In this document: in pieces, positions 1 to 64,000 of the stretch
Layout: every line of letters begins with the position of its first letter
How positions within the stretch are numbered: position 1 is the first letter of the stretch
NCBI GenBank assembly: GCA_022072055.1
Contig: JAJVIK010000015.1
Location: 1-64,000 of the forward strand
DNA length: 64,000 bases
Reading direction: 5' to 3'
DNA from: a bacterium
GTDB taxonomy: Bacteria; Hinthialibacterota; Hinthialibacteria; OLB16
Made by a program: the position numbers and the translations under genes
Notes under the pieces: generated by a model
Databases searched by the model: none
The model's input: only the letters and a program-made list of their open reading frames with translations
What the model was told of the DNA's origin: nothing

Positions 1-286
1 GGGAGGGTTCGGGCACATTCCAGCTCGGCCCTCCCGATGACCCCGCGCTGTCGGCGCCGGCTGGACGGAGCGATTCGGACTGATACACGGGACTCTGCGC
101 GGCGGGGGCTGAAGGGGCGGGGGTCTCATTGGGCATCGGCGAGGTGGCCGGATCCGCGGAGGCGACATCCGCCGAATCCGCTCCGCCCCCAAGACCGAAG
201 CGGTCGCGCACATTGTCAAATGTCGCGCAACCCACAAGGAAGACTCCCAGACACGCGACCACCGAAAAGCGCGCCAAAGTCATCAT
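1..286 (-). CDS. Predicted lipoprotein, N-terminal part (runs off left edge)
   Basis: The reading frame is open from an ATG at 286 to the left edge, giving 95 codons. It begins with two Met codons, a basic N-region and a hydrophobic stretch ending in the lipobox LVGC with Cys20, so a lipid-anchored envelope protein is predicted. After the Cys comes a short charged region and then a Pro/Ala/Ser/Glu-rich low-complexity stretch (residues about 40-90), as in the periplasmic linker of many lipoproteins. A Shine-Dalgarno-like GGGAGG lies about 7 bases upstream of the ATG. It follows the FN3/dockerin-like gene in the same orientation after about 138 bases. The function is not recognisable from this part. 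The signal and lipobox are seen; membrane anchoring is inferred. Confidence 0.75.
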   Translation of the reverse strand, partial: MMTLARFSVVACLGVFLVGCATFDNVRDRFGLGGGADSADVASADPATSPMPNETPAPSAPAAQSPVYQSESLRPAGADSAGSSGGPSWNVPEPS

Positions 287-424
287 CGGAAAGCCTCCCA
301 CTCCAGGAGCATCACCACGGAAAGCAGGGACGTCACCCCGTTTCCCGGAATTCAATTATCGACCAATCCCGAGGGAGATGGAATAGCCCCTCCACGAGAT
401 GAACGGGTAGGAGAGGCAAAAGTC
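287..424. other. Intergenic gap before the lipoprotein gene
   Basis: This short spacer lies between two minus-strand genes. Read on the minus strand, a GATAAT -10-like hexamer sits at 355-360 with no good -35 partner. No terminator hairpin with a T-run is evident downstream of the larger gene. Confidence 0.3.
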
Positions 425-3400
425 TCAGAAATCAGTGATCGGCGGTGGGGTTTGACCGCAAAACGGCTCGAAACCGTAGGCCGGGCCAAGGCACTGGATC
501 CCGAAACGACTCCAATTGCTCGGCTTGGATATGACTCCACTCTCGGAGATCCCCATGATCCGCCAGGAGTGCAAGCCGAAGTAGGAGAGGGTCGGGAGGA
601 GCGCGGAGCCGGGCAGGTCCACTCCGGGTCTCACCTTGGCGATCGCTTGAGCGTGGTCGTAATAATCCGAACCATCCTTACTGAACGAAAGCGAAAAGGT
701 CTCGTGCGCGCTGGTGTCGGCCCAGTGTCCCGGGGCGAGCGGCCAGACCCGCCATTCGTAGTTCCCGCCGCCACCCAAGTTATCCACAATCTGCTGGCCG
801 GTCAGACTGAAGGTGAATTCCTCCGCCGCGGGTTCCCCGGCATCCATGAAAAACTCCGCCACTCGCCCGTTGCTTAGATTAAACAGCACACAGGAGTAGG
901 TGTGCGCGTCCGGAACCGTCTTCCAGGTCAGGTTCAGAACCGGATTCACCCCCGGCAAGGAGACCATCGTCCCACCGATCGGGGAAACCAGATCGGGGGC
1001 GATCAACTTGTCGGCGTAAAGGGCGAACATCCGGTTCTGCGCGTCCATCCACTCCAGCAAATACCGGGTGTAACCGTGGGTCTCCGCCCAACTGACCGAA
1101 AGGCCCCGCTGAGGGGGTGGAATCGTGGGCGGGGTGACTCCAGGGGTTTCGATCAGGTTGAGCGGCTGAACAGGACCGCCGTTGTCCAAAAACGCGCGCC
1201 GGTTTCCCGTCCCCGATTGGACAAAGAGCAGAAGGTCTTTGATGTCCACCTTGCCGTTCAGGTCGAAGTCCACCTCCTGGTTGTACTCGGGGGAACCGTT
1301 CCGCTCTCGCCGCCAACTGTCCTGAAACGCCCCGCCGTCCCCGGCGTCCACCTTGCCATTCCGGTTGACATCCGGGTTCCAGGCCCCAAGCCCGGTCACC
1401 TTGGTCTTGTCCCCGGTAAGGGTGAACTCGCTCCACTCGGGAACTGTCACCGGTCCGTTGAAATACAGACGGAAAAAGGAGTCGCGGATGACATAGTAAG
1501 TCCTCACCCGCCAGCGGAAATCGGGACCGAAGTTCGGGGCGAGCGGGACCTTGACTCGCACCGTAGGCTGAGACTCCTCGCTCCGCTTATGGTAGATGTC
1601 CAGTCCGACAATCGGCCCGCCGCCTACGTTCTGAATCTCCAGACGGTCGAAGACCGCGTAAGGCCCGATTCGAGTGACCCGACTGTACTCGAACTCGACC
1701 TCCCCCGCGTTCACCTGCAGATCCTCTATGGGACTCATGGGGACCGGCAGGTCCGGCTGGTATTCATCGATCTCGATAAAGAAGGTTCGGGTTTCCGACC
1801 AGTAGCCACGGGTGCCGTCCTGCGCGATGGCGCGGACTCGCCAATTATATTCGCCTTGAAGCAATGACTGAGTGGTCAGCTCAAGGACATTGACGATGAA
1901 CCGTTTCACCACCGGAGTGGCGGGTGGGGTGGCCGGTTGAGTCAGCTCCAGCTCATAGACCAATGGGTCGGAGAACTCGTGGTCGACCGCCTCCCAGGTG
2001 AAATGCAGCGGCACGCCGATCACCTCCGGTCCGTAGAAGGTCCCGGTGGGAGGTTCGAGCAGGTTCGGCGGCGGCAGCGGAATGGAAACCGGAATGTCCG
2101 CACGGGTCTGGAAGACTCCCAGGAACACCGGCATGTCGATCCCATTGACTCGATTGTCGGGTTTGGCCGGCCCAAGGTCGGCTAGCGGATCGAACAAGAA
2201 GCTGGATTTGTTCGTTCCCCAGAAGCGAGAGTAGGCGTAGAAATCCCGGATATCGATCACGCCGTCGTCATTGTAGTCGATGTCGATGAATGGCCGGTCG
2301 CACACCGAGCGGATCTCGAAACGGCGCTGCTGGGAAAACGCCCCGCGCGCGCCATCGATGCGCGCCTGGACCCGGAAGTTATAGTTGTCGCTCGGAAAGG
2401 TGAAGAAGAACAGCGCCGAAACATACCCATCCCCGACCACGTCATCCACGATGATGTTGAGTTTTTCTTCGTCCAGCTGCCCCTGGAAGGTGGTCAGAAA
2501 AAGCGTGCTGAGGGTGATCTCCAGGGCGTACGAGGTGGCTCCCTCGACCTCGGTCCAGATCAAGGGAAAGGCGGAGGTCGAGTCCATGCACTGGCGCGAG
2601 AAAGGAAAGACCGGCATAGGTGTCCCGATGTCCCCCTTGGGAACCGTCCCCGCCTCGGCGCTTGAACCGAGGAGCGCCTCCCCCATCCATTTTATCCATC
2701 CGGATTTCTGCTTGGATGGGGCCTTGCCGGACTTGGAGAAATTCAGGACCAGGGAAAAGGGGCGCTGGCCGCTCTGCGATTGGATGAACCCGGGGGCGTC
2801 CGCCAGGATCTCCCAGGTGTAGTTCCCGCTCCCGCCCAAGAGGGAAAGGAACTGGCTCCCGGTCACCGATTGCTCGGTGTTGGTCGTGGGGAAGAAGAAC
2901 TCCGATTGGCTGGTGGTTTCGTTGCGCAGGACCAGTGTGTATTCGGCGGCGTTTGGAACCGGATCCCAAGAAAAGTTGATGAAATCGGCGGGGGTGTTCA
3001 GGGCCAGCATCGCCTGGGGTTCGGGCTGATTGAGCTGCGCGGGCGCGAGCGGCTGGGGGGTGGGTGTCGGACGAGGCGGCGGGAACCGCAGCGGGGCGTT
3101 GTGGAACTGGATCAGGAACGCGATCAGGTCCGCTTGCTCGATGATCCGGTCGGCGGAAACAATGTCGGCGCGCGGGTTCGGGGCATTCTCGCGCATGTAA
3201 TGCCAATTCCGCGCCAGGGTGAACAGGTCAAACTCGTCGATCTTGAGGTCGGGCGTGTCCGGATAGATGTCGGAGGCGAGCGCCCCGACCACGTTGAAAG
3301 TCTCGGAGGCCTCCTCGCCGCGCGAGCCATCCGCCTTGATCGGACGGACCTCATAGCGGTACTCACCGAGCAGGGTGATGTTGCTGACCACCGCCTGTGG

Positions 3401-4033
3401 GCTGACCACATCCAGACGGTAATGCAGCGAGTTGACATTGTCGCCGTTTTCGTTCTTCGAGCGGACCAGTTGGACCTCATACCCCACCGCGTTCCCGACC
3501 GGATTCCAGCGCATGATCAGGGTCTCGAGGTTGATCACCGAGGGGGTGTACTGGACCCCCGAGATGGGCGAGAGACCGTTCGGGGCGGGGAGCGGATTAG
3601 AGCCGATCCCGGGTTTCGGGGGCACCAGGGTGGTGCCGCCGATCAGGCCGAAGGTGAAGACATCGCTGGGCATGCTGGCGGTTTCGCCCTGGTAGGCGAC
3701 CACTTGCCAACTGTACTGGGTCGGGTCGGCTTCGGTCCCCGCCTCCAGCGGGTTGTCCACCGAATCATAGAGGGCGTGGGAGATCGTGGCGGTCACCGTC
3801 CCGACCGGGTTTCCCATGGAAAGACGGGTCACCATCAATTCGTAATGGGTGGCGCCGGGGACATCGGTCCAGTCGAAATCAAAGCCGGAGAGCGGAGCGG
3901 CGGGCACCACCACCTGCTGGCTGGTTCGCGGCTGAAGAAGGCTCGGCTTCTGGTTCTGGAATTGGCCCCAGGAGACACCCTGGAAACACAGGGCAAGTGC
4001 GGCCAGAAAACAGGCCCCGCGGAAAGCGCGCAT
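425..4033 (-). CDS. Large secreted protein of alternating fibronectin-III-like and dockerin-like modules
   Basis: This 1202-aa protein has a signal peptide at residues 1-23 (hydrophobic core, ending SWG before QFQ). At least seven beta-sandwich repeats share a W-x-x-V-x-x-A-x-x-Y start and a Y-x-W-x-V-x-A end, typical of fibronectin type III-like domains. Three two-part dockerin-like (paired EF-hand-like) segments interrupt them at roughly residues 255-320, 590-660 and 890-955; examples are DVNRNGKVDAGD and DFDLNGKVDIKDLL. Dockerin-like modules are usually C-terminal; here they are internal and separate pairs of FN3 modules. I chose the ATG at 4033 because a GAGG lies 9 bases upstream, a good promoter lies further upstream, and the frame extension to 4048 begins with TTG. 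The location is extracellular or cell-surface. The ligand is unknown. Confidence 0.85.
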   Translation of the reverse strand: MRAFRGACFLAALALCFQGVSWGQFQNQKPSLLQPRTSQQVVVPAAPLSGFDFDWTDVPGATHYELMVTRLSMGNPVGTVTATISHALYDSVDNPLEAGTEADPTQYSWQVVAYQGETASMPSDVFTFGLIGGTTLVPPKPGIGSNPLPAPNGLSPISGVQYTPSVINLETLIMRWNPVGNAVGYEVQLVRSKNENGDNVNSLHYRLDVVSPQAVVSNITLLGEYRYEVRPIKADGSRGEEASETFNVVGALASDIYPDTPDLKIDEFDLFTLARNWHYMRENAPNPRADIVSADRIIEQADLIAFLIQFHNAPLRFPPPRPTPTPQPLAPAQLNQPEPQAMLALNTPADFINFSWDPVPNAAEYTLVLRNETTSQSEFFFPTTNTEQSVTGSQFLSLLGGSGNYTWEILADAPGFIQSQSGQRPFSLVLNFSKSGKAPSKQKSGWIKWMGEALLGSSAEAGTVPKGDIGTPMPVFPFSRQCMDSTSAFPLIWTEVEGATSYALEITLSTLFLTTFQGQLDEEKLNIIVDDVVGDGYVSALFFFTFPSDNYNFRVQARIDGARGAFSQQRRFEIRSVCDRPFIDIDYNDDGVIDIRDFYAYSRFWGTNKSSFLFDPLADLGPAKPDNRVNGIDMPVFLGVFQTRADIPVSIPLPPPNLLEPPTGTFYGPEVIGVPLHFTWEAVDHEFSDPLVYELELTQPATPPATPVVKRFIVNVLELTTQSLLQGEYNWRVRAIAQDGTRGYWSETRTFFIEIDEYQPDLPVPMSPIEDLQVNAGEVEFEYSRVTRIGPYAVFDRLEIQNVGGGPIVGLDIYHKRSEESQPTVRVKVPLAPNFGPDFRWRVRTYYVIRDSFFRLYFNGPVTVPEWSEFTLTGDKTKVTGLGAWNPDVNRNGKVDAGDGGAFQDSWRRERNGSPEYNQEVDFDLNGKVDIKDLLLFVQSGTGNRRAFLDNGGPVQPLNLIETPGVTPPTIPPPQRGLSVSWAETHGYTRYLLEWMDAQNRMFALYADKLIAPDLVSPIGGTMVSLPGVNPVLNLTWKTVPDAHTYSCVLFNLSNGRVAEFFMDAGEPAAEEFTFSLTGQQIVDNLGGGGNYEWRVWPLAPGHWADTSAHETFSLSFSKDGSDYYDHAQAIAKVRPGVDLPGSALLPTLSYFGLHSWRIMGISESGVISKPSNWSRFGIQCLGPAYGFEPFCGQTPPPITDF

Positions 4034-4123
4034 GTGCAACGACCTCAAATCCGGACAGACTGATAGATGGCGCGGGTGCTCAGCTCAGGCGATGTCCCCT
4101 AACTCCAATCCCATCCGACAAGC

Positions 4124-4152
4124 ACTATAGCCGTAGTGAAACCAAGTGACAA
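4124..4152 (-). promoter_or_regulatory. Sigma-70-like promoter of the FN3/dockerin-like gene
   Basis: On the minus strand TTGTCA (4147-4152) and TATAGT (4124-4129) are separated by exactly 17 bases. Each hexamer matches 5 of 6 consensus bases. It lies about 90 bases upstream of the ATG at 4033. Confidence 0.6.
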
Positions 4153-4227
4153 GGGAATTTTCGGCTGTCCCCGACCGGACCCGGCCAGCGAGGCCGAAGC
4201 CTCAACTCCGTGCCGCGCGATGCCACC

Positions 4228-4372
4228 GAGCCGCGACCAACCGTGCCGCGACCGTCCGAGCCGCGACCGTAAGGGAGCGGTCCTTTGCCTCCACCCGCTT
4301 GCTCACGCGCGCGGTACGGACAACTTCTCCCTCTCCCGCTCGCGGGAGAGGGCCGGGGTGAGGGTCCTCTCG
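4228..4372. repeat. REP-like palindromic repeats in an intergenic gap
   Basis: The gap between the FN3 gene and the next gene's stop holds two dispersed-repeat-like units. The first (4228-4283) has three copies of GCCGCGACC followed by a GACCG / CGGTC mini-hairpin. The second is an 11-bp perfect stem, CCCTCTCCCGC (4329-4339) with GCGGGAGAGGG (4342-4352), followed by a GGGGTGAGGGT tail. From general familiarity, palindromes of this type occur as multicopy REP or MITE-like elements in many bacteria. Copy number in this genome cannot be seen here. The second hairpin could also act as a terminator for the gene ending at 4373, but it has no clear T-run. Confidence 0.55.
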
Positions 4373-5734
4373 CTACGGCCCGCTCACCTTCCGCCAATCC
4401 AAAATCAGCAGCAGCAAATCCTCCGTGTCCACCTTGCCGCTCTGGTTGATGTCCGAGGCGGGGTTCATGGTGGGAGTGGGGAGTAGGGTTTCGGTGGGGG
4501 TTGGCGTCGGAACCGGCGGTTGAAACTCATACGCCCCCATGTCGTACTCATCCCCGGTTCCATCGCGCCCGAGTCCAGCCACATCCGCCGGACGCGGGTT
4601 GCCGTCGAGGTCATCGCTGGGACCGGAGGTTCCCGCCGTGTCGATGCAGGGGGAGCCGGGTTGAAGGTGGAAGTTTCCGATGGTAGCGTCAATGAAGAGC
4701 GGGTCGTCACTGATGTTGCCGATGCCGGTGTAGCCGCCCTGGATTGCTGAGTGTGCAATTTCTGGCTGACTCAAGGAAATCGAAAGAAGGCTGCTCGAAC
4801 CCCACAGAATACAGTTATCGAAAACCGGTGCAGATCGATCAATAACAACCTCGGCGGCATCTCCCACAATGGTGCAGTTGGTGAAAATCGCAGACTCATT
4901 TTCAGTTACCCAGATTTGATCCTCAATATCGGCCTCATTTCCAAAGATAACGCAATTCGTTAGCACGCACTCCTTATTGCCGATGTATATGCCTCCTGTT
5001 CCAGACGCATCACCAAACTCAGCGACATTGTTACTGATTGTACAATTCGTAATAACCGCTGGCGAGTCTGACAGTACCACCCCTCCTCCATTCGTCGCAT
5101 GATTCCCACTGATGTCGCAGTTCACCAGCGTTATATTCGAATCCTCGACTTTGAGTCCACCCCCGCTGCGATCGGTTCGGTTATTATTGATCACACAGTT
5201 TACAAATTCGACTGTAGCGTTGCGGATCAAACCACCACCTCCATCGGTAACTGAGTCGTTGTTCGCAATTGTACAATTGAAGAGGCGTGCCCTTCCAGAT
5301 AGGATTGAGAAACCCTTTAAGGGACCCTTCTCGAACCGCAACCCATCGATTTCAGCTTCTCCCATGACCACAAGTACGGGAAGATCTATCCCAGACCCGT
5401 CAACCAACACAGGATGCTTACTCGCATCGCGGTGGTCTCTTTCATCATCAGTTTCATTTCCAGAAAAGCCACCCAATAGCACCTCCCTCGTCTCTTCAAC
5501 CCAGATGTATTCTTTGTATATTCCCTCCTTAATCCAGATTTCGTCGGTGCCACTCGATACCGCCACCGCATCCGATACTTGCTGGAAAGCACTACCCCAG
5601 GTCGATCCGTCACTCCCATTCCCGTCTGGTGACACCCGAATAATTCTACAATCCGCTACGCCACAAGGACGGAAGAATAACAGTAACCATATAAGGTATA
5701 AGAACAAAGAACTGGGCTTGGTTCGAGGCTTCAT
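4373..5734 (-). CDS. Secreted parallel beta-helix protein with dockerin-like tail (cassette copy B)
   Basis: This 453-aa protein has an N-terminal signal peptide (about residues 1-28). The motif RVSPDGNGSDG with a following DGxT-W-x-x-A-F introduces a right-handed parallel beta-helix of short N-x-x-I/V repeats such as NCTIxNN and GGGxxxxD. It then shows a DLDGNPRP...YDMGAYEF signature, known from choice-of-anchor Q type sequences. The C-terminus is a Pro/Thr linker and a single dockerin-like half, DINQSGKVDTEDLLLLI. It starts 20 bases after the stop of the upstream partner, with CAGGAG as ribosome-binding site, so the two are probably co-transcribed. It is paralogous to the gene at 7195-8604, with nearly identical DNA over the last ~300 bases and a diverged helix region. 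A role in binding or cutting polysaccharide at the cell surface is possible but not shown. Confidence 0.85.
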   Translation of the reverse strand: MKPRTKPSSLFLYLIWLLLFFRPCGVADCRIIRVSPDGNGSDGSTWGSAFQQVSDAVAVSSGTDEIWIKEGIYKEYIWVEETREVLLGGFSGNETDDERDHRDASKHPVLVDGSGIDLPVLVVMGEAEIDGLRFEKGPLKGFSILSGRARLFNCTIANNDSVTDGGGGLIRNATVEFVNCVINNNRTDRSGGGLKVEDSNITLVNCDISGNHATNGGGVVLSDSPAVITNCTISNNVAEFGDASGTGGIYIGNKECVLTNCVIFGNEADIEDQIWVTENESAIFTNCTIVGDAAEVVIDRSAPVFDNCILWGSSSLLSISLSQPEIAHSAIQGGYTGIGNISDDPLFIDATIGNFHLQPGSPCIDTAGTSGPSDDLDGNPRPADVAGLGRDGTGDEYDMGAYEFQPPVPTPTPTETLLPTPTMNPASDINQSGKVDTEDLLLLILDWRKVSGP

Positions 5735-5753
5735 GTCGTACGCTCCTGAGGAC

Positions 5754-6962
5754 CTATGGACCGACTTGTCCCTTGACCGTCATATTGTCAATCGTGATCG
5801 TGTCTTCGGAAGAATCCAGCTGAGCTCGAATCCAGATTCCGAAATACTTGGGGGTCTCCGGCGGGTCACCTTCCTTCTGGATGTCTGTATCATCCTGCAT
5901 CGAAAAGTCGAGGCGTACGCGCTGTCCCCATGCGTATCCTTGACTCTTGAGGACTGATCGAGGAATGACCTTGGCGACTCTCCATCGGTCAATGCCATCG
6001 GAATGTCCGAGCCCGTCATCGAATCGCGGTGTGCGATCTGCCTTGTACAACCCGAAGTCTGTCTCGTTGTGGTAATTGTCCGTGAAGAAGACCGCCACGA
6101 GCTCCTCGATCAACCAGCAATCAACACAACTCTTGGCATCAATAAGGTTCTGGCAGTTTCCCCACGGCAGGTATGAGGCTGCTTTGTAGCCAGCCAACGA
6201 CTCCCGGCCTGCTTTGTAATCCACACCCTGCGGTCGGTATCCGTGCGGCTCTGAACCCCCAAGGTCCGCCTCTAGGTCGAATTCCACGACCAAGTTCTTG
6301 TAATTCCCCGTATCGATCTTTCTCCACAGCTCCCCGCCCTCGAAGTTGTGGATGTCGCAGAACGGATTGCACTCGTGGTTATCGTGGACACACGTGTCGG
6401 GATCGGGAGGCACTGGGGTCGGGGTCGTCGAGGCGTCATTCGCTGGGAGTGGAGTCGGAGTCGGATTGCACGGAATCTGGTCGCTGGCCACGTTGTCACA
6501 GCAAGCATCATTGGCGCAGCACTTGACATACGAGCAAGCTCCCACCGCGCCGGTCCCGGTGATGACCACCTTACCTGAGGAATGCGTGATCAAATTCCCA
6601 GGATCGTTGGTCACATCGACGGACTTGAAGGAGAAGCGCTTCCACGGGGCCGGACTTCCGGAAAACGGATCCGAACTAAAATCCCAACTCTCAATCAGCG
6701 TGTAATCATCCGCCTCGTTCACGTCCGGCGTCTGGGCGTCATCCGTTCCGACCAGTATCGGAATGAACACATAGGCGCTCTCCACCAGGCCACTCTGACC
6801 CAGGCCGGAGAACTGCTCTCCCAGCTTGCCTTCCTCGTAGAGCACCGAGAGACGATGGTAGCGGCTCTCAGAGGCCAAGGTGGCCTTGTCCCCATCCTGA
6901 GCCGGAAGGCTGTCGAGGGTGAACACCACCTCGTTTCCGTTCACCGAGTAACTCGATTCCAT
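5754..6962 (-). CDS. Secreted-type Cys-containing protein with Pro/Thr linker, N-terminus uncertain (cassette copy B)
   Basis: The ORF (402 aa from this ATG) is open further upstream to 7130, but that extension begins with TTG, is basic and low in beta-type pattern, and has no signal peptide. A TTG at 6983 directly behind GGGAGGGAGG is an alternative start. The first ~200 residues form an unrecognised beta-rich domain. A Cys cluster (KCCANDACCD) and a Pro/Thr linker lead into a second domain beginning DTCVHDNHECNPFCD and ending in DTITIDNMTVKG, which resembles jelly-roll or concanavalin-like folds. The second domain is shared with the shorter paralogue at 8607-9248. The missing signal peptide suggests the 5' end was lost or rearranged. 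The function is unknown. Confidence 0.65.
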   Translation of the reverse strand: MESSYSVNGNEVVFTLDSLPAQDGDKATLASESRYHRLSVLYEEGKLGEQFSGLGQSGLVESAYVFIPILVGTDDAQTPDVNEADDYTLIESWDFSSDPFSGSPAPWKRFSFKSVDVTNDPGNLITHSSGKVVITGTGAVGACSYVKCCANDACCDNVASDQIPCNPTPTPLPANDASTTPTPVPPDPDTCVHDNHECNPFCDIHNFEGGELWRKIDTGNYKNLVVEFDLEADLGGSEPHGYRPQGVDYKAGRESLAGYKAASYLPWGNCQNLIDAKSCVDCWLIEELVAVFFTDNYHNETDFGLYKADRTPRFDDGLGHSDGIDRWRVAKVIPRSVLKSQGYAWGQRVRLDFSMQDDTDIQKEGDPPETPKYFGIWIRAQLDSSEDTITIDNMTVKGQVGP

Positions 6963-7194
6963 CTCGATTCCGTCAAGTAACAAGTTCCTCCCTCCCGACA
7001 CCTCGGACCGCTTCCCATTTGGAAGCAGCGCTCGTTTTCGGAGGGGCGCGGTCCCGCGCGCCCGGACACGATGGAACGTGTCCCTCCAGGCGCCAAACGA
7101 CGTGCGGTCTTCATGGATTCCCGTTTCCAAGGGAATGACGCTTTCCGTTTTCCATATCCTTCCGGTCCTTCCGACCCCTCCGTGGTTCAGAAGT
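6963..7194. other. Spacer between the two duplicated cassettes
   Basis: This stretch lies between the two cassette copies on the minus strand. It contains an imperfect inverted repeat around 7110-7140 (CCGTTTCCAAGGGAA type) and a purine-rich GGGAGGGAGG (minus strand) near 6986-6995. It is the presumed junction of the duplication. No separate gene is supported. Confidence 0.35.
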
Positions 7195-8604
7195 TCATGG
7201 CGTGGCCCCTCGGGCCCAGTCGGCGATCAACAGCAGCAGGTCCTCCGTGTCCACCTTGCCGCTCTGATTGATGTCCGAGGCGGGGTTCATGGTGGGAGTG
7301 GGCAGCAAAGTCTCCGTGGGGGTTGGTGTCGGAACCGGCGGTTGAAACTCATACGCCCCCATGTCGTACTCATCCCCGGTTCCTTCACGCCCCAGACCGA
7401 ACACATCCGCCGGGCGCGGGTTGCCGTCGAGGTCATCGCTCGGACCGGAGGTTCCCGCCGTGTCGATGCAGGGGGAGCCGGGTTGAAGGTGGAAGTTTCC
7501 GATGGTAGCGTCAATAAAGAGGGGGTCATCGCTGATGTTGCCCTCGCCGGGGTAGCCGCCTTGGATACAGGAGGAGGTGATCAGCGCCTGCCCCAAGGAG
7601 ATCGACAGCAGGTTGCTTGATCCCCAAAGGATGCAGTTCTCAAAGATTGGCGTACATCGATCAATGAGCAATTCAGCCGGGCCGCCAACGATCGTGCAGT
7701 TTGTCAATGCGGCGTATTCGCATTGGTTTATATTCATTTGTGCCTCAGTGTCCGCTTTGTTGTCGGAAATAAGGCAGTTCACGAATATGCAATTCTTGGT
7801 CCCAACGGCAATACCGCCGACCGCCGAGGAATCCCCGTATTCTGCCACATTGTTGCTGATCGTGCAGTTGGTGATATATCCAAATGACCGAGCTAACACA
7901 ATTCCACCACCGTTGGTCGCATGATTGTGACTGATATCACATCCTCTTAGAGTCACATTGGAATCCTCAATGTATAGACCGCCGCCGCTGGTAATCGACC
8001 GGTTGCCTCGGATCACGCAATTCACGAACTCCGCGCTCCCGTCTCGCACTAGCATCCCGCCCACGTATCGGTTCTCGTTCTCTTTGATTATGCAATTCCT
8101 GAAGGTCGCACTCGCACCAATAATGGCGCCCCCATTGGCCTTCCGACCCGTCGTGAACGTGATTCCGTCAATCACCGCATCACGAAGGCAGTATATCGCC
8201 GAATATGTAAGACCCTGTGGATTCATCTGGTGCTCCGAATTGACTACGGTTGGGTTAAGCGTCCAGTTCCTGAGATGCCTTTCTTGATCTGTTTCCGTAC
8301 CCACAAACCCACCAAGAATTGTGATTGTATTAGTCACAACCTCAACATGGTCACCGTAAACTGCACCTTTGACCCACAGTTCATCGTCGTAATCCGCAAC
8401 GGCAAGTGCATCGGAGATTCTCTTGAAGGCGGTAGACCAAGTCACTCCGTCACTTCCGTTTCCATCCGGCGATACGCGTAGAATCCGAGAGTCCGCTGGC
8501 AAACATGCAATGGCAATGCTCGTGAAAAGAACCACACGCCTCAGTGCAGAACCACAAACTCCGAGGATAAGCCGTTGGCCGTCAACGATCGTGTCACAAA
8601 TCAT
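7195..8604 (-). CDS. Secreted parallel beta-helix protein with dockerin-like tail (cassette copy A)
   Basis: This 469-aa paralogue of the gene at 4373-5734 has the same architecture: signal peptide (about residues 1-38, ending near ADS), RVSPDGNGSDG entry motif, beta-helix coils with NCTIxNN and GGG repeats, choice-of-anchor-Q-like DLDGNPRP...YDMGAYEF, a PTPTPTETLLPTPT linker, and a dockerin-like half DINQSGKVDTEDLLLLI. Its ATG lies 2 bases after the TAG stop of the upstream gene, indicating translational coupling. The 3' ~300 bases are almost identical in DNA to the other copy, while the helix region is clearly diverged and less GC-rich. It probably acts outside the cell. Confidence 0.85.
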   Translation of the reverse strand: MICDTIVDGQRLILGVCGSALRRVVLFTSIAIACLPADSRILRVSPDGNGSDGVTWSTAFKRISDALAVADYDDELWVKGAVYGDHVEVVTNTITILGGFVGTETDQERHLRNWTLNPTVVNSEHQMNPQGLTYSAIYCLRDAVIDGITFTTGRKANGGAIIGASATFRNCIIKENENRYVGGMLVRDGSAEFVNCVIRGNRSITSGGGLYIEDSNVTLRGCDISHNHATNGGGIVLARSFGYITNCTISNNVAEYGDSSAVGGIAVGTKNCIFVNCLISDNKADTEAQMNINQCEYAALTNCTIVGGPAELLIDRCTPIFENCILWGSSNLLSISLGQALITSSCIQGGYPGEGNISDDPLFIDATIGNFHLQPGSPCIDTAGTSGPSDDLDGNPRPADVFGLGREGTGDEYDMGAYEFQPPVPTPTPTETLLPTPTMNPASDINQSGKVDTEDLLLLIADWARGATP

Positions 8605-8606
8605 GG

Positions 8607-9248
8607 CTATTGCCCCTTGACTGTAAGGTTATCAATGGTAATCACATCCGTGTCGGAATCAACCTGAGCGCGAATCCAGATCCCAAAGCTGGAGTTGTCA
8701 TCTGTATCGTCCTGCATCGAGAAATCCAACCGAACACGCCGACCTAAATCATAGCCCTGGCTCTGAAGGACGGATCGAGGGATAATCTTTGCCACCTTAC
8801 ATCGGTCGATTCCGTCAGCTTGGAGGGGATTGCCAGATGAGAATCGTGGCTGCCGACCGTCGTACAATTCTTGTCCATAGTCCGTCGTGAAGAAGACGGC
8901 CACGAGCTCCTCGATCAGCCAACAGTCCACGCAGCTTTGGAACCCAGTAAGGACGTTTTGACAGTTGCTCCATGGCAAGTATGACACATAGTCCTGGCGA
9001 TATTCGGGGTCGCGGATTTCATACCCCCAGGTCGATCCGCGCGGTCTGTAACCGTGGGGAATCTCGCTCAGCCCCTCGGCCTTCAGGTCAAACTCCACCA
9101 CCACGTTCTTGAATCCAGTGGTATCGATCTTCCTCCACAGCTCCCCGCCCTCGAAGTTGTGGATGTCGCAGAACGGATTGCACTCGTGGTTATCGTGGAC
9201 ACACGTGTCGGGATCGGGAGGCACTGGGGTCGGGCTTGGAGCGGCCAT
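8607..9248 (-). CDS. Short paralogue of the 5754-6962 protein, no signal peptide (cassette copy A)
   Basis: The ATG at 9248 is preceded by GAGGAGG about 8 bases away, so this start is favoured over the open frame reaching 9386. The 213-aa product begins directly in the Pro-rich linker (PTPVPPDPD) of the longer paralogue. It retains only the second domain: DTCVHDNHECNPFCD at the start, a WLIEELVAVFF core, and ITIDNLTVKG at the end. No signal peptide is present although the partner gene encodes an exported protein. The region 6340-6417 of the other copy is identical to the start of this gene. It looks like a copy truncated during duplication that kept or acquired a ribosome-binding site. Whether it is exported or functional is unknown. 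Confidence 0.7.
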   Translation of the reverse strand: MAAPSPTPVPPDPDTCVHDNHECNPFCDIHNFEGGELWRKIDTTGFKNVVVEFDLKAEGLSEIPHGYRPRGSTWGYEIRDPEYRQDYVSYLPWSNCQNVLTGFQSCVDCWLIEELVAVFFTTDYGQELYDGRQPRFSSGNPLQADGIDRCKVAKIIPRSVLQSQGYDLGRRVRLDFSMQDDTDDNSSFGIWIRAQVDSDTDVITIDNLTVKGQ

Positions 9249-9297
9249 TAGACAGCCTCCTCGGCCTGGGGTGTCGGAGTGGCGGATTCGATGGAGA

Positions 9298-9306
9298 AGT
9301 ATAGCA
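9298..9306 (-). promoter_or_regulatory. Extended -10 promoter candidate for cassette copy A
   Basis: On the minus strand TGC precedes TATACT, an extended -10 arrangement about 50 bases upstream of the ATG at 9248. No good -35 is seen. The adjacent divergent gene starts at 9435. Confidence 0.35.
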
Positions 9307-9434
9307 AATATCGGGGAGGTGGACAGGTAGTTTCTGATGCGCGCGGCTCGGACTGGCAGGCAGGATTCCTGTTCCACGGTCCCCACGGCTTACGCCACTA
9401 TCCATCGCGCGCCCGTCAAGCTTAAAGTCTCCCG

Positions 9435-10547
9435 ATGCCCAAAGTTCTTCACCTCTATAAGGATGTCTTTCCCCCGATCTATGGCGGCATCGAGGTGGTC
9501 CTCGGAAAGCTCGCCGCGCACCAGGTCCGGCGCGGTTGGGAGGTTGCGGTCGCGGTCTCGGGTCCGGTCGATCCAGAGTGGGGTAGGGAAAGCGGGGTTG
9601 AACTCCTCCCTGTTGGGGAGTGGGGCCGGATTCTGTCTAACCCGCTTGCTCCGGGGTTTCTCAAGGTCCTTCGCGAGACCCGCTATGATGTCCTGCACCT
9701 CCACCTGCCCTGTCCAACCGCGGTGATCGCGGCGCTGTATGCCGCGAAAAGAGGGACCCCCTGGTTCGTGTCGCACCAGAGCGACATTGTCCGCCAACGA
9801 CTCACCGGCGCGCTCTACTCCCCCTTCGAGTCGAAGTTCTTCTCGCGGGTCACGGAGATCTTTGTCTCCTCCCCGAACCTACTTGAAAGTTCCAGGGCGC
9901 TCTCCCATTTCAAAGGCAAGTGCAAGGTGGTTCCGCTGGGGATCTCACCGGAAGAGCCATCCGAGGCGGACCGCGGTGAGGCCGCCCGAATCCGCGCCGA
10001 GCATGACGGCAAGCCGATCATCCTGTTTGTGGGCAGGTTCCGCTGGTACAAGGGGCTGCATGTTCTGATCGAAGCCATGAACCAGGTGGATGGGGTCTTG
10101 CTTGTGGTCGGGTCCGGCACGGAACGGCAGGAACGGCTCGTACGCGCGCAAGCGGCCGCGATTCGCCATCCCCAGCGAATCCGTTTCCTCGGAACAGTCA
10201 GGGACCTCACCCCGCTGCTTGCGGCCACGGATGTCTTTTGTCTCCCATCCACCCATCGAGCCGAGGCGTTTGGGTATGTGCTGCTGGAGGCCTTCCGAGC
10301 GGGGGTTCCGGCGGTCACCACGGAGCTCGGCACGGGCACCTCGTTTGTGAACCAGGATGGGGTCACCGGCTTTGTGGTCCCCCCCAAGGATCCCGACAAG
10401 CTCGCAGGGGCGATCTGCCGGATGCTCGCCGACCCGAGTTTCCGGGCGCGATTCGGCGCGAACGCCCGAAGGAGAGTGGTGAACGAGTTTGGGATCGAGA
10501 AGATGGTGGATTCGATCCTGGAAAGCTACGAAATGGCGTTGGGGTAA
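9435..10547 (+). CDS. GT4-family glycosyltransferase
   Basis: This 370-aa protein has the GT-B fold layout of family 4 transferases. The N-terminal half has PPIYGGIEVVLGKLA, a glycine-rich acceptor-side loop, and VLHLHLP. The C-terminal half has ILFVGRFRWYKGLHVLIEA, a phosphate-binding region, and the E-x7-E nucleotide-sugar motif in AEAFGYVLLEA followed by a G-PAVTTELGTG loop. Members transfer a sugar from a nucleotide donor to lipid or polysaccharide acceptors on the cytoplasmic face of the membrane. The length is normal. The ribosome-binding site is weak. It stands alone between two minus-strand genes, so the acceptor and pathway cannot be inferred. Confidence 0.9.
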   Translation: MPKVLHLYKDVFPPIYGGIEVVLGKLAAHQVRRGWEVAVAVSGPVDPEWGRESGVELLPVGEWGRILSNPLAPGFLKVLRETRYDVLHLHLPCPTAVIAALYAAKRGTPWFVSHQSDIVRQRLTGALYSPFESKFFSRVTEIFVSSPNLLESSRALSHFKGKCKVVPLGISPEEPSEADRGEAARIRAEHDGKPIILFVGRFRWYKGLHVLIEAMNQVDGVLLVVGSGTERQERLVRAQAAAIRHPQRIRFLGTVRDLTPLLAATDVFCLPSTHRAEAFGYVLLEAFRAGVPAVTTELGTGTSFVNQDGVTGFVVPPKDPDKLAGAICRMLADPSFRARFGANARRRVVNEFGIEKMVDSILESYEMALG

Positions 10548-10556
10548 GCGGCTCCA

Positions 10557-10578
10557 AGACAGGCAACATGCCTGTCCC
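10557..10578. repeat. Short hairpin between convergent genes
   Basis: AGACAGGCA and TGCCTGTC form an 8-bp stem with a short loop immediately after the glycosyltransferase gene and before the stop of the convergent oxidoreductase gene. A similar but imperfect GGCAGGCAGGATTCCTG lies near 9354-9371. It may be a short dispersed repeat or a bidirectional terminator. There is no T-run. Confidence 0.35.
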
Positions 10579-10587
10579 ATGACAACC

Positions 10588-11910
10588 TCACCCCTTCGGC
10601 AACCTCCATGGCGCCCGGTAGGGATAAGTGATCAAGTGATTCGCCGTGGCGTTGCCTCTGACTCTCTCATTTTTCCCGTCCCATTCGATCGATTCTCCCG
10701 AAAGCAGCGCGAGGTTTCCCAGGTGAGCCACCGTGCTCACAAAGTGACCCACCTCCACATCCTCCACCGGCAATTCCCGCGAGCGCATGCAGTCCAGAAA
10801 GTTCCTCACATGAATCGCGCGAGAGTCCTCATCGGTGGTGTGCTCCTCGGCCTCCAGCGAGCTGCCCTCCTTCGGCTCCACCTTCCAGCCATTGCCCCAA
10901 AGGGTCAGTTTCGCCTCGGTGCCGTAAAACACGACGCCGTGCTCACGGCCCTCCGGACCGAATCCCGAAGCCGTGGCCTGGTGCTCCCAAGAGAGATTGA
11001 ATTCGGGGAACTGGTAGACCGCGGTTTGCGTGTCGGGGGTCTCGGTGAGGTCATCCCAGACATACTTCCCGCCGACTGAGTCCACTCGGAGCGGTGAAGG
11101 GGCTTTCATCGCCCAGAGCGCGAGGTTCAAAAGGTGGACCCCCCAATCGGTCATCAGCCCTCCGGCGTAATCCCAATACCACCGGAAGTTGAAATGGAAT
11201 CGCCCGGAATTGAAAGGACGCTTTTTCGCGGGACCAAGCCAGAAGTCAAAATCCACCCCCTCCGGGACAGCCCCATCCTCGGTCTTGCCCGGGCTCTTGA
11301 TCCAGGTGAGGAAGGCGAAGCAGCGCACCTGACGGATCTTGCCGAGCTTGCCCGACTGAACATAAGCCGCCGCCTCGGCCAGAGTGGGCGAGCTGCGCCA
11401 TTGGGTGCCCATCTGCACGATTCGGTTGTTGTGGCGAGCGGCGTTCAGCATCGCTCGTCCCTCGCCGATGCTTGTGGCCAGAGGCTTTTCGCAGTACACA
11501 TCCTTCCCGGCCTGACAGGCATAGATTGTCGGCAGAGCGTGCCAGTGGTCCGGGGTCGCCACCATGACCGCGTCGATGTCTTTCCTGTCGATGATGCGCC
11601 GAAAATCCTTGACCTCATCGGGGCGTTGGCCGCGGGCGTCCTCAACCATCTTGGCGGCTTCGGCCATGCGGCCGGAGTCCACATCGCAAACCGCCACGCA
11701 GTCCACATCCTCGAACTTGAGGAAGGTCATCATGTCCCCCTTCCCCATCCCGCCGGTGCCGATTGCCGCGAAGCGGATCCTGTCGTTGGCCCCCACGGTG
11801 GACGTCTTGAGAATCCTGGGCGTGGAGGCCTCGGATCTCTGTCCTTGCGCGCCCAGAGCGGCCGCGCCAAGCATTGAAAGCATGAATTCGCGTCGATGAA
11901 CACCTTGCAC
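10588..11910 (-). CDS. Tat-exported Gfo/Idh/MocA family oxidoreductase
   Basis: This 440-aa protein begins at a GTG preceded by AGGAGGG with 8-base spacing. Residues 6-40 form a twin-arginine signal (HRREFMLSMLGAAALGA). A Rossmann fold follows with IGTGGMGKGDM, CDVD and ATPDHWH motifs, then EKPLA containing the conserved Lys, and the C-terminal alpha/beta domain with WDYAGGLMTDWGVHLL. Family members use NAD(P) to oxidise, reduce or epimerise sugars and inositols. Tat export suggests folding with bound cofactor before transport to the periplasm, as in the many such paralogues of planctomycete-like bacteria. The substrate is unknown. It is monocistronic here. Confidence 0.9.
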   Translation of the reverse strand: MQGVHRREFMLSMLGAAALGAQGQRSEASTPRILKTSTVGANDRIRFAAIGTGGMGKGDMMTFLKFEDVDCVAVCDVDSGRMAEAAKMVEDARGQRPDEVKDFRRIIDRKDIDAVMVATPDHWHALPTIYACQAGKDVYCEKPLATSIGEGRAMLNAARHNNRIVQMGTQWRSSPTLAEAAAYVQSGKLGKIRQVRCFAFLTWIKSPGKTEDGAVPEGVDFDFWLGPAKKRPFNSGRFHFNFRWYWDYAGGLMTDWGVHLLNLALWAMKAPSPLRVDSVGGKYVWDDLTETPDTQTAVYQFPEFNLSWEHQATASGFGPEGREHGVVFYGTEAKLTLWGNGWKVEPKEGSSLEAEEHTTDEDSRAIHVRNFLDCMRSRELPVEDVEVGHFVSTVAHLGNLALLSGESIEWDGKNERVRGNATANHLITYPYRAPWRLPKG

Positions 11911-12218
11911 GACCGTTGCCCTCCTAGGTCTGTCGGAATTGGCGGAATCCTACGCGCCTCCGAAACGGATGGAAGACGGCGAAAAACAATTCAACCTCCC
12001 GGTTCCGGATGCCGATAATCGCTTCCGACTCATTTCCTTCCACTTAATCGTGATCTGCTTACACCATAAAGTGGGTCCGGACGGACCGGAAAATCAACCC
12101 AAAGAGGGTTGTAAACCCCCTTCATCGCCATGTAGAGATCGTGCTAGACTCGCTGACAAATCAGCGGAACTTGACACCAACGGTGCTGTAATTTTTTGAC
12201 CGAGGAGAGGTAAAACCC
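11911..12218. other. Divergent intergenic region
   Basis: These 308 bases separate the minus-strand oxidoreductase from the plus-strand giant protein. A TTGACA lies at 12171-12176 and a TGC-TAGACT extended -10-like element at 12142-12150, but neither pairs with a good partner. A strong ribosome-binding site (GAGGAGAGG) lies just before the ATG at 12219. No RNA gene is seen. Confidence 0.35.
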
Positions 12219-15200
12219 ATGAGAAAAGCGTGTCTGTTCACGGCGGTTCTTTGCGCGTTTCTTGGGGGGGCGTCCGCGCAGTCGCCCCAACTTCTGAACA
12301 ACTTCGATTCCGGAACAGAAGGGTGGTTCCAAAACTTCGGCACAATCAACATCGTCTCGGCGTCGGGCGGGTTGCTCACCTGGGTGAGTCCGGGCGGCAC
12401 AAGCGGCGCCATCTCCGACAGCTTCAACAACACGAACGCGCTTTTCCAGCCGAATGCGGGAGGAGTGGACCTGACCGGCATGTCCAGCCTGAATTTCCAC
12501 TTGGGCTACACCGGGTCCGATCCCACGATTGATGTGCAGTTCTTTGTCCAGGCCAGCCCAAGCAGCACCTATGTGGCCTTGGGTCCCGACCAGACCGTAA
12601 GCGCGGGAGCCAAGAACCTGATTTTCAGCGCCCCGCTCTCCGGGCTCACCCCGGAGCAGATCGCCTATATCCGCACCTGGGGGATCAACATCCGCTCACA
12701 TTCCGCCGACGCCAATTTCAGCCTCGGCTTTGTATCGTCCTCCGGGACTCCTCTTTTTTCCCGCCAGTTTGCAACCTTTGAACCGGGGACCCCGGATGGT
12801 GAGTTCAACAGCGCCATTGTGAATTTTGATGGAGCGGGGGTCCAAGGGAACTCCGGCCAGAACAATTCGGGCCTTTCGGTTGTGGGCGGCAGCCTGCAGT
12901 GGTTGGACCTCGGCGGCGGCCCGGGAGGGGCAATTTCGATCTTCAACGGATTCAACACCGGCTTTAACGGGCGCCCCACCGACCTCAGCAATTACGACTA
13001 CATCCACTGGGCGATTTCCGGCGACGAGGGCGTGGTCAAGACCATCAGCCCGGTGAATCTCCAGTTCTTCCTTCAAACCACCAACGGCTTCACCTACTCC
13101 GTTTTGGGACCCGACCAGTCCTTCACCCCGGATGGGACGCTCTATTCCTTTTACGCCCCGCTGGGGAATGTGGGAAACACGGATTTCGTGCAGACCATCG
13201 GGATGAATGTGGCCGGGCACCCGCAGGACATCACCTTCAGCGTGGACTTTATCGAAGCTGGCCAAGCGCTCCCGTACTCGTTTAACCTCCCCCCTTCCTC
13301 CTCGGGAACCGTTTCGAGGCTCCAACTCAATGGGTCAAACCTCGAGCTCATCCAAGAGCCCACGGGGACCCCACTTTTCAGCATTCCGGCGGCCCTTGTG
13401 AACCCGATCACCATCACCGGAGTTGCGGATCAGGATGACATGCTGATCATCGATTACAGCAACGCCGCGTTCGGTAATATCAGCGTGAATTTCCTCGGTG
13501 GCGATGGCGGCAACGACAGCCTCGAGTTCATCGGCGCGGGCTACCCGGCGGCCGAATACCATGTCAGCGACGGCATGAGCGGCAGCGGCGGCATATTGCT
13601 GAACGGTGGCACCATCGTTTTCACCGGGCTTGAACCGGTGACCATGAGCGGCATCGGCGTAATCGACTTCGAGACCCCCGCCAACGAGGACGACATCCTG
13701 GTGGATAGCCCCGGCGCCGGCCAGAACCGGGTGTCCGGAACCTCCAACGGCGGCGTTCCTTTTGAGGCGTTGACATTCTACGACGTGACCACCTTCATCC
13801 TCGACACGGGTTTCAATGATGTCACCGCGCCGAATGATGTGGTGGTGATTGATCCGGCCGGTCTGGTCGCCTCCAACCTGGTGGATTTCCAGATCCTCAC
13901 GGGGGAAGGCGATGACATCGTGAACGGCCAAGGGGCTATCGCGACCTCCGCCACCTTAACCGTGAACGCCGGTCCTGGCGTGGATAGCGTCACCGGCACC
14001 TTTGACGCCGACATCATTCTGGGCGGGCCGGGCAACGACACCCTGGTCGGAAGCCGTGGGAACGACCAGATCTTCGGCGAGGAAGACAACGACACCCTGA
14101 TCTGGAATAACGGCGACAACACCGACCTGATGGAGGGTGGACCCGGCGACGACGTGGTCCTGGTGAACGGCGCCCCGGCGGCCGGGGACCACTTCAAGAT
14201 GCGTCCCAATGGCATGCGATTCGACTTTGATCGGATCAACCTGATTCCCTTCACCCTCGACATCGGCACTTCGGAGACCTTGGATGTCAACGGCCTTGGC
14301 GGCGACGACATCTTTGACGTGACCGCCTCCGCCGATTTGTTCATCGACCTGGATGGCTTCGGCCATGTCACCGGCGACACCCTCAACGTGGACGCCCAAG
14401 GTCAGTCCGTCATGGTCTCCAAGGGGGTCTTCCCATTGCCGAACGGGACCATCCAGGTCGACTCCCTCCAGCCCATCGTTTATTCCAACATGGAGGATGT
14501 GAACATCCTCAACCAGCTCGCTCCGACCGAGACCGAAACCTCGGTTCCGACACAGACCGAGACCCCACTTCCGCCCACCGCGACGGAAACCCCCGTGCCG
14601 CCGACCGCGACTTCCACCGAAACGGAGATTCCCACGAGCACCGAAACCGAGGTCCCCTCGCCCACCCCGACCAACACCTTCGGTCCGGTGGTCCAAGCGG
14701 CGACGCTCACCATTTCCTGCTCCTGCACCATCGGAATCTATGGCGGACCGGATCCGTTCCATATCCGGATCGTAGGCGGGACTCTGCCGGAGGCCGATCC
14801 GCCTGCGGTTTCCTGCGAGGTCTTCAACTCGCTGGTCGACTGCCAGATCGATTGCTCCGCCGAGACCGGATTCGGTTGCGATGTGGTTCTCGGGAATGTC
14901 ACCCGCCAGATCATCAACTGCATCAACACCCAGGCGGCGGGAGTGGTCGTCGGAGTGACCGTCGCGGGCGACCCGGGTGTCATCGGGATTCAGAGCACCC
15001 AGCCGTTCTACATCGGGCTGTGCTCGCAGGAGCTGAACCTCGACTGCAACAACGAGGTTTGCTACCCGCTCAGCACTCGCCCGCTCTACAACATCTGCGA
15101 TGGCGATCCGTTCAACCAGAGCGATGACGACCTGACCTGCGGGCTCGGCTTCGAGGTGGAGAACGTGGTCGAGGGAACTCCGACACCCTCGGCGACACCC

Positions 15201-16979
15201 GCGACTCCGACCGAAACCCCGACCGAACCGCCCTTCATGTGCGTCCAGGCGGCCAACGTGGTCTTCGAGTGCGCCGGAGAGATTTCTCCGAACGCGGAGC
15301 CGATCATCCTCAAGATCGCTCAAGGGGTTTCCACCGCGACACAGTGCGCGATCAGCCGCTGCGACGAGACCCCCTTCGTGGAGTGCTTCATCGATCTGGC
15401 GGCGCTGGCGGATCCCGATCCCCTCGATCAGACCCCGTTTGATTGCGACGAGGCCCTGAGCTCGATTGTGAGTCAGGTCCTGGCCTGCATCAGCGCGCAG
15501 TCGGGAGGTTCCCTGGTGGCCTCGACCGATGGCCAGCCGCTCGGAACCATCTATATCCAAGGCGAATCCTCGTTCCACTGCTGCCTGTGCTCGAACGAGA
15601 TTCCGGGACTGAACTGCGCCGCGGCGGGCTTCCGCTGGCCGCTCGATAACTGCCCGCTCTACAACCTGGGCGATGGCGTCAGCGGCAACGAGGAAACCGA
15701 CTTCAGCGGCTTTGTGAACGGCATCGGATTGGTTTGCCTCGATGCCCTTTGCCCGGCCCCGACCTCCACGCCGACTCCGACGGAGACGGTTCCCACGGAG
15801 ACCCCGACGGTCACCGAGTCGCCGACCATCACCCCGACGCCGGGGTGTGAGAGCGGCCTGTACATGCTGATCTCCACAGGCGAAATCGAGCGCGTGGGCC
15901 ATCCGTTCTTGATCAATGGCGAGTTCAACTTCCCGATTCCTGACTTCGCCAAGGATCTGGAGCGCGGCCTGTCGAACTCGGGTCCGCCCACGACCGATTT
16001 GGTGGTGCTGGATGGCTCCGGCATCGCCCATTTCGTGGAGCATCCCGTGGATGATGTGGCCCCGGATGTGTCCGCGGTGTTCCCGCCGGACATGAACTTC
16101 CCAACCGGGCGCGCGGTGGACCTCCAGATGACCACCACCGGCGATGGCTTCTGGGTGCTGACCGACTTCGGCGGCATCTATCGCGCCGGAGACGCTCGCC
16201 AGGGAGGTGACCCGGTCCTCGTGCCCGGAACCGACATGATCGGACTGGGCGCGGATATCCCCTTCGGGGCGATGCGCCGTCCCGGCTTCCCGCCGGACGC
16301 CACCCTGAGGGCCGTGGCCATGATCGCGCTTGACGCCGCCGCGCCGCTCGATGACCCCGAAGGCTTCATCGTGATGGACAGCCAAGGCGGTCACTATCAG
16401 TTCGGCCCGGATGGCGGTCTGGTCGCGCCCGGAACCTTCTCCGGTTCGCCGGTCAATTCGCCCGAGCGATTGCTCGAACCTGACCCGAACCAGGGCGGCT
16501 ATGTCTGGCCGTTCTTCCCGGGCATCGACATCGCGCGCGACGCCGAGCTCTTCCCGACAGCCAAGAACGGCATCGTGGTCTTCGATGGCTGGGGCGGCAT
16601 CCACCCGATTCCGGTCAACGACCCGGCCAACCCGGTGTTCTTCACCCGCAACGAAGACCCGATGAATCCGGGAACCCTGATTACCACGGTCGGCATGCCG
16701 TACATCGTGGCCGGGTTCGACGATCCGGAGACGCTCGGACAGGATGAGAGCGATCCGGTCCAGTACGGCGCGGACGTGTACTCGATCTTCACCGACTTCG
16801 AGTTCTCGGCGGGCTGCGAAATGGGTTTCTACACGCTCGACAAGTTCGGCGGCGTGTTCGTCTTCGGTGAGGCCAGGAACGCGCCGGACAGCATCTTCCC
16901 GGCCTGGGCATTGCCCTACATCGCCACCCAGAACGCGGTCGCGATCGAGCTCTTCGGGTTCACCGAAGCGGGGCCTTGA
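12219..16979 (+). CDS. Giant secreted mosaic protein with RTX-like calcium repeats and duplicated Cys-rich modules
   Basis: This 1586-aa protein has a clear signal peptide (residues 1-21, cleavage after ASA). Two related beta-rich modules occupy about 22-190 and 195-355 (FDSGTEGWFQ and FEPGTPDGEF starts). A long beta region follows, with hemolysin-type nonapeptide repeats near residues 590-640 (GGPGNDTLVG, GNDQIFGEEDNDTL). A Thr/Pro/Glu linker (about 770-825) leads to two homologous Cys-rich modules, at about 831-985 and 1007-1180, each with PLYN near its end. A C-terminal ~375-residue part repeats aromatic-Gly motifs (DxxGGxYxxG), suggesting a propeller-like fold. A type I secretion signal is not needed given the Sec signal. 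No dockerin-like tail is visible, unlike its large neighbours. A 15-bp terminator follows the stop. Confidence 0.85.
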   Translation: MRKACLFTAVLCAFLGGASAQSPQLLNNFDSGTEGWFQNFGTINIVSASGGLLTWVSPGGTSGAISDSFNNTNALFQPNAGGVDLTGMSSLNFHLGYTGSDPTIDVQFFVQASPSSTYVALGPDQTVSAGAKNLIFSAPLSGLTPEQIAYIRTWGINIRSHSADANFSLGFVSSSGTPLFSRQFATFEPGTPDGEFNSAIVNFDGAGVQGNSGQNNSGLSVVGGSLQWLDLGGGPGGAISIFNGFNTGFNGRPTDLSNYDYIHWAISGDEGVVKTISPVNLQFFLQTTNGFTYSVLGPDQSFTPDGTLYSFYAPLGNVGNTDFVQTIGMNVAGHPQDITFSVDFIEAGQALPYSFNLPPSSSGTVSRLQLNGSNLELIQEPTGTPLFSIPAALVNPITITGVADQDDMLIIDYSNAAFGNISVNFLGGDGGNDSLEFIGAGYPAAEYHVSDGMSGSGGILLNGGTIVFTGLEPVTMSGIGVIDFETPANEDDILVDSPGAGQNRVSGTSNGGVPFEALTFYDVTTFILDTGFNDVTAPNDVVVIDPAGLVASNLVDFQILTGEGDDIVNGQGAIATSATLTVNAGPGVDSVTGTFDADIILGGPGNDTLVGSRGNDQIFGEEDNDTLIWNNGDNTDLMEGGPGDDVVLVNGAPAAGDHFKMRPNGMRFDFDRINLIPFTLDIGTSETLDVNGLGGDDIFDVTASADLFIDLDGFGHVTGDTLNVDAQGQSVMVSKGVFPLPNGTIQVDSLQPIVYSNMEDVNILNQLAPTETETSVPTQTETPLPPTATETPVPPTATSTETEIPTSTETEVPSPTPTNTFGPVVQAATLTISCSCTIGIYGGPDPFHIRIVGGTLPEADPPAVSCEVFNSLVDCQIDCSAETGFGCDVVLGNVTRQIINCINTQAAGVVVGVTVAGDPGVIGIQSTQPFYIGLCSQELNLDCNNEVCYPLSTRPLYNICDGDPFNQSDDDLTCGLGFEVENVVEGTPTPSATPATPTETPTEPPFMCVQAANVVFECAGEISPNAEPIILKIAQGVSTATQCAISRCDETPFVECFIDLAALADPDPLDQTPFDCDEALSSIVSQVLACISAQSGGSLVASTDGQPLGTIYIQGESSFHCCLCSNEIPGLNCAAAGFRWPLDNCPLYNLGDGVSGNEETDFSGFVNGIGLVCLDALCPAPTSTPTPTETVPTETPTVTESPTITPTPGCESGLYMLISTGEIERVGHPFLINGEFNFPIPDFAKDLERGLSNSGPPTTDLVVLDGSGIAHFVEHPVDDVAPDVSAVFPPDMNFPTGRAVDLQMTTTGDGFWVLTDFGGIYRAGDARQGGDPVLVPGTDMIGLGADIPFGAMRRPGFPPDATLRAVAMIALDAAAPLDDPEGFIVMDSQGGHYQFGPDGGLVAPGTFSGSPVNSPERLLEPDPNQGGYVWPFFPGIDIARDAELFPTAKNGIVVFDGWGGIHPIPVNDPANPVFFTRNEDPMNPGTLITTVGMPYIVAGFDDPETLGQDESDPVQYGADVYSIFTDFEFSAGCEMGFYTLDKFGGVFVFGEARNAPDSIFPAWALPYIATQNAVAIELFGFTEAGP

Positions 16980-17011
16980 TCCGGGACTGAATGACGGAAA
17001 CAGCCAAGACC

Positions 17012-17044
17012 AGGGGAGTGGAATCCGCGGGATTCCACTCCCCT
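17012..17044 (+). terminator. Rho-independent terminator
   Basis: A perfect 15-bp inverted repeat, AGGGGAGTGGAATCC (17012-17026) and its complement (17030-17044), encloses a 3-base loop and is followed by CTCTCTTTCTCCC. It lies about 30 bases after the stop of the giant secreted protein. The tail is pyrimidine-rich rather than a pure T-run. Confidence 0.75.
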
Positions 17045-17104
17045 CTCTCTTTCTCCCTTGACACGGACGTGGATTGTCTGCTGAATGAATCTTTTCGAGC
17101 CGAA

Positions 17105-18295
17105 ATGAAGAAAGCCTACTTTGATCACAACGCCACCACGCCGCTCGATCCGCGCGTGCTGGATGAAATGCTCCCGTATTTCAAGGAGCAGTGGGGTAAT
17201 CCCTCCAGTGTCCATGAGTGGGGGCAAGAGGCCCGTTACGGGGTGGAAAAGGCCCGCGCTCGGCTCGCCAAGCTGGTCGGGGCATCCGAGGATAACCTTG
17301 TCTTCACCAGCGGCGGCACGGAGGCCAACAACACGGTCCTCCTCTCGGTGGCCCGGAAATTCGCCGGACAGGGGTGTCACATGGTCACCAGCTCCATCGA
17401 GCACCCGGCCATCTATCGTTGTCTCGCGCGCTTGGAATCCGAGGGTTTGGTCGAGACCACCTATCTGGACCCGGACCCCTCCGGCGCGGTGGACCCGCGC
17501 GCCTTCGAGGAGGCCATCGGTCCCAACACCCGCCTCTTCTCCTTGATGTACGCCAACAATGAAACCGGCGCGGTCCAACCGGTCAAAGAGGTGGCGCGGA
17601 TTGCCGCCAAGCATGGCATCCTGATGCACACCGACACGATCCAGGCGCTCGGCAAGGTCCCCTTCGATCTGGGAGAGATGGGTCTGGATTTCGCCTCCTT
17701 CTCCGCGCACAAGCTTTACGGTCCCAAAGGGATCGGCGCGCTTTATTTTCGCGACCGGGAGCGAGTCGTTCCGCTCCTTTCCGGTGGGGGACAGGAGATG
17801 AAGCTCCGCTCCGGAACCGAGAATGTCGCCGGGATAGTGGGTTTCGGCGCGGCGGCGGAGCTTTCTCGAATCGAACTGGAGGCCGAGCGCGCGCGCCTGA
17901 TGGACCTGCGCGCTCGTCTCGAAGCCCGACTCAAGCGCGAGATCGAAGGGTTTTATGTCTGCGCGGCCGAGGCCGAGCGGCTTCCAGGCACCCTGTGCGC
18001 CTGCTTCGAGGGGGTCTTCGGCACCTACGTCGTCCTCGACCTGGCCGAGGAGGGTGTCGCTGTCTCCAGCGGATCGGCGTGCAGCGCCAACAAGTCCGAG
18101 CCTTCCCATGTCCTCTTGGCGATGGGAATGGAACCGGACCTTGCGCAGGGCGCGGTGCGCTTCTCGCTGGGAAGGCGCACCACCGCGGAGCAAGTGGACC
18201 TCGTGGCGGACGCCACCGCGCGCGTGGTGACTAAACAGCGCGCCCATCCGCCCCAGCTCGATGAGGAGCTCGATCTGCTTTCGATCTGCGATTGA
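17105..18295 (+). CDS. Cysteine desulfurase (NifS/IscS-like)
   Basis: From the ATG at 17105 the product is 396 aa, the usual length; the 38 codons upstream include the terminator hairpin and are not coding. It is a PLP-dependent enzyme that removes sulfur from cysteine for iron-sulfur cluster and thiolated tRNA synthesis. Visible motifs are FDHNATTPLDP at the N-terminus, the PLP-binding Lys203 in SFSAHKLYGPKG, an ETGAVQP loop, and the persulfide-accepting Cys326 in SGSACSANKSEPSHVL. A TTGACA (17058-17063) upstream may be the -35 of its promoter; the -10 is poor. No iscU or suf gene is adjacent. A 2Fe-2S ferredoxin lies far away at 58191. Confidence 0.92.
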   Translation: MKKAYFDHNATTPLDPRVLDEMLPYFKEQWGNPSSVHEWGQEARYGVEKARARLAKLVGASEDNLVFTSGGTEANNTVLLSVARKFAGQGCHMVTSSIEHPAIYRCLARLESEGLVETTYLDPDPSGAVDPRAFEEAIGPNTRLFSLMYANNETGAVQPVKEVARIAAKHGILMHTDTIQALGKVPFDLGEMGLDFASFSAHKLYGPKGIGALYFRDRERVVPLLSGGGQEMKLRSGTENVAGIVGFGAAAELSRIELEAERARLMDLRARLEARLKREIEGFYVCAAEAERLPGTLCACFEGVFGTYVVLDLAEEGVAVSSGSACSANKSEPSHVLLAMGMEPDLAQGAVRFSLGRRTTAEQVDLVADATARVVTKQRAHPPQLDEELDLLSICD

Positions 18296-18309
18296 GGGGA
18301 CAAAAAGGA

Positions 18310-18338
18310 TTTACATTCGGTTCGGCTTGAAATACGAT
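18310..18338 (+). promoter_or_regulatory. Sigma-70-like promoter of speDE
   Basis: TTTACA (18310-18315, 5 of 6 matches) and TACGAT (18333-18338, 4 of 6) are separated by 17 bases. The predicted start near 18345 would give an unusually long leader of about 240 bases before the speD ATG. Confidence 0.5.
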
Positions 18339-18344
18339 GGGTTC

Positions 18345-18586
18345 CGTTGTCGGGGTTAGCGGTTAAAGCGCCCCAGAAAATCTGTCCCCGGAGAAAGGGA
18401 AAGGATTGCGGGTTTGTTTATGAGGCTCGGAAACCGAAACCTCGGTTCCAGGATAACCCGACGCCAGGGCTACTACGGTTAGCTGCCGTGTGGCCAATCC
18501 AGGCGCCGGCGCCGACCTCTGTCCAAGCTCCGCATCCAATCCGTTCCCCAATTCCGGCGTCATCACACTAGGAGGTCGGTAAAGGA
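18345..18586 (+). other. Long speDE leader with hairpins, candidate structured RNA
   Basis: The gap upstream of speD has no ORF of note but can form several stems: GGGG (18352-18355) with CCCC (18371-18374), a GG-AACCGA/TCGGTT-CC hairpin (18429-18449), ACGG (18475-18478) with CCGT (18486-18489), and a GCGCCGGCGCC palindrome near 18506-18516. I could not match it to a riboswitch class by eye. Regulation of spermidine genes by the leader is only inferred from its length and foldability. Confidence 0.3.
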
Positions 18587-19396
18587 ATGATCACAGCCGC
18601 CGCTCCCCTCATGGTCTCGCTCGGAAAGCACTGGATCATCGAGTGCTACGAGTGCAACCCACATGTCATCAACAGTCCCGAACGTTTGGAAGAAATCTTT
18701 CTCGAAGCCGCCCAAAAGGCGGGGGCCACCATTGTCGGCTCGCATTTCCACTCGTTTGAACCGCAGGGCGTGAGCGGCGTGGTGGTCATCGCCGAAAGCC
18801 ACTTCAGTGTCCACTCCTGGCCGGAGCATCGCTATGCCGCCGTGGATGTTTTCACTTGCGGCGAGAGCATCGATGTCGACCGGGCCATGGAGGTCTTCCG
18901 TGACCGCCTGGAGACCGAGGAGGTGATCCTCGCGGGCGACCTCAATCGCGGCGTGGTCAGCCACAACGGCCTGGAGCGCGCGAGCGCGGTCTCGATCAAC
19001 CAGGTCGAGGCTGTCCTTTCCTGGCGCGAGAAGTTCGAGCGCGAGGAGGCCTGGGGCATTCTCACTTCCGTGGATGTCCAGGACTGCGATCCCGACCTGA
19101 TCCGTGACGCCGACTACATCAAGCGCTTCGCGGTGGACCTCTGCGAGCACATCAACATGAAGCGCTATGGCGACACGGTCGTGGTCCACTTCGGGGAAGA
19201 TGAGCGCGTGGCGGGCTTCAGTCTGGTGCAACTGATCGAAACTTCGCTGGTTTCGGGGCACTTCGCCAACGCCACCAACGCCGTGTACATTGACATCTTC
19301 AGCTGCAAATACTATGACCCGCAGGCCGCGGCGGATTTCACGCGCCGTTATTTCAACGGGCGCAGCCAGACCATGAAGGTGGCCCTCAGAAAGTAA
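18587..19396 (+). CDS. speD: S-adenosylmethionine decarboxylase with two tandem SpeD domains
   Basis: AdoMet decarboxylase makes the aminopropyl donor for spermidine and matures by self-cleavage to a pyruvoyl cofactor. This 269-aa protein is about twice the length of the class 1b enzyme. The N-terminal half (about residues 9-125) has all its hallmarks: ESH with processing Ser71, His76, and Cys91 in DVFTCG. The C-terminal half (about 158-258) is a second SpeD-like domain that keeps Ser220, His225 and Cys240 at identical spacing (5 and 20 residues) but reads ETSL instead of ESH, so it is probably not processed. AGGAGG lies 11 bases upstream of the ATG; M9 is an alternative start. speE follows after 3 bases. 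Confidence 0.9.
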   Translation: MITAAAPLMVSLGKHWIIECYECNPHVINSPERLEEIFLEAAQKAGATIVGSHFHSFEPQGVSGVVVIAESHFSVHSWPEHRYAAVDVFTCGESIDVDRAMEVFRDRLETEEVILAGDLNRGVVSHNGLERASAVSINQVEAVLSWREKFEREEAWGILTSVDVQDCDPDLIRDADYIKRFAVDLCEHINMKRYGDTVVVHFGEDERVAGFSLVQLIETSLVSGHFANATNAVYIDIFSCKYYDPQAAADFTRRYFNGRSQTMKVALRK

Positions 19397-19399
19397 CCA

Positions 19400-20251
19400 A
19401 TGCCCGAACAGACAACTTGGTTTTATGAAAAGACCCCCTTCGACAGGGGGACCTCCCTCGGTGTGAAGATCGTCCGGAAGATTGTCGAGAAACGCTCGGC
19501 CTTCCAGACCATCGAGATGTACGACACCGTGGATCTCGGCCGGATGCTGGTCCTCGACGGCGTGATCCAGCTCACCGAGTTCGATGAGTTCTCGTACCAC
19601 GAGATGTTTGTCCATGTCCCCATGAACTCGCACCCGAGCCCGAAGAGCGTGCTGGTGGTCGGGGGCGGCGATGGCGGCATGGTCCGCGAGCTCGTGAAGT
19701 ATCCCGGACTTGAGCGGATCGACATGTGCGAGATCGACGGCGATGTGATCGAACTCTCCAAGGAGCATCTCCCGTTCACCTCCTCGGGACTTTCGGATCC
19801 GAGGGTCACGCTCTATGTGGAGGACGGCGCGGTGTTCATCGAGAACCACAAGCGCGAGTACGACCTCATCTTGATCGACTCCTCGGATCCTATCGGCCCG
19901 GCGGAGGTGCTCTACAAACGGGCCTTTTACGAGGGGGTCAAGGGGGCGCTCAAGGAGGGCGGCGCGGCGCTGTGCCAGTGCGAGACGATCTTCTTCTTCC
20001 TGCCGCTGATCAAGAACTTCATCAGCGCGGTGCGCGACCTGTTCCCGCGCCTGCAGTACATGAACACCCTGGTTCCGACTTATCCGTCGGGGATGATCGG
20101 GCAGATGGTCTGTTCGCTGGGTCCGGATTTCAGCTCGCCGGTCCACGTCTTGCCGGAGGATGTCGCCAAGGGGCTTCGATACTACTCCCCGAATGTCCAC
20201 CGCGCGGCGTTCCACTTGCCCGCCTTCGCGGAGAGGGAGATGGGGTTGTAG
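19400..20251 (+). CDS. speE: Spermidine synthase
   Basis: This 283-aa putrescine aminopropyltransferase transfers the aminopropyl group of decarboxylated AdoMet to putrescine. Motifs in order are YHEMFVHVPM (substrate pocket), the cofactor loop VLVVGGGDGGMVRE, CEID, the catalytic Asp region LILIDSSDPIGPAEVLY, and the C-terminal PTYPSGMIGQM. Length and motif order are normal for bacterial SpeE. It follows speD by only 3 bases, so the two are one operon: SpeD supplies the SpeE co-substrate. No ornithine or arginine decarboxylase gene is in the window. Confidence 0.95.
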   Translation: MPEQTTWFYEKTPFDRGTSLGVKIVRKIVEKRSAFQTIEMYDTVDLGRMLVLDGVIQLTEFDEFSYHEMFVHVPMNSHPSPKSVLVVGGGDGGMVRELVKYPGLERIDMCEIDGDVIELSKEHLPFTSSGLSDPRVTLYVEDGAVFIENHKREYDLILIDSSDPIGPAEVLYKRAFYEGVKGALKEGGAALCQCETIFFFLPLIKNFISAVRDLFPRLQYMNTLVPTYPSGMIGQMVCSLGPDFSSPVHVLPEDVAKGLRYYSPNVHRAAFHLPAFAEREMGL

Positions 20252-20335
20252 CGAGAACGGTCCTTTTGCGCTAACCTCTGGTGAGTAAGAAACTCTGGAA
20301 CGGAAGAGACTTTGGGTGAAGTGGAGTTTAGAAGA

Positions 20336-20566
20336 ATGTCCTATCTCGGCCACGTCAAGGATGGTGTCATTGTCTTGGAAGGGGATGTTCCTCTCCCGGA
20401 GGGAGCGCTGGTTTCCGTTGACCTCGAAAACATGGAGGGGGAACAAGTAAGGGCATCCAAGCGAGCCTCGGTGCGCGACTTGGTCGGCCTTTTTACTCCG
20501 GAGGATTTGGATGCAATAGAAGAAGCCATCCGTGATTGCCGCAAGGTCGAGCCGGATGGCTGGTGA
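20336..20566 (+). CDS. VapB-like antitoxin
   Basis: This 76-aa protein starts at an ATG with GGAG about 10 bases upstream; the open frame before it begins with TTG. The N-terminus (GHVKDGVIVLEGDVPLPEG) is the small beta-type region of antitoxins resembling the AF2212 type, followed by an acidic helical tail (TPEDLDAIEEAIRD) that would wrap the toxin. Its stop overlaps the ATG of the PIN gene by 11 bases, the usual arrangement of a vapBC module. The partner gene carries an in-frame stop, so the antitoxin may be a remnant. Family placement is moderate. Confidence 0.75.
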   Translation: MSYLGHVKDGVIVLEGDVPLPEGALVSVDLENMEGEQVRASKRASVRDLVGLFTPEDLDAIEEAIRDCRKVEPDGW

Positions 20567-20948
20567 GCGTTACCTTCTTGACACCAACGCATTGATTGCG
20601 CTCTCTCGTGGCGAGGAATCGCTGCTTCGCCGAATTGAAGCGGCTTCGGAGGTTTCCGTACCCTTCGTGGCGGCGGGGGAGCTCTATTATGGAGCCTTCA
20701 ACTCAGCCAGGCCGACGGAGAACATCCGAAAGTTAAGAGATCTCCTTTCCGGGTTTTCAATCTTGTTTCCAAGCTCCGCGACGATCGAGACCTACGCGGC
20801 AATTCGCTATTGGCTTAAGAAGGCTGGAACTCCCATCCCCGAGGCAGACCTTTGGATTGCCGCGTTGGCAATGCAGTAGGACCATATCGTTGTGACGCGC
20901 GACAAGCATTTTGCGGCGGTTGCGCGCTTGATGCTTCAGGGGTGGTAA
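20556..20948 (+). pseudogene. VapC-type PIN toxin interrupted by an in-frame TAG
   Basis: Reading from the ATG at 20556, the frame gives 107 residues, hits TAG at 20877-20879, then continues in the same frame with HIVVTRDKHFAAVARL preceded by Asp, to a TAA at 20946-20948. The full 130-codon frame matches the usual VapC length. PIN acids visible are Asp in LLDTN, Glu in AAGELYYG, Asp in IPEADLWIAA, and after the stop Asp in VTRDKHF. The stop removes the last conserved acidic residue, so the truncated toxin (ribonuclease) is probably inactive. A nonsense mutation is the simplest explanation; stop-codon readthrough or sequencing error are alternatives. Confidence 0.8.
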
Positions 20949-20960
20949 GCCACTCCCTCT

Positions 20961-21824
20961 TCACCCCTTCCTCTCCGCCGAGAGCAGCGTGTTCTTCAAA
21001 AGCATCGCGATGGTCATCGGGCCCACTCCGCCCGGCACGGGTGTGATCAGGCCCGCGTGCCCCGCCGCCTCCTCAAAGCAGACATCCCCCACCAACTTGG
21101 CCTTCTGGCCCTCGCCGCGATCGATCCGGTTGATCCCCACATCGATCACGGTCGCTCCCGGCTTCACCCATGAGCCTCGCACCATCTCCGCCTTGCCCAC
21201 CGCCGCCACCAGGATGTCGGCGGAATGACACACGACCTGCAACAACTCGGTCCGCGAATGGCAGATGGTGACCGTGGCGTGACGCGCGAGCAGCAGCATC
21301 GCCACCGGCTTCCCGACAATGTTGCTGCGCCCCACCACCACCGCGCGCTTGCCCTTGAGCTCCACCCCCTCGCGATCCAATAGGTCGAGGATTCCCGCCG
21401 GGGTGCAGGACACAAACCGCGGCTTGCCGATGGAAAGCAATCCCACATTCTCCGGATGGAACCCATCCACATCCTTCTCGGGCGAAACCGCGAGCAGCAC
21501 GCGCTCCTCATCCACCTGATCCGGGAGCGGGAGTTGCACGAGGATGCCGTCAATGGCCGGATCAGCGTTCAGCTTCCGAACCTCGGCCAACACGTCCTCC
21601 GTCGTGACCGTGGCGGGCATGGTGACCTCCACGCTCCGAATGCCGACCGCCTCGCAGGCCTTTTCCTTATTGCTCACATAGATCCGCGAGGCCGGGTTGT
21701 CCCCCACGAGGATGACCCCCAAACCCGGGGCGCGGAACCGCTTGACCAGCTCCGCCACCCGCGCGCGCGCCTCTTCATGGACCACACCGGCCCACTTTTT
21801 CCCATCGATGATTCTTGCCGACAT
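20961..21824 (-). CDS. folD: Bifunctional methylenetetrahydrofolate dehydrogenase/cyclohydrolase
   Basis: FolD interconverts 5,10-methylene- and 10-formyl-tetrahydrofolate using NADP, supplying one-carbon units in the cytoplasm. The 287-aa frame from the ATG at 21824 (GGGGAG 10 bases upstream) has normal length. Motifs include [19 protein letters not shown] with the catalytic Lys, [18 protein letters not shown], the cofactor-binding [12 protein letters not shown], and the C-terminal [12 protein letters not shown]. The longer frame to 21875 lacks conserved sequence. It stands alone, convergent to the vapBC remnant. Confidence 0.95.
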
Positions 21825-21995
21825 GATAAACAGGCTCCCCTTCCGGCGCGGGATGGCCTCCTCGCGCCCAAGCACGCGATCTTACCGGCGAGACCCTCCC
21901 ACAAGAAGCCCGCCCACGAGGCAAGTTTTCAGACATGGTTCATGGTGGTACACTCCGCGCTTTCCCATTGTCGAACTGTAAGGAGCCGTGACCAA

Positions 21996-24785
21996 GTGAA
22001 ATCGGAGCGCAAGATCATCCATGTTGTCAGCAACTCCCACTGGGACCGTGAGTGGGTCTATCCCTTCGAGGAAACTCGTCTGCTGCTGCTCAAGTTCATG
22101 GACGAGCTTCTCGATCTGCTCGATAAGGACCCGGAATTCCATTCCTTCACCCTGGACTCCCAGACCCTCGCGCTTGAGGATTACCTGGAGTTCCGCCCGG
22201 AGAAAACCGACACGGTCAAGAAACATGTTCGCTCCGGGAGACTGATCATCGGACCGTGGTGCTCCCTGCCCGAGGAATACCTGATCAACGGCGAATCGCT
22301 GGTCCGCAATCTGGTGGTGGGCCACCGTGTCGCGCAGGCCTTCGGCAGGGTCTCCAAGGTCGGCTACACCCCCTTCAGCTACGGACAAACCTCCCAGATT
22401 CCTCAGATTTACCAGGGGTTTGACATCGACACGATCCTCTTCTATCGAGGGATCAACACCCCCAAGAGCGAATTCATCCTGGAAGGCCCGGATGGGTCGC
22501 GCCTTCTGGGGAACCGCTTCGGGTGCATGAGCCGGTTCAGCTACTACATCTACATCTACCGGGTTCTGCGCTACGGTTCGGATGATGTGTTCGCGCGCTA
22601 CGATTGGGATCGCGGCGCGGCGCCCTTCCGACTCGCCACCGACCGCAACCCGCGCGCGCACTACTACATACTCGACGACACCAAGAAGCAGTGGAACAAC
22701 GGCCCGATCCGCGAACAGCTCCTCAAGCTTGTCCGGGACGAATCCGAGCACTTCACCACGCGCCACATCTGCTGCATGCAGGGTTTTGACACCTCCAATC
22801 CGGACCCGCGCGAGACCGACATCATCAAACTATGCCGGAAACTCCTCCCCGAACACGAGATCAAGCTCTCGAATCTCGATGACTTCATGAACGCCATGCG
22901 CAAGGAAGTCCACAATCCGACCGTGCTCACCGGCGAAAGCCGCGACCCCGGCTCAACCGGCAAGTGGACCCACCTGATGGGGGATGTCATCAGCGCCCGC
23001 CCGAGGCTTAAGAAGGCCAATCACCTGGCCGAGGTCAACCTGCAACGCCTCGCGGAACCGTGGAGCGCGATCGGCTCGATGGTCGGGGGCGAGTACCTCA
23101 AGACCGCCCTGGAGCGCTGCTGGAAACTTCTGCTCCGGAACCATCCGCACGACACCATCACCGGCGCGGGCATCGACCAGATGGAAAAGGACTCGCTCTA
23201 CCGCTTCGATCAGATCAACATCATCAGCGAGGGCTTGACCCGCCGAGGTCTGGAGGCGATCCAGCGCGAAATCGACAACTCGGACCTCTCTCCCCGCGAC
23301 TCGGTTCTCACTGTCTTCAACCCCTGCCCGTTCCCTCGGAGCGGCGTGCTCTCCTGCTACATCGATCTCCCGAACGGCATGGATTACGAGGCCTTCAGCA
23401 TCCGGACTCCGGACGGGAAGAGCAACAGCCGCCTCCAGATCAGGGAGCAGTTTGACTCCTCGGCGCTGGTCCGGAACCTTCAAGACATCTCCATCGAGCT
23501 CAACTCCAAACGCGTCCGCTGCCACTTTGATGTGGAGGACATCCCCGCCTACGGCTACCGCACCTATCACATCGCGCGCGAGGAGCGCTTCGACTTTGTC
23601 CCCGGTTCGCTGGTCCCCGAGGCGAATGTCCTGGAGAACGAATTCCTCCGGGTGGTTTTCAACGGCGATGGAACGCTGGATCTGACCCACAAGGAGTCCG
23701 GGCGAGTCTTCAGCGGGCTGCATTACCTGGAGGACACCGGCGAGACCGGCCATTCCTGGATCCACATGGAGCCGGACAACAACGAAACCCTCACCTCACA
23801 CGGTTTCCCGTGCGCGATCACCTTGGAGGAGGCCGGACCGCTGCTGGCCCGGATGCGCGTGGATTACCACCTGCACATCCCGGTGGGGATCGAGCAGGAA
23901 ATGACCGCCGAGTTCCGCGAGGACCGGATGAACCATACCAGCCGGACCCGGGAGCGTCGCGAGCTCAAGGTGACCAGTCGCTTCACTCTCCGCGCCGGAT
24001 CGGAGCGCCTGGATGTGACCACCTCGTTCACCAACGCCTGCAAGAACCATCGTCTCCGGGTGGTCTTCCCGACTCGGCTCAAGTGCGACCGGACCGATTC
24101 CGAGGCAAGCTTCGATGTCATCTCGCGCGATATCCATGTCAAGGAGGGAAACGCCTACTTCGGCCGACCCAACCCCCAGTATCCGATGCACCGTTTCGTG
24201 GACATGACCGATGGCAAGGTGGGCTTCGCGGTGCTGAACAACTGTGGTCTGCGCGAATACGAGGCGATGGACACCGCCGAGCGGCCCCTCGCGATCACTC
24301 TGCTGCGAGCCTTCACCTACCGCAATTGCCCGATCTTCGGACGATATGAGGTCTACCCCGAGATGGAGGGAACCCAGTGCCTGGGGGACTTCGAGTGGAC
24401 CTATTCGCTGTTTCCCCATGCCGGAGATTGGACCAATTCGGTCCACCGGCAGGCGGAGGACCTAAACCTCCCCCTTGAGGCCGCGCAGGTGGGACCGCAC
24501 AAAGGAAAGCTCCCCAAGAGCCTGAGCTTCTTGGAGATCAAGGGGGACAGCCTCCAGCTGACCGCCCTCAAGCGCGCCGAGGATCGCAAGGGCAGCTATG
24601 TGATCCGCCTGTTTAACCCGACAGCCAAGGCAACCAGCGGCAAGGTGGTCTTCTTCAAGCCGATCAAGCGGGCCTGGCTCACCAACATGAACGAGGACCG
24701 CCGGGAAGCGCTTGAGCCTAAAGGCAACACGCTGCCCCTTAAAGTCGGCAAGAAGAAGATCGTGACCATCGAGGTTCAACTTTAG
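21996..24785 (+). CDS. Glycoside hydrolase family 38 alpha-mannosidase-like protein
   Basis: This 929-aa protein starts at GTG 21996, with AAGGAG 10 bases upstream; the much longer open frame overlaps folD and is not coding. The GH38 metal site begins with SNSHWDREW (His15, Asp17 bind zinc). A catalytic-domain TPFSYGQTSQ segment occupies the place of the usual nucleophile region, and NHPHDTITG supplies the third zinc ligand region. After about residue 450 come the beta-rich domains (NPCPFPRSGVL, NEFLRVVFNGDGTLDL) typical of GH38. No signal peptide is seen, so it is cytoplasmic, as for enzymes that trim imported mannosides. Nucleophile identity is unclear. A Tat-type oxidoreductase follows 18 bases later, suggesting one operon. 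Confidence 0.88.
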   Translation: MKSERKIIHVVSNSHWDREWVYPFEETRLLLLKFMDELLDLLDKDPEFHSFTLDSQTLALEDYLEFRPEKTDTVKKHVRSGRLIIGPWCSLPEEYLINGESLVRNLVVGHRVAQAFGRVSKVGYTPFSYGQTSQIPQIYQGFDIDTILFYRGINTPKSEFILEGPDGSRLLGNRFGCMSRFSYYIYIYRVLRYGSDDVFARYDWDRGAAPFRLATDRNPRAHYYILDDTKKQWNNGPIREQLLKLVRDESEHFTTRHICCMQGFDTSNPDPRETDIIKLCRKLLPEHEIKLSNLDDFMNAMRKEVHNPTVLTGESRDPGSTGKWTHLMGDVISARPRLKKANHLAEVNLQRLAEPWSAIGSMVGGEYLKTALERCWKLLLRNHPHDTITGAGIDQMEKDSLYRFDQINIISEGLTRRGLEAIQREIDNSDLSPRDSVLTVFNPCPFPRSGVLSCYIDLPNGMDYEAFSIRTPDGKSNSRLQIREQFDSSALVRNLQDISIELNSKRVRCHFDVEDIPAYGYRTYHIAREERFDFVPGSLVPEANVLENEFLRVVFNGDGTLDLTHKESGRVFSGLHYLEDTGETGHSWIHMEPDNNETLTSHGFPCAITLEEAGPLLARMRVDYHLHIPVGIEQEMTAEFREDRMNHTSRTRERRELKVTSRFTLRAGSERLDVTTSFTNACKNHRLRVVFPTRLKCDRTDSEASFDVISRDIHVKEGNAYFGRPNPQYPMHRFVDMTDGKVGFAVLNNCGLREYEAMDTAERPLAITLLRAFTYRNCPIFGRYEVYPEMEGTQCLGDFEWTYSLFPHAGDWTNSVHRQAEDLNLPLEAAQVGPHKGKLPKSLSFLEIKGDSLQLTALKRAEDRKGSYVIRLFNPTAKATSGKVVFFKPIKRAWLTNMNEDRREALEPKGNTLPLKVGKKKIVTIEVQL

Positions 24786-24803
24786 ACGGAGGACCAACAC
24801 GCC

Positions 24804-26210
24804 ATGAATCGCAGAGAATTTATCCGAAGCACGGCCGCGGGGGCGCTCGCCGCCGCGTACTCTCACAGGGTGGCCGCCAACTCCTCTCCCAACAACCGGA
24901 TTCAGCTCGGCGCCATCGGGCTGGGCGGCATGGGGCGCGGAGACCTCTCCGACTTCCTCGCCCACGATGACGTGGAGGTGGCGGCACTCTGCGATGTGGA
25001 CCGAGCCCACCTGGAGCAGGCTTCCGCGATGGTCAAGGAAAAGCGAAACAAGCAGCCGGACCTCCACCACGACTTCAGCGAGCTGCTCGCGCGCGAGGAC
25101 ATTGACGCTGTCCTCATCGCCACCCCCGACCATTGGCACGGCCCGATCACCATCCTCGCCTGCCAGAATGGGAAGGATGTGTATGTGGAAAAGCCGCTGA
25201 CCCACAATGTGCGCGAGGGAAGGCTGGCCGTGGAGGCAGCGCTCGCAAACGGTCGCATCACCCAACTTGGAACCCAGGTTCACGCCACCCCGAACTACCA
25301 CAAGGCGGTCGAGGTGGTGCAATCCGGCGCGCTTGGAGCCATCACCCAAGTGCGGGTCTGGAATTCATCCAATTCCGCGCCGGCAGGGATCGGCAAACCG
25401 GCGGACGGGCCGGCCCCTGAGGGTCTGGACTACGACGCCTGGCTCGGCCCCGCTCCGACCCGTCCCTACAACCCGAATCGGTCGCACTTCAGTTGGCGAT
25501 ACTTCTGGGATTACGGCGGAGGAAAGCTCAGCGACTTCGGTTGTCACATCATCGATCCGGTGATCTGGGCAATCAATCCAGGGGCGCCGCTCGCGGTGAG
25601 CTCGCATGGGGGGCGGTATCTGATTGATGATAACGCCGAGACTCCCGACACCCAGAACGTGGTTTGGGAGTTCGCTCCCCCGCCGGGGCAGTCCAATCCG
25701 TTTCTGCTGATCTGGTCACACACCGAGGCCAACAGTCACGGCCTGGAGGGTCGCGGGCAGGGAATCAAGTTCTGCGGCTCCGAGGGGACTCTGATCATGG
25801 ATTACGGCTCCTTCCAGCATTATGACCGGGGGGGAACACTGGTTCAGGAGCACAAGGGCGAGGAGGGCGCGCTGGGCGCCGCTGGGGTGGCCCACAAACG
25901 GGAATTCCTGGATGGGATCCGCGCCCGGAAACGGACCAGTTGCGACATCGAATACGCCCATCGTGTCACCACGCTGCCGCTGATCGGGAACATCGCCAAC
26001 CGGGTGGGTGAGCGCCTCGCGTGGGACGCCGAAAGAGAGCGCTTCGTGGGAAGCCTCCGCGCCAATCGACTCCTCGGGAGGGAATACCGCGACAAGTGGA
26101 GCCTCGCCGCGCTGGGGGTCAAGGAGCTCATGGGGAAGGAGTCGAGCTCCACGCCCCACCCGGGACACCAGCGCCGCCGCTACTCGTCGTGGGGTTTTGG
26201 GGGGAGGTAA
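24804..26210 (+). CDS. Tat-exported Gfo/Idh/MocA family oxidoreductase
   Basis: This 468-aa protein has a twin-arginine signal (NRREFIRSTAAGALAAAY). The Rossmann motif is IGLGGMGRGDL, followed by CDVD, ATPDHWHG, and the EKPLTHN segment with its conserved Lys. The second domain has RYFWDYGGGKLSDFGCH and ends near residue 430 with LGREYRDKW. It resembles the oxidoreductase at 10588-11910. Cofactor binding is to NAD(P). Downstream of the GH38 gene by 18 bases, it may process the sugar released by that enzyme, although one is predicted periplasmic and the other cytoplasmic. The last ~30 residues (Ser/Arg/Gly-rich) look non-conserved. Confidence 0.9.
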   Translation: MNRREFIRSTAAGALAAAYSHRVAANSSPNNRIQLGAIGLGGMGRGDLSDFLAHDDVEVAALCDVDRAHLEQASAMVKEKRNKQPDLHHDFSELLAREDIDAVLIATPDHWHGPITILACQNGKDVYVEKPLTHNVREGRLAVEAALANGRITQLGTQVHATPNYHKAVEVVQSGALGAITQVRVWNSSNSAPAGIGKPADGPAPEGLDYDAWLGPAPTRPYNPNRSHFSWRYFWDYGGGKLSDFGCHIIDPVIWAINPGAPLAVSSHGGRYLIDDNAETPDTQNVVWEFAPPPGQSNPFLLIWSHTEANSHGLEGRGQGIKFCGSEGTLIMDYGSFQHYDRGGTLVQEHKGEEGALGAAGVAHKREFLDGIRARKRTSCDIEYAHRVTTLPLIGNIANRVGERLAWDAERERFVGSLRANRLLGREYRDKWSLAALGVKELMGKESSSTPHPGHQRRRYSSWGFGGR

Positions 26211-26254
26211 GGCGGGAACCGATTTCCCACCACTCGCCGCCCCCCCCTCAGGGT

Positions 26255-26632
26255 TTATGCGGCCAAGATGTCCACGCTATAGCGTCTGAGGCGCTCATCC
26301 CGAGTGACAATCTTGAGTCCCTCAACCCTTGCTTGCGCCACAAGCATGCGATCAAAAGGGTCCTTATGGAGGTTGGGGAGATTTCCGACCTCGAGCGCGT
26401 GGTCAACCCGGATGGTTAGGGGTGTGTATCCGATCTCCTCGACCACCTCGTACCAGTGCTGCGGAATTCGGAGTTTTCCAATGGATTGCTTTATGGATAT
26501 CTCCCATGCGCTGACCGCGCTCACCATGACGAGGGAATCCGGGTCCTTCAGCAGCCGGATGGTGGCTGGTGACAACAAGGATTCGTCAAACAGACTCCAC
26601 AGGAGGACATGAGTATCGAGAAGGAGTCTCAT
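26255..26632 (-). CDS. PIN-domain ribonuclease toxin
   Basis: This 125-aa VapC-like toxin is predicted to cut RNA at a four-acid metal site: Asp6 in MRLLLDTHVLLW, Glu44 in SAWEISIK, Asp91/Asp94 in KDPFDRMLVAQA, and Asp112 in VTRDERL. The frame is complete and of normal length. Its ATG overlaps the stop of the antitoxin gene (ATGA), so the pair is translationally coupled. The SAWEISIKQSIGKL and LHKDPFDRML signatures are typical of the PIN subfamily that pairs with Phd/YefM antitoxins. Confidence 0.9.
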   Translation of the reverse strand: MRLLLDTHVLLWSLFDESLLSPATIRLLKDPDSLVMVSAVSAWEISIKQSIGKLRIPQHWYEVVEEIGYTPLTIRVDHALEVGNLPNLHKDPFDRMLVAQARVEGLKIVTRDERLRRYSVDILAA

Positions 26633-26868
26633 TCGGATTCTCCGTAAAAGGTCTTAAGAATATCTTCCGGGAGCTCGTCGAAATCCTCAGCCATCCAAAT
26701 CTGTCCGCGAAGAAGCCCGAGTCGCCTCTCTTTCTTCGGCGGTTGGTAGGGGACCAATCGCGCAATCGGCTTGCCTGCCTTGCCGATCACAACCTCCTCC
26801 CCATTGGAAACTTGGTCCAGCAAGCGGGAAAGATGGGTCTTGGCTTCATGAACGTTGGTGACTCGCAT
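26629..26868 (-). CDS. Phd/YefM-family antitoxin
   Basis: This 79-aa protein has the Phd start MRVTNVHEAKTHLSRLL and the VVIGKAGKPIARLVP segment, the conserved DNA-binding fold of this family. The acidic C-terminal tail (EDFDELPEDILKTFYGE) should bind and block the PIN toxin encoded right behind. The repressor domain is expected to bind the palindrome and repeats at 26889-26917 immediately upstream, giving autoregulation. Ribosome-binding site AAGGA is close to the ATG. Confidence 0.9.
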   Translation of the reverse strand: MRVTNVHEAKTHLSRLLDQVSNGEEVVIGKAGKPIARLVPYQPPKKERRLGLLRGQIWMAEDFDELPEDILKTFYGESE

Positions 26869-26888
26869 GGCCGATATCCTTCAATATG

Positions 26889-26917
26889 GACTAGACTTAG
26901 TCTAGTCTAGTCTAGTC
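26889..26917. promoter_or_regulatory. Operator of the Phd/PIN pair: perfect palindrome plus TAGTC repeats
   Basis: GACTAGACT (26889-26897), one T, and its complement AGTCTAGTC (26899-26907) form a perfect 19-bp palindrome. The pentamer TAGTC occurs four times in tandem at 26898-26917. It lies 20 bases upstream of the antitoxin ATG. The stop codon of the upstream membrane-protein gene (26912-26914) lies inside the repeats. Binding by the antitoxin is inferred from the family's known autoregulation. Confidence 0.7.
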
Positions 26918-28972
26918 TCGGGAGAGGTCAAGAGGCCCATCTTCTAAAGCGTCCGGATTCGGGACCGACGCTCCTTGAATCCGCCGGGCGAATCGGTGAT
27001 ACAGGAATGAACTCCCCACCATGAGCAGCCCCAGCACGATCAGCGAAATGATCCGGTGCGGGGTGGAGGCATCCGCCATGTCGATGAGCAGGACCTTGAG
27101 GGAAGTCAATCCGAAGAGCCACATCGACGTGATCCGCGCGGCGTGCAGGTTGAGCGCGAATCCGACGCCCATCAGCGCGAGCGAATAGAGCGCCCACGTG
27201 ACCGAAATCGCCGCCGGCGCGCTGGAGGGAGCATGGTCGTGGCAAAACGCCCCCACCTCCACCGTGAGCGTTCCAAACAACAGCACGCCAAACAACGCCG
27301 CCGTGGCTGTCCCCAAATCTTGCGCGAACTTGCCAAGCCCGGCCCCGAGGGCGGCAAGAAATCGAGAATAGGACAGCACGCTGAGCAGCGTCACCACCTC
27401 GGAGACAAAGCGTGGAACCGCTTGGGTGTGGTAACCGTCCGCATATCTCACCGGATCGAGCTCCAGCCTGTAAACCTCCGGATAGTCGAAGAAGTATTGT
27501 TTCCACAGTGCCAAGCAAAGGAGCAGGATGGAAGAGGCAAAGAGACGGCGGTCGGCCAGTCGAGTCGCCGCCCAGGCCAGGGCCACCGCCTGAACCGCCC
27601 AGCAGATCGTGATCCAGTGCCCGGTGAAAAGCAGCGGCACGGAAACCACCAGGAAGAAGCCGGCCTTGGCGATCAACAGGGCGAGCGGTTTGCGGTTCGC
27701 CGGAAACCGTTTGTACATCAGAAACGCAAGCGCGCCGAACAGGGCCGAGTAGGCAAGCGTGGCGACACTCACCGCTCGCCGCGAGAAGTGTTCCTGAATA
27801 AGTCCTATCGAGTAAGCCAAAGCGATGATCGAATTGGGCGCGGAGAACACAAACTCGGAGGTCTTCGCGGCGGCCTGTCCCCAGAAATAAGGGGCGAAAG
27901 GCGCGAGGGCGTAAGTGAGATAGAAGAGGTTGAGGTAGATGAGAGTCGGCCAGAAGTGTTCGGGCTCGTAGTAACGAATCATCCAGACGGTGAACAGCAG
28001 CCAGGTGAACACAAAACCGAGCTGGTTCAAGACCTTCCAACGCTTGAGCAGGGCGATGGACAGCACGCCCAGGTTCAGGATGACCATATAGGTCATCAGC
28101 GCGACTTGATCCGCCGTTCCACTGCTCAGCACCACCGGAGTGGCGAACCCGCCGACCAGGCCGAGGACCGCCAGCCACATCGTGTCGAACCACAGCGCCG
28201 CCCCTCCGGCAAGACCAGTCACCGCGACCATCAGCGCGAAAGCGACCGCCTGATGCAGGAGTTGATAGACCTGAAATGCGGCGAAAGTGGCGGCGTAGAG
28301 GGTGGCGATCCCCGCGCCGAAAACATACAGGCCGAACATTGCGAACTGCTTGCGCCGAAACACCTCCCCCGCCGCAAGGCACCCAAGACCGCACAGATAG
28401 GCCATGGCGACCCTCCCGGCGGGAGTAATCCAGTTCCTGTCGAAGGAGTACTTGAGGAAGTACGCGATTCCGAGAACAGTGACCGCCAATCCGGCGATCA
28501 ACATCCACTTCTGGCCGAAGCGGACTTCGGCTTCGCCGCTTGAGGAGCCATCCGAGGTCTCCGCCTCATGCGCGTGCGGAGCGGGGCCAAACCCCCTTCC
28601 CACACCGAGGCGAGCCGCCAGCGGGGCCGCCTTCGCGCCGCCCTCCCGAAAGACAGCCTCGGTCAGGTTCAAGGCATGCGCGGATACGGCTGGTTCAGGG
28701 CTTGCCGATTCCCCCTTCTGGGGAACATCCAACGGGCCGGGAGGTGCAGTCGCGGTCGAGGCGGCGACCCAATTCAGAAACCCTTTCTCGAGTTCGCTCA
28801 ATCTGCGGTCGATATCCTGCAGGCTCCCCGTGAGAACCTGTGCGCTCTGTTTGGCCTGTTTCAGGTCATCCTTGAGCCAGTGGAGGGATTGAATCGCGGA
28901 AAGGTCCTGCCCGCAATAGACACAGTTTTTCGCCCCAACAAGAACGGGGCGTTTGCATTTCGGGCATTCCAT
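26912..28972 (-). CDS. DUF2339-family multi-pass membrane protein with zinc ribbon
   Basis: This 686-aa protein opens with a zinc ribbon (MECPKCKRP...CVYCG; Cys3, Cys6, Cys17, Cys20), then a helical, probably coiled-coil segment (about 25-70), and a low-complexity linker. From about residue 150 onward it is a long series of transmembrane helices, with FGQKWMLIAGLAVTVLGIAYFLKY leading in, as in DUF2339 proteins. The usual family is a large polytopic membrane protein of unknown function. The N-terminal ribbon suggests cytosolic metal binding. It is not obviously co-transcribed with the next genes. Its end overlaps the TA operator. Confidence 0.8.
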   Translation of the reverse strand: MECPKCKRPVLVGAKNCVYCGQDLSAIQSLHWLKDDLKQAKQSAQVLTGSLQDIDRRLSELEKGFLNWVAASTATAPPGPLDVPQKGESASPEPAVSAHALNLTEAVFREGGAKAAPLAARLGVGRGFGPAPHAHEAETSDGSSSGEAEVRFGQKWMLIAGLAVTVLGIAYFLKYSFDRNWITPAGRVAMAYLCGLGCLAAGEVFRRKQFAMFGLYVFGAGIATLYAATFAAFQVYQLLHQAVAFALMVAVTGLAGGAALWFDTMWLAVLGLVGGFATPVVLSSGTADQVALMTYMVILNLGVLSIALLKRWKVLNQLGFVFTWLLFTVWMIRYYEPEHFWPTLIYLNLFYLTYALAPFAPYFWGQAAAKTSEFVFSAPNSIIALAYSIGLIQEHFSRRAVSVATLAYSALFGALAFLMYKRFPANRKPLALLIAKAGFFLVVSVPLLFTGHWITICWAVQAVALAWAATRLADRRLFASSILLLCLALWKQYFFDYPEVYRLELDPVRYADGYHTQAVPRFVSEVVTLLSVLSYSRFLAALGAGLGKFAQDLGTATAALFGVLLFGTLTVEVGAFCHDHAPSSAPAAISVTWALYSLALMGVGFALNLHAARITSMWLFGLTSLKVLLIDMADASTPHRIISLIVLGLLMVGSSFLYHRFARRIQGASVPNPDALEDGPLDLSRD

Positions 28973-29043
28973 ATGTTGGACCTCCTTCCGAGGATGAGGC
29001 CCCCTTCCGCCCGAACTAGCGGTGGTGGGTGTTCAAACGGAGA

Positions 29044-29862
29044 TTATACACACTGATCCAGCCGACGTATCGCATCAAAGCTCTCTCTCGCGATTTTTTC
29101 GGCCCCGGGGGTGAAGTCGAAGACCTCCACCGAGTAATACCCCTCGAACCCCACTTCCTTCCCGGCCCGGAAGAGCGGCTCAAAATTGCAGTTCCCCATC
29201 CCCGGTCCGAGCTTGTTCCGGTCGTTCAGGTGGACATGCTTCACCGCCGGGAGGCAGCGACGCAGCTCCTCGGCCGGTTCGAGTCCCATCTCGAAGCTCG
29301 CTCGCGCGTCCACCATCATCTGGAATCCCGGACGGTTGACTCTTCGGACCCAGTCAAGCGCCTCCGAAGGGGTTTGAATGAAATTGGTTTGCGCCGAATC
29401 CAGCGGCTCCAGGCACAGGGTGACCCCCACCTTTTCGGCATACTCCCCAAGCCGCTGAAACCCGGCCAGCGTTCGCTCCTCCACCGTGGCTCGGTCTTGG
29501 GTCGGCTCGAGGTTCCGCTGCATGGGCGATCCGAGGATCAGGACTCTCCCACCGAGGTCGCGGCACAGGTCCATCAGCGCCTCAAGGAATCCGAGGGTGG
29601 CCTCGCGGACCGAGGCGTCCTCAGTGGTGAGATGGAACCCCTTGGGGGAAACCAACAGCCAATGGAGTCCGACAACCTCAAGCCCGTTGTTTTCGGCGGC
29701 TTTTCGGATTCGGGCGCGCGCCGCGGAGTCCAGTGTGCGCGCGTCCTCAGCCAGGGTGAATGGGGCGATCTCGATTCCGTCGTAACCTATCTCGGCCACA
29801 ATCCGGCAGGCTTCCTCAAAGGGGGTTTCTCCGAAGACCTCATTGCAGATGGAGTATCTCAT
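29044..29862 (-). CDS. Sugar phosphate isomerase/epimerase-like TIM-barrel protein
   Basis: This 272-aa protein belongs to the xylose-isomerase-like TIM barrel (AP endonuclease 2) superfamily, which isomerises or epimerises ketoses or hydroxypyruvate. The visible pattern is a barrel start MRYSICNEVFGETPFEEAC and GYDGIEIAPF, metal-ligand type segments LCLEPLD and MVDARASFEMG, then VKHVHLNDRNKLGPGMG and a late GYYSVEVFDF strand. The upstream extension to 29913 has no conserved sequence and no signal peptide, so the ATG at 29862 is chosen, although its ribosome-binding site is weak. Substrate cannot be assigned. It precedes no obvious operon partner. Confidence 0.85.
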   Translation of the reverse strand: MRYSICNEVFGETPFEEACRIVAEIGYDGIEIAPFTLAEDARTLDSAARARIRKAAENNGLEVVGLHWLLVSPKGFHLTTEDASVREATLGFLEALMDLCRDLGGRVLILGSPMQRNLEPTQDRATVEERTLAGFQRLGEYAEKVGVTLCLEPLDSAQTNFIQTPSEALDWVRRVNRPGFQMMVDARASFEMGLEPAEELRRCLPAVKHVHLNDRNKLGPGMGNCNFEPLFRAGKEVGFEGYYSVEVFDFTPGAEKIARESFDAIRRLDQCV

Positions 29863-29934
29863 GATGGCATGAATTTGCGTGCCGCGCGGGGAAGCGTCAA
29901 GGGGACCTGCCACGGGATCTCCCGTTCGGACGAC

Positions 29935-32900
29935 TCAGCGCCCCCCCTTTGTCCAGAAACGCGAGAAATCAAAGAGCAAGGCCGCTTCCTCGGTGGCCCC
30001 CGAAATCTCGGTTAGAAAGACAAGAAGGTCCTTCGGATCGATACGTCCGTCGCCATCGGGAGCGGGCGCCACATCATAGTCCCGCGTGGCCGTGACCGTG
30101 AGCGTCTCGCTGGGTGATGGAGTTCCGGTTGGCGAGGGGAGAGCGGCGGTGACCGTGGGGGTTTCGGTCGATGTGGGGGTGGACGTGCTCGTGTGGATTC
30201 CCGTAAACGTCGCGGTCACGGTCGATGTCGGCGTGTTGGTCCCAGTCCCGGTCGGCGTCGAGGAGGTGGTCGTCGTGGGGGATGGCGTGGGCGGCGGCGC
30301 GGTTCCGTTGCCTCTCCCAGGACTGGCAAAGGAACTCAGGAACTCGCCATCCTCGTTCAGCCCAGTCTCGAATCCGATGGGAGTGGTGGAACTCCGGAAG
30401 TTGTAAGCCACCGCGATGCCATCCACCCAGGGGAACGCCTCGTCGATCTTCTCCAGCGAGGCTCCATCAATTGAAAGGGGCGGGTAGCTCGTGGAAAGGG
30501 ATCCATCGACCAGACCTCCGCCGCTTGCCGCATTGAACAGAGCCAGATTGTCTCCTTCATTCGACAGCGCGCCAACGGATCCGGGAACCGCTTCAATCAC
30601 GCGAATCCCGGGAGGCATTTGCCACAGGGCGAACCCGGAATTGCCCCATAGGTTCACGATCACATGCTCCCCAGGCTGGAGCACCGCGCCCGGGGGAAGG
30701 GTGACGTTGCCCTCACCGGCCGCCGGATACACATCATCGTCGGTCAGATACCAGCCCGAAACGTCGATGAAAGAGGCGGTTGTGTTCAAGAGTTCGATCC
30801 ATTCCACATCCGCGCCCCGATTGTTGTACATGATCTCGGAGATCAACACGGGGGGAATCGAATATTGGAGTTGCGCGGTTTGCGGCGAAGTGATCGCATT
30901 CCAGCCCGTGTCCGCGATGTTCTCCACGCTGATTGTGTAGAGCGTGTCGGCCTGCAGCGGCGAGCCAAACTGAAGGACCACGGTGTCCGGGTTTTCGGGA
31001 CTTGCCGAGAGCGGATTCCCCGCTCCGTGGTCAAGCGTGTAGTTGGAGACCGACAGAACACTTGTGACATCGAGGGGTTCGTCGAACTTAAGGACCACAA
31101 GGTCGCGTCTTCCGAAAGCAGCCTCCACCAACTGGGGCGGCTCCGTGTCCATGGAGCACACAGTCACCCCATCGTTATCAGCGCCGGGTGTGCCGAGGTC
31201 ACCGTTCGTCCCGTAGGGGCTGGTTTGCGGGGTCCACTGTGAGTTCGGTCCATTGCAGTAATCCAGCCCCATCCCGTAGGACTGCCCCTGGATCGGGGCG
31301 CTGGGGAACGCCGATTGGATCGGGTGCGGAGAGGGGACAAAGTTGCCGTATCCGATTGAATGGATGACCGTCGCGCCATCCAGAAGGATCAATTCATCCC
31401 CATTGTTGCCCATCGTGATGTCGTTCGCGAAGGAGTAATCCACCGGCGCTCCGCCGTTGATCGCGGGATTCGTGGACTCCCCAAGAACCAGGTATCCCTT
31501 GGCCGGAATGGTGACTGGGTCGGCTCCTGAAATGGCGTGAATGTCGGTTTCGTTGTCCGCGAGCGCCCACCCGCGCAAGTCGATGTCCTGGTTTGTGGTG
31601 TTGAAGAGCTCGATCCACTCCTTGTCGTCGTCGTTTCCGGTCACATTGCCCTGGACCTCGGAAATGATGACATCGCCCGCCGAATGGCTTTGCTGTGGCG
31701 CAACAGTGAATTCCACCGGGTCGGACCAATGTCCCCAGCGGCCCGTGACATCCTTCAGGCGACTCCGCGCACGATAAGTGTGGCCGCCTTGAACCGCGCC
31801 GGGTGGGATTTGGATCTGGCTTGAGAAGGAGGAGAGCTCGCCGCTGGTCCACACCTCATTCCACTCCAGGATCGGATCCCCCTTGGAATCCAGGAAGGGG
31901 GCATTGGGATTGGTGATCTCACCCAGTCGCCACTTGAGGGCCGCGAAATCGCCGGGACCTTGTGGGTCGCTGAACGGGGAGGTTTCAAAGATCAGACTTG
32001 TTGGGGGAAAGCCGGGGGGACCGACATAGGTCACGGTGGTTTTGTCAGGTATCGCGGCGGCGTCTCCCCCGTAATTGGAGCGTTCGTCCAGTTCCACCGC
32101 GCGGCCTCCGGGGGCCACCATCGAAGTGAGCGGCCGATCCAGGACCGGCCAGTGCGTTCCTCCGACAAAGGCGTAAACCTTCATGTCCGCGACCTTGTTT
32201 TCGAGAGTCCCAAAGTCGCTGATGGCCGCGCCGGTCAATGGGTGGTCCTTCCAGCGATCCCTGTCGGCGGGAACAAAATCGGTTATGACCGTCGCCAGAC
32301 GGTCAATCATCGGCGGAAGCGCTTCTTCGTTCCAAATCAGATCGCGAAACTCGCGGATGAAGTTCCGATACTCGATGTACAGCTCCTCCTTCTGTCTCGG
32401 CCCCCCGGTGTAATTGACCTTCGCCCGGCCATCCGTGATCTGGGGATCAATCATCGCGTAGAGCGGTTCATCCCATCCCTGATGCGCCCCATTCTCTCCC
32501 CAGGATTGCTCGTGATCCCAGGGCAGAGGTTGAAGCTTGCCGAGCGGATTGCCGGGCGCGGGATGGAAAAACCAGCCGATGTTCTTGAGCGCGGGAGTGT
32601 CCACCGGCGGGAATGCGTTTTCCTGTTCGGGGTAGACCCCCAGATCATAGTGGCGGATGGCCTGCTGCACGGTCTCATAGCGTCGCCAGAACTCGTAATC
32701 CACATTCGCTTTCAGCCACTCCAGCGAGGCCGCGGGATGGAGATTGGCGACAATGTTGTTGTAATCCTCGGCGTTGGAGACAGCCCCTCTGGCCTGGTAT
32801 CTCTGCTGCTCTTTCCCGTCAGTCACTCCATCGGTGAGTTTGTAAAGGTTGCCCTTGGGCATCCCATGCGAGTCGAGGAACCGCGAATCATAGTCCTCCA

Positions 32901-34500
32901 TGGCGAGGAACATCCCCCAGAAATCCCCCTCGTACTGCCCATTGGGGGTCATCGGAGCCTCCTCTACACCGTCCGGAACCCGGAAATGAATCCAATGTGT
33001 GAGCGGAGCCGGGACTCCGACCAGATTGAAAAGGATGTTGTTGATCGACTCCGTGACCCCGAAGTTCCCGACGTTCCTCGGACCGAACATCTTGGCGAAC
33101 AGCATGGTCCTCCATTGGGTGGGATAGGGCGCGCCCTTCTGGTCGCGCGCCTGGAAGTACCGCCCGCGGTTGAACTTGAAGCGCATGTTTCGCTTCTGCT
33201 GGAGTTGATAGCGTTGGTTGTGGCCGCGCAGACGGTAGTGCATGTGGTCGTACACCACGCCGTCATGGACAAAAGCCCCCTCCCAATTGAAGGAGCTGCG
33301 CGCCCCCCGGTTGGTTCGGGGGATCTGGAAAGCGGGTTCGTAGGCGATGCAGGTCTGCATGTCCCCGGCCCGAGTGATCAGCGTGTACACCGGTAGGGTG
33401 GTGAGCGTCTCCGGACTGTAAGAGTGTCCCAAGCCGTTGGGATGCACCGTCCGGATGGTGGGGGTGTAGGGCGGAACGCCGTCATACACATAATAGGCAA
33501 AGTTCAAGGAGGGGTCATCCGCGAACGGCGCGCGGATCGAGGAGCTGGGGGATTGCTTGTCGGTTGCAGCGATGCGGTAGCGGACAAGCGTTCGGTTTCC
33601 CTGCCCGGGGATTGTGGCGGTGAAAACATGATCGCCAGGGATCGAGTCTCCCTCGATCCCATCATCTCTCATCGGGAGCGCGTTCCAGTACGCATCGGAG
33701 TGAAAGAGCGGGTTGGGAGCGCGGGGCTGCTCGGGATTCGCCAGGAGCTGGGCAATTCCGAGCGGAAACTCCGCGGGAATGTAGTTCCCCGGCGAGACAA
33801 ACTGATAAAGGAGGATGACCGATTGGATTCCATCGGGGTCGGTCACCTTGGCGTTGATCAGCGTGGGCTGACCTGAGAGGGGTTGTTTGGGGGAGTGGTG
33901 GACTTCGCGGATTTGCGGGGGCGGGTTTTCAGCGTACACCGAGTTGAGATCTCCGGGCGTTGGCGGCCCTGTCGAGGGTCGCCAACTCGCGCCTAGACCA
34001 TTGTTCAAGAACGGATGGACCAGCTCCATCGAGCTGCCTTGTCCGGCCGAATCGAGCGGCCAGGGGAATGCAACTCGATAATCGACTTCATCCTCCACAC
34101 CCCCGCCCGAATCCGAAAGCTCGACACGTTCTCCCTCGTTGGACAAGGATCCTGAGTATGGACCAAGCGGGAGGAACCCGAACCGGGACTGGAAGAAGGC
34201 GGGGTCCTCCGCGACCACCAGATAGCCGCCGCCTTCCAGCACGGTCCCTGCTGGAAACTGGTAGTCAATCGCATCCGTGAATCTCCAGCCGGAGAGGTTC
34301 ACTTCGGTCAAGTCAGGGTTGTGGAGTTCGATGAACTCCTCGGGATCGATATTCTCTTCGGGTTCGTAATGGATTTCGTTGAGGACCACGCGCGCGAGGG
34401 CCGTGGGCCCGACCAAAACAAGCGCGGTCGAACACAAAGCCGACAGTAGCCACGCCGGATTCCCGACGAGTCGGCTCGGCACCCAGGCTTGAGGGCTCAT
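29935..34500 (-). CDS. Giant secreted CotH-kinase-like protein with lamin-tail domains and dockerin-like tail
   Basis: This 1521-aa protein has a signal peptide (about residues 1-36). A lamin-tail domain begins at VVLNEIHYEPEEN. From about 400 to 780 a CotH-kinase-like region includes RLRGHNQRYQLQQKRN and LPWDHEQSWGENGAHQGW, matching the protein-kinase-like CotH fold known from spore coat and outer-surface proteins. Two further lamin-tail domains (about 945-1070, IISEVQG; about 1220-1390, LISEIMYNN) flank an Ig-like strand pattern near 1120. A Ser/Thr/Pro linker of about 70 residues leads to a dockerin-like half (DGDGRIDPKDLLVFL). CotH homologues phosphorylate proteins, so extracellular phosphorylation or a surface scaffold role is possible; neither is shown. 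Confidence 0.85.
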   Translation of the reverse strand: MSPQAWVPSRLVGNPAWLLSALCSTALVLVGPTALARVVLNEIHYEPEENIDPEEFIELHNPDLTEVNLSGWRFTDAIDYQFPAGTVLEGGGYLVVAEDPAFFQSRFGFLPLGPYSGSLSNEGERVELSDSGGGVEDEVDYRVAFPWPLDSAGQGSSMELVHPFLNNGLGASWRPSTGPPTPGDLNSVYAENPPPQIREVHHSPKQPLSGQPTLINAKVTDPDGIQSVILLYQFVSPGNYIPAEFPLGIAQLLANPEQPRAPNPLFHSDAYWNALPMRDDGIEGDSIPGDHVFTATIPGQGNRTLVRYRIAATDKQSPSSSIRAPFADDPSLNFAYYVYDGVPPYTPTIRTVHPNGLGHSYSPETLTTLPVYTLITRAGDMQTCIAYEPAFQIPRTNRGARSSFNWEGAFVHDGVVYDHMHYRLRGHNQRYQLQQKRNMRFKFNRGRYFQARDQKGAPYPTQWRTMLFAKMFGPRNVGNFGVTESINNILFNLVGVPAPLTHWIHFRVPDGVEEAPMTPNGQYEGDFWGMFLAMEDYDSRFLDSHGMPKGNLYKLTDGVTDGKEQQRYQARGAVSNAEDYNNIVANLHPAASLEWLKANVDYEFWRRYETVQQAIRHYDLGVYPEQENAFPPVDTPALKNIGWFFHPAPGNPLGKLQPLPWDHEQSWGENGAHQGWDEPLYAMIDPQITDGRAKVNYTGGPRQKEELYIEYRNFIREFRDLIWNEEALPPMIDRLATVITDFVPADRDRWKDHPLTGAAISDFGTLENKVADMKVYAFVGGTHWPVLDRPLTSMVAPGGRAVELDERSNYGGDAAAIPDKTTVTYVGPPGFPPTSLIFETSPFSDPQGPGDFAALKWRLGEITNPNAPFLDSKGDPILEWNEVWTSGELSSFSSQIQIPPGAVQGGHTYRARSRLKDVTGRWGHWSDPVEFTVAPQQSHSAGDVIISEVQGNVTGNDDDKEWIELFNTTNQDIDLRGWALADNETDIHAISGADPVTIPAKGYLVLGESTNPAINGGAPVDYSFANDITMGNNGDELILLDGATVIHSIGYGNFVPSPHPIQSAFPSAPIQGQSYGMGLDYCNGPNSQWTPQTSPYGTNGDLGTPGADNDGVTVCSMDTEPPQLVEAAFGRRDLVVLKFDEPLDVTSVLSVSNYTLDHGAGNPLSASPENPDTVVLQFGSPLQADTLYTISVENIADTGWNAITSPQTAQLQYSIPPVLISEIMYNNRGADVEWIELLNTTASFIDVSGWYLTDDDVYPAAGEGNVTLPPGAVLQPGEHVIVNLWGNSGFALWQMPPGIRVIEAVPGSVGALSNEGDNLALFNAASGGGLVDGSLSTSYPPLSIDGASLEKIDEAFPWVDGIAVAYNFRSSTTPIGFETGLNEDGEFLSSFASPGRGNGTAPPPTPSPTTTTSSTPTGTGTNTPTSTVTATFTGIHTSTSTPTSTETPTVTAALPSPTGTPSPSETLTVTATRDYDVAPAPDGDGRIDPKDLLVFLTEISGATEEAALLFDFSRFWTKGGR

Positions 34501-34683
34501 GAGCTTGCCCGATCTTGGTTTCCATCGGGGATCGAGTCAAGCCTGGATGGTCTCGATTAGATTCCGTCCCGTGGGGGATCATCCGTTCGGTGCTCGTGCT
34601 TTCCCGCGAGGCGCCACCCATACTCTTGTGGTCTATCCGTCTTCTCATTCCTGCGGGCGCATGGGAAACTCGTCCGAGTACTC

Positions 34684-35124
34684 ATGCGGATTTACATGGA
34701 CACGTGCTGTTTGAATCGACCACTCGACAATTGCCCCCAAGAGCGAATTCGCCTGGAGGCGGAGGCCGTCAGGTTGGTCTTCAGACTGATCGAGATCGGG
34801 CGACTGAAATGGGTGACAAGCGAGGTTCTCGCTTTCGAGATTGACCAGAATCCGAACTACGACCATCGGAACCTTATCCGGTCGATCCTCGGATGGGCGG
34901 ATGAGTATGTGAAACTTGGCGCGGAGGTGGTCTCTGAGGCGAAACGATTTGAACGACTGGGGCTTTCGCCGATGGACTCCCTTCATCTTGCCTCGGCCAA
35001 AGCAGGGAATACCCGGGTCTTCCTCACTGTCGACGATAGGCTTCTCCGCAAAGCGACCAGGTTCCATAATAAGATCGCGATCAGGGTTGAGAACCCGCTG
35101 AACTGGATTGGGGACACGTCATGA
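34684..35124 (+). CDS. PIN-domain toxin, first gene of a toxin-first pair
   Basis: This 146-aa PIN protein starts MRIYMDTCCLNRPLDN with Asp6, followed by Glu47 in VTSEVLAFE, Asp in SPMDSLHLASA, and VDDRLLRKA with the last acid. These four positions are the metal site of VapC-like ribonucleases. Unlike most VapBC modules, the toxin precedes its small partner, whose ATG overlaps this stop (ATGA). It is the third PIN module within 15 kb. The ribosome-binding site is weak. Confidence 0.85.
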   Translation: MRIYMDTCCLNRPLDNCPQERIRLEAEAVRLVFRLIEIGRLKWVTSEVLAFEIDQNPNYDHRNLIRSILGWADEYVKLGAEVVSEAKRFERLGLSPMDSLHLASAKAGNTRVFLTVDDRLLRKATRFHNKIAIRVENPLNWIGDTS

Positions 35125-35378
35125 GACAGGGCAAGGACACCGGCAAGATGACACCGGCGGAGATACGTCGGGCGGCTTATGGGGCGATTGCCCGCGAACT
35201 TGGTCCCTCCGGGCTTTTCCGGTTCATCCAGGATTTCTCTCTCGGGCACGGGGACTACACCATGGATCGACACGCCTTCCTACCCAAAGGGGACGTTGAG
35301 GAGATTGTGGGTCGGATCCAGACATGGAGGGGCGTTGGCTCCCGTGGAAAAAGAAAGCGTGATCAACTTATGGGGTGA
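35121..35378 (+). CDS. Putative antitoxin partner of the toxin-first PIN gene
   Basis: This 85-aa protein overlaps the PIN stop by 4 bases. It has two helical segments, MTPAEIRRAAYGAIARELGP and SGLFRFIQDFSLGHGDY, then a charged C-terminus (KGDVEEIVGRIQTWR). M10 is an alternative start. It does not match the Phd, VapB or AbrB patterns by eye. By position and size it is probably the antitoxin. Function is inferred from context only. Confidence 0.65.
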   Translation: MRQGKDTGKMTPAEIRRAAYGAIARELGPSGLFRFIQDFSLGHGDYTMDRHAFLPKGDVEEIVGRIQTWRGVGSRGKRKRDQLMG

Positions 35379-35581
35379 CCTACCAACGCCCCACCAACCT
35401 TGCCGGCCAGGGACTTGTTGTTCCTCCCCGATCTTGACCCCCATCGCTCCGCTCCCTAGATTCTCCCTCAAGAGCTGAAGGCTTTCCTGGATCTGCCGGG
35501 GAAGAGGGACGGGAGCGGGTCCGCGCGGATTCGGTTCTCGCGCCACGCCTCGGTTCAAACCAATCATTCGGAGAATCCCAC

Positions 35582-36316
35582 ATGAAAGGCGTCATCCTCG
35601 CCGGCGGATTGGGCACTCGCCTCCGCCCGCTCACCAAGATCACCAATAAGCACCTCCTGCCGATCTACGACCGTCCCATGATCTACTACCCGATCCAGGC
35701 CATGATCAACGCCGGCATCGAGGACATCCTGATCGTCTGCGGCGGCAACCACGCGGGCGAGTTCCTGCGCCTCCTCGGCAACGGCAAAGAGTTCGGCCTC
35801 AAGCACCTCAACTACACTTACCAGGAAGGGGAAGGAGGCATCGCCGAGGCGCTTGGGTTGGCGGAATACTTCATCGCGGGTCAAAAGGTGGCGGTCATGC
35901 TCGGCGACAACATTGTCGAGAAGAATTTCCGTAGGGCCAAAGAGGAATTCGAGGCCCAGCCCAAGGGAGCCAAGATCCTCCTCAAGGAGGTGGAAAACCC
36001 CCGCCCGTACGGCGTCGCCGAGGTGAGCGGCGGAAAGGTCCTCGGGATCGAGGAGAAACCGGAGCACCCCAAATCCAACCTTGCCGTGATCGGGATCTAT
36101 TTCTACGACAGCCAGGTGTTTGACATCATCAAGACTCTCAAACCCTCGGGGCGCGGGGAACTGGAAATCACCGATGTCAACAACGCCTACATCGAGCGTG
36201 GAGAGATGACTTACACGGTCCTCGATGGCTGGTGGGGGGATGCCGGGGAATCCTTTGAGTCGCTGATCGAGGTCAGCAACCTGGTTTATCAAACGGGGGC
36301 GAACAAGGTGGAATGA
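35582..36316 (+). CDS. Short RmlA-type nucleotide-sugar pyrophosphorylase
   Basis: This 244-aa nucleotidyltransferase joins a sugar 1-phosphate to a nucleoside triphosphate. It has the signature MKGVILAGGLGTRLRPLT, the LGDN metal motif (MLGDNIVEKN), the VEKP-type loop (GIEEKPEHPKS), and the NLAVIGIYFYD strand. It is about 45 residues shorter than canonical RmlA and resembles the short SpsI-like type; dTTP and glucose-1-phosphate are likely but not certain. It overlaps the next membrane glycosyltransferase gene by 4 bases, and an rmlD-like gene follows. No rmlB or rmlC is in the window. Confidence 0.88.
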   Translation: MKGVILAGGLGTRLRPLTKITNKHLLPIYDRPMIYYPIQAMINAGIEDILIVCGGNHAGEFLRLLGNGKEFGLKHLNYTYQEGEGGIAEALGLAEYFIAGQKVAVMLGDNIVEKNFRRAKEEFEAQPKGAKILLKEVENPRPYGVAEVSGGKVLGIEEKPEHPKSNLAVIGIYFYDSQVFDIIKTLKPSGRGELEITDVNNAYIERGEMTYTVLDGWWGDAGESFESLIEVSNLVYQTGANKVE

Positions 36317-37770
36317 CACCGGTTCGGAAGGGAGCCGTCGCGGTCCTGATCGTCTTTCTCCTTTCCCGCGCGCTCTGTTTCCTTGCCGGAGTCCGTTTTG
36401 ACCCCACGCCACTCCCATTTTATTGGCAGTACATCGAGCCGGACCTTCTTCGGGAGGACCTGCTCCGCTCGCTGGCCCATCTCCATGGTCAACCGCCTCT
36501 CTTCAACCTCTTCCTCGGGGTTGTTTTGAAGGTATTTCCGGGTCGGGAAGAGCTCGCGTTTTCGGGCGCTTTCCGTGTCCTCGGCCTCTTGGTGACACTT
36601 GGAGGCTACGCTCTCATGATTCGTCTGGGGGCCTCCACTCGAGCGGCGACCCTGGCGGCCGGAATGTTCGCCATCTCCCCCGCGAACATCCTGTATGAGA
36701 ACTGGCTGTTCTATCCGATTCCGGTCGCCTTTCTCCTTGTGGCCGCCGCGCTGTGTTTGCACCGCTTCCTTCTTCACCGAGCCGCTTTAGATGCCCTGTT
36801 CTTTTTCCTGGTTACAGCCTGTGTGTCGCTCACTTGGAGTTTCTTCCATCTGTTGTGGCTCCTGGCCTCGCTCGTCCTCCTTGTCGGCGTGTTGAGAAGC
36901 GCCCGTCGGAAACTGGTCCTGGCCGCCCTCGCGCCACTGCTGCTGGCGTGCCTGTGGTATGGAAAGAACCTCGTGATGCATGGCCAGTTTTCCGCCAGCG
37001 CCTGGATGGGCATGAATTTCGCCCGGATCGCCACAATTCAGATCCCGAAGCCCGAGCGTCAGGCGCTTGTGGATTCGGGGGAGCTCACCCCACTCGCCAT
37101 GATTCACCCTTTCAGCCCCCTCCGCGCCTATGAGGAGCTGATCGAAAAGCCTCCCCACACGGGTCTGCCGCTTCTCGATCGCGAGCGCAAGAAGAGCGGC
37201 GCGGACAACCTCCATCACCTGGCCTACATCGAGATCTCTCGCGGATACGCCCGTGATGCCCTCTCCTTGGTCACTCGCCATCCGAGCGCGTACGCGAGGG
37301 GGATCCGGAATTCATTCCTTCTGTTCTTCCGTCCCTCGGATGACTATGACCAGGTTGCCGAAAACCGTCGCCGCCTCGGAGGCTGGCCGAGGCTTTATGA
37401 CTTCGTGGTTCTCGGGCAAATCCTGAACCAGCCCCCGAACTTCGACCTCGATACCCACGAGTCCTCCGGGTATCTCGCGCGGATGGTCTTCAGTCTCGGT
37501 CTGCTTTGGATGGTCGCCTACAGCATGTCCATCCGCTGGGCCTGGCGGATATGGCGGAGAAGCGGGCGCGGCTCTCGTCGCGCGCTCGCCGATAGGATCA
37601 CCCTGGGCTGGATGGGAGGAAACCTGGTCTATGTCTTCCTCGTCGGGAATCTCACCGAGTTCGGCGAGAATCAACGATTTCGGTTTGTGGTGGATCCCTT
37701 TGTGTGGGTGTTCCTTGCGGTTCATGTCTCGTCGTGGCTCTCGCCGAGCCGGATTCAGAGCAAGGGCTGA
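36313..37770 (+). CDS. GT-C (PMT/ArnT-like) multi-pass membrane glycosyltransferase
   Basis: This 485-aa protein has about ten predicted transmembrane helices in its N-terminal two thirds. An HGQPPLFNLFLG motif after the first helix lies where ArnT/PMT-type enzymes place their acceptor-binding loop. A lipid-linked sugar donor is inferred from the family. The C-terminal part (residues about 225-370) is soluble with Pro-rich stretches. It begins within the stop of the RmlA-like gene, so nucleotide-sugar synthesis and sugar transfer are probably coupled in one operon that continues to rmlD after 19 bases. Acceptor unknown. Confidence 0.75.
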   Translation: MTPVRKGAVAVLIVFLLSRALCFLAGVRFDPTPLPFYWQYIEPDLLREDLLRSLAHLHGQPPLFNLFLGVVLKVFPGREELAFSGAFRVLGLLVTLGGYALMIRLGASTRAATLAAGMFAISPANILYENWLFYPIPVAFLLVAAALCLHRFLLHRAALDALFFFLVTACVSLTWSFFHLLWLLASLVLLVGVLRSARRKLVLAALAPLLLACLWYGKNLVMHGQFSASAWMGMNFARIATIQIPKPERQALVDSGELTPLAMIHPFSPLRAYEELIEKPPHTGLPLLDRERKKSGADNLHHLAYIEISRGYARDALSLVTRHPSAYARGIRNSFLLFFRPSDDYDQVAENRRRLGGWPRLYDFVVLGQILNQPPNFDLDTHESSGYLARMVFSLGLLWMVAYSMSIRWAWRIWRRSGRGSRRALADRITLGWMGGNLVYVFLVGNLTEFGENQRFRFVVDPFVWVFLAVHVSSWLSPSRIQSKG

Positions 37771-37789
37771 GTAGGCTACCATCGCGACC

Positions 37790-38656
37790 ATGGAACGACC
37801 CATGAAGATCATGATTTGCGGCGCGGATGGCAAACTGGGCCAACGTCTCGCTCGGGACCTCGGCCCCCGGAACGATGTGCGAGCCTTTTGCTATGCCGAT
37901 CTGGATATTGAGCGCCTGGATCCGGTTTATCAGACGGCTCGTGAGATCAAGCCGGATGCGATCATCAATGCCGCCGCCTTCACCGCTGTGGACCGCTGCG
38001 AGGATGAGATCGACGCCGCCTATCGGGCCAATGCCGTTGGGGTCCGTAACTTGGCCGTCGCGGCGGATTCGGTGGGGGCGCGGCTGGTCCATTTTTCCAC
38101 CGATTTTGTCTTCGATGGGGAGCGAAGCGGTCCTCCTTACCGGGAGTACGACACCCCCAATCCGCTCTCGGTCTACGGAAAATCCAAGCTGACCGGAGAG
38201 CGGGAAGCGCTCCAGAACTGCGGCCGCGGCATGGTCTTGCGGCTCGCCTGGGTGTATGGCCCGGGAGGGTGGAACTTCACGGACTGGGTGGTGGACCAAG
38301 CCCGACAGGGAAAAGAGATGCGGGTCGTGACCGATCAGATCGGAACCCCAACCTGGACCGGAGATGTGGTGCGTCAGGTCGCGCGCCTACTCGATGAAGA
38401 CGGCAGAGGGTTGTACCACGCCACCGGCGGTGGCGAGTGCAGCCGATATGAATGGGCCTGCGAGGCGCTGCGCCTGGCCGGACTCCCGACTGAGCGGGTC
38501 ATCCCGGTGACCTCGGAGGCGCTTGTCCAGAAGGCCCCGCGGCCACGGTACTCGGTCCTGGACAATTTTTTCCTGCGCGGTCAGGATCTCGATGTCATGC
38601 GCGACTGGCGAGAGGCGCTCAGTGAACACCTGAATGAAGCCGGCGCCTTGACTTGA
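37790..38656 (+). CDS. rmlD: dTDP-4-dehydrorhamnose reductase
   Basis: This 288-aa short-chain dehydrogenase has the NAD(P) loop GADGKLGQRLA, the NAAAFTAVD substrate loop, STDFVFDG, the catalytic YGKSKLTGE (Tyr-x3-Lys), and a C-terminal TxxxxWTGD region. The reaction is the last step of dTDP-L-rhamnose formation, or reduction of a related dTDP-keto sugar. With the RmlA-like gene upstream it supports a deoxysugar route, but rmlB and rmlC are absent from the window. Confidence 0.88.
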   Translation: MERPMKIMICGADGKLGQRLARDLGPRNDVRAFCYADLDIERLDPVYQTAREIKPDAIINAAAFTAVDRCEDEIDAAYRANAVGVRNLAVAADSVGARLVHFSTDFVFDGERSGPPYREYDTPNPLSVYGKSKLTGEREALQNCGRGMVLRLAWVYGPGGWNFTDWVVDQARQGKEMRVVTDQIGTPTWTGDVVRQVARLLDEDGRGLYHATGGGECSRYEWACEALRLAGLPTERVIPVTSEALVQKAPRPRYSVLDNFFLRGQDLDVMRDWREALSEHLNEAGALT

Positions 38657-38680
38657 ATCGATACTTTACGGAGAAGTCCC

Positions 38681-39478
38681 ATGAAAATCGTCCGCTTCAT
38701 GACCAAGGCCGGCAAGCCGATGTACGGAGTCTGGGAGGATGAGGTCGGAGTGCGCGTGATCGCCGGGGACCTGTTTGGGGTCTGGGCCATCTCCGAGACC
38801 CGGATTCCGCTTGAGGAAGTGACCCGCATCCTCCATCCGGTCGATCCGCCCAACATCATCGCCATCGGACTCAACTACCGGGGTCACGCCGCCGAGGGGG
38901 GCGCGCCGATCCCCGATCATCCCGTGGTGTTCCTCAAGGCCACAACCTCGATCAGCGGCAGGGATCGCCCCATCATCCTCCCCAAGCCCGCTCCCAACGA
39001 GGTGGACTATGAGGCCGAGCTCGCCCTGATCATCGGCAAGACCGCGTTTGAGGTTTCCGAGGACAAGGCCCTCGAGTATGTCCTTGGATACACCGCCGCC
39101 AACGATGTGAGCGCGCGGGATTGCCAGATGAAGCTCGACAAGCAGTGGGCGCGCGGGAAGTCGTTTGATTCATTCTGCCCGATCGGACCCTACATCCAGA
39201 CCGAGGGGGACCCGGATAACGCGAGGGTGGTCTCGCGCCTCAACGGCCAGGTGATGCAGGACTCGAACACCAATGACCTGATCTTCAGTTGCCGATATCT
39301 GGTGAGTTATCTCTCGCGCCAGTTCACTCTCTTGCCGGGGACCTTGATCCTGACCGGAACTCCAAGCGGGGTGGGGGTGCACCGAAACCCGCCGGTGTTT
39401 CTCAAGGATGGGGACATCATCGAGGTGGAGGTGGAAGGGGTGGGGGTGCTCTCGAACCCGGTCTTTTCCGCCGCATAG
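38681..39478 (+). CDS. Fumarylacetoacetate hydrolase-family protein
   Basis: This 265-aa enzyme of the FAH superfamily acts on beta-diketo acid or 2-oxo-hydro substrates with a divalent metal. Key segments are NIIAIGLNYRGHA, KATTSI, EVDYEAELALIIGK (Glu and Asp metal ligands), GYTAANDVSARD, the GKSFDSFCPIGP motif, and LTGTPSGVGV. Length is normal for the FAHD1-like branch. The exact substrate in catabolism cannot be told from sequence. Confidence 0.9.
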   Translation: MKIVRFMTKAGKPMYGVWEDEVGVRVIAGDLFGVWAISETRIPLEEVTRILHPVDPPNIIAIGLNYRGHAAEGGAPIPDHPVVFLKATTSISGRDRPIILPKPAPNEVDYEAELALIIGKTAFEVSEDKALEYVLGYTAANDVSARDCQMKLDKQWARGKSFDSFCPIGPYIQTEGDPDNARVVSRLNGQVMQDSNTNDLIFSCRYLVSYLSRQFTLLPGTLILTGTPSGVGVHRNPPVFLKDGDIIEVEVEGVGVLSNPVFSAA

Positions 39479-39510
39479 GAAAGTTATCCCTGCCTGTCCT
39501 ACATCCGAGT

Positions 39511-39538
39511 TGACTCCCCCGGTCAGACCGCTATTCTC
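39511..39538 (+). promoter_or_regulatory. Sigma-70-like promoter of the basic-peptide operon
   Basis: TTGACT (39511-39516) and TATTCT (39533-39538) are separated by 16 bases. They lie about 37 bases upstream of the 29-codon ORF. Confidence 0.5.
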
Positions 39539-39574
39539 CCCCCTTTGTTCACCTTAAGAGAAGGAGCCATTGTC

Positions 39575-39664
39575 ATGGCAACCGGAAAACGCAAAGTCGC
39601 GAGGAAGCTGAGGTGGCGCTCCAAGAAAGCCAACCACGGCAAGAAGCCCGCAACGGGCCGGTGA
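39575..39664 (+). CDS. Tiny 29-aa Lys/Arg-rich peptide
   Basis: This short ORF reads MATGKRKVARKLRWRSKKA and ends KKPATGR. Twelve of 29 residues are Lys or Arg. It has AAGGAG at normal spacing and a promoter-like pair upstream, and its stop overlaps the next gene's ATG (TGATG), giving translational coupling. It resembles small basic ribosome-associated proteins in composition, but I do not recognise a family. It is below the length most gene callers accept. RNA or ribosome binding is a guess from charge. Confidence 0.65.
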   Translation: MATGKRKVARKLRWRSKKANHGKKPATGR

Positions 39665-40656
39665 TGGAGCCCATCGGGGCGGGCGCGCGTCGTCCCGCCC
39701 CGTCCAGTCACCCTCTTTATCTCCTCCTCCCCCTCCTTGTGTGGCTTTATCCAGGCCCCCTCTCGGCGGAAGGAGAACTCCCCTTGGAAGTGCGCGCCAC
39801 CCGCGCTGATCTGGCCTATTGGCTGGACAACATGCTGAACTTCCACCGTTTCTCGCTGGAAGAGGCGGCCCCGGTCTGTGGGAAGAGCGTGGCGGAGCTC
39901 CAGGACTCCCTGGCGGTGTTGGATGTTAAGCCCTCCGAGGCCCCCCTTGAGCCAACCGGCTTCGACAAACCCCTAAAAGTTCTCCCATACCCCGGCGGAA
40001 GGCACCCGCGCATCGGCTTCCTGAATGGCGCGGTGGAACCCCAGCGCGGCACCAAGGCGAGCGTCTTCCTCCCCTGGGGCGACGGCGATTATGTGGTGGT
40101 GGACCTTCCCGAAGCGATCTTCTCCAACCTCGGTCTCCTGTTTCTTGCCCATACCCATGTGCCCACGATCTGGGACAAGCAAGGGGTGAAGATTGAGAAC
40201 GTGGACTGGACTCGCCATGAGGATGGCTCGCTGACCTTCAGACGCGAGCTCCCGAATGGGGTCCGATTCGGCTCGAAGATGGTTCCGAAGCCGGGCGAAG
40301 TGGAGATGGAGATGTGGCTGGAGAATGGCACGTTCGAGGTTCTCACCGGTCTGCGCACCCAGGTCTGTGTCATGCTTAAGGGGGCGAAGGGTTTCAATGA
40401 GCAGACCCGCGACCGGAAGACACTCGCCAGCCCGGTGGCGGCGGTGAAATCCGCCGAGGCCGACCGCTGGATCCTGGTGGCCTTCGATCACTGCGGACGC
40501 GTGTGGGAAAACCCTCCGGTCCCCTGCATCCACTCCGACCCTGTCTTCCCGGACGCCGGTCCCGGCGAGCGGGTGAGCGTCAAGGGACGACTCTGGTTCT
40601 TCGAGGGGGAGGATATTGAGGGGGAGCTGAAGAAGGGCGCTCAATTCCCCCAATAA
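39664..40656 (+). CDS. Secreted protein of unknown function
   Basis: This 330-aa protein starts at the ATG overlapping the tiny basic ORF. It has a signal peptide (about residues 1-35, ending LSA before EGE). The mature part begins with a helical segment (ADLAYWLDNMLNFHRFSL) and continues as a beta-rich fold. HTHVPTIWDKQ and the VEMEMWLENG strands are visible, but no catalytic motif is evident. Only two Cys are conserved-looking. The end overlaps the convergent prepilin gene by 16 bases. Unknown role. Confidence 0.8.
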   Translation: MEPIGAGARRPAPSSHPLYLLLPLLVWLYPGPLSAEGELPLEVRATRADLAYWLDNMLNFHRFSLEEAAPVCGKSVAELQDSLAVLDVKPSEAPLEPTGFDKPLKVLPYPGGRHPRIGFLNGAVEPQRGTKASVFLPWGDGDYVVVDLPEAIFSNLGLLFLAHTHVPTIWDKQGVKIENVDWTRHEDGSLTFRRELPNGVRFGSKMVPKPGEVEMEMWLENGTFEVLTGLRTQVCVMLKGAKGFNEQTRDRKTLASPVAAVKSAEADRWILVAFDHCGRVWENPPVPCIHSDPVFPDAGPGERVSVKGRLWFFEGEDIEGELKKGAQFPQ

Positions 40657-41255
40657 ACCAAATCCCCCACGCTCTTTGTCCCGTTGGTCGGGGAATACAC
40701 CTGCGGCTTCGCGATGAAGTAATCCCGGTGCATGGCCCACTCGCCGTAATTGTGGAGCGTGTCCGGCCCGGGCGAATAAATCACCCATTTCCCCTTGAAC
40801 ATAGTATCCGCGTTGCGCGTGCTACAACGCTCCGACCTTGGAGTCGGGGATCCCCCCAGCGCGAGGCAGCGCCAATGCGCGGCGTAGTAACGGTAGGTCT
40901 GATTCTTGTCACTCCGCAGATTCCCGTTCGTGTCCCGCAGAGCCACATGAAACTCATCCACCGGGATGGCCGGGAGATACTTCACAGGGGAGGTGAGCTG
41001 CACCCAAATGCGTGGGTTCTCCTCCGGATAAGTGTTGGGAAAGGATGGCAGCTCGAACCCATCCGGCGGGTAGCGCTTCCAGTCTTGAAGATAGGAGGCG
41101 ATGGCCGGCTCAATCGAGCGCATCTCCGCCTGGGCGTTGGTCACCTTGGCCCGGATCTGGGCCTCCAGGAAGTTCGGCAGGGCGATGGCGATCAGGATCA
41201 GAATAATGGCGATGACAATCAACAACTCGATCAGCGTGAAACCTTTGCGCGTCAC
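40641..41255 (-). CDS. Type IV-like prepilin / type II secretion pseudopilin
   Basis: This 204-aa protein starts at GTG with AAGGAGG 8 bases upstream. It has the prepilin peptidase site MTRKGFTLIELLIVIAI (cleavage after Gly, N-methyl-Phe) and a hydrophobic helix that anchors the pilin before assembly. The C-terminal domain has a few aromatic-rich beta motifs (RYYAAHWRCLALGG, YSPGPDTLHNYG) and is of the T2SS G-like type found in many candidate phyla. It has no other pilus or secretion gene nearby. Confidence 0.88.
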   Translation of the reverse strand: MTRKGFTLIELLIVIAIILILIAIALPNFLEAQIRAKVTNAQAEMRSIEPAIASYLQDWKRYPPDGFELPSFPNTYPEENPRIWVQLTSPVKYLPAIPVDEFHVALRDTNGNLRSDKNQTYRYYAAHWRCLALGGSPTPRSERCSTRNADTMFKGKWVIYSPGPDTLHNYGEWAMHRDYFIAKPQVYSPTNGTKSVGDLVYWGN

Positions 41256-41359
41256 TGGGGCAACCTCCTTCGAGATGAAGCCGTGGCTCTTCCTCTTCCC
41301 ATTTCCCCTTCCAGATTACAGTCCCCCACGGGATTCGGTCAATCGAAAAAATGCAGCGG

Positions 41360-41388
41360 TTCTCAAGGGGACCGGTTTCAGGTATAAC
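41360..41388 (+). promoter_or_regulatory. Sigma-70-like promoter of hflKC
   Basis: TTCTCA (41360-41365) and TATAAC (41383-41388) are 17 bases apart, about 38 bases before the hflK ATG at 41427. Confidence 0.45.
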
Positions 41389-41426
41389 CGTCTCGGCTGG
41401 GAAAGAGGGACCCCTAGGGCGCGCGC

Positions 41427-42512
41427 ATGCCGGACAATGTCATCATCCTGGGAAAGAGCGCCGAGGACTGGCGACGCGACCTGAATCGGACCTTGCGGTC
41501 CGGTCTGGGGATCGCCGCAATCCTCCTGGTCCTGTTCCTCGCCATCGCCGGACGCCCCTTCTACACGGTCGGCTCGATGGAGCAAGGGGTGGTCCTCCGT
41601 TTCGGCAAGCATGTCCGCACCACCCCGCCCGGGCTTCATCCCAAGTTCCCCTGGCCCATTGAGACCGTCCTCACCCCCGATGTCCAGCGCATCCGACGCA
41701 TCACCATCGGCTTTCGCGGGGTGGAGGAGGGCGCCTACCCCGGCCAGTCCACCTGGAACCGACGCGACGAATCGGATGGGATGAACGAATCGCTGATGCT
41801 CACCGGTGATCTCAACATCCTGATGGTCCAGCTTTCGATCCAGTACCGGATCAAGGACCCGGTCGCGTATCTGTTCAACGCCAACGAGCCGGAGGAGGCG
41901 CTCAAGAGCCTGTGCGAGTCCACCTTGCGGCGGGTGGTTGGCGACTATGGCGTGGATGCCCCGCTCACCGGAGGCAAGGCCGCCATCGAGGATGAAATTC
42001 AGATCGAGGCGCAAGAGCTCGCCGACCACTATGGGCTGGGGCTTTCGATCACTCTGGCGAATCTGCAGGATGTCCAGGCCCCGCCGGAGGTCCAACCCGC
42101 CTTCAAGGGGGTCGTGACCGCCAAGGAAAACAAACAGAAATACATCAACGAGTCGCTCGGCTACCAGAACGGAGAAATCCCACGAGCCGAGGGCATGGCC
42201 GCAGGCGTGATCAACCAAGCCTCCGCTTATGCGCGCGAGCGAGTCCTTAAGGCGCAGGGCGAGGTCTCCCGCTTCTCCGCGCTCCTCGCCGAATACCGCA
42301 AGGCGCCGGAGGTCACCCAAAACCGCCTTTACCTGGAGACTCTGGAAGAGGTGCTCGGCAAGGTGGAGGCCACCGTGATCGACAAGAACACCCCCAGCCT
42401 GCTTCCGTTGCTGCACCTCAACAACCCCGAATCGCTGGGGATTTCCAACCCGGTTGAGGAATCCCTCGAGACCAATCCCAACGATGCCCCCTATCGGGGA
42501 GGGCAACCCTGA
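41427..42512 (+). CDS. hflK: HflK-like membrane protease regulator
   Basis: This 361-aa stomatin/prohibitin-family protein has one N-terminal transmembrane helix (about residues 28-46) and the SPFH domain beginning YTVGSMEQGVVLRFGKHVRTTPPGLH. A helical, Gln/Glu/Ala-rich region (about 200-310) follows, typical of HflK. It is known to form a large membrane ring with HflC that restrains FtsH. The next gene, hflC, begins after 2 bases, consistent with an hflKC unit. Length is somewhat below the E. coli form, and the Gly-rich N-terminus is missing. Confidence 0.92.
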   Translation: MPDNVIILGKSAEDWRRDLNRTLRSGLGIAAILLVLFLAIAGRPFYTVGSMEQGVVLRFGKHVRTTPPGLHPKFPWPIETVLTPDVQRIRRITIGFRGVEEGAYPGQSTWNRRDESDGMNESLMLTGDLNILMVQLSIQYRIKDPVAYLFNANEPEEALKSLCESTLRRVVGDYGVDAPLTGGKAAIEDEIQIEAQELADHYGLGLSITLANLQDVQAPPEVQPAFKGVVTAKENKQKYINESLGYQNGEIPRAEGMAAGVINQASAYARERVLKAQGEVSRFSALLAEYRKAPEVTQNRLYLETLEEVLGKVEATVIDKNTPSLLPLLHLNNPESLGISNPVEESLETNPNDAPYRGGQP

Positions 42513-42514
42513 CC

Positions 42515-43597
42515 ATGCGCGCCTTCCTGATCGGCCTTTTTGTTTTCCTGTTTCTGTTCCTCGCGCCCTCGACTTTCTACACCATCAGCGAGAGCGAACA
42601 GGGGGTCGTGCTCCAGTTCGAGCGTCCGGTGCGTGTCATTGTCAACCGGGTGAGTGATGAGGAGTTCGAGAAGATTCGGGAAGAGATCTCCGGGATGGGA
42701 GGGAAACGGGTCCGGGTCTCAAGGGGCGCGGGGCTATACATGAAGGTCCCGTTCCTTCAGGGCGTGCGCCGCTTCGATGCCCGATTGCTCACCTTCGATG
42801 AGGAGCCCAGCGATGTGGTCACCCTGGAGAAGATCAAACCGCGCATCGACAGCTACGCCCGCTGGCGAGTGCGCAATCCGCTGTTGTTCTATCTGAGCAT
42901 CCAGCGCGAGGATCTCGCCCACGGGCGTCTGCGCGACTTGATCCGCTCCGCGCTTCGCAACGAAATCGGGCGGCACCCTTTCAACGAACTGATCCGCTCC
43001 ACCACCCGCGAAATTGTATACAGCGCCGCCGAGTTCGAGGATGCCGAGGAGATGCAGACTTACCATCCGCCGGTCCGGCTCGGGCGCGAGGCGATGATGG
43101 CCAAGATCACCGAAATGTGCGATCAGAAAGCCCGCGAATACGGCATCCAGATCCTCGATGTCCGTGTCAAGCGCGCCGACCTTCCGCCCGAAAACGCAAG
43201 CTCGGTCTTCGAGCGCATGAAGGCGGAACGTCAGCGCATCGCCACCCGTTTCGAGGAGGAGGGCAAGCGCGAGGCAACCAAGATCCGCGCCGAAACCGAC
43301 CGCAAGGTGAAGGTCATTCTGGCCGAGGCGCAGAAGACCGATCTCGAAATCCGGGGGCGCGCGGATGCCCAAGCCGCCGACATTTACGCCAACGGGTTTC
43401 TCGAGAAACTTCCGACAGGCGAGGCCCGCCAGATCAACGGGTTCAACTCCGACCCGGACTTCTTCCACTTCACCCGCCGCCTGGAGGCCCTGCGCGCCTC
43501 GATTTCCAGCGAGGACCGTCTGATTCTCTCCACCGATAGCCCGCTCTTCCAGATTCTTTCCGGAGCGGACGCCCTCTCACCCGCGCGCAAACCATGA
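42515..43597 (+). CDS. hflC: HflC-like membrane protease regulator
   Basis: This 360-aa SPFH protein pairs with HflK. It has an N-terminal transmembrane helix (FLIGLFVFLFLFLAPSTFY) and the motif SESEQGVVLQFERPV, then ILDVRVKRADLPPENASSVFERM and the coiled EGKREATKIRAETDRKVKVI segment characteristic of HflC. In the ring complex with HflK it modulates FtsH at the inner membrane. Its stop overlaps the start of the sodium symporter gene (ATGA), extending the operon. Confidence 0.93.
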   Translation: MRAFLIGLFVFLFLFLAPSTFYTISESEQGVVLQFERPVRVIVNRVSDEEFEKIREEISGMGGKRVRVSRGAGLYMKVPFLQGVRRFDARLLTFDEEPSDVVTLEKIKPRIDSYARWRVRNPLLFYLSIQREDLAHGRLRDLIRSALRNEIGRHPFNELIRSTTREIVYSAAEFEDAEEMQTYHPPVRLGREAMMAKITEMCDQKAREYGIQILDVRVKRADLPPENASSVFERMKAERQRIATRFEEEGKREATKIRAETDRKVKVILAEAQKTDLEIRGRADAQAADIYANGFLEKLPTGEARQINGFNSDPDFFHFTRRLEALRASISSEDRLILSTDSPLFQILSGADALSPARKP

Positions 43598-45291
43598 CCG
43601 ATTCGGGCGCCCCCTTCACCCTGCTTGATGGCGTGGTCTTGGTGGTCTACTTCCTCGGAGTCACCGGGATGGGTCTGTGGGTGGCGCGCAAGGTTAAGAC
43701 CAGCGGGGGCTACTTCCTCGGCGACCGAAAACTCCGCTGGTGGATCATGATGGGCCAGGCCTTCGGAACCGGCACCCATGCCGAGCAACCCGTGGCCCAA
43801 ACCGGAGCCTCCTTTGAGCTTGGCTTCGGGACCATTTGGTACCAATGGAAGAACATGCTCATCACGCCCTATTACTGGCTGATGGCGCCGTGGTACCGGC
43901 GCAGCGAGCGAACCACCATCGGCGAGATCATCGAGGATCGGTACGGCAGGCATCTCGCCTTTGTCTACACCCTCTTCGCCATCGCGTTCTTTGTGTTCAA
44001 CCAGGGCGCGATGCTGAAAGGGGCCGGGAAGGTGATTTCCATCGCCGCCGGAGAGGAGGTCATCTCAGCCAACGGCGTGGTGGTTGCCATGACCGCCGCC
44101 TTCATTGTGTACAGCTTCTTCGGCGGCTTGGTGGCCTCGGCCTACACCGACTTCGCCCAGTCCTTTCTGATCCTTGTCCTCTCCTTCCTACTGATTCCCA
44201 CCGGACTCGCGCAGGTCGGGGGTTTCGCGGGGATGCACGACAGCCTCCCCGAAAACTTCTTCCAGATCTACAACGAAGCTTCCGGTCTCGATGCCTTCAC
44301 CATCGCGATGCTCACGCTCAACGGGTTGGTTGGGATCGTGGCGCAGCCTCATATCCTCTCGATGCAGGCCACCGGAAACACTGAGCGCGCGGGTCGGGTC
44401 GGCCAGACCTATGGGAATTTCGTGAAGCGTCTGTGCACCATCGGTTGGGCCCTTACGGGCCTGATTGTCGCCGCCTTGGTGGTCCAGCAGGGTCTCCATC
44501 TGGAGGATCGGGAGGCGGCCTTCGGTTTTGCGTGCCGTCACTTCCTCGCCCCCGGATTCACCGGCCTGATGGTCGCGTGCGTGCTCGCCGCCAACATGTC
44601 CACTTGCTCGAATTTCATGGTCAACACCGGCGCGCTCTTCACCCGGAACCTCTACCTCCAATATGTCGACCCTCAAGCCCCGGATCGCAGACTTCTCCTC
44701 GTGGGGCGCCTCTCCGGACTGTGCCTCACCTTGCTGGGAGTGCTGTTCGCGTTGACCGTGGAGCGTGTCCTGGACGCTTTCCTGTTCACCGAGACCATCG
44801 CGGCCTTCATGGGCATCATGTTTCTGGGAGGGTTGCTCTGGAAACGAGCCAATCGGGCCGGGGCCTGGATGGCCACGATCTCCACGTTCGCGGTCTATTA
44901 CAGGCTGAATTACCTGGCCCAGGAAGAACTCAAACTGGTTTACAAGTGGCAGGCGGAACCCTTTGCGTGGGCGATGCTTGCCGGGTTTCTATCCCTGATC
45001 GTTTTCAGCCTCCTGACCAAGCCGGAGGACAGCGCGCGGATCGAGAGCTTCTTCGACAACATGCGGCGCACCACGGACGAGGAGAACCTTCCCAGCGGAG
45101 CGCCCAAGCCGCTCGCCGCCGAGCGCGGCCAGGACCTGATCCTTCTCGACTTGCCCGGCTGGTTCACCGCGGAGCGTTGGAGCGGTTTCTTCCACCGTTA
45201 CCGAGAGGACCTGGTCGGCTTTGTCCTGGCTTGGCTGACCGTGGCCTTCCTGATCTCCCTGGCCTGGGGAATTCTCCAAATCGGGGCCTAG
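43594..45291 (+). CDS. Sodium:solute symporter (SSS family)
   Basis: This 565-aa polytopic membrane protein has about 12-14 predicted helices. The SSS signature FLGDRKLRWWIMMGQAFGTGTHAEQ lies after the first helix, and GSHIMS-like segments such as FINTGALFTRN follow in the later helices. Family members couple sugar, amino acid or other organic solute uptake to sodium. Substrate unknown. Co-transcribed with hflKC by a 4-base overlap, an unusual pairing. Confidence 0.9.
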   Translation: MTDSGAPFTLLDGVVLVVYFLGVTGMGLWVARKVKTSGGYFLGDRKLRWWIMMGQAFGTGTHAEQPVAQTGASFELGFGTIWYQWKNMLITPYYWLMAPWYRRSERTTIGEIIEDRYGRHLAFVYTLFAIAFFVFNQGAMLKGAGKVISIAAGEEVISANGVVVAMTAAFIVYSFFGGLVASAYTDFAQSFLILVLSFLLIPTGLAQVGGFAGMHDSLPENFFQIYNEASGLDAFTIAMLTLNGLVGIVAQPHILSMQATGNTERAGRVGQTYGNFVKRLCTIGWALTGLIVAALVVQQGLHLEDREAAFGFACRHFLAPGFTGLMVACVLAANMSTCSNFMVNTGALFTRNLYLQYVDPQAPDRRLLLVGRLSGLCLTLLGVLFALTVERVLDAFLFTETIAAFMGIMFLGGLLWKRANRAGAWMATISTFAVYYRLNYLAQEELKLVYKWQAEPFAWAMLAGFLSLIVFSLLTKPEDSARIESFFDNMRRTTDEENLPSGAPKPLAAERGQDLILLDLPGWFTAERWSGFFHRYREDLVGFVLAWLTVAFLISLAWGILQIGA

Positions 45292-45292
45292 G

Positions 45293-47041
45293 CTATCTCC
45301 CCCAACGGATCTCGAGCGGATTCGCGAGCGTCCGACTCACCTCATCGATTTCACGATAGCGGTCCCGTCCCTTCCCGAGCGCGAAAGGCATGAACGCGGT
45401 CCGGTCAATGTAGGTCGAACCTTCCTTCACCGTGAGGATCGGACCGCGCTGATAGTCGGAAAACGGGTACACCCACCCGCGCGTGAAGTAGGTCAGCGGA
45501 AGACTCCAGAAGTGGTGGTAGTAGAGGTAATACGCCGGGCGGTGTTCGGTCGCGTTGCCGTGCAGTGGGTTGTAAGCGAACGAGTTCACCACCACCGCGC
45601 CCACCCCAAAGCCGTCCAGCTCGTTGGTCATCGCGATCCAGGGGACATCGTGGTCCACCCGATAGGCCCATTCATCCTGCCAGTTGGGGCCATGCAGCGT
45701 GCGGATAGTCTCGATCCCGCCATCCTTTTCCTTCCAGACAAAGTGCGTGATCAGATGGGAATCCAGGACCACCTCGCCGTTCCGAATGGCTGAGGCGTTC
45801 AGCGGGTCGCGGACTTCCATCACGCTCGTGGCGAGCACGTACTGGGAACCGGCGAAGATCGAGTAGGTGACCGAGGCATCCACCTCCGGGGTGTACTCCG
45901 GCATCCGCCCGCGGTTGGTGATCCGGAACAGGATCGGCCCCCGCGTGGTCACCTCGGTGTGGTCCGGCGGGTCCCAGGAAAAAGTGTGCCCCCAATAGCC
46001 GCGATCCGAGAAGGAATCCGGGTTCCAGTGAACCGCCCGGGAAAGCGAGTTGGTGAGCCTCGGAGCCTCCTTCTTCTTGAGCTCAAAGGCCGCGATCTGC
46101 CCGCTCTTCTCGCTCAAGAGGACTCGGAACAGATCGGTCTCCACGGTGGCCCCCAGCGCGGGACCGGACACCCGCAAGTCGGTTTCAGGCGGAGCCAGGG
46201 CCCCAGCCTCGGGGTTGTCATGGAACACCGCGTACACCGTGGAGCCTTTAGCGGGGACCGAAGCCAGGAAGGCCACCTCAACCGAGCGCGAGGGGTGCTG
46301 CAGATAGTCTTTCTCATGGGTCCCGGGCGGGGTGCCTGGATACTCGTGCGCGTTAAAAACCTGGAACGGAATCTCCTTGAGTTCGCCGCTCTTCCCGCGG
46401 ACCTCGCAAAGACGAAGCTCCTTCCCCAGGTCCGCGCAATCCTCCGCCCGAACAGTGACCGAGAATTCAACCGGCTCATTCCTCCGCTCGATCCCTGCCT
46501 TCTCTCTAGCCACGAACGACTGGTAACGCCTCCAGCCCACCGGTCCACCTCCGCTCTTGGGGGACTTGGCGGTGAAGTTCTTCTCCACGGTCTTGGCGCT
46601 CCCATCTTCCGCCGTGGCGCTGATTTCGACCCGAATCGAGACCTCCTCGTTGTCATGCCACAGGGAGCGGGTCACGAGCAGGACATTCCTCGCCTCCGGT
46701 TTCTTGTTCGTGATCCAGCCGGATTGGACATGGGAGAAGCCATCCACGAACACATAGTAGGAATCGCTCGAAACCCCATTGACAGAGACCGACTTCACGG
46801 TCGCCGCGGTCCCCTCGGTCCAGTCCCCTAGGGGAATCGCGATCTCGTAGTACGGGTGGGCGGCCGTCGGCGAAACAAAGGTAACCTCCCGAACCGACTT
46901 CGGGTTGTATGGGGTGTTGTAGGGGATATTCCCGTCCCCGATTTCGAACCCCTTTTCGATGTTCTTGGCGGTTTGGGCCGAGGCGGCCTGGGTGAACAGG
47001 ATGGCGACCAGAATCAGCAACGAGAAGATCGTACGACGCAT
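45293..47041 (-). CDS. Secreted protein with galactose-mutarotase-like region, function unknown
   Basis: This 582-aa protein has a signal peptide (residues 1-22, ending ASA). The N-terminal ~200 residues look Ig-like (SVREVTF, VKSVSVNGVSSDSYYVF). The central and C-terminal parts have a pattern like mutarotase-type beta-sandwich folds: TDLFRVLLSEKSGQIAAFELKK, and aromatic-rich strands including YYLYYHHFWSLPLTYFTRGW. A role in carbohydrate processing is possible. No catalytic motif is certain. Its stop is one base from the convergent symporter stop. Confidence 0.75.
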   Translation of the reverse strand: MRRTIFSLLILVAILFTQAASAQTAKNIEKGFEIGDGNIPYNTPYNPKSVREVTFVSPTAAHPYYEIAIPLGDWTEGTAATVKSVSVNGVSSDSYYVFVDGFSHVQSGWITNKKPEARNVLLVTRSLWHDNEEVSIRVEISATAEDGSAKTVEKNFTAKSPKSGGGPVGWRRYQSFVAREKAGIERRNEPVEFSVTVRAEDCADLGKELRLCEVRGKSGELKEIPFQVFNAHEYPGTPPGTHEKDYLQHPSRSVEVAFLASVPAKGSTVYAVFHDNPEAGALAPPETDLRVSGPALGATVETDLFRVLLSEKSGQIAAFELKKKEAPRLTNSLSRAVHWNPDSFSDRGYWGHTFSWDPPDHTEVTTRGPILFRITNRGRMPEYTPEVDASVTYSIFAGSQYVLATSVMEVRDPLNASAIRNGEVVLDSHLITHFVWKEKDGGIETIRTLHGPNWQDEWAYRVDHDVPWIAMTNELDGFGVGAVVVNSFAYNPLHGNATEHRPAYYLYYHHFWSLPLTYFTRGWVYPFSDYQRGPILTVKEGSTYIDRTAFMPFALGKGRDRYREIDEVSRTLANPLEIRWGR

Positions 47042-47350
47042 GGCGCTGGGCTCTCCCTCAAGAAGGTGTCAGGAATCCCGCGAGGGTAGTCCCGCCGGCC
47101 TGGGAATCAAAGTCCGCCCGGTGGTTTCCATTCCCTAAAAACCAACCGCGATTCCCCGCAAGGGGGCAAAATAGAGGTGGCATCGCCCGGCCCAGTATGG
47201 TATTCTTCTACTATATTGCAGGTTCTTTTTCGGTTCCGCCCCACGTTCATTCCTCATCCTCGTTCCGCCCAGTGATTCCCTCGTGATTGCATCCCCCGCG
47301 GACCGCCGCTTTGGGGACAGGTCGCTCGCTTGAGTCAAAGGAGGAGCATT
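47042..47350. other. Divergent intergenic region before the C25 peptidase gene
   Basis: About 309 bases with an AT-richer core at 47196-47220 (TATATT and, on the other strand, TATAGT hexamers) that may hold divergent promoters. A strong AAAGGAGGAG ribosome-binding site precedes the ATG at 47351. No RNA gene or repeat is seen. Confidence 0.35.
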
Positions 47351-50300
47351 ATGCGGGGCATCCTTTTGCTTATTGCGGTCCTTACTCTCGGTTTCCCCTC
47401 CGCGGAATGTGTGGCGGGGGGACCCGTAGCCCTTGGTTATGGCGAGTCCTATTCGGTTCAGGTCCCAGACGAACTCAAGGGAAAGGCGATCAACGAGGGT
47501 TACTTCTATACCCCCGGCCCGATCCTTGTGTTCGGTTACAACCTGCCGTGCGTGGTGGTGGTCCGTAACCCGGACCATCCCGATCCCCCGGCGGACAGCG
47601 GGAGCGTGGATCTTGGAAGCAAGTATTGGGAGACCACGGTTCCGGCTGGGTTCTACTACATCTCGGTGAGCAGCGATGCGGGGGTTCTGGTCGGCGCTTC
47701 GAGCCTGACCGAGTGCAACGGGTACTACCAGTATCGCTCAACGGGCGAGGCCTACGGCGACAGAGCCATCGCCGATCCCTGGTACTACCGCACCACCAAT
47801 GGCTGTGACAATTCGGCCTATGTGTTCAGTCCCTCGGGTCCGGCCGAGGGATATTACTGTGGCAGCACAATCTGTCTTGAGAAGGTCGGATCGCCGTTCA
47901 CAATAAACGACTCCGACGACTTCTTCCATTTCACGCCGGGTGACACCCACGGTTTCCTGGAAGCCACCTCCGGCGGACCGGTGATGCTTCTCTCGCGCGA
48001 TGATGGAGGGTATTTCGTTCCCCCCTACTCCACCGAGACTTCCAGCCATTCTTATTTCTACACCTACCAGGGCGACGACGACAACCTGAATGTCCACAGC
48101 TTCGCGGATGGCACCACGGTCAACATCCTCAATCTCCAAACCATTCCTCCCACCAGCATCTGGAGTGGAACCCTGGACGAGGGCGAGACCCACACCCGTG
48201 CCGGCGCGCCGCTCCCGTTTGCCCGGGTGGTCCGTGTGCAGACCACCAAGGGGCAAGCCTCCGTCTCGGTTCTTGGCGGTGGCGCCGCCGATGAGGACAA
48301 CTACATGGCCTTTGTCCTTGATCCGGTCGGGAACATGCAGGGGACCGACTTCATCACCCCGACTCACGCGGGTGGGTTTCTCTATGTCACCGGACTCGAG
48401 AACAACACCCTGGTCGAGGTCCGGGACGCCGCGAGCAACACGCTCCAGTTCACTCAGACCCTGAACCAGGGGCAGGTCATGAACGCCAATCCGGGCGCCG
48501 GGACCTGGAGGGTCCGCGCGAACCACGATGTAACCGTGTGCGTGTGGAAGGGCGCGGGGGCAACTTATGTTCCCCTCACTCGCAACGTGTCCGGCTCCAC
48601 CCCCTATCCGCCGGTCATCGCGGGGGTTTACTGGACCCCGCGCTACCCGCGAACCTCGGATTCCCAGATTATCGTCCGCTGGCTGACCGACGAGCTCGCC
48701 ACCTCCAAGCTCATCTATCGAGTCGGCGCGGGCGGTTGGGTTGAGAATGGCGAAAGCGGATATCGGACGGAGCACCAGCGCTCCATCGACATTGATTACC
48801 TGACCGAGGCGGCCAATGTCACCTTCTATGTCGAGTCCACCGATCAGTCCGGCGCCACGACCACGGATGACAACAACGGGGCCTATTATGTCGTGCGGGT
48901 CGAAAAGGACGCGCCCAGTCTGGAGGTCGAGCTGAACAACGTGGTCGATAACGGCTCCTATTATTCGATGCACTTCAGGGTCCACAACACGGGCGCCGGA
49001 AACGCCAATGATGTCATCTTGAGATGCAACCTGTATGGCATGCAGCCCTTCAGCGATGGGGTCGACTCCTCTTATCAACACATCTCCACGGACCTGATCC
49101 ATCCCTCGATTCCCATCGATCAGATCTATCCCGACGGGTGGGCTTACCCCGTGCTGGATGTCAAGCCGTTCCTCAGCGAAAACGGCCCCCTGAACTACCG
49201 GATGGCCAATGTCACCACGGACGCCGAGGACGATTGGGGCCACGGTTACCACTTCACCCATCCGGCGGTCACTCACGACTGGAACGACTCGGAGGTCGAG
49301 GGGACATACGCGGCGGCCAACTATGTGATCCTCGCCAATCCCGGCCGGTTCTATTCGATTCACAACGCCGCCGCCGCCTCCTCACAAGCCATGCCGCGCG
49401 AGATGGCCTCTTTCGCCAACGAGCGAGAGGCCGCGCTCGCCTATATCGCCTCCGGCGACCCCTATGTGATCCAGGACTACATCCAGGGGCGGTTCCACGG
49501 CAAGGTTCCCAACTCCTGGCGGGACGGCGGTTATCTCCTGCTTGTCGGTTGCGCCGCCGCCATGCCCACCTTCGGGTGGCACCTGAACTGCACCTTCGGC
49601 GGCTCTTTCGATTTGTGGATGAGCGACAACAGTTACGCCAACTTGGATGAGGATGGACACTTCACCCCCGAGCTCTGCATCGGGCGGATCACCGGCGACC
49701 ATCCCGACCACTTCCGGTCGCTCTTCTCTCGCGCCCTGACCGCCCCAGCCTACGACAAGGCGCTGTGCATCTCGGGCACCGGGGATGGCGAGGGGTGCTT
49801 CGCGGACAACGCACAGGCCGCGCGGACTCGTCTCGACGCCCGCTACACCACCGCCGACTACTTCCGGCTGAGCAACTTCGCGCAGCCGGACCGGCAGGAT
49901 GTGTATCTCGACAACGACACCAACACCGACTTCCTCTACTACCGCGACCACGGGAGCGTGGATGGTTGGGATGAGTTCTGGACAGGCAACGTGGCGAGCA
50001 TGTCCTTCGGAGGGAAATTCCCGATCATCTATTCCAACGCCTGCCTCACCGGACAGATTCAAACCAACAATAACCTCGCGGAGGAATTCCTCGCGCGCTC
50101 CGCCGCCGTGTTCATCGGAGCCACGGAAGTCTCCCCGCGCAGCGAGAACAACAGCCTCGGCGACAAGATCACCGCGCGGCACCGCGACGGACACACGATT
50201 GGGAACGCGTTTCGCCTCGCCAAACGCGACCTCGCCGGCGACATCCATTGGTACACGATCTGCTACAACGACATGCAGATCAAGAAGGAAATCCTGATGT

Positions 50301-53038
50301 ACAACCTGTACGGGGAGCCCGCGCGCGGCGGCAGGACCAAGGCCGTGCAGCCCGACAAGGTCACCTACGACACCCCCGCGAGTCCGATCCTCCTCGCGCT
50401 CCCCATGGTTGAGATCACAACCGGCCTGGATGGACTCGATCATCCCACCATACCCGATGCCGGTGGCGACCTGCTCAACTCGATCAATGAGCCGATTGTC
50501 CCGATCTTCCGTTGGACGGCCACCTATGAGCCGGGAGTCCGAGTCAACGACATCACGCTCGCCTCCCGAGGCGGGCTCACGAATTTCCCGGGTCTTGAGC
50601 TTCCCACCGCGTGGGGAAGCGAGAAACAGCTCCACGGACCGGGCGATGTCCCCTCTCCGGGGGTCTTTCCCCCGGATGCTTTCCATTGGACCAGCATCGA
50701 GCGGCCCGACGGCGCTTTGGAGGTGGTCCTGACCGCCCACCCCTTCCTTTACAACGCGGAGACTCAAGACGCCACCTATTACCAGAACTTCACCTTCAAC
50801 CTGGATTGGACTGCTTCAAATGTCTCCATCCTCACCATCACTCCCACTTATGAAGCGGTTCCCATCGGCGGCGACCAGACCCTTGAGGTGACCCTCCATA
50901 ACGGGGGCGGCGCCGCCGAGACCGTGAACATGACGGTGGACATCTCCGACATGGGGACAAGCGATTCCGCGGCTTTGTTCACGGTGAACAACATCGCCAT
51001 CGATCCCGGCGCGACTGTTTCGCGTTCGGTGGTCTGGAACCCGGCGGGGCAACCGGCAACGGGTTACTTGGCGACCGTGAGGGTTACCAATGCGGCGAGC
51101 GGCGATGAGCGCGATGTGGGCTACGCCCAGTTTCGTGTCGGCAGGCCGGAGATCGTGGTCGATGGTTTCTACTTCAACAACTCCATGGTGTACTACGTTC
51201 GGAACAATGAGGACATTGTGCTCGGCCTCGACGCCAAGAACACGGGGGATGTCCCGGTCAACGCCACCACCCACCTGCAGATCCGCCGCGAGAGCGACAA
51301 CTTGCTGATCCGCGAATGGGAGTGCGGCATCGCCGGCCTTACCCCCGGGAATGTCCATGTGTGCTCGGACACCTGGAACACCACCGGCCTCCCCGAGGGA
51401 CGCTATCAATTCAAGGGCTGGGTCCAGTACGAGGAGGGGGTCACTCCGCTGGAAAGCCGAATCTTCGGAACCCTTTACGGCATGAGGATGGGCTGGTGGA
51501 TGCCCAAGGATGTGTTCAATCGCGGTGACAAAATCATGGCCACCGCCAACCTCTATAATGAGGAGGGCCATAACATCGGCACGGCCGATGAGGTCAACCT
51601 CCTGGTTCTCCGCCCTAATTTCAGCACGTTCGCCCCTCCACTCACCGAGCATGCGTTCGCGCCTTACTTCTCCACCTCGTTTATCGTGACCGCCGCGGAG
51701 CCGCGCGGCGTGTATGGACTGGTTTCCACGGCCTCGCGAACCAACGGCCCCTCCACGCTCGGCGGACGCTGGTTCGTGGTCGATGACGAGGGATTCACCA
51801 TGACCGCGAATCCACCGGTCTGCGTGGCGGACGGAATCACCTCCATCACGGTTACCAGCGATGTGGTCGAGGAGGATGGCTTGGTCGTTCCGGACGGCAC
51901 GCTCATGACCCTCTTGAACTGGACCGGGGTCATCACCTCACCGGACATGGATCCGCTGGCCGATGGCCCTCAAGTGGCCTCTAGTGGCGGGCGATTCGAG
52001 TTTGTCTGGCGCTCGCCGCCGCAGACCTCCCTGGATGCCTTTGTGTTCGGGAGCCTTGGACCGACCAACCCCAAATCCGGCGTGTCCGCGCGCTTTAAGG
52101 GGGTCGATTACAACGGAAACCGGAGAGTGGACGTGCAGGAAATCCTCTCGGTTCAAGACTCGGCGGGCGCGATCGTGGACACCCTGGCGTATGACGGTCG
52201 CCACGACTTGAACGAGGATGGGGTAATCGACCTCCTCGATGAGTCCGAAGTGGAGAACCGTTGGGGACTGGAGCTCCAAGGCGCGGTCTCCTCGGTGACC
52301 CTCACCATGCCAATCGGCGCGAACGGCGTCATCCTCCGTCCAATTCCCGACCGCGCCTCGGTGCCTCCGGGTGGAAGCCTGCCGATTGAGATTGTGGCCG
52401 AGGGGCTGAACAACCTCGGCGGATATGAACTTGTCGGTGCGGTGACCGGCGCCGCGTTCTCCACCCAAGTTCCACTCCAGGTCACCACGGCGTTGGAGAG
52501 CACCGGCAACAACCAGACAAATCTCGGGCCCCTGGCGTATCTCGAAGGCAGTCGAGTCGGGGCCTTCGCCACCGGAGACAAGATCGGGCCGAGCGGAACG
52601 GCCACCCTCGCCACGATGACTTTGCACGCGGACTCGTACGGCGAATCCCGGTTGATCCTGTCCTCGGTTCTCCTGGCGCGGATGGATGGCGAGGTCATTC
52701 CGCTCATGCAGGTTTTTGACGGTCTCTATCGGGTGGAGGACCCGACCGCGACCCCAACTGCCACCGAATCCCTCGCGCCCACATGGACCCCAACCGAGGT
52801 CGCCACGATCACCTCCACCCCCTCGCCTTCCTGGACTCCGGTCCCCACGCCAACCTCGACTCCGGTTCCGGGGGACACCAACGGGGATGGCCTGATCGAC
52901 GCCAACGATCTGTTCCACTTCTGTCATGAGTGGCGGCTTCCCTCCGAGGAGGCTGACCCAAATTGCAACATACACACGGACGAGTTGATTGACCAACGAG
53001 ACTTGCTGCTACTGATGGGAATCTGGTCACAAAACTGA
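47351..53038 (+). CDS. Giant secreted C25 (gingipain-like) cysteine peptidase with dockerin-like tail
   Basis: This 1895-aa protein starts at the ATG behind AAAGGAGGAG, giving a signal peptide of about 23 residues. The C25 catalytic domain spans about 690-1010. Entry motif YLLLVGCAAAMPTFGWH, catalytic-type His867 in RDHGSVDGW and Cys898 in IYSNACLTGQ are in the order and spacing expected of gingipain-like peptidases. Upstream are beta-rich domains; downstream come Ig/CARDB-like repeats (LEVTLHNGGGAAETVNM, ENIVLGLDAKNTGDVPV type). A Pro/Thr linker and a two-part dockerin-like module (GDTNGDGLIDANDL ... DELIDQRDLLLLM) end the protein. It is probably an extracellular peptidase retained on a scaffold or the surface. 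No zymogen cleavage site is evident. It likely forms an operon with the next gene. Confidence 0.85.
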   Translation: MRGILLLIAVLTLGFPSAECVAGGPVALGYGESYSVQVPDELKGKAINEGYFYTPGPILVFGYNLPCVVVVRNPDHPDPPADSGSVDLGSKYWETTVPAGFYYISVSSDAGVLVGASSLTECNGYYQYRSTGEAYGDRAIADPWYYRTTNGCDNSAYVFSPSGPAEGYYCGSTICLEKVGSPFTINDSDDFFHFTPGDTHGFLEATSGGPVMLLSRDDGGYFVPPYSTETSSHSYFYTYQGDDDNLNVHSFADGTTVNILNLQTIPPTSIWSGTLDEGETHTRAGAPLPFARVVRVQTTKGQASVSVLGGGAADEDNYMAFVLDPVGNMQGTDFITPTHAGGFLYVTGLENNTLVEVRDAASNTLQFTQTLNQGQVMNANPGAGTWRVRANHDVTVCVWKGAGATYVPLTRNVSGSTPYPPVIAGVYWTPRYPRTSDSQIIVRWLTDELATSKLIYRVGAGGWVENGESGYRTEHQRSIDIDYLTEAANVTFYVESTDQSGATTTDDNNGAYYVVRVEKDAPSLEVELNNVVDNGSYYSMHFRVHNTGAGNANDVILRCNLYGMQPFSDGVDSSYQHISTDLIHPSIPIDQIYPDGWAYPVLDVKPFLSENGPLNYRMANVTTDAEDDWGHGYHFTHPAVTHDWNDSEVEGTYAAANYVILANPGRFYSIHNAAAASSQAMPREMASFANEREAALAYIASGDPYVIQDYIQGRFHGKVPNSWRDGGYLLLVGCAAAMPTFGWHLNCTFGGSFDLWMSDNSYANLDEDGHFTPELCIGRITGDHPDHFRSLFSRALTAPAYDKALCISGTGDGEGCFADNAQAARTRLDARYTTADYFRLSNFAQPDRQDVYLDNDTNTDFLYYRDHGSVDGWDEFWTGNVASMSFGGKFPIIYSNACLTGQIQTNNNLAEEFLARSAAVFIGATEVSPRSENNSLGDKITARHRDGHTIGNAFRLAKRDLAGDIHWYTICYNDMQIKKEILMYNLYGEPARGGRTKAVQPDKVTYDTPASPILLALPMVEITTGLDGLDHPTIPDAGGDLLNSINEPIVPIFRWTATYEPGVRVNDITLASRGGLTNFPGLELPTAWGSEKQLHGPGDVPSPGVFPPDAFHWTSIERPDGALEVVLTAHPFLYNAETQDATYYQNFTFNLDWTASNVSILTITPTYEAVPIGGDQTLEVTLHNGGGAAETVNMTVDISDMGTSDSAALFTVNNIAIDPGATVSRSVVWNPAGQPATGYLATVRVTNAASGDERDVGYAQFRVGRPEIVVDGFYFNNSMVYYVRNNEDIVLGLDAKNTGDVPVNATTHLQIRRESDNLLIREWECGIAGLTPGNVHVCSDTWNTTGLPEGRYQFKGWVQYEEGVTPLESRIFGTLYGMRMGWWMPKDVFNRGDKIMATANLYNEEGHNIGTADEVNLLVLRPNFSTFAPPLTEHAFAPYFSTSFIVTAAEPRGVYGLVSTASRTNGPSTLGGRWFVVDDEGFTMTANPPVCVADGITSITVTSDVVEEDGLVVPDGTLMTLLNWTGVITSPDMDPLADGPQVASSGGRFEFVWRSPPQTSLDAFVFGSLGPTNPKSGVSARFKGVDYNGNRRVDVQEILSVQDSAGAIVDTLAYDGRHDLNEDGVIDLLDESEVENRWGLELQGAVSSVTLTMPIGANGVILRPIPDRASVPPGGSLPIEIVAEGLNNLGGYELVGAVTGAAFSTQVPLQVTTALESTGNNQTNLGPLAYLEGSRVGAFATGDKIGPSGTATLATMTLHADSYGESRLILSSVLLARMDGEVIPLMQVFDGLYRVEDPTATPTATESLAPTWTPTEVATITSTPSPSWTPVPTPTSTPVPGDTNGDGLIDANDLFHFCHEWRLPSEEADPNCNIHTDELIDQRDLLLLMGIWSQN

Positions 53039-53078
53039 CCACACGGATCATCCCTTCGAGGATGGAAAGGAGGCAGTC

Positions 53079-56000
53079 ATGTCTCTTCCTCAAATGGATT
53101 CTGTCAGGCGGAACCCTCAAGCCGAGGGATTGGGCGCAATCTCCCGCTCGAGGCGAGGGCTGGCCATGAGCGCGGCTCTAATGCTGCAGTTGGCGGTTGT
53201 CGCGCACGCCCTGGTTCCCCCCCAGGCGGTTGTTGATTTTGACCGCGACACCCTCGGCAACACGATAGCCGATGATCAGATGGCGAACAGCGTCTACTCC
53301 CCATGGGGAGTGGCTCTGTCCTCCAGCGGGTCCTACTCGGATGGGAATGTCTATGCGCGGAATTACACCGCCTCGGCCACGCCGGACACTCCCCCGAATG
53401 TCCAGTCCCTCTTCAAGGCCCCCCTGGCCACGGACTTCAACGACAATCTGGGGCGGATCCGCGCGACGTTTCAGCCTCCCGCCCGCCAGGTGATTGTCGC
53501 GGTGATCCCCATGAATCAGATCGGACACCCCTATCTTCGGGCTTACAACGCCGCTGGGGGATTGATCGCCGAGGATTCGCGCTCCTCAACCCCCGGCGCC
53601 GCTCATCTGTGGCTGCGGGTCTCCACTCAGACCGACTCCATCGCCTGGGTGGAATACTCATCCTATGGCCCCCAGGGCGCGCCCACCCATGTGATCTTCG
53701 ACACCCTCATCGTGAGGCGCTCGCCCGCCGAGATTCTCCCTGACCCCATTTGGGTGGATGACGACAACCAATCGGGGACCGAGGACGGTTCCCATGAGCA
53801 CCCGTTTAACACCATCGCCGAGGCCATGGCCCTGGCGATCACCCACACCATTCAGGTTCGACCGGGGACTTATCGGGAATCGGTGCTCATGAGGGATGGA
53901 GTCAAACTCCTCGGGTCCGGCCCCTTGGGAACCATCCTGGATGGAAACAGTCCCGGCGTGAGCTGCACCGGGGTCGGACCCGAAACAGTTGTGGCCGGTT
54001 TTTCCATCACCGGCGCCTCCCAGGGCATTGTCTGCCAGTCCGCCTCTCCCACCCTCCGAGACAACATCATCTTCGACATCGCTCCGGGAAACCTGGGAGG
54101 AGATGGAATCCGACTCACCGATTCCTCGCCGAATATCCACAACAATGTCATTTACCATGTCGGCGGGATGGGTATCCGCGCACAGGGAAACAGCGAACCG
54201 AGAATTGTCAACAACACCATTTACGACTACGGCTATTACGCCGGAATCTCCTTCGCGGCGCTCAACATCGGCTCTGTCACTCCGGTGATCTTCAACAATA
54301 TTGTGATGCGCGGGAACTCCGAACCGGTCGGGGGAATCCTCTGGAAGCTCCCCGCCTCGCCCATCCTCGGATACAACGATGTCTTCGATCCCGCCAATGT
54401 GACCGGCGGGGGATCGTACTATGCCTATCACGATGGAACCACATGGCAGGAAGCCTCGGGCGGCCCCGGAGCGATCTCCGAAAATCCCCAGTTCGTGGAC
54501 GAATCGCACGGTGACTTCCATCTGCGCCCGAGCTCCCCTTGCGTGAACGCGGGGCACCCGGACCCGGAGTACCTGGACACGGACGGTTCCCGGAACGACA
54601 TCGGGGCCTACGGCGGCCATCCATCCGATCCGGGTGGCAGCGGGTTCCTCGGCAGCGGCTTCATCTTCACCTCGGTGGGAAAGATCCCCATCACCGAGAT
54701 TGTCCAAGACCCACTGAGCCTGACCTTCGGTCTCGCGGTGGTCTCGCCGACCGCGGCGATGGATTTTCAAATCCCCCAATACCTGGATTCGCCATTCGGC
54801 GGGAGTCTGTGGATTCGCGGTCTTTTCGGGGTCGCCGATTCGGTTGACTACTATCAACTGTTTGCCTTGCCCGAAGGCGCCACCACGCCCATCGCCCTTG
54901 ATGATCCGCTTTCCAAGGTTCGCTACACCATCCTCCCCGGCGGGACGGTTGTTCACACAACGGTTCACCTCGGACCCCAAACCATCGGGGGAGTGCCCAA
55001 TCTCTACCAGCTCAACAAGGAAGGCTATTGGAGCCACGAAGACCTGCGGATGGTTTGGAACACCTCGGGATTGAGCGGGCGTTTCACTCTGACCTGTCAG
55101 CCCTACATCCAAACCGGAACCGATACAGTCGCCCAAGTGCTTCTTCCGTCCGTCTCCGGAGACCACCTCACCCTCTGGCTGGACAGCTCGCCGCTGGAGG
55201 TGCGCATCAACGAGATCCTCTTCGCCGACCACACCCCAATCGCCGAGTGCGAGGAAATCGCGCTTCCGCATGGAGCAAGCAACGAATTGATCTTCAACAT
55301 CACCGCGTTTCACCCGGGCGGCTTCCTCAATTCGTACTCGCTGGACTGCGCCTGGGGGCACAATCATTACGGCGGCAACTTCACCTCCGACCACTATGCC
55401 GGGGTCCACAATTTCCCGCCGCCCATCTGGACGGGAGTCTTGAATCTGGAGCTCCCCGCGCTCTTACCGCGCGATGGAATGGGCAATCCGGTCGCTTGGG
55501 AGGACTGCGCCTACGGGTTCACCCTTTCCGCCGGGTCGAGGGTGACGGATGGCTTCCAATACTTGCAGGCCACTTCGTTCACCTCGATGCACGCCGTGGA
55601 GAACCTGCTGAACAAAGATGGCGGAGAGACCCCCATGGGCCCATGCGCCAACTGTCCTCCTCCCGTCGATCCGGCCGGCGGCAATATCCTCTCGGCGCCC
55701 GAGACAATCTTGGCAGCCGCGGCTCCGGTCGCCCAGAAAGGGGCTAGTGTCAAAGCTCCCCCCGGCGACACGGTCTGGGTGGATGATGACAATGTGTCGG
55801 GCACGGAGGATGGAACCGAGATCCATCCCTATAACACCATCGGCGAGGGGATTCTCGCGGCCACGCCCGGATCCCAAGTAGTCCGGGTCCTTCCCGGTCA
55901 CTATGGCGAGACCGTGACAATGCGCGATCAGGTCAGCCTGATCGGATCCGGCGCGGACTCGACCACCATTGAACCCGCGACACCCGCCACCGCAATCTCA

Positions 56001-58004
56001 TGTATCGGAATCGGGGCGGACACATTGCTCGTGGGGTTTCAGATTACCAACGCGAGGACCGGCGTGTACTGCCTGAATTCCTCGCTCCAGATTCGCGAGA
56101 ATGTCATCACCGACATGGATTATGCCTCCTTGGCGGCGGATGGGATTCGCCTGGATGACTCCTCTCCCGCCATCGCCAACAATGTGATTCACCATGTCGG
56201 CGGCATGGGCGTCCGCGGACAAGGAAACAGCTCTCCGGCGATTGTGAACAACACGATCTTCGACTATGGCTACTACGCCGGGATCTCCTTCGCCGCGCTG
56301 AACATCGGTCCTGTCTCCCCGGCAATCCGGAACAACATTGTGGCGCGCGGAAACAGCGCGCCGGTGGGGGGAGTGCTGTGGAGGCTGCCCGCCGTGCCGC
56401 TGGTGGAATACAACAATGTCTTCGATCCCGCGAATGTCACCGGTGGCGGCTCCTACTTCGCGGTCCACGATGGAACCACCTGGCACGAAGTCTCCGGGCT
56501 GGTCGGCTCCATCACCTCGGATCCCGATTTCGTGGACACCGCTCACGGCAATTTCCGACTGAATCCATCCTCGCCATGCATCGACGCCGGGGATCCAAGC
56601 CCCGTGTACAATGACATCGACGGCTCGCGCAACGACATGGGCGCCTTCGGCGGCCAACGCATGGACTCCGGCGAGTCCTCCCATCCCGGCTCGGGTTTCC
56701 TTTTCACCTCCATCGGCAATGTTCCGCTCACCGAGATCGTGGCGGATCCACTTGACCCCTCGCATGGCCTCTTAAAGGTCTCCGAGGTGGCCGCACAGGA
56801 CTTCCACATCCCCAGGTACACCGATTCCCCACTTGGCGGCACGCTTTGGCTGCATGGCCTTTTCGGAGCCATGGACGGAGTGGATTACTACCAAATCCTC
56901 GCCGCCACATACGGAACCTCGGCCACCACCACCCTCAACGCCCCCTTGACCAAATACCGCTTCACCATCAATCCGGATGGAACCCTGACCTGGACCCGAC
57001 ACCAGATGGGACCCCTTTCAATCGGTGGCGTGGACAATCTGTATCTGCTGAACAAGACCGGGTACTGGACCTTCACGGACCTTCGCTACATCTGGAACAC
57101 AAGCGGCCTTTCCGGAAAGTACTCGGTGTCTTATCGAGCATTCCGAGACATGGGCGGCGGGACCGTGATGGAGGTTCCCTTGCCTCGCAATGATCTGGAC
57201 CACTTCACCATTCTGATCAACAACACCGCGCCCCAGATGATGATCGAGGATGTGGCTTACTCGGACCACCTGTCGATTGCGGAGTGCGAGAAGATCACCC
57301 TCCCGCATGGCGGCGATGACCGTCTGGTCTTCACCTTGACCGCCTGGCACCCCGAGGGTTTTCTCCGCTATTTCCTGCTCAATTGCTGGTGGGGCAACAA
57401 CCGCTATGGAGGCCGGTTTGTTTACGACCAGTATGTCGGGGCGCATGATGGCGCGCCGCCGTTTTGGCAAGGCGTTCTCAGCCACCAACTCGACCCCCTT
57501 CGACCGGTGAACGAAATGGGGGACCCGGTTCCCTGGCAAAATTGCGCCTATCGATTCCATCTCGAAGGCTCGACCCGCGCCACGGATGGGATCACGTACC
57601 TCTATTGGAGCGGTGATGAGCTCTTCCAGTCGGTCGTGAGCACGGGTCCCGCCGATACGCCCACGCCGACCGAAACCGAGACACCAACCGTGACCGCGAC
57701 GGAGGAGGACACGCCAACCGCCACGGCAACCTGGACCGAGTCCCCCACGGGCGTTGCCACGCCGACATGGACCGCCACCGCCGCGCCGACCGCCTCATTT
57801 ACCGCCGCCCCAACCCCGACCGCCACCCCGGTTCCCGGAGACACGAACGGCGATGGGATGACGAACAAGGACGACCTGTTCTATTTCGTCCAGGATTGGA
57901 AACTTCCCTCCGAGGAGGCCGACCCGAACTGCAATCCGAGCCAGGATGATCGGATCGATCATCACGACTTGCTCCTCCTGATTCAGTATTGGCTGGGCCG
58001 GTAG
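53079..58004 (+). CDS. Giant secreted protein of two duplicated beta-helix halves with dockerin-like tail
   Basis: This 1641-aa protein starts at an ATG behind AAAGGAGG, 40 bases after the peptidase gene. The N-terminus is long (about 30 basic residues) before a hydrophobic segment ending AHA, a signal peptide or anchor; M30 is an alternative start. Two large repeats (about residues 223-880 and 897-1520) each begin IWVDDDNxSGTEDG (second copy WVDDDNVSGTEDG), contain a DUF1565-type parallel beta-helix with NNTI/F-x-YGYYAGISFAA, and close with an identical-type domain having ECExIxLPHG and NxYGGxF. A Thr/Pro linker (about 1525-1585) precedes a two-part dockerin-like tail with the same PSEEADPNCN core as the peptidase upstream. 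Extracellular carbohydrate or matrix binding is inferred. Confidence 0.85.
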   Translation: MSLPQMDSVRRNPQAEGLGAISRSRRGLAMSAALMLQLAVVAHALVPPQAVVDFDRDTLGNTIADDQMANSVYSPWGVALSSSGSYSDGNVYARNYTASATPDTPPNVQSLFKAPLATDFNDNLGRIRATFQPPARQVIVAVIPMNQIGHPYLRAYNAAGGLIAEDSRSSTPGAAHLWLRVSTQTDSIAWVEYSSYGPQGAPTHVIFDTLIVRRSPAEILPDPIWVDDDNQSGTEDGSHEHPFNTIAEAMALAITHTIQVRPGTYRESVLMRDGVKLLGSGPLGTILDGNSPGVSCTGVGPETVVAGFSITGASQGIVCQSASPTLRDNIIFDIAPGNLGGDGIRLTDSSPNIHNNVIYHVGGMGIRAQGNSEPRIVNNTIYDYGYYAGISFAALNIGSVTPVIFNNIVMRGNSEPVGGILWKLPASPILGYNDVFDPANVTGGGSYYAYHDGTTWQEASGGPGAISENPQFVDESHGDFHLRPSSPCVNAGHPDPEYLDTDGSRNDIGAYGGHPSDPGGSGFLGSGFIFTSVGKIPITEIVQDPLSLTFGLAVVSPTAAMDFQIPQYLDSPFGGSLWIRGLFGVADSVDYYQLFALPEGATTPIALDDPLSKVRYTILPGGTVVHTTVHLGPQTIGGVPNLYQLNKEGYWSHEDLRMVWNTSGLSGRFTLTCQPYIQTGTDTVAQVLLPSVSGDHLTLWLDSSPLEVRINEILFADHTPIAECEEIALPHGASNELIFNITAFHPGGFLNSYSLDCAWGHNHYGGNFTSDHYAGVHNFPPPIWTGVLNLELPALLPRDGMGNPVAWEDCAYGFTLSAGSRVTDGFQYLQATSFTSMHAVENLLNKDGGETPMGPCANCPPPVDPAGGNILSAPETILAAAAPVAQKGASVKAPPGDTVWVDDDNVSGTEDGTEIHPYNTIGEGILAATPGSQVVRVLPGHYGETVTMRDQVSLIGSGADSTTIEPATPATAISCIGIGADTLLVGFQITNARTGVYCLNSSLQIRENVITDMDYASLAADGIRLDDSSPAIANNVIHHVGGMGVRGQGNSSPAIVNNTIFDYGYYAGISFAALNIGPVSPAIRNNIVARGNSAPVGGVLWRLPAVPLVEYNNVFDPANVTGGGSYFAVHDGTTWHEVSGLVGSITSDPDFVDTAHGNFRLNPSSPCIDAGDPSPVYNDIDGSRNDMGAFGGQRMDSGESSHPGSGFLFTSIGNVPLTEIVADPLDPSHGLLKVSEVAAQDFHIPRYTDSPLGGTLWLHGLFGAMDGVDYYQILAATYGTSATTTLNAPLTKYRFTINPDGTLTWTRHQMGPLSIGGVDNLYLLNKTGYWTFTDLRYIWNTSGLSGKYSVSYRAFRDMGGGTVMEVPLPRNDLDHFTILINNTAPQMMIEDVAYSDHLSIAECEKITLPHGGDDRLVFTLTAWHPEGFLRYFLLNCWWGNNRYGGRFVYDQYVGAHDGAPPFWQGVLSHQLDPLRPVNEMGDPVPWQNCAYRFHLEGSTRATDGITYLYWSGDELFQSVVSTGPADTPTPTETETPTVTATEEDTPTATATWTESPTGVATPTWTATAAPTASFTAAPTPTATPVPGDTNGDGMTNKDDLFYFVQDWKLPSEEADPNCNPSQDDRIDHHDLLLLIQYWLGR

Positions 58005-58050
58005 GGACCCACCCGGTCCGGAGCGCGGAGGCGTCTCAGGACCCGCCCCA

Positions 58051-58097
58051 CCACTCCGGATCGGACGGAGGGGCACGCGTTGTCGTGTCCGGAGTGG
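58051..58097 (+). terminator. Hairpin downstream of the giant beta-helix gene
   Basis: CCACTCCGGA (58051-58060) and TCCGGAGTGG (58088-58097) form a perfect 10-bp stem with a 27-base loop about 50 bases after the stop. No T-run follows, so a terminator role is uncertain. Confidence 0.35.
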
Positions 58098-58190
58098 GGT
58101 GTGTTCGTCATGGATACCCTTGGGAGGCCGCTTGGGGTAAACTTAAACCTGAAGCCGGTCGGAGATTCAATTCCATCGAAAGAGTTCGCG

Positions 58191-58598
58191 ATGCCGGGAA
58201 AGACGCAAACCTTGGAAGCCGCAAAGACCGCTGGCGTGGTGTCGGTGACCTTCTTACCGGAAGGCCGAACGGTCACGGTGAACATGGAGGACCTTCCCTA
58301 CGGGGACCATGGCGAACCGGGCTCGATTCTCGATGTCGCCCTGCACCACGGGATTGACCTGGAACACGCCTGCGGGGGGGTATGCGCCTGCTCCACCTGC
58401 CATATCCATGTGCTTGAGGGGATGGAGCATCTCTCGGAGTTTGATGAGGAAGGGGAGGCCGACATGCTTGATCAGGCCCCCGGAGTGACCATGAAATCCC
58501 GTCTCGGCTGCCAGTCGCGCCTCCTCGGAACCGGCGATGTGACCGTTTCGATCCCCGGCTGGAACCGCAACGCGGTCAGCGAAACCCCGCATCACTGA
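58191..58598 (+). CDS. Adrenodoxin-type 2Fe-2S ferredoxin
   Basis: The ATG at 58191 (AAAGAG about 8 bases upstream) gives 135 aa; the upstream extension to 58080 covers the hairpin loop end and has no conserved sequence. The cluster ligands are visible as Cys-x5-Cys-x2-Cys in HACGGVCACSTCHIHV, and the fourth Cys in SRLGCQSRLLG. The SILDVALHHGIDLEHACGG pattern is typical of ISC-type ferredoxins that deliver electrons for iron-sulfur assembly or cytochrome P450. The N-terminal ~25 residues are extra. A reductase partner is not adjacent. Confidence 0.92.
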   Translation: MPGKTQTLEAAKTAGVVSVTFLPEGRTVTVNMEDLPYGDHGEPGSILDVALHHGIDLEHACGGVCACSTCHIHVLEGMEHLSEFDEEGEADMLDQAPGVTMKSRLGCQSRLLGTGDVTVSIPGWNRNAVSETPHH

Positions 58599-58771
58599 AG
58601 CCCCCCTCCCCAAGGCAGTTTCTTCTTTCAGGGGCATATTCTGCCCTCTCGCGTTCAAACCGGTCACCCCACGGGCCGCCCCCTTAATGTTCTCTCTAAG
58701 TCACGGGTTATCAGTGGATTATGAACCGGTGCCCCGGAGCGCCAGCCGCGAGTGACAGCGGCAAAATCCCC

Positions 58772-58787
58772 TGGCACGGGCGCTGCT
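58772..58787 (+). promoter_or_regulatory. Sigma-54-type promoter of the flg operon
   Basis: TGGCACG, four bases, then CTGCT closely match the consensus TGGCACGnnnnTTGCW, with the essential GG (58773-58774) and GC (58785-58786) exactly 10 bases apart. It lies about 70 bases before the flgF ATG. Many bacteria use sigma-54 for middle flagellar genes, so the match fits the context. Confidence 0.6.
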
Positions 58788-58859
58788 TTGCGGGTGGGGG
58801 ATAGGGTATGCATGGCGGCGGTGATTTGCTGATGGCCCCGCCATACCAGGGGAAGGTCA

Positions 58860-59645
58860 ATGATCGCGGGGCTGTATTCGGCATCAACCAACATGGACGC
58901 GGCGATTCGACAGCAGGACGCCATCGCCTCCAACATCGCCAACGCCGGGGTGAATGGGCATAAGGCCAAGGCTTTGGCCTTCCGCAGCTTCCCCGAACTC
59001 CTCTTCACCCAGGCCACCCCCGCCACCCCGGAGGGAAACCGCGCCAACCGAACCATCGGCCGGGTCGGAACCGGCGTGGGCGTGGATTGGGCCTACCTGA
59101 ACTTTGAATCGGGACCGCTGGTCACCACCGGAGTGCCCACCGACCTCGCCATTGAAGGGGAGGGGTTCTTCGCGGTCCGAACCCCGCGCGGAGAACGATA
59201 CACCCGCAACGGGACCTTCAAGCTCGTTCCCGATTCCCAAACCGGACTCGCCACGATCACAACCGCGGATGGTTACCCGCTCCTTGGGGCAAACGGCCCG
59301 ATCCAGGTTCCGGTGGACCAGGACTTTGAGGTGGACCAAGCCGGGAATGTCCTGCTCGATGGCCTTCCCGCCGACCGCGTCCGAGTGGTCGAACTTGAGG
59401 ACCGCAATGTCCTCCTTCAGGAATCCAGCTCGCTCTTTCAGGTGGAGGACCGATGGCGGGACCAAGTCCATCCCGCCGAGCGCTCCGTGGTCCGACAGGG
59501 AACCCTGGAGAAAAGCAATGTGAACACGGTGCTCGAAATGGTCCGGATGATCGAATCCTTCCGGAACTATGAGTCCGCTGCCAAGGTGGTCAGCGTGCTG
59601 GACCGGAGTCTCGGACTCGCGGTGAACCAGATCGCGGGAACCTAA
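58860..59645 (+). CDS. flgF: Flagellar basal-body rod protein FlgF
   Basis: FlgF forms part of the proximal rod of the flagellum. This 261-aa protein has the rod-family N-terminal helix (LYSASTNMDAAIRQQDAIAS) with the SNIANAG motif and a C-terminal helix (VNTVLEMVRMIESFRNYE). It contains the TDLAIEGEGFFAVRTPRGE core shared by FlgF and FlgG. It is the first gene of a co-oriented flg run. Being paired with a longer FlgG downstream it is assigned as FlgF. Confidence 0.92.
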   Translation: MIAGLYSASTNMDAAIRQQDAIASNIANAGVNGHKAKALAFRSFPELLFTQATPATPEGNRANRTIGRVGTGVGVDWAYLNFESGPLVTTGVPTDLAIEGEGFFAVRTPRGERYTRNGTFKLVPDSQTGLATITTADGYPLLGANGPIQVPVDQDFEVDQAGNVLLDGLPADRVRVVELEDRNVLLQESSSLFQVEDRWRDQVHPAERSVVRQGTLEKSNVNTVLEMVRMIESFRNYESAAKVVSVLDRSLGLAVNQIAGT

Positions 59646-59709
59646 AGCAAGACATCCGGGCGGGGTGTCCCGCCGGGCATGAAACGGTGGTTCGTAAGGA
59701 GAATTTGAG

Positions 59710-60498
59710 ATGATTCGCAGCCTCTTCACCGCGGCGTCCGGCATGAACGGGCAGCAGTTCTTCATCGATGTCATCGCCAACAACCTGGCAAATGTGAACA
59801 CCAACGGCTTCAAGAAAGTCCGAGTCGATTTCCAGGATCTGCTCTACCAGACCATCCGTCCGGCGGGGAGCAGCACCGACCAGAACACTCGCGTGCCCAG
59901 CGGCATCCAGGTCGGGCATGGCTCGCGCGTGGCGGACACCCAGCGCATCTACACCCAGGGCAACTTCCGCTTGACCGAAAACCCGCTCGACCTGGTGATC
60001 GAGGGAGACGGCTTCTTCCGTTTGCAGCTCGCCGACGGCACCGATGTCTACACCCGCGATGGCTCCTTCACCCTGGATGAGAACGGTCAGCTGGTCAATT
60101 CGGACGGTTACCTGGTTCAGCCGAACATCACCATCCCGGAGGACGCCACCGAAATCGCGGTCGGTCGAGACGGCACGGTGTCGGTGAAAGTCGCCGGTCA
60201 GACCGATTCGCAGGATGTCGGACAGATTCTTCTCACCGATTTCATCAACCCGGCGGGGCTCAAGGCCATCGGGCAAAACCTCTTCACCGAAACCACCGCC
60301 TCCGGGCCTCCGATCGAATCCACTCCGGGCCAAGAAGGCCTTGGAGAGATCAGCAGCGGGTTCCTCGAATCCTCGAACGTGAGCGTGGTGGAGGAGCTCG
60401 TGCAACTCATCATCGGGCAGCGGGCCTATGAGGTGAACGCCAAGGTCGTTCAGACCTCGGATGAGATGCTCCAGACCGCGAACAACGTGAAGCAATAA
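59710..60498 (+). CDS. flgG: Flagellar distal rod protein FlgG
   Basis: This 262-aa protein of normal length has the conserved start MIRSLFTAASGMNGQQF and VIANNLANVNTNGFKKVR, the LDLVIEGDGFFRLQLADG domain, and the C-terminal NVSVVEELVQLIIGQRAYEVN helix with the QTSDEMLQTANN end. It is the distal rod subunit that passes through the P and L rings. It follows flgF by 64 bases. Confidence 0.96.
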   Translation: MIRSLFTAASGMNGQQFFIDVIANNLANVNTNGFKKVRVDFQDLLYQTIRPAGSSTDQNTRVPSGIQVGHGSRVADTQRIYTQGNFRLTENPLDLVIEGDGFFRLQLADGTDVYTRDGSFTLDENGQLVNSDGYLVQPNITIPEDATEIAVGRDGTVSVKVAGQTDSQDVGQILLTDFINPAGLKAIGQNLFTETTASGPPIESTPGQEGLGEISSGFLESSNVSVVEELVQLIIGQRAYEVNAKVVQTSDEMLQTANNVKQ

Positions 60499-60519
60499 CC
60501 GACTGATTGAGCGGAAGCG

Positions 60520-61659
60520 ATGACCCGGAACGCGAGAATGACAATCTTAGGGAAGAAGGCCAAGAGCCTCCTGCGCCTCTTTCTTGGATGCGCCCTGCTC
60601 CTGACTGCGTCAACCACGTCCGCGGTGATCATCCTCCCGGAGGAGCTCCTCGCCGACAAGACCCCCGAGGCGCCGAGCCTGGAGCTCCAGGAAGCGCCTG
60701 CCCTCGAGGAACAACCCGCGAAGGAACCCATCCACCCCGCAAAGCCCTCCGCTCCCAAGGTGACCGTGCGGATGCGGAAACCGGAGAGTGTCCCCACGGG
60801 CCAAATCCGACTCCGGGATGTGGCCGACCTCGAATGCGAGGACCCGAAGCTCCTGGCGGACATCGAGGCTATCGACCTCGGCGCGACCCCCGCGCGCGGC
60901 CAAATGACCTATGTCTACCCGCGACGGGTCGAATCGGCGCTCCGGCGGTTGGGGTTGGGGCATGGGGACTTTGTGATCGAGGGACCCAATCGGGTCGCGG
61001 TCGAGAATCAGGGCCGGGAGGTTGCCCTGGAGGAGATCGAGGAGGCGATCCAGGCCGCCTTTGAGGCGCGCCGATCCGATCAAGGTGGAGCGCCCATCGA
61101 GGTCCGCTTGCTCCGTCGCCCCACCCCCATTCACCTGCCGTCGGGGAAACTCGACCTGGAGGTGGCGGACCTGGATCGACCGGGGAGCGGCATCCGCAAT
61201 GTCCTGCTCAAGTATTGGGTGGATGGGAATCTGATCGACACCCATGCGGTGAGCGTGCGCGTCACCGAAAGCGTCCCCGCGCTTCTGGCCGCGCGCGACC
61301 TCGAACCCGGCGCGACCCTGACCGATCGCGACCTGATGGAGGGTTACTTTCCGCTGCCGAAGAGCAGCACCAAGGCCGATCTCCCCTCGGATCGAGCGAC
61401 CCTGATGGGCGCATCCGTGAAGCGCCGGATCGCGGCGGGAAGACCCATTTCGCTTCGGGACATCGAGTGGGAGCCGCTCGCCAAGCGGGGCGATGAGATC
61501 GACCTCCTGAAGAATGTGGGGGATGTGCGCGTGTCGATGCGCGGGACCCTGGCCGAGGACCTGCTCTTTGTCGGCCAGGAAGTCAAAGTGCGTCTCAAGA
61601 AGAATCGAAAGGATTCGGTCGGCAAGGCCATCTCGGAGGGATTGGTGGTGCTTCCATGA
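60520..61659 (+). CDS. flgA: P-ring assembly chaperone FlgA with SAF domain
   Basis: FlgA is the periplasmic chaperone that helps FlgI form the P ring. This 379-aa protein has a signal peptide (about residues 1-36), an acidic Pro/Glu-rich N-region (about 45-80), and the two C-terminal domains: a SAF/beta-clip segment (RDLEPGATLTDRDL) and the VSMRGTLAEDLLFVGQEVKVR end. It is longer than typical FlgA by the N-region. M7 is an alternative start. It overlaps the frame of flgH and sits directly before it. Confidence 0.88.
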   Translation: MTRNARMTILGKKAKSLLRLFLGCALLLTASTTSAVIILPEELLADKTPEAPSLELQEAPALEEQPAKEPIHPAKPSAPKVTVRMRKPESVPTGQIRLRDVADLECEDPKLLADIEAIDLGATPARGQMTYVYPRRVESALRRLGLGHGDFVIEGPNRVAVENQGREVALEEIEEAIQAAFEARRSDQGGAPIEVRLLRRPTPIHLPSGKLDLEVADLDRPGSGIRNVLLKYWVDGNLIDTHAVSVRVTESVPALLAARDLEPGATLTDRDLMEGYFPLPKSSTKADLPSDRATLMGASVKRRIAAGRPISLRDIEWEPLAKRGDEIDLLKNVGDVRVSMRGTLAEDLLFVGQEVKVRLKKNRKDSVGKAISEGLVVLP

Positions 61660-61688
61660 ATGTGAGCCGGACTCAGGAGTCGAACGGT

Positions 61689-62486
61689 ATGTTACGCAAG
61701 ACTGTTTTTTGGGGCTTTGCCGCCTTTGTGGTCCTGACTTCCTGGGCCTCGGCGCTCTATGGGCAGTGGGACATGCCACACACGCATCAACCCTCCGCCC
61801 GTCCCGTTGTGATGGAGAGTGACCTGCCAACCCCACGGGATGTGAAACCGGATCCGTACGCGGACGCCTTCGGGATGACCGAGCGCGTGAGCGGGGGGGC
61901 CAATTACTCGACCGGCTCTCTGTGGGGAGAAAGTTGCCGATTCAACAACCCCTTCGGGGACCTTCCGGCCCCGGATTTCGAGATCGGCGATGTCATCGTG
62001 GTGAAGGTCAATGAAAACTTCCGCTCGCGCGAGGAGATCCGCCTCCAAAACGAGACCGAATCCGAGGTGACCTTCAATGTGGCCAGCTTCTGGAACAAGG
62101 CGTTGGACCCGAAGATTTTCGGAACCGAGGGAGGAGCGACGGATTACCCCAACACCGGGATCACCGGCACGGATGACTACGACGCCGAGTCTCGCGGGCG
62201 CCGTCAAAGCCAACTCACCATCGACATTCCCTGCACGGTGACCAAGTTCACCACGGAGGGGGGGCTGCTGATCGAGGGTCGCCAGGCGCGGGTCATCGGG
62301 CGCGACAAGAAGGTCCGCGTGTTTAGCGGCGTGGTGCGCCCGGAGGACGTGGACCCGGTCTCCCGCACCGTGGCCAGCACCCGAGTGGCTGACAGTCAGC
62401 TCAAGTGGGAAGGCAAGGGACCCGGCGAGAACACCGCCAATCCCGGGCTGATCCACCGAATCCTGGATTACATCCCACTGTTCTAA
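61689..62486 (+). CDS. flgH: Flagellar L-ring protein FlgH without lipobox
   Basis: FlgH forms the L ring in the outer membrane. The ATG at 61689 with AGGAG 9 bases upstream is favoured over an in-frame ATG at 61656 that overlaps flgA without a ribosome-binding site. The 265-aa product has SLWGES, FEIGDVIVVKVNEN, TKFTTEGGLLIEGRQ, and VRPEDVDP...VADSQLKWEGKGP, the usual conserved strands. The signal peptide (about residues 1-26) lacks the Cys of a lipobox, unlike classical FlgH lipoproteins. Anchor by other means is implied. Confidence 0.9.
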   Translation: MLRKTVFWGFAAFVVLTSWASALYGQWDMPHTHQPSARPVVMESDLPTPRDVKPDPYADAFGMTERVSGGANYSTGSLWGESCRFNNPFGDLPAPDFEIGDVIVVKVNENFRSREEIRLQNETESEVTFNVASFWNKALDPKIFGTEGGATDYPNTGITGTDDYDAESRGRRQSQLTIDIPCTVTKFTTEGGLLIEGRQARVIGRDKKVRVFSGVVRPEDVDPVSRTVASTRVADSQLKWEGKGPGENTANPGLIHRILDYIPLF

Positions 62487-62506
62487 ACAGGCAAGGAGAA
62501 CCGAGC

Positions 62507-63745
62507 GTGCCGACTTCACCCATGCTGACAATCCTGAAATGGTTTGCGGGCTTCCTGATCTTCGCGGGTGGGCTGATCCTGGGGTCCATCTCGGAGGCGG
62601 CCCAGGTGCGGGTCAAGGACATCGCGCGGGTTGAACTGGAGCGCGGCAACCAGCTCATGGGTTATGGGCTTGTGGTCGGCCTCAACGGAACCGGGGATGA
62701 CTCGACCAACGCGGAGAGCGCGCGGGCGATCCGCAATTATCTCGCGCTTCTTTCCCGGCAGGGACGCGGTTTGGACATCGACTTTTCCCGCGCCGAGGCC
62801 AAGAACAGCGCCTTGGTGGTGGTCACCGCCGAGCTCCCGCCCTATGTCCGGGCCGGGGCGCGGCTTGACATCACCATCAGCTCTCAGTTTGACGCCAAGA
62901 GCCTGGTCGGCGGGACACTCCTTGCCACCCCGCTCTTCGGCATGGACGGCAAGATCTACGCGGTCGCCCAGGGGCCGGTCTCCGTGGGTGGGTTCTCCCA
63001 AGGCGGCGCCGGCGGCGGCGCGCAGAAAAATCACCCCACCGTCGGAACCATCGCTAACGGCGCGCTGGTCGAGGAAAACGCTAATTTCCTCCGGGAGCAT
63101 GACCGCGCCCGACTCAACAGCGGACGGGTCAACCTGATCCTCAAGAACCCGGACTACATCCAGGCCCGCAACCTTCAGAAATCCATCAACGAGAGTTTCA
63201 GCTTGGTCAAGGCCGCGCGCGCCCTCGATCCGGGAACGGTCGAGGTGGACCTGTCGATGCTCATGGCGCGCTACGAGTACAGCACGCCCATGGAGGTGAT
63301 CAGTGAAATCGAAGAGCTCACTCTCCAGACCGACCTGCCCGCGCGCGTGGTGGTGAGCGAGCGAACCGGGGTCGTGATTGCGGGCGGCGAGGCCAAACTC
63401 TCCGCGGTCGAAATCGTGCAGGGCGAGCTCCGGATCGTGGTCGAGCCGGGGGTCCCCGAGGAAGTTCATATTCAAGCCCAGCCCCCGGTCGTGGATCCGA
63501 CCGGCGCCATGGTTCAGCCCCCCACCCAGCAGGTGCAGCGCGTGGGAGCCCGTCCCGGACGAACCCAAGTGGTGGAGGGGGACAAGACCCTTGTCCAACT
63601 CAAGGAAGGCGACACGGTCGGGAACATGATCCGCGCGATCAGCGCGAGCGAGGTGGGGGCCTCCCCTCGCGACATCATCGCGATCCTCCAGGCGCTCGAC
63701 CGCATGGGCGCCCTGCATGCCCAGCTGATCTTCGTGGAGGACTAA
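62507..63745 (+). CDS. flgI: Flagellar P-ring protein FlgI
   Basis: FlgI forms the P ring around the rod in the periplasm. GTG 62507 is 8 bases behind AAGGAG, giving 412 aa with a signal peptide (about residues 1-30); the longer frame overlaps flgH and is not coding. Motifs RVKDIARVELERGNQLMGYGLVVGLNGTGD, VTAELPPYVRAGARLDI, NGALVEENANF, and the C-terminal EVGASPRDIIAILQALDRMGALHAQL are typical. The region near 370-400 (RVGARPGRTQVVEGDK) is a little more divergent than the rest. Confidence 0.94.
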   Translation: MPTSPMLTILKWFAGFLIFAGGLILGSISEAAQVRVKDIARVELERGNQLMGYGLVVGLNGTGDDSTNAESARAIRNYLALLSRQGRGLDIDFSRAEAKNSALVVVTAELPPYVRAGARLDITISSQFDAKSLVGGTLLATPLFGMDGKIYAVAQGPVSVGGFSQGGAGGGAQKNHPTVGTIANGALVEENANFLREHDRARLNSGRVNLILKNPDYIQARNLQKSINESFSLVKAARALDPGTVEVDLSMLMARYEYSTPMEVISEIEELTLQTDLPARVVVSERTGVVIAGGEAKLSAVEIVQGELRIVVEPGVPEEVHIQAQPPVVDPTGAMVQPPTQQVQRVGARPGRTQVVEGDKTLVQLKEGDTVGNMIRAISASEVGASPRDIIAILQALDRMGALHAQLIFVED

Positions 63746-63748
63746 GCG

Positions 63749-64000
63749 ATGAACGGATCAGCCCTTTCGTTTTCCGCCGCTCGAACCGCGCCGCCCACCG
63801 GTGGGGGAGGGCTTGAAAAACTCCAGTTGATTGCCGAACGGAGCAAGAACGGCAAACAGCTCTCCGAGTCGGAAATCCAGGAAGTGGGCCGTCAATTCGA
63901 GTCGCTCCTACTTCACCAGCTCCTCACCACCATGCGGCGCTCCATCCCCGATAGCGGACTCTTTGGGGACTCCTCGGCCAAGGACATCTACGAGGACCTC
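63749..64000 (+). CDS. flgJ: Rod-binding domain protein FlgJ-like, N-terminal part (runs off right edge)
   Basis: The ATG at 63749 follows the flgI stop by 3 bases. The 84 visible codons show the rod-binding region: a low-complexity start, then VGRQFESLLLHQLLTTMRRS and SGLFGDSSAKDIYEDL, typical of the FlgJ N-terminus. Whether it carries the peptidoglycan-hydrolase domain cannot be seen since the gene is cut by the window edge. It ends the flg operon in view. Confidence 0.85.
   Translation, partial: MNGSALSFSAARTAPPTGGGGLEKLQLIAERSKNGKQLSESEIQEVGRQFESLLLHQLLTTMRRSIPDSGLFGDSSAKDIYEDL

What the first reader, a model, noticed from the sequence alone, without database searches (positions are those of the whole stretch)
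4373..9248. Duplicated two-gene cassette with conserved tail and diverged helix core
Two copies of a pair [Cys-containing secreted protein + beta-helix protein with dockerin-like tail] lie in tandem. The 3' ~300 bases (4373-4740 and 7195-7560) are nearly identical, and a linker stretch (6340-6417, 9155-9232) is identical, yet the beta-helix cores (about 4760-5700, 7570-8560) have diverged and are lower in GC. The pattern suggests gene conversion or recombination that keeps the anchor and linker while diversifying the binding region.
Basis: partly seen in the sequence, partly recalled or inferred. Interest (0 to 1): 0.65.

Follow-up and report, generated by a model that had tools for sequence, protein, structure and literature searches.

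The report
Gene conversion between paired surface-protein genes
Two neighbouring copies of a secreted beta-helix gene (each next to a shortened piece of a giant secreted protein) are anciently different in their bodies but nearly identical in their anchoring tails, because the tails have been copied recently between gene copies; this is an ordinary kind of gene conversion, here seen repeatedly in one poorly known bacterial genome.

Summary
Two tandem cassettes share a nearly identical tail (4404-4703 and 7226-7525, 93%) and an identical 102-bp linker (6322-6423 and 9133-9234). The stretch between them is anciently diverged. A codon test separates history from selection. In the core, conserved residues use identical codons no more often than chance (53 of 161, expected 57). 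In the tail (83 of 105, expected 49) and the linker (36 of 38, expected 24) they do so far more often. So tail and linker are recent copies, not merely constrained protein.

The tail is a mosaic of at least four loci, with a breakpoint near 4418-4442. The same pattern of old core and young 3' end recurs in a second gene set of this genome (C19/C5) and in one pair of a same-family genome.

The 'Cys protein' is not a complete secreted gene: its only full-length homologue is the C-terminal end of a roughly 2,500-residue ORF, and both window copies are 5'-truncated. Contig ends sharing exactly 127 bp imply further, unassembled copies. Ordinary mechanism, new example.

The parts
4373..5734 (-). beta-helix gene 1 (453 aa): signal-peptide-like N-terminus, right-handed beta-helix core, choice-of-anchor Q domain, PT-rich linker, single dockerin-like calcium loop at the C-terminus
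5754..7130 (-). Cys-domain ORF 1: 5'-truncated C-terminal part of a giant protein; the upstream end of the ORF runs into sequence without a match in the giant protein
7195..8604 (-). beta-helix gene 2 (469 aa), same architecture
8607..9248 (-). Cys-domain ORF 2 (213 aa), more severely 5'-truncated; ATG fused directly to the linker (MAAPSPTPVPPDPDTC...)
4404..4703 (-). young tail tract, copy 1 (93% to 7226-7525; 98% at 4600-4699), covering choice-of-anchor Q plus PT linker plus dockerin-like loop
7226..7525 (-). young tail tract, copy 2
6322..6423 (-). identical 102-bp linker tract, copy 1
9133..9234 (-). identical 102-bp linker tract, copy 2
4886..5734 (-). old, synonymously saturated helix core, copy 1
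7708..8604 (-). old, synonymously saturated helix core, copy 2
4418..4442 (-). tail breakpoint: upstream of it copy 1 groups with window copy 2; downstream it groups with the copies at C4 end and C20
4238..4365 (-). dispersed palindromic repeat starting about 8 nt after the stop codon of gene 1; also next to the genes at C4 end, C20 and C1
9251..9346 (-). R element: extended -10-like (TGCTATACT) plus GGAGG plus ATG leader, three copies in the genome, each 5' of a family member

Best explanation
Shown: the two cassettes are old paralogues. Their Cys regions (after the linker) and helix cores diverged until synonymous sites were saturated, while the anchoring tail and a 102-bp linker are much younger and must have been copied between loci. 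The tail is a patchwork of at least four loci. Inferred: the copying is ordinary RecA-type ectopic homologous recombination (gene conversion). It acts most on the anchor module because protein-level constraint keeps its DNA similar enough to pair, and the diverged cores fall below that similarity, so they escape and keep drifting. The helix gene probably encodes a secreted or surface carbohydrate-binding or carbohydrate-active protein held by its C-terminal module. The truncated Cys ORFs are remnants, or reduced versions, of the C-terminal domain of a giant secreted protein. No programmed switching is needed.
For: Codon test: core 53/161 identical codons, expected 57.3; tail 83/105, expected 48.9 (0 of 5000 shuffles); linker 36/38, expected 23.9; rest of Cys domain 41/100, expected 40.2. 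Sliding dS falls from saturated to 0.1-0.6 at the start of the choice-of-anchor Q domain. Four-locus site patterns: 46 sites group window 1 with window 2, 10 group window 1 with C4 end, and these are spatially clustered (0 of 20000 runs shuffles, breakpoint 4418-4442). Over 4439-4373 copy 1 is 90-91% identical to C4 end and C20 but 71% to its neighbour; past the stop codon the values are 93-94% against 40%. Recurrence: C19a/C19b share the last 587 bp at 93.9% with cores at 46% amino-acid identity; the C5 gene shares the start of that tract at 93-96%; L082/L085 in the same-family genome show the same step. Controls: tails of the OFTM149 pairs L084/L098 and L083/L108 are about 80% identical in protein over the last 40 codons, yet codon identity is at chance, so constraint alone does not give the window signal.
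Against: The direction and date of each transfer cannot be set from one genome. Young flanks around an old middle could also come from replacing the middle. The strongly matching 3' flank includes a dispersed repeat that may be similar for other reasons. The runs and codon tests treat sites as independent. There is no strain-level evidence of exchange. The core of C19a/C19b has somewhat more identical codons than chance (z 3.6), though that bin includes the start of the tract.
Confidence: 0.75

Rival explanations
1. Recent tandem duplication followed by replacement of the middle: a divergent paralogue recombined into one copy using the linker and the tail as homology arms, giving a new core between young flanks (core swapping).
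For: Same gene order with young tracts on both sides of an old middle. Contigs C3 and C22 share exactly 127 bp at the Cys 3' end, and the two ends of C4 share exactly 127 bp inside the helix tail. The simplest joining is one identical core segment sitting between different flanks at two places.
Against: The young tracts are also sharply bounded on their outer sides, and the tail changes age along its length (98% to 71%) with other loci involved. One duplication plus one swap predicts uniform age. The joining of C3/C22 to C4 is inferred from contig ends, not seen.
Confidence: 0.17
2. No recombination: the tail and linker are simply under stronger purifying selection.
For: Tail proteins are conserved across the family and across genomes.
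Against: Synonymous codons match far beyond chance in the window tail and linker but not in comparably conserved tails elsewhere; site patterns conflict within the tail.
Confidence: 0.04
3. A programmed cassette-variation system with a constant anchor, linker and leader, and exchangeable cores held partly as silent truncated copies.
For: R leader only at family members; truncated Cys ORFs; a further copy reduced to about the last 43 codons; a tyrosine-recombinase-like ORF on C22 a few kb away (recognised by eye).
Against: Cores are saturated, not freshly shuffled; tract edges are not fixed sites; the recombinase-like ORF is separated by two unrelated genes; no population variants.
Confidence: 0.04

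Closest known systems
Helicobacter pylori bab (babA/babB/babC) outer-membrane adhesin paralogues (PMC4552749)
   Same: Surface-protein paralogues with nearly identical ends and a divergent middle; gene conversion between loci yields chimaeras.
   Different: The bab genes have strain-level evidence, CT-repeat phase variation and a known receptor; here there is one genome, a conserved 3' end plus an internal linker in the neighbouring gene, and a beta-helix core.
Mycobacterium PE_PGRS17/PE_PGRS18 gene pair (PMC1762029)
   Same: Adjacent duplicated genes of a multigene family exchanging a segment by gene conversion.
   Different: That exchange is followed across strains and between similar genes; here cores are saturated and only short tracts are young.
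choice-of-anchor Q domain proteins (NCBIfam NF041518)
   Same: The window tails score 37.8 and 37.6 bits against a cut-off of 25; beta-helix upstream, anchoring C-terminus downstream.
   Different: The final anchor is a single dockerin-like loop; what it binds is unknown.
Dockerin type I (PF00404)
   Same: Calcium-loop motif DxNxxGxVDxxDLL near the C-terminus after a PT-rich linker.
   Different: Only one half-repeat; the window helix proteins do not match the Pfam model.
Right-handed beta-helix polysaccharide lyases and hydrolases (Pel9A, RbmB, GH28, GH87)
   Same: Fold match of the predicted model (best E 4e-6).
   Different: Low model confidence (mean pLDDT 65), TM-scores 0.2-0.4 on the query, no catalytic residues assigned.

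Membership tests
choice-of-anchor Q domain-containing proteins | match to NF041518 above its curated cut-off | tested here: met
   37.8 and 37.6 bits vs 25; model positions 16-58 of 58
Dockerin type I | two calcium-binding half-repeats, Pfam PF00404 match | tested here: not met
   no PF00404 hit for either window helix protein; the C20 paralogue matches only model positions 3-22 of 57, E 0.18
Cohesin-dockerin (cellulosome-like) systems | cohesin partners encoded in the same genome | tested here: inconclusive
   three marginal cohesin matches at the cut-off (25.3, 25.1 and 24.1 bits); about 50 tail-like motifs at E <= 0.01; binding not testable
Right-handed parallel beta-helix proteins | beta-helix fold | tested here: inconclusive
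   PF13229 found in paralogues C1 and C20 but not in the window copies; predicted helix with block-mean pLDDT mostly 70-97 at residues 121-310; Foldseek to beta-helix enzymes
Gene-converting surface paralogue families (bab-like; a works-like claim) | conserved ends and divergent middle, with the conserved ends young at synonymous sites | tested here: met
Gene-converting surface paralogue families (bab-like; a works-like claim) | exchange observed between strains | not testable with these tools
   one genome per species; no strains held
Programmed antigenic-variation cassettes | expression site plus silent donors, with observed switching | not testable with these tools
   truncated copies seen, but no expression or population data

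The most novel reading that the evidence does not exclude
The linker, the anchor tail and the R leader act as homology arms that let whole helix cores (and the adjoining Cys region) be swapped between loci, giving a standing repertoire of surface proteins, possibly selected for as a diversification system in this lineage.
Probability: 0.08. Interest if true: 0.65.

Novelty: new member of a known kind. Interest (0 to 1): 0.35.

Why it matters
It gives a clear, testable case in an uncultivated lineage where the anchoring end of surface proteins evolves in concert while the exposed body does not. It also warns that short-read assemblies of such genomes break at exactly these tails, hiding further copies. 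The Cys domain is an orphan: it was found only in this genome among 61 genomes searched by protein, and no relative was confirmed in the species-genome scan.

Tried and rejected
Foreign origin of the low-GC core: rejected as special, since paralogues show the same tendency. The Cys domain as a known family: no Pfam or NCBIfam match; the predicted fold is poor (pLDDT 54) with no significant structural match. Relatives of the Cys domain elsewhere: none in 61 genomes by protein, none among 14 class genomes by profile, none confirmed in the genome collection by pattern scan. A sigma-70 consensus promoter upstream of cassette 2: the scan finds none; the R leader was found by repeat comparison instead. 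An excess of synonymous difference in the core (pS above 0.75) looked odd but is at chance by the codon-shuffle test. The dispersed palindromic repeat as a cassette-specific element: rejected, it occurs at more than 40 places in the genome.

Full report
What is there. The window lies in a 5.86-Mb, 32-contig genome. On the minus strand stand two cassettes in tandem: a Cys-domain ORF followed within about 20 bases by a beta-helix gene. Cassette 1 is 7130-5754 then 5734-4373. Cassette 2 is 9248-8607 then 8604-7195. Self-comparison gives a 482-bp tail match at 84% (300 bp of it at 93%), a linker match, and only weak patches between. The tail is 98% identical at 4600-4699, and the linker is identical for 102 bp, 6322-6423 against 9133-9234.

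Selection or copying. Similar tails could mean conserved protein or recent copying. Synonymous positions separate the two. Across the core (327 aligned codons) 53 of 161 conserved residues use the same codon, where shuffling predicts 57. In the tail it is 83 of 105 against 49, in the linker 36 of 38 against 24, and in the rest of the Cys domain 41 of 100 against 40. dS falls from saturation to 0.1-0.6 where the choice-of-anchor Q domain begins (domain). Two tracts are therefore recent and the rest is ancient. As a control, in the same-family genome (G002, which contains the contigs of the MAG labelled Candidatus Omnitrophota OFTM149), tails that are about 80% identical in protein over the last 40 codons show chance codon identity in the pairs L084/L098 and L083/L108. 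Constraint alone does not produce the signal.

Mosaic. Two further tails sit at the two ends of contig C4. Sorting sites by which copies agree gives 46 that pair the two window copies and 10 that pair window copy 1 with C4 end. They are strongly clustered (0 of 20000 shuffles), with a break between 4418 and 4442. In the last 67 coding bases copy 1 is 90-91% identical to C4 end and C20 but 71% to its neighbour; beyond the stop codon the values are 93-94% against 40%. Part of that flank is a dispersed palindromic repeat, so I lean on the coding sites.

Recurrence. In the same genome C19a and C19b, another tandem pair with a different tail, share their last 587 bp at 93.9% while their cores are 46% identical in protein. 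The C5 gene shares the start of that tract, and a third tail of this type lies at the end of C19. C15/C7 are near-identical over 1.3 kb but differ at their N-terminal ends. In the relative, L082/L085 show the same step. The pattern is thus a habit of the family, not an accident of one pair.

What the Cys ORF is. Besides the window, the domain occurs only at the ends of contigs C3 and C22. On C3 it is the C-terminus of a roughly 2,500-residue ORF with FG-GAP and beta-helix regions. On C22 only about the last 43 codons remain. The window copies keep about 390 and 213 residues. Copy 2 begins at an ATG belonging to a 100-bp leader, R. In C20 this leader precedes a beta-helix gene directly, and on C22 it precedes the Cys remnant. 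It carries a conserved TGCTATACT and GGAGG; that it is a promoter is inference. So these are 5'-truncated relatives of a giant protein, still open, of unknown use.

Hidden copies. C3 and C22 start with exactly the same 127 bases, and the two ends of C4 share exactly 127 bases inside the helix tail. An exact length of 127 is what a short-read assembler with that k-mer leaves at a branch (my own knowledge). Neither stretch occurs elsewhere in the assembly at full length. I infer at least one collapsed segment, probably the helix core between Cys 3' end and tail, present twice and missing from the assembly. This is inference.

Mechanism. The simplest account is ectopic homologous recombination. 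The anchor module evolves slowly as protein and remains pairable, so conversion keeps refreshing it; cores have drifted beyond pairing. A core replacement between the two conserved flanks is the main rival and cannot be excluded. Programmed switching has no direct support.

Function. The helix genes look like secreted beta-helix proteins. The predicted model matches carbohydrate-active beta-helix enzymes (best E 4e-6, low confidence). The tail ends in one dockerin-like loop. About 50 such motifs exist in the genome at E <= 0.01, along with three marginal cohesin-like domains, so a cohesin-type partner is possible but untested.

Known parallels. H. pylori bab genes have nearly identical ends, a divergent middle and conversion chimaeras (PMC4552749). 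PE_PGRS17/18 show conversion between adjacent duplicates (PMC1762029). The present case works like these.

Noticed in passing
window 9251-9346 (-); C20:36918-37022; C22:381-477 (-): A 100-bp leader with an extended -10-like motif, Shine-Dalgarno and ATG occurs three times in the genome, each time directly 5' of a member of this gene family.
   Followed up: partly
C19 end (L032) and C5 start (L029): A second tandem array of beta-helix genes with homogenised tails, broken by contig ends; probably three or more copies.
   Followed up: partly
window 4238-4365 and more than 40 other places: Dispersed palindromic repeat (CTCTCCCGCGAGCGGGAGAG type), in several cases just after a stop codon.
   Followed up: partly
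L027 (C3) 8-7507: About 2,500-residue ORF combining FG-GAP repeats, beta-helix regions, a possible glycosidase-like region and the orphan Cys domain.
   Followed up: partly
L028 (C22) 3330-4508; L027 (C3) 8988-9866: ORFs that look like a tyrosine recombinase and an ArdC-like antirestriction protein near the broken cassette copies (recognised by eye, not tested).
   Followed up: no
window 47330-53038, 53079-58004, 12219-16979, 425-4048: Several giant secreted-looking proteins with PT-rich linkers or dockerin-like motifs; the one at 425-4048 matches the dockerin model.
   Followed up: no
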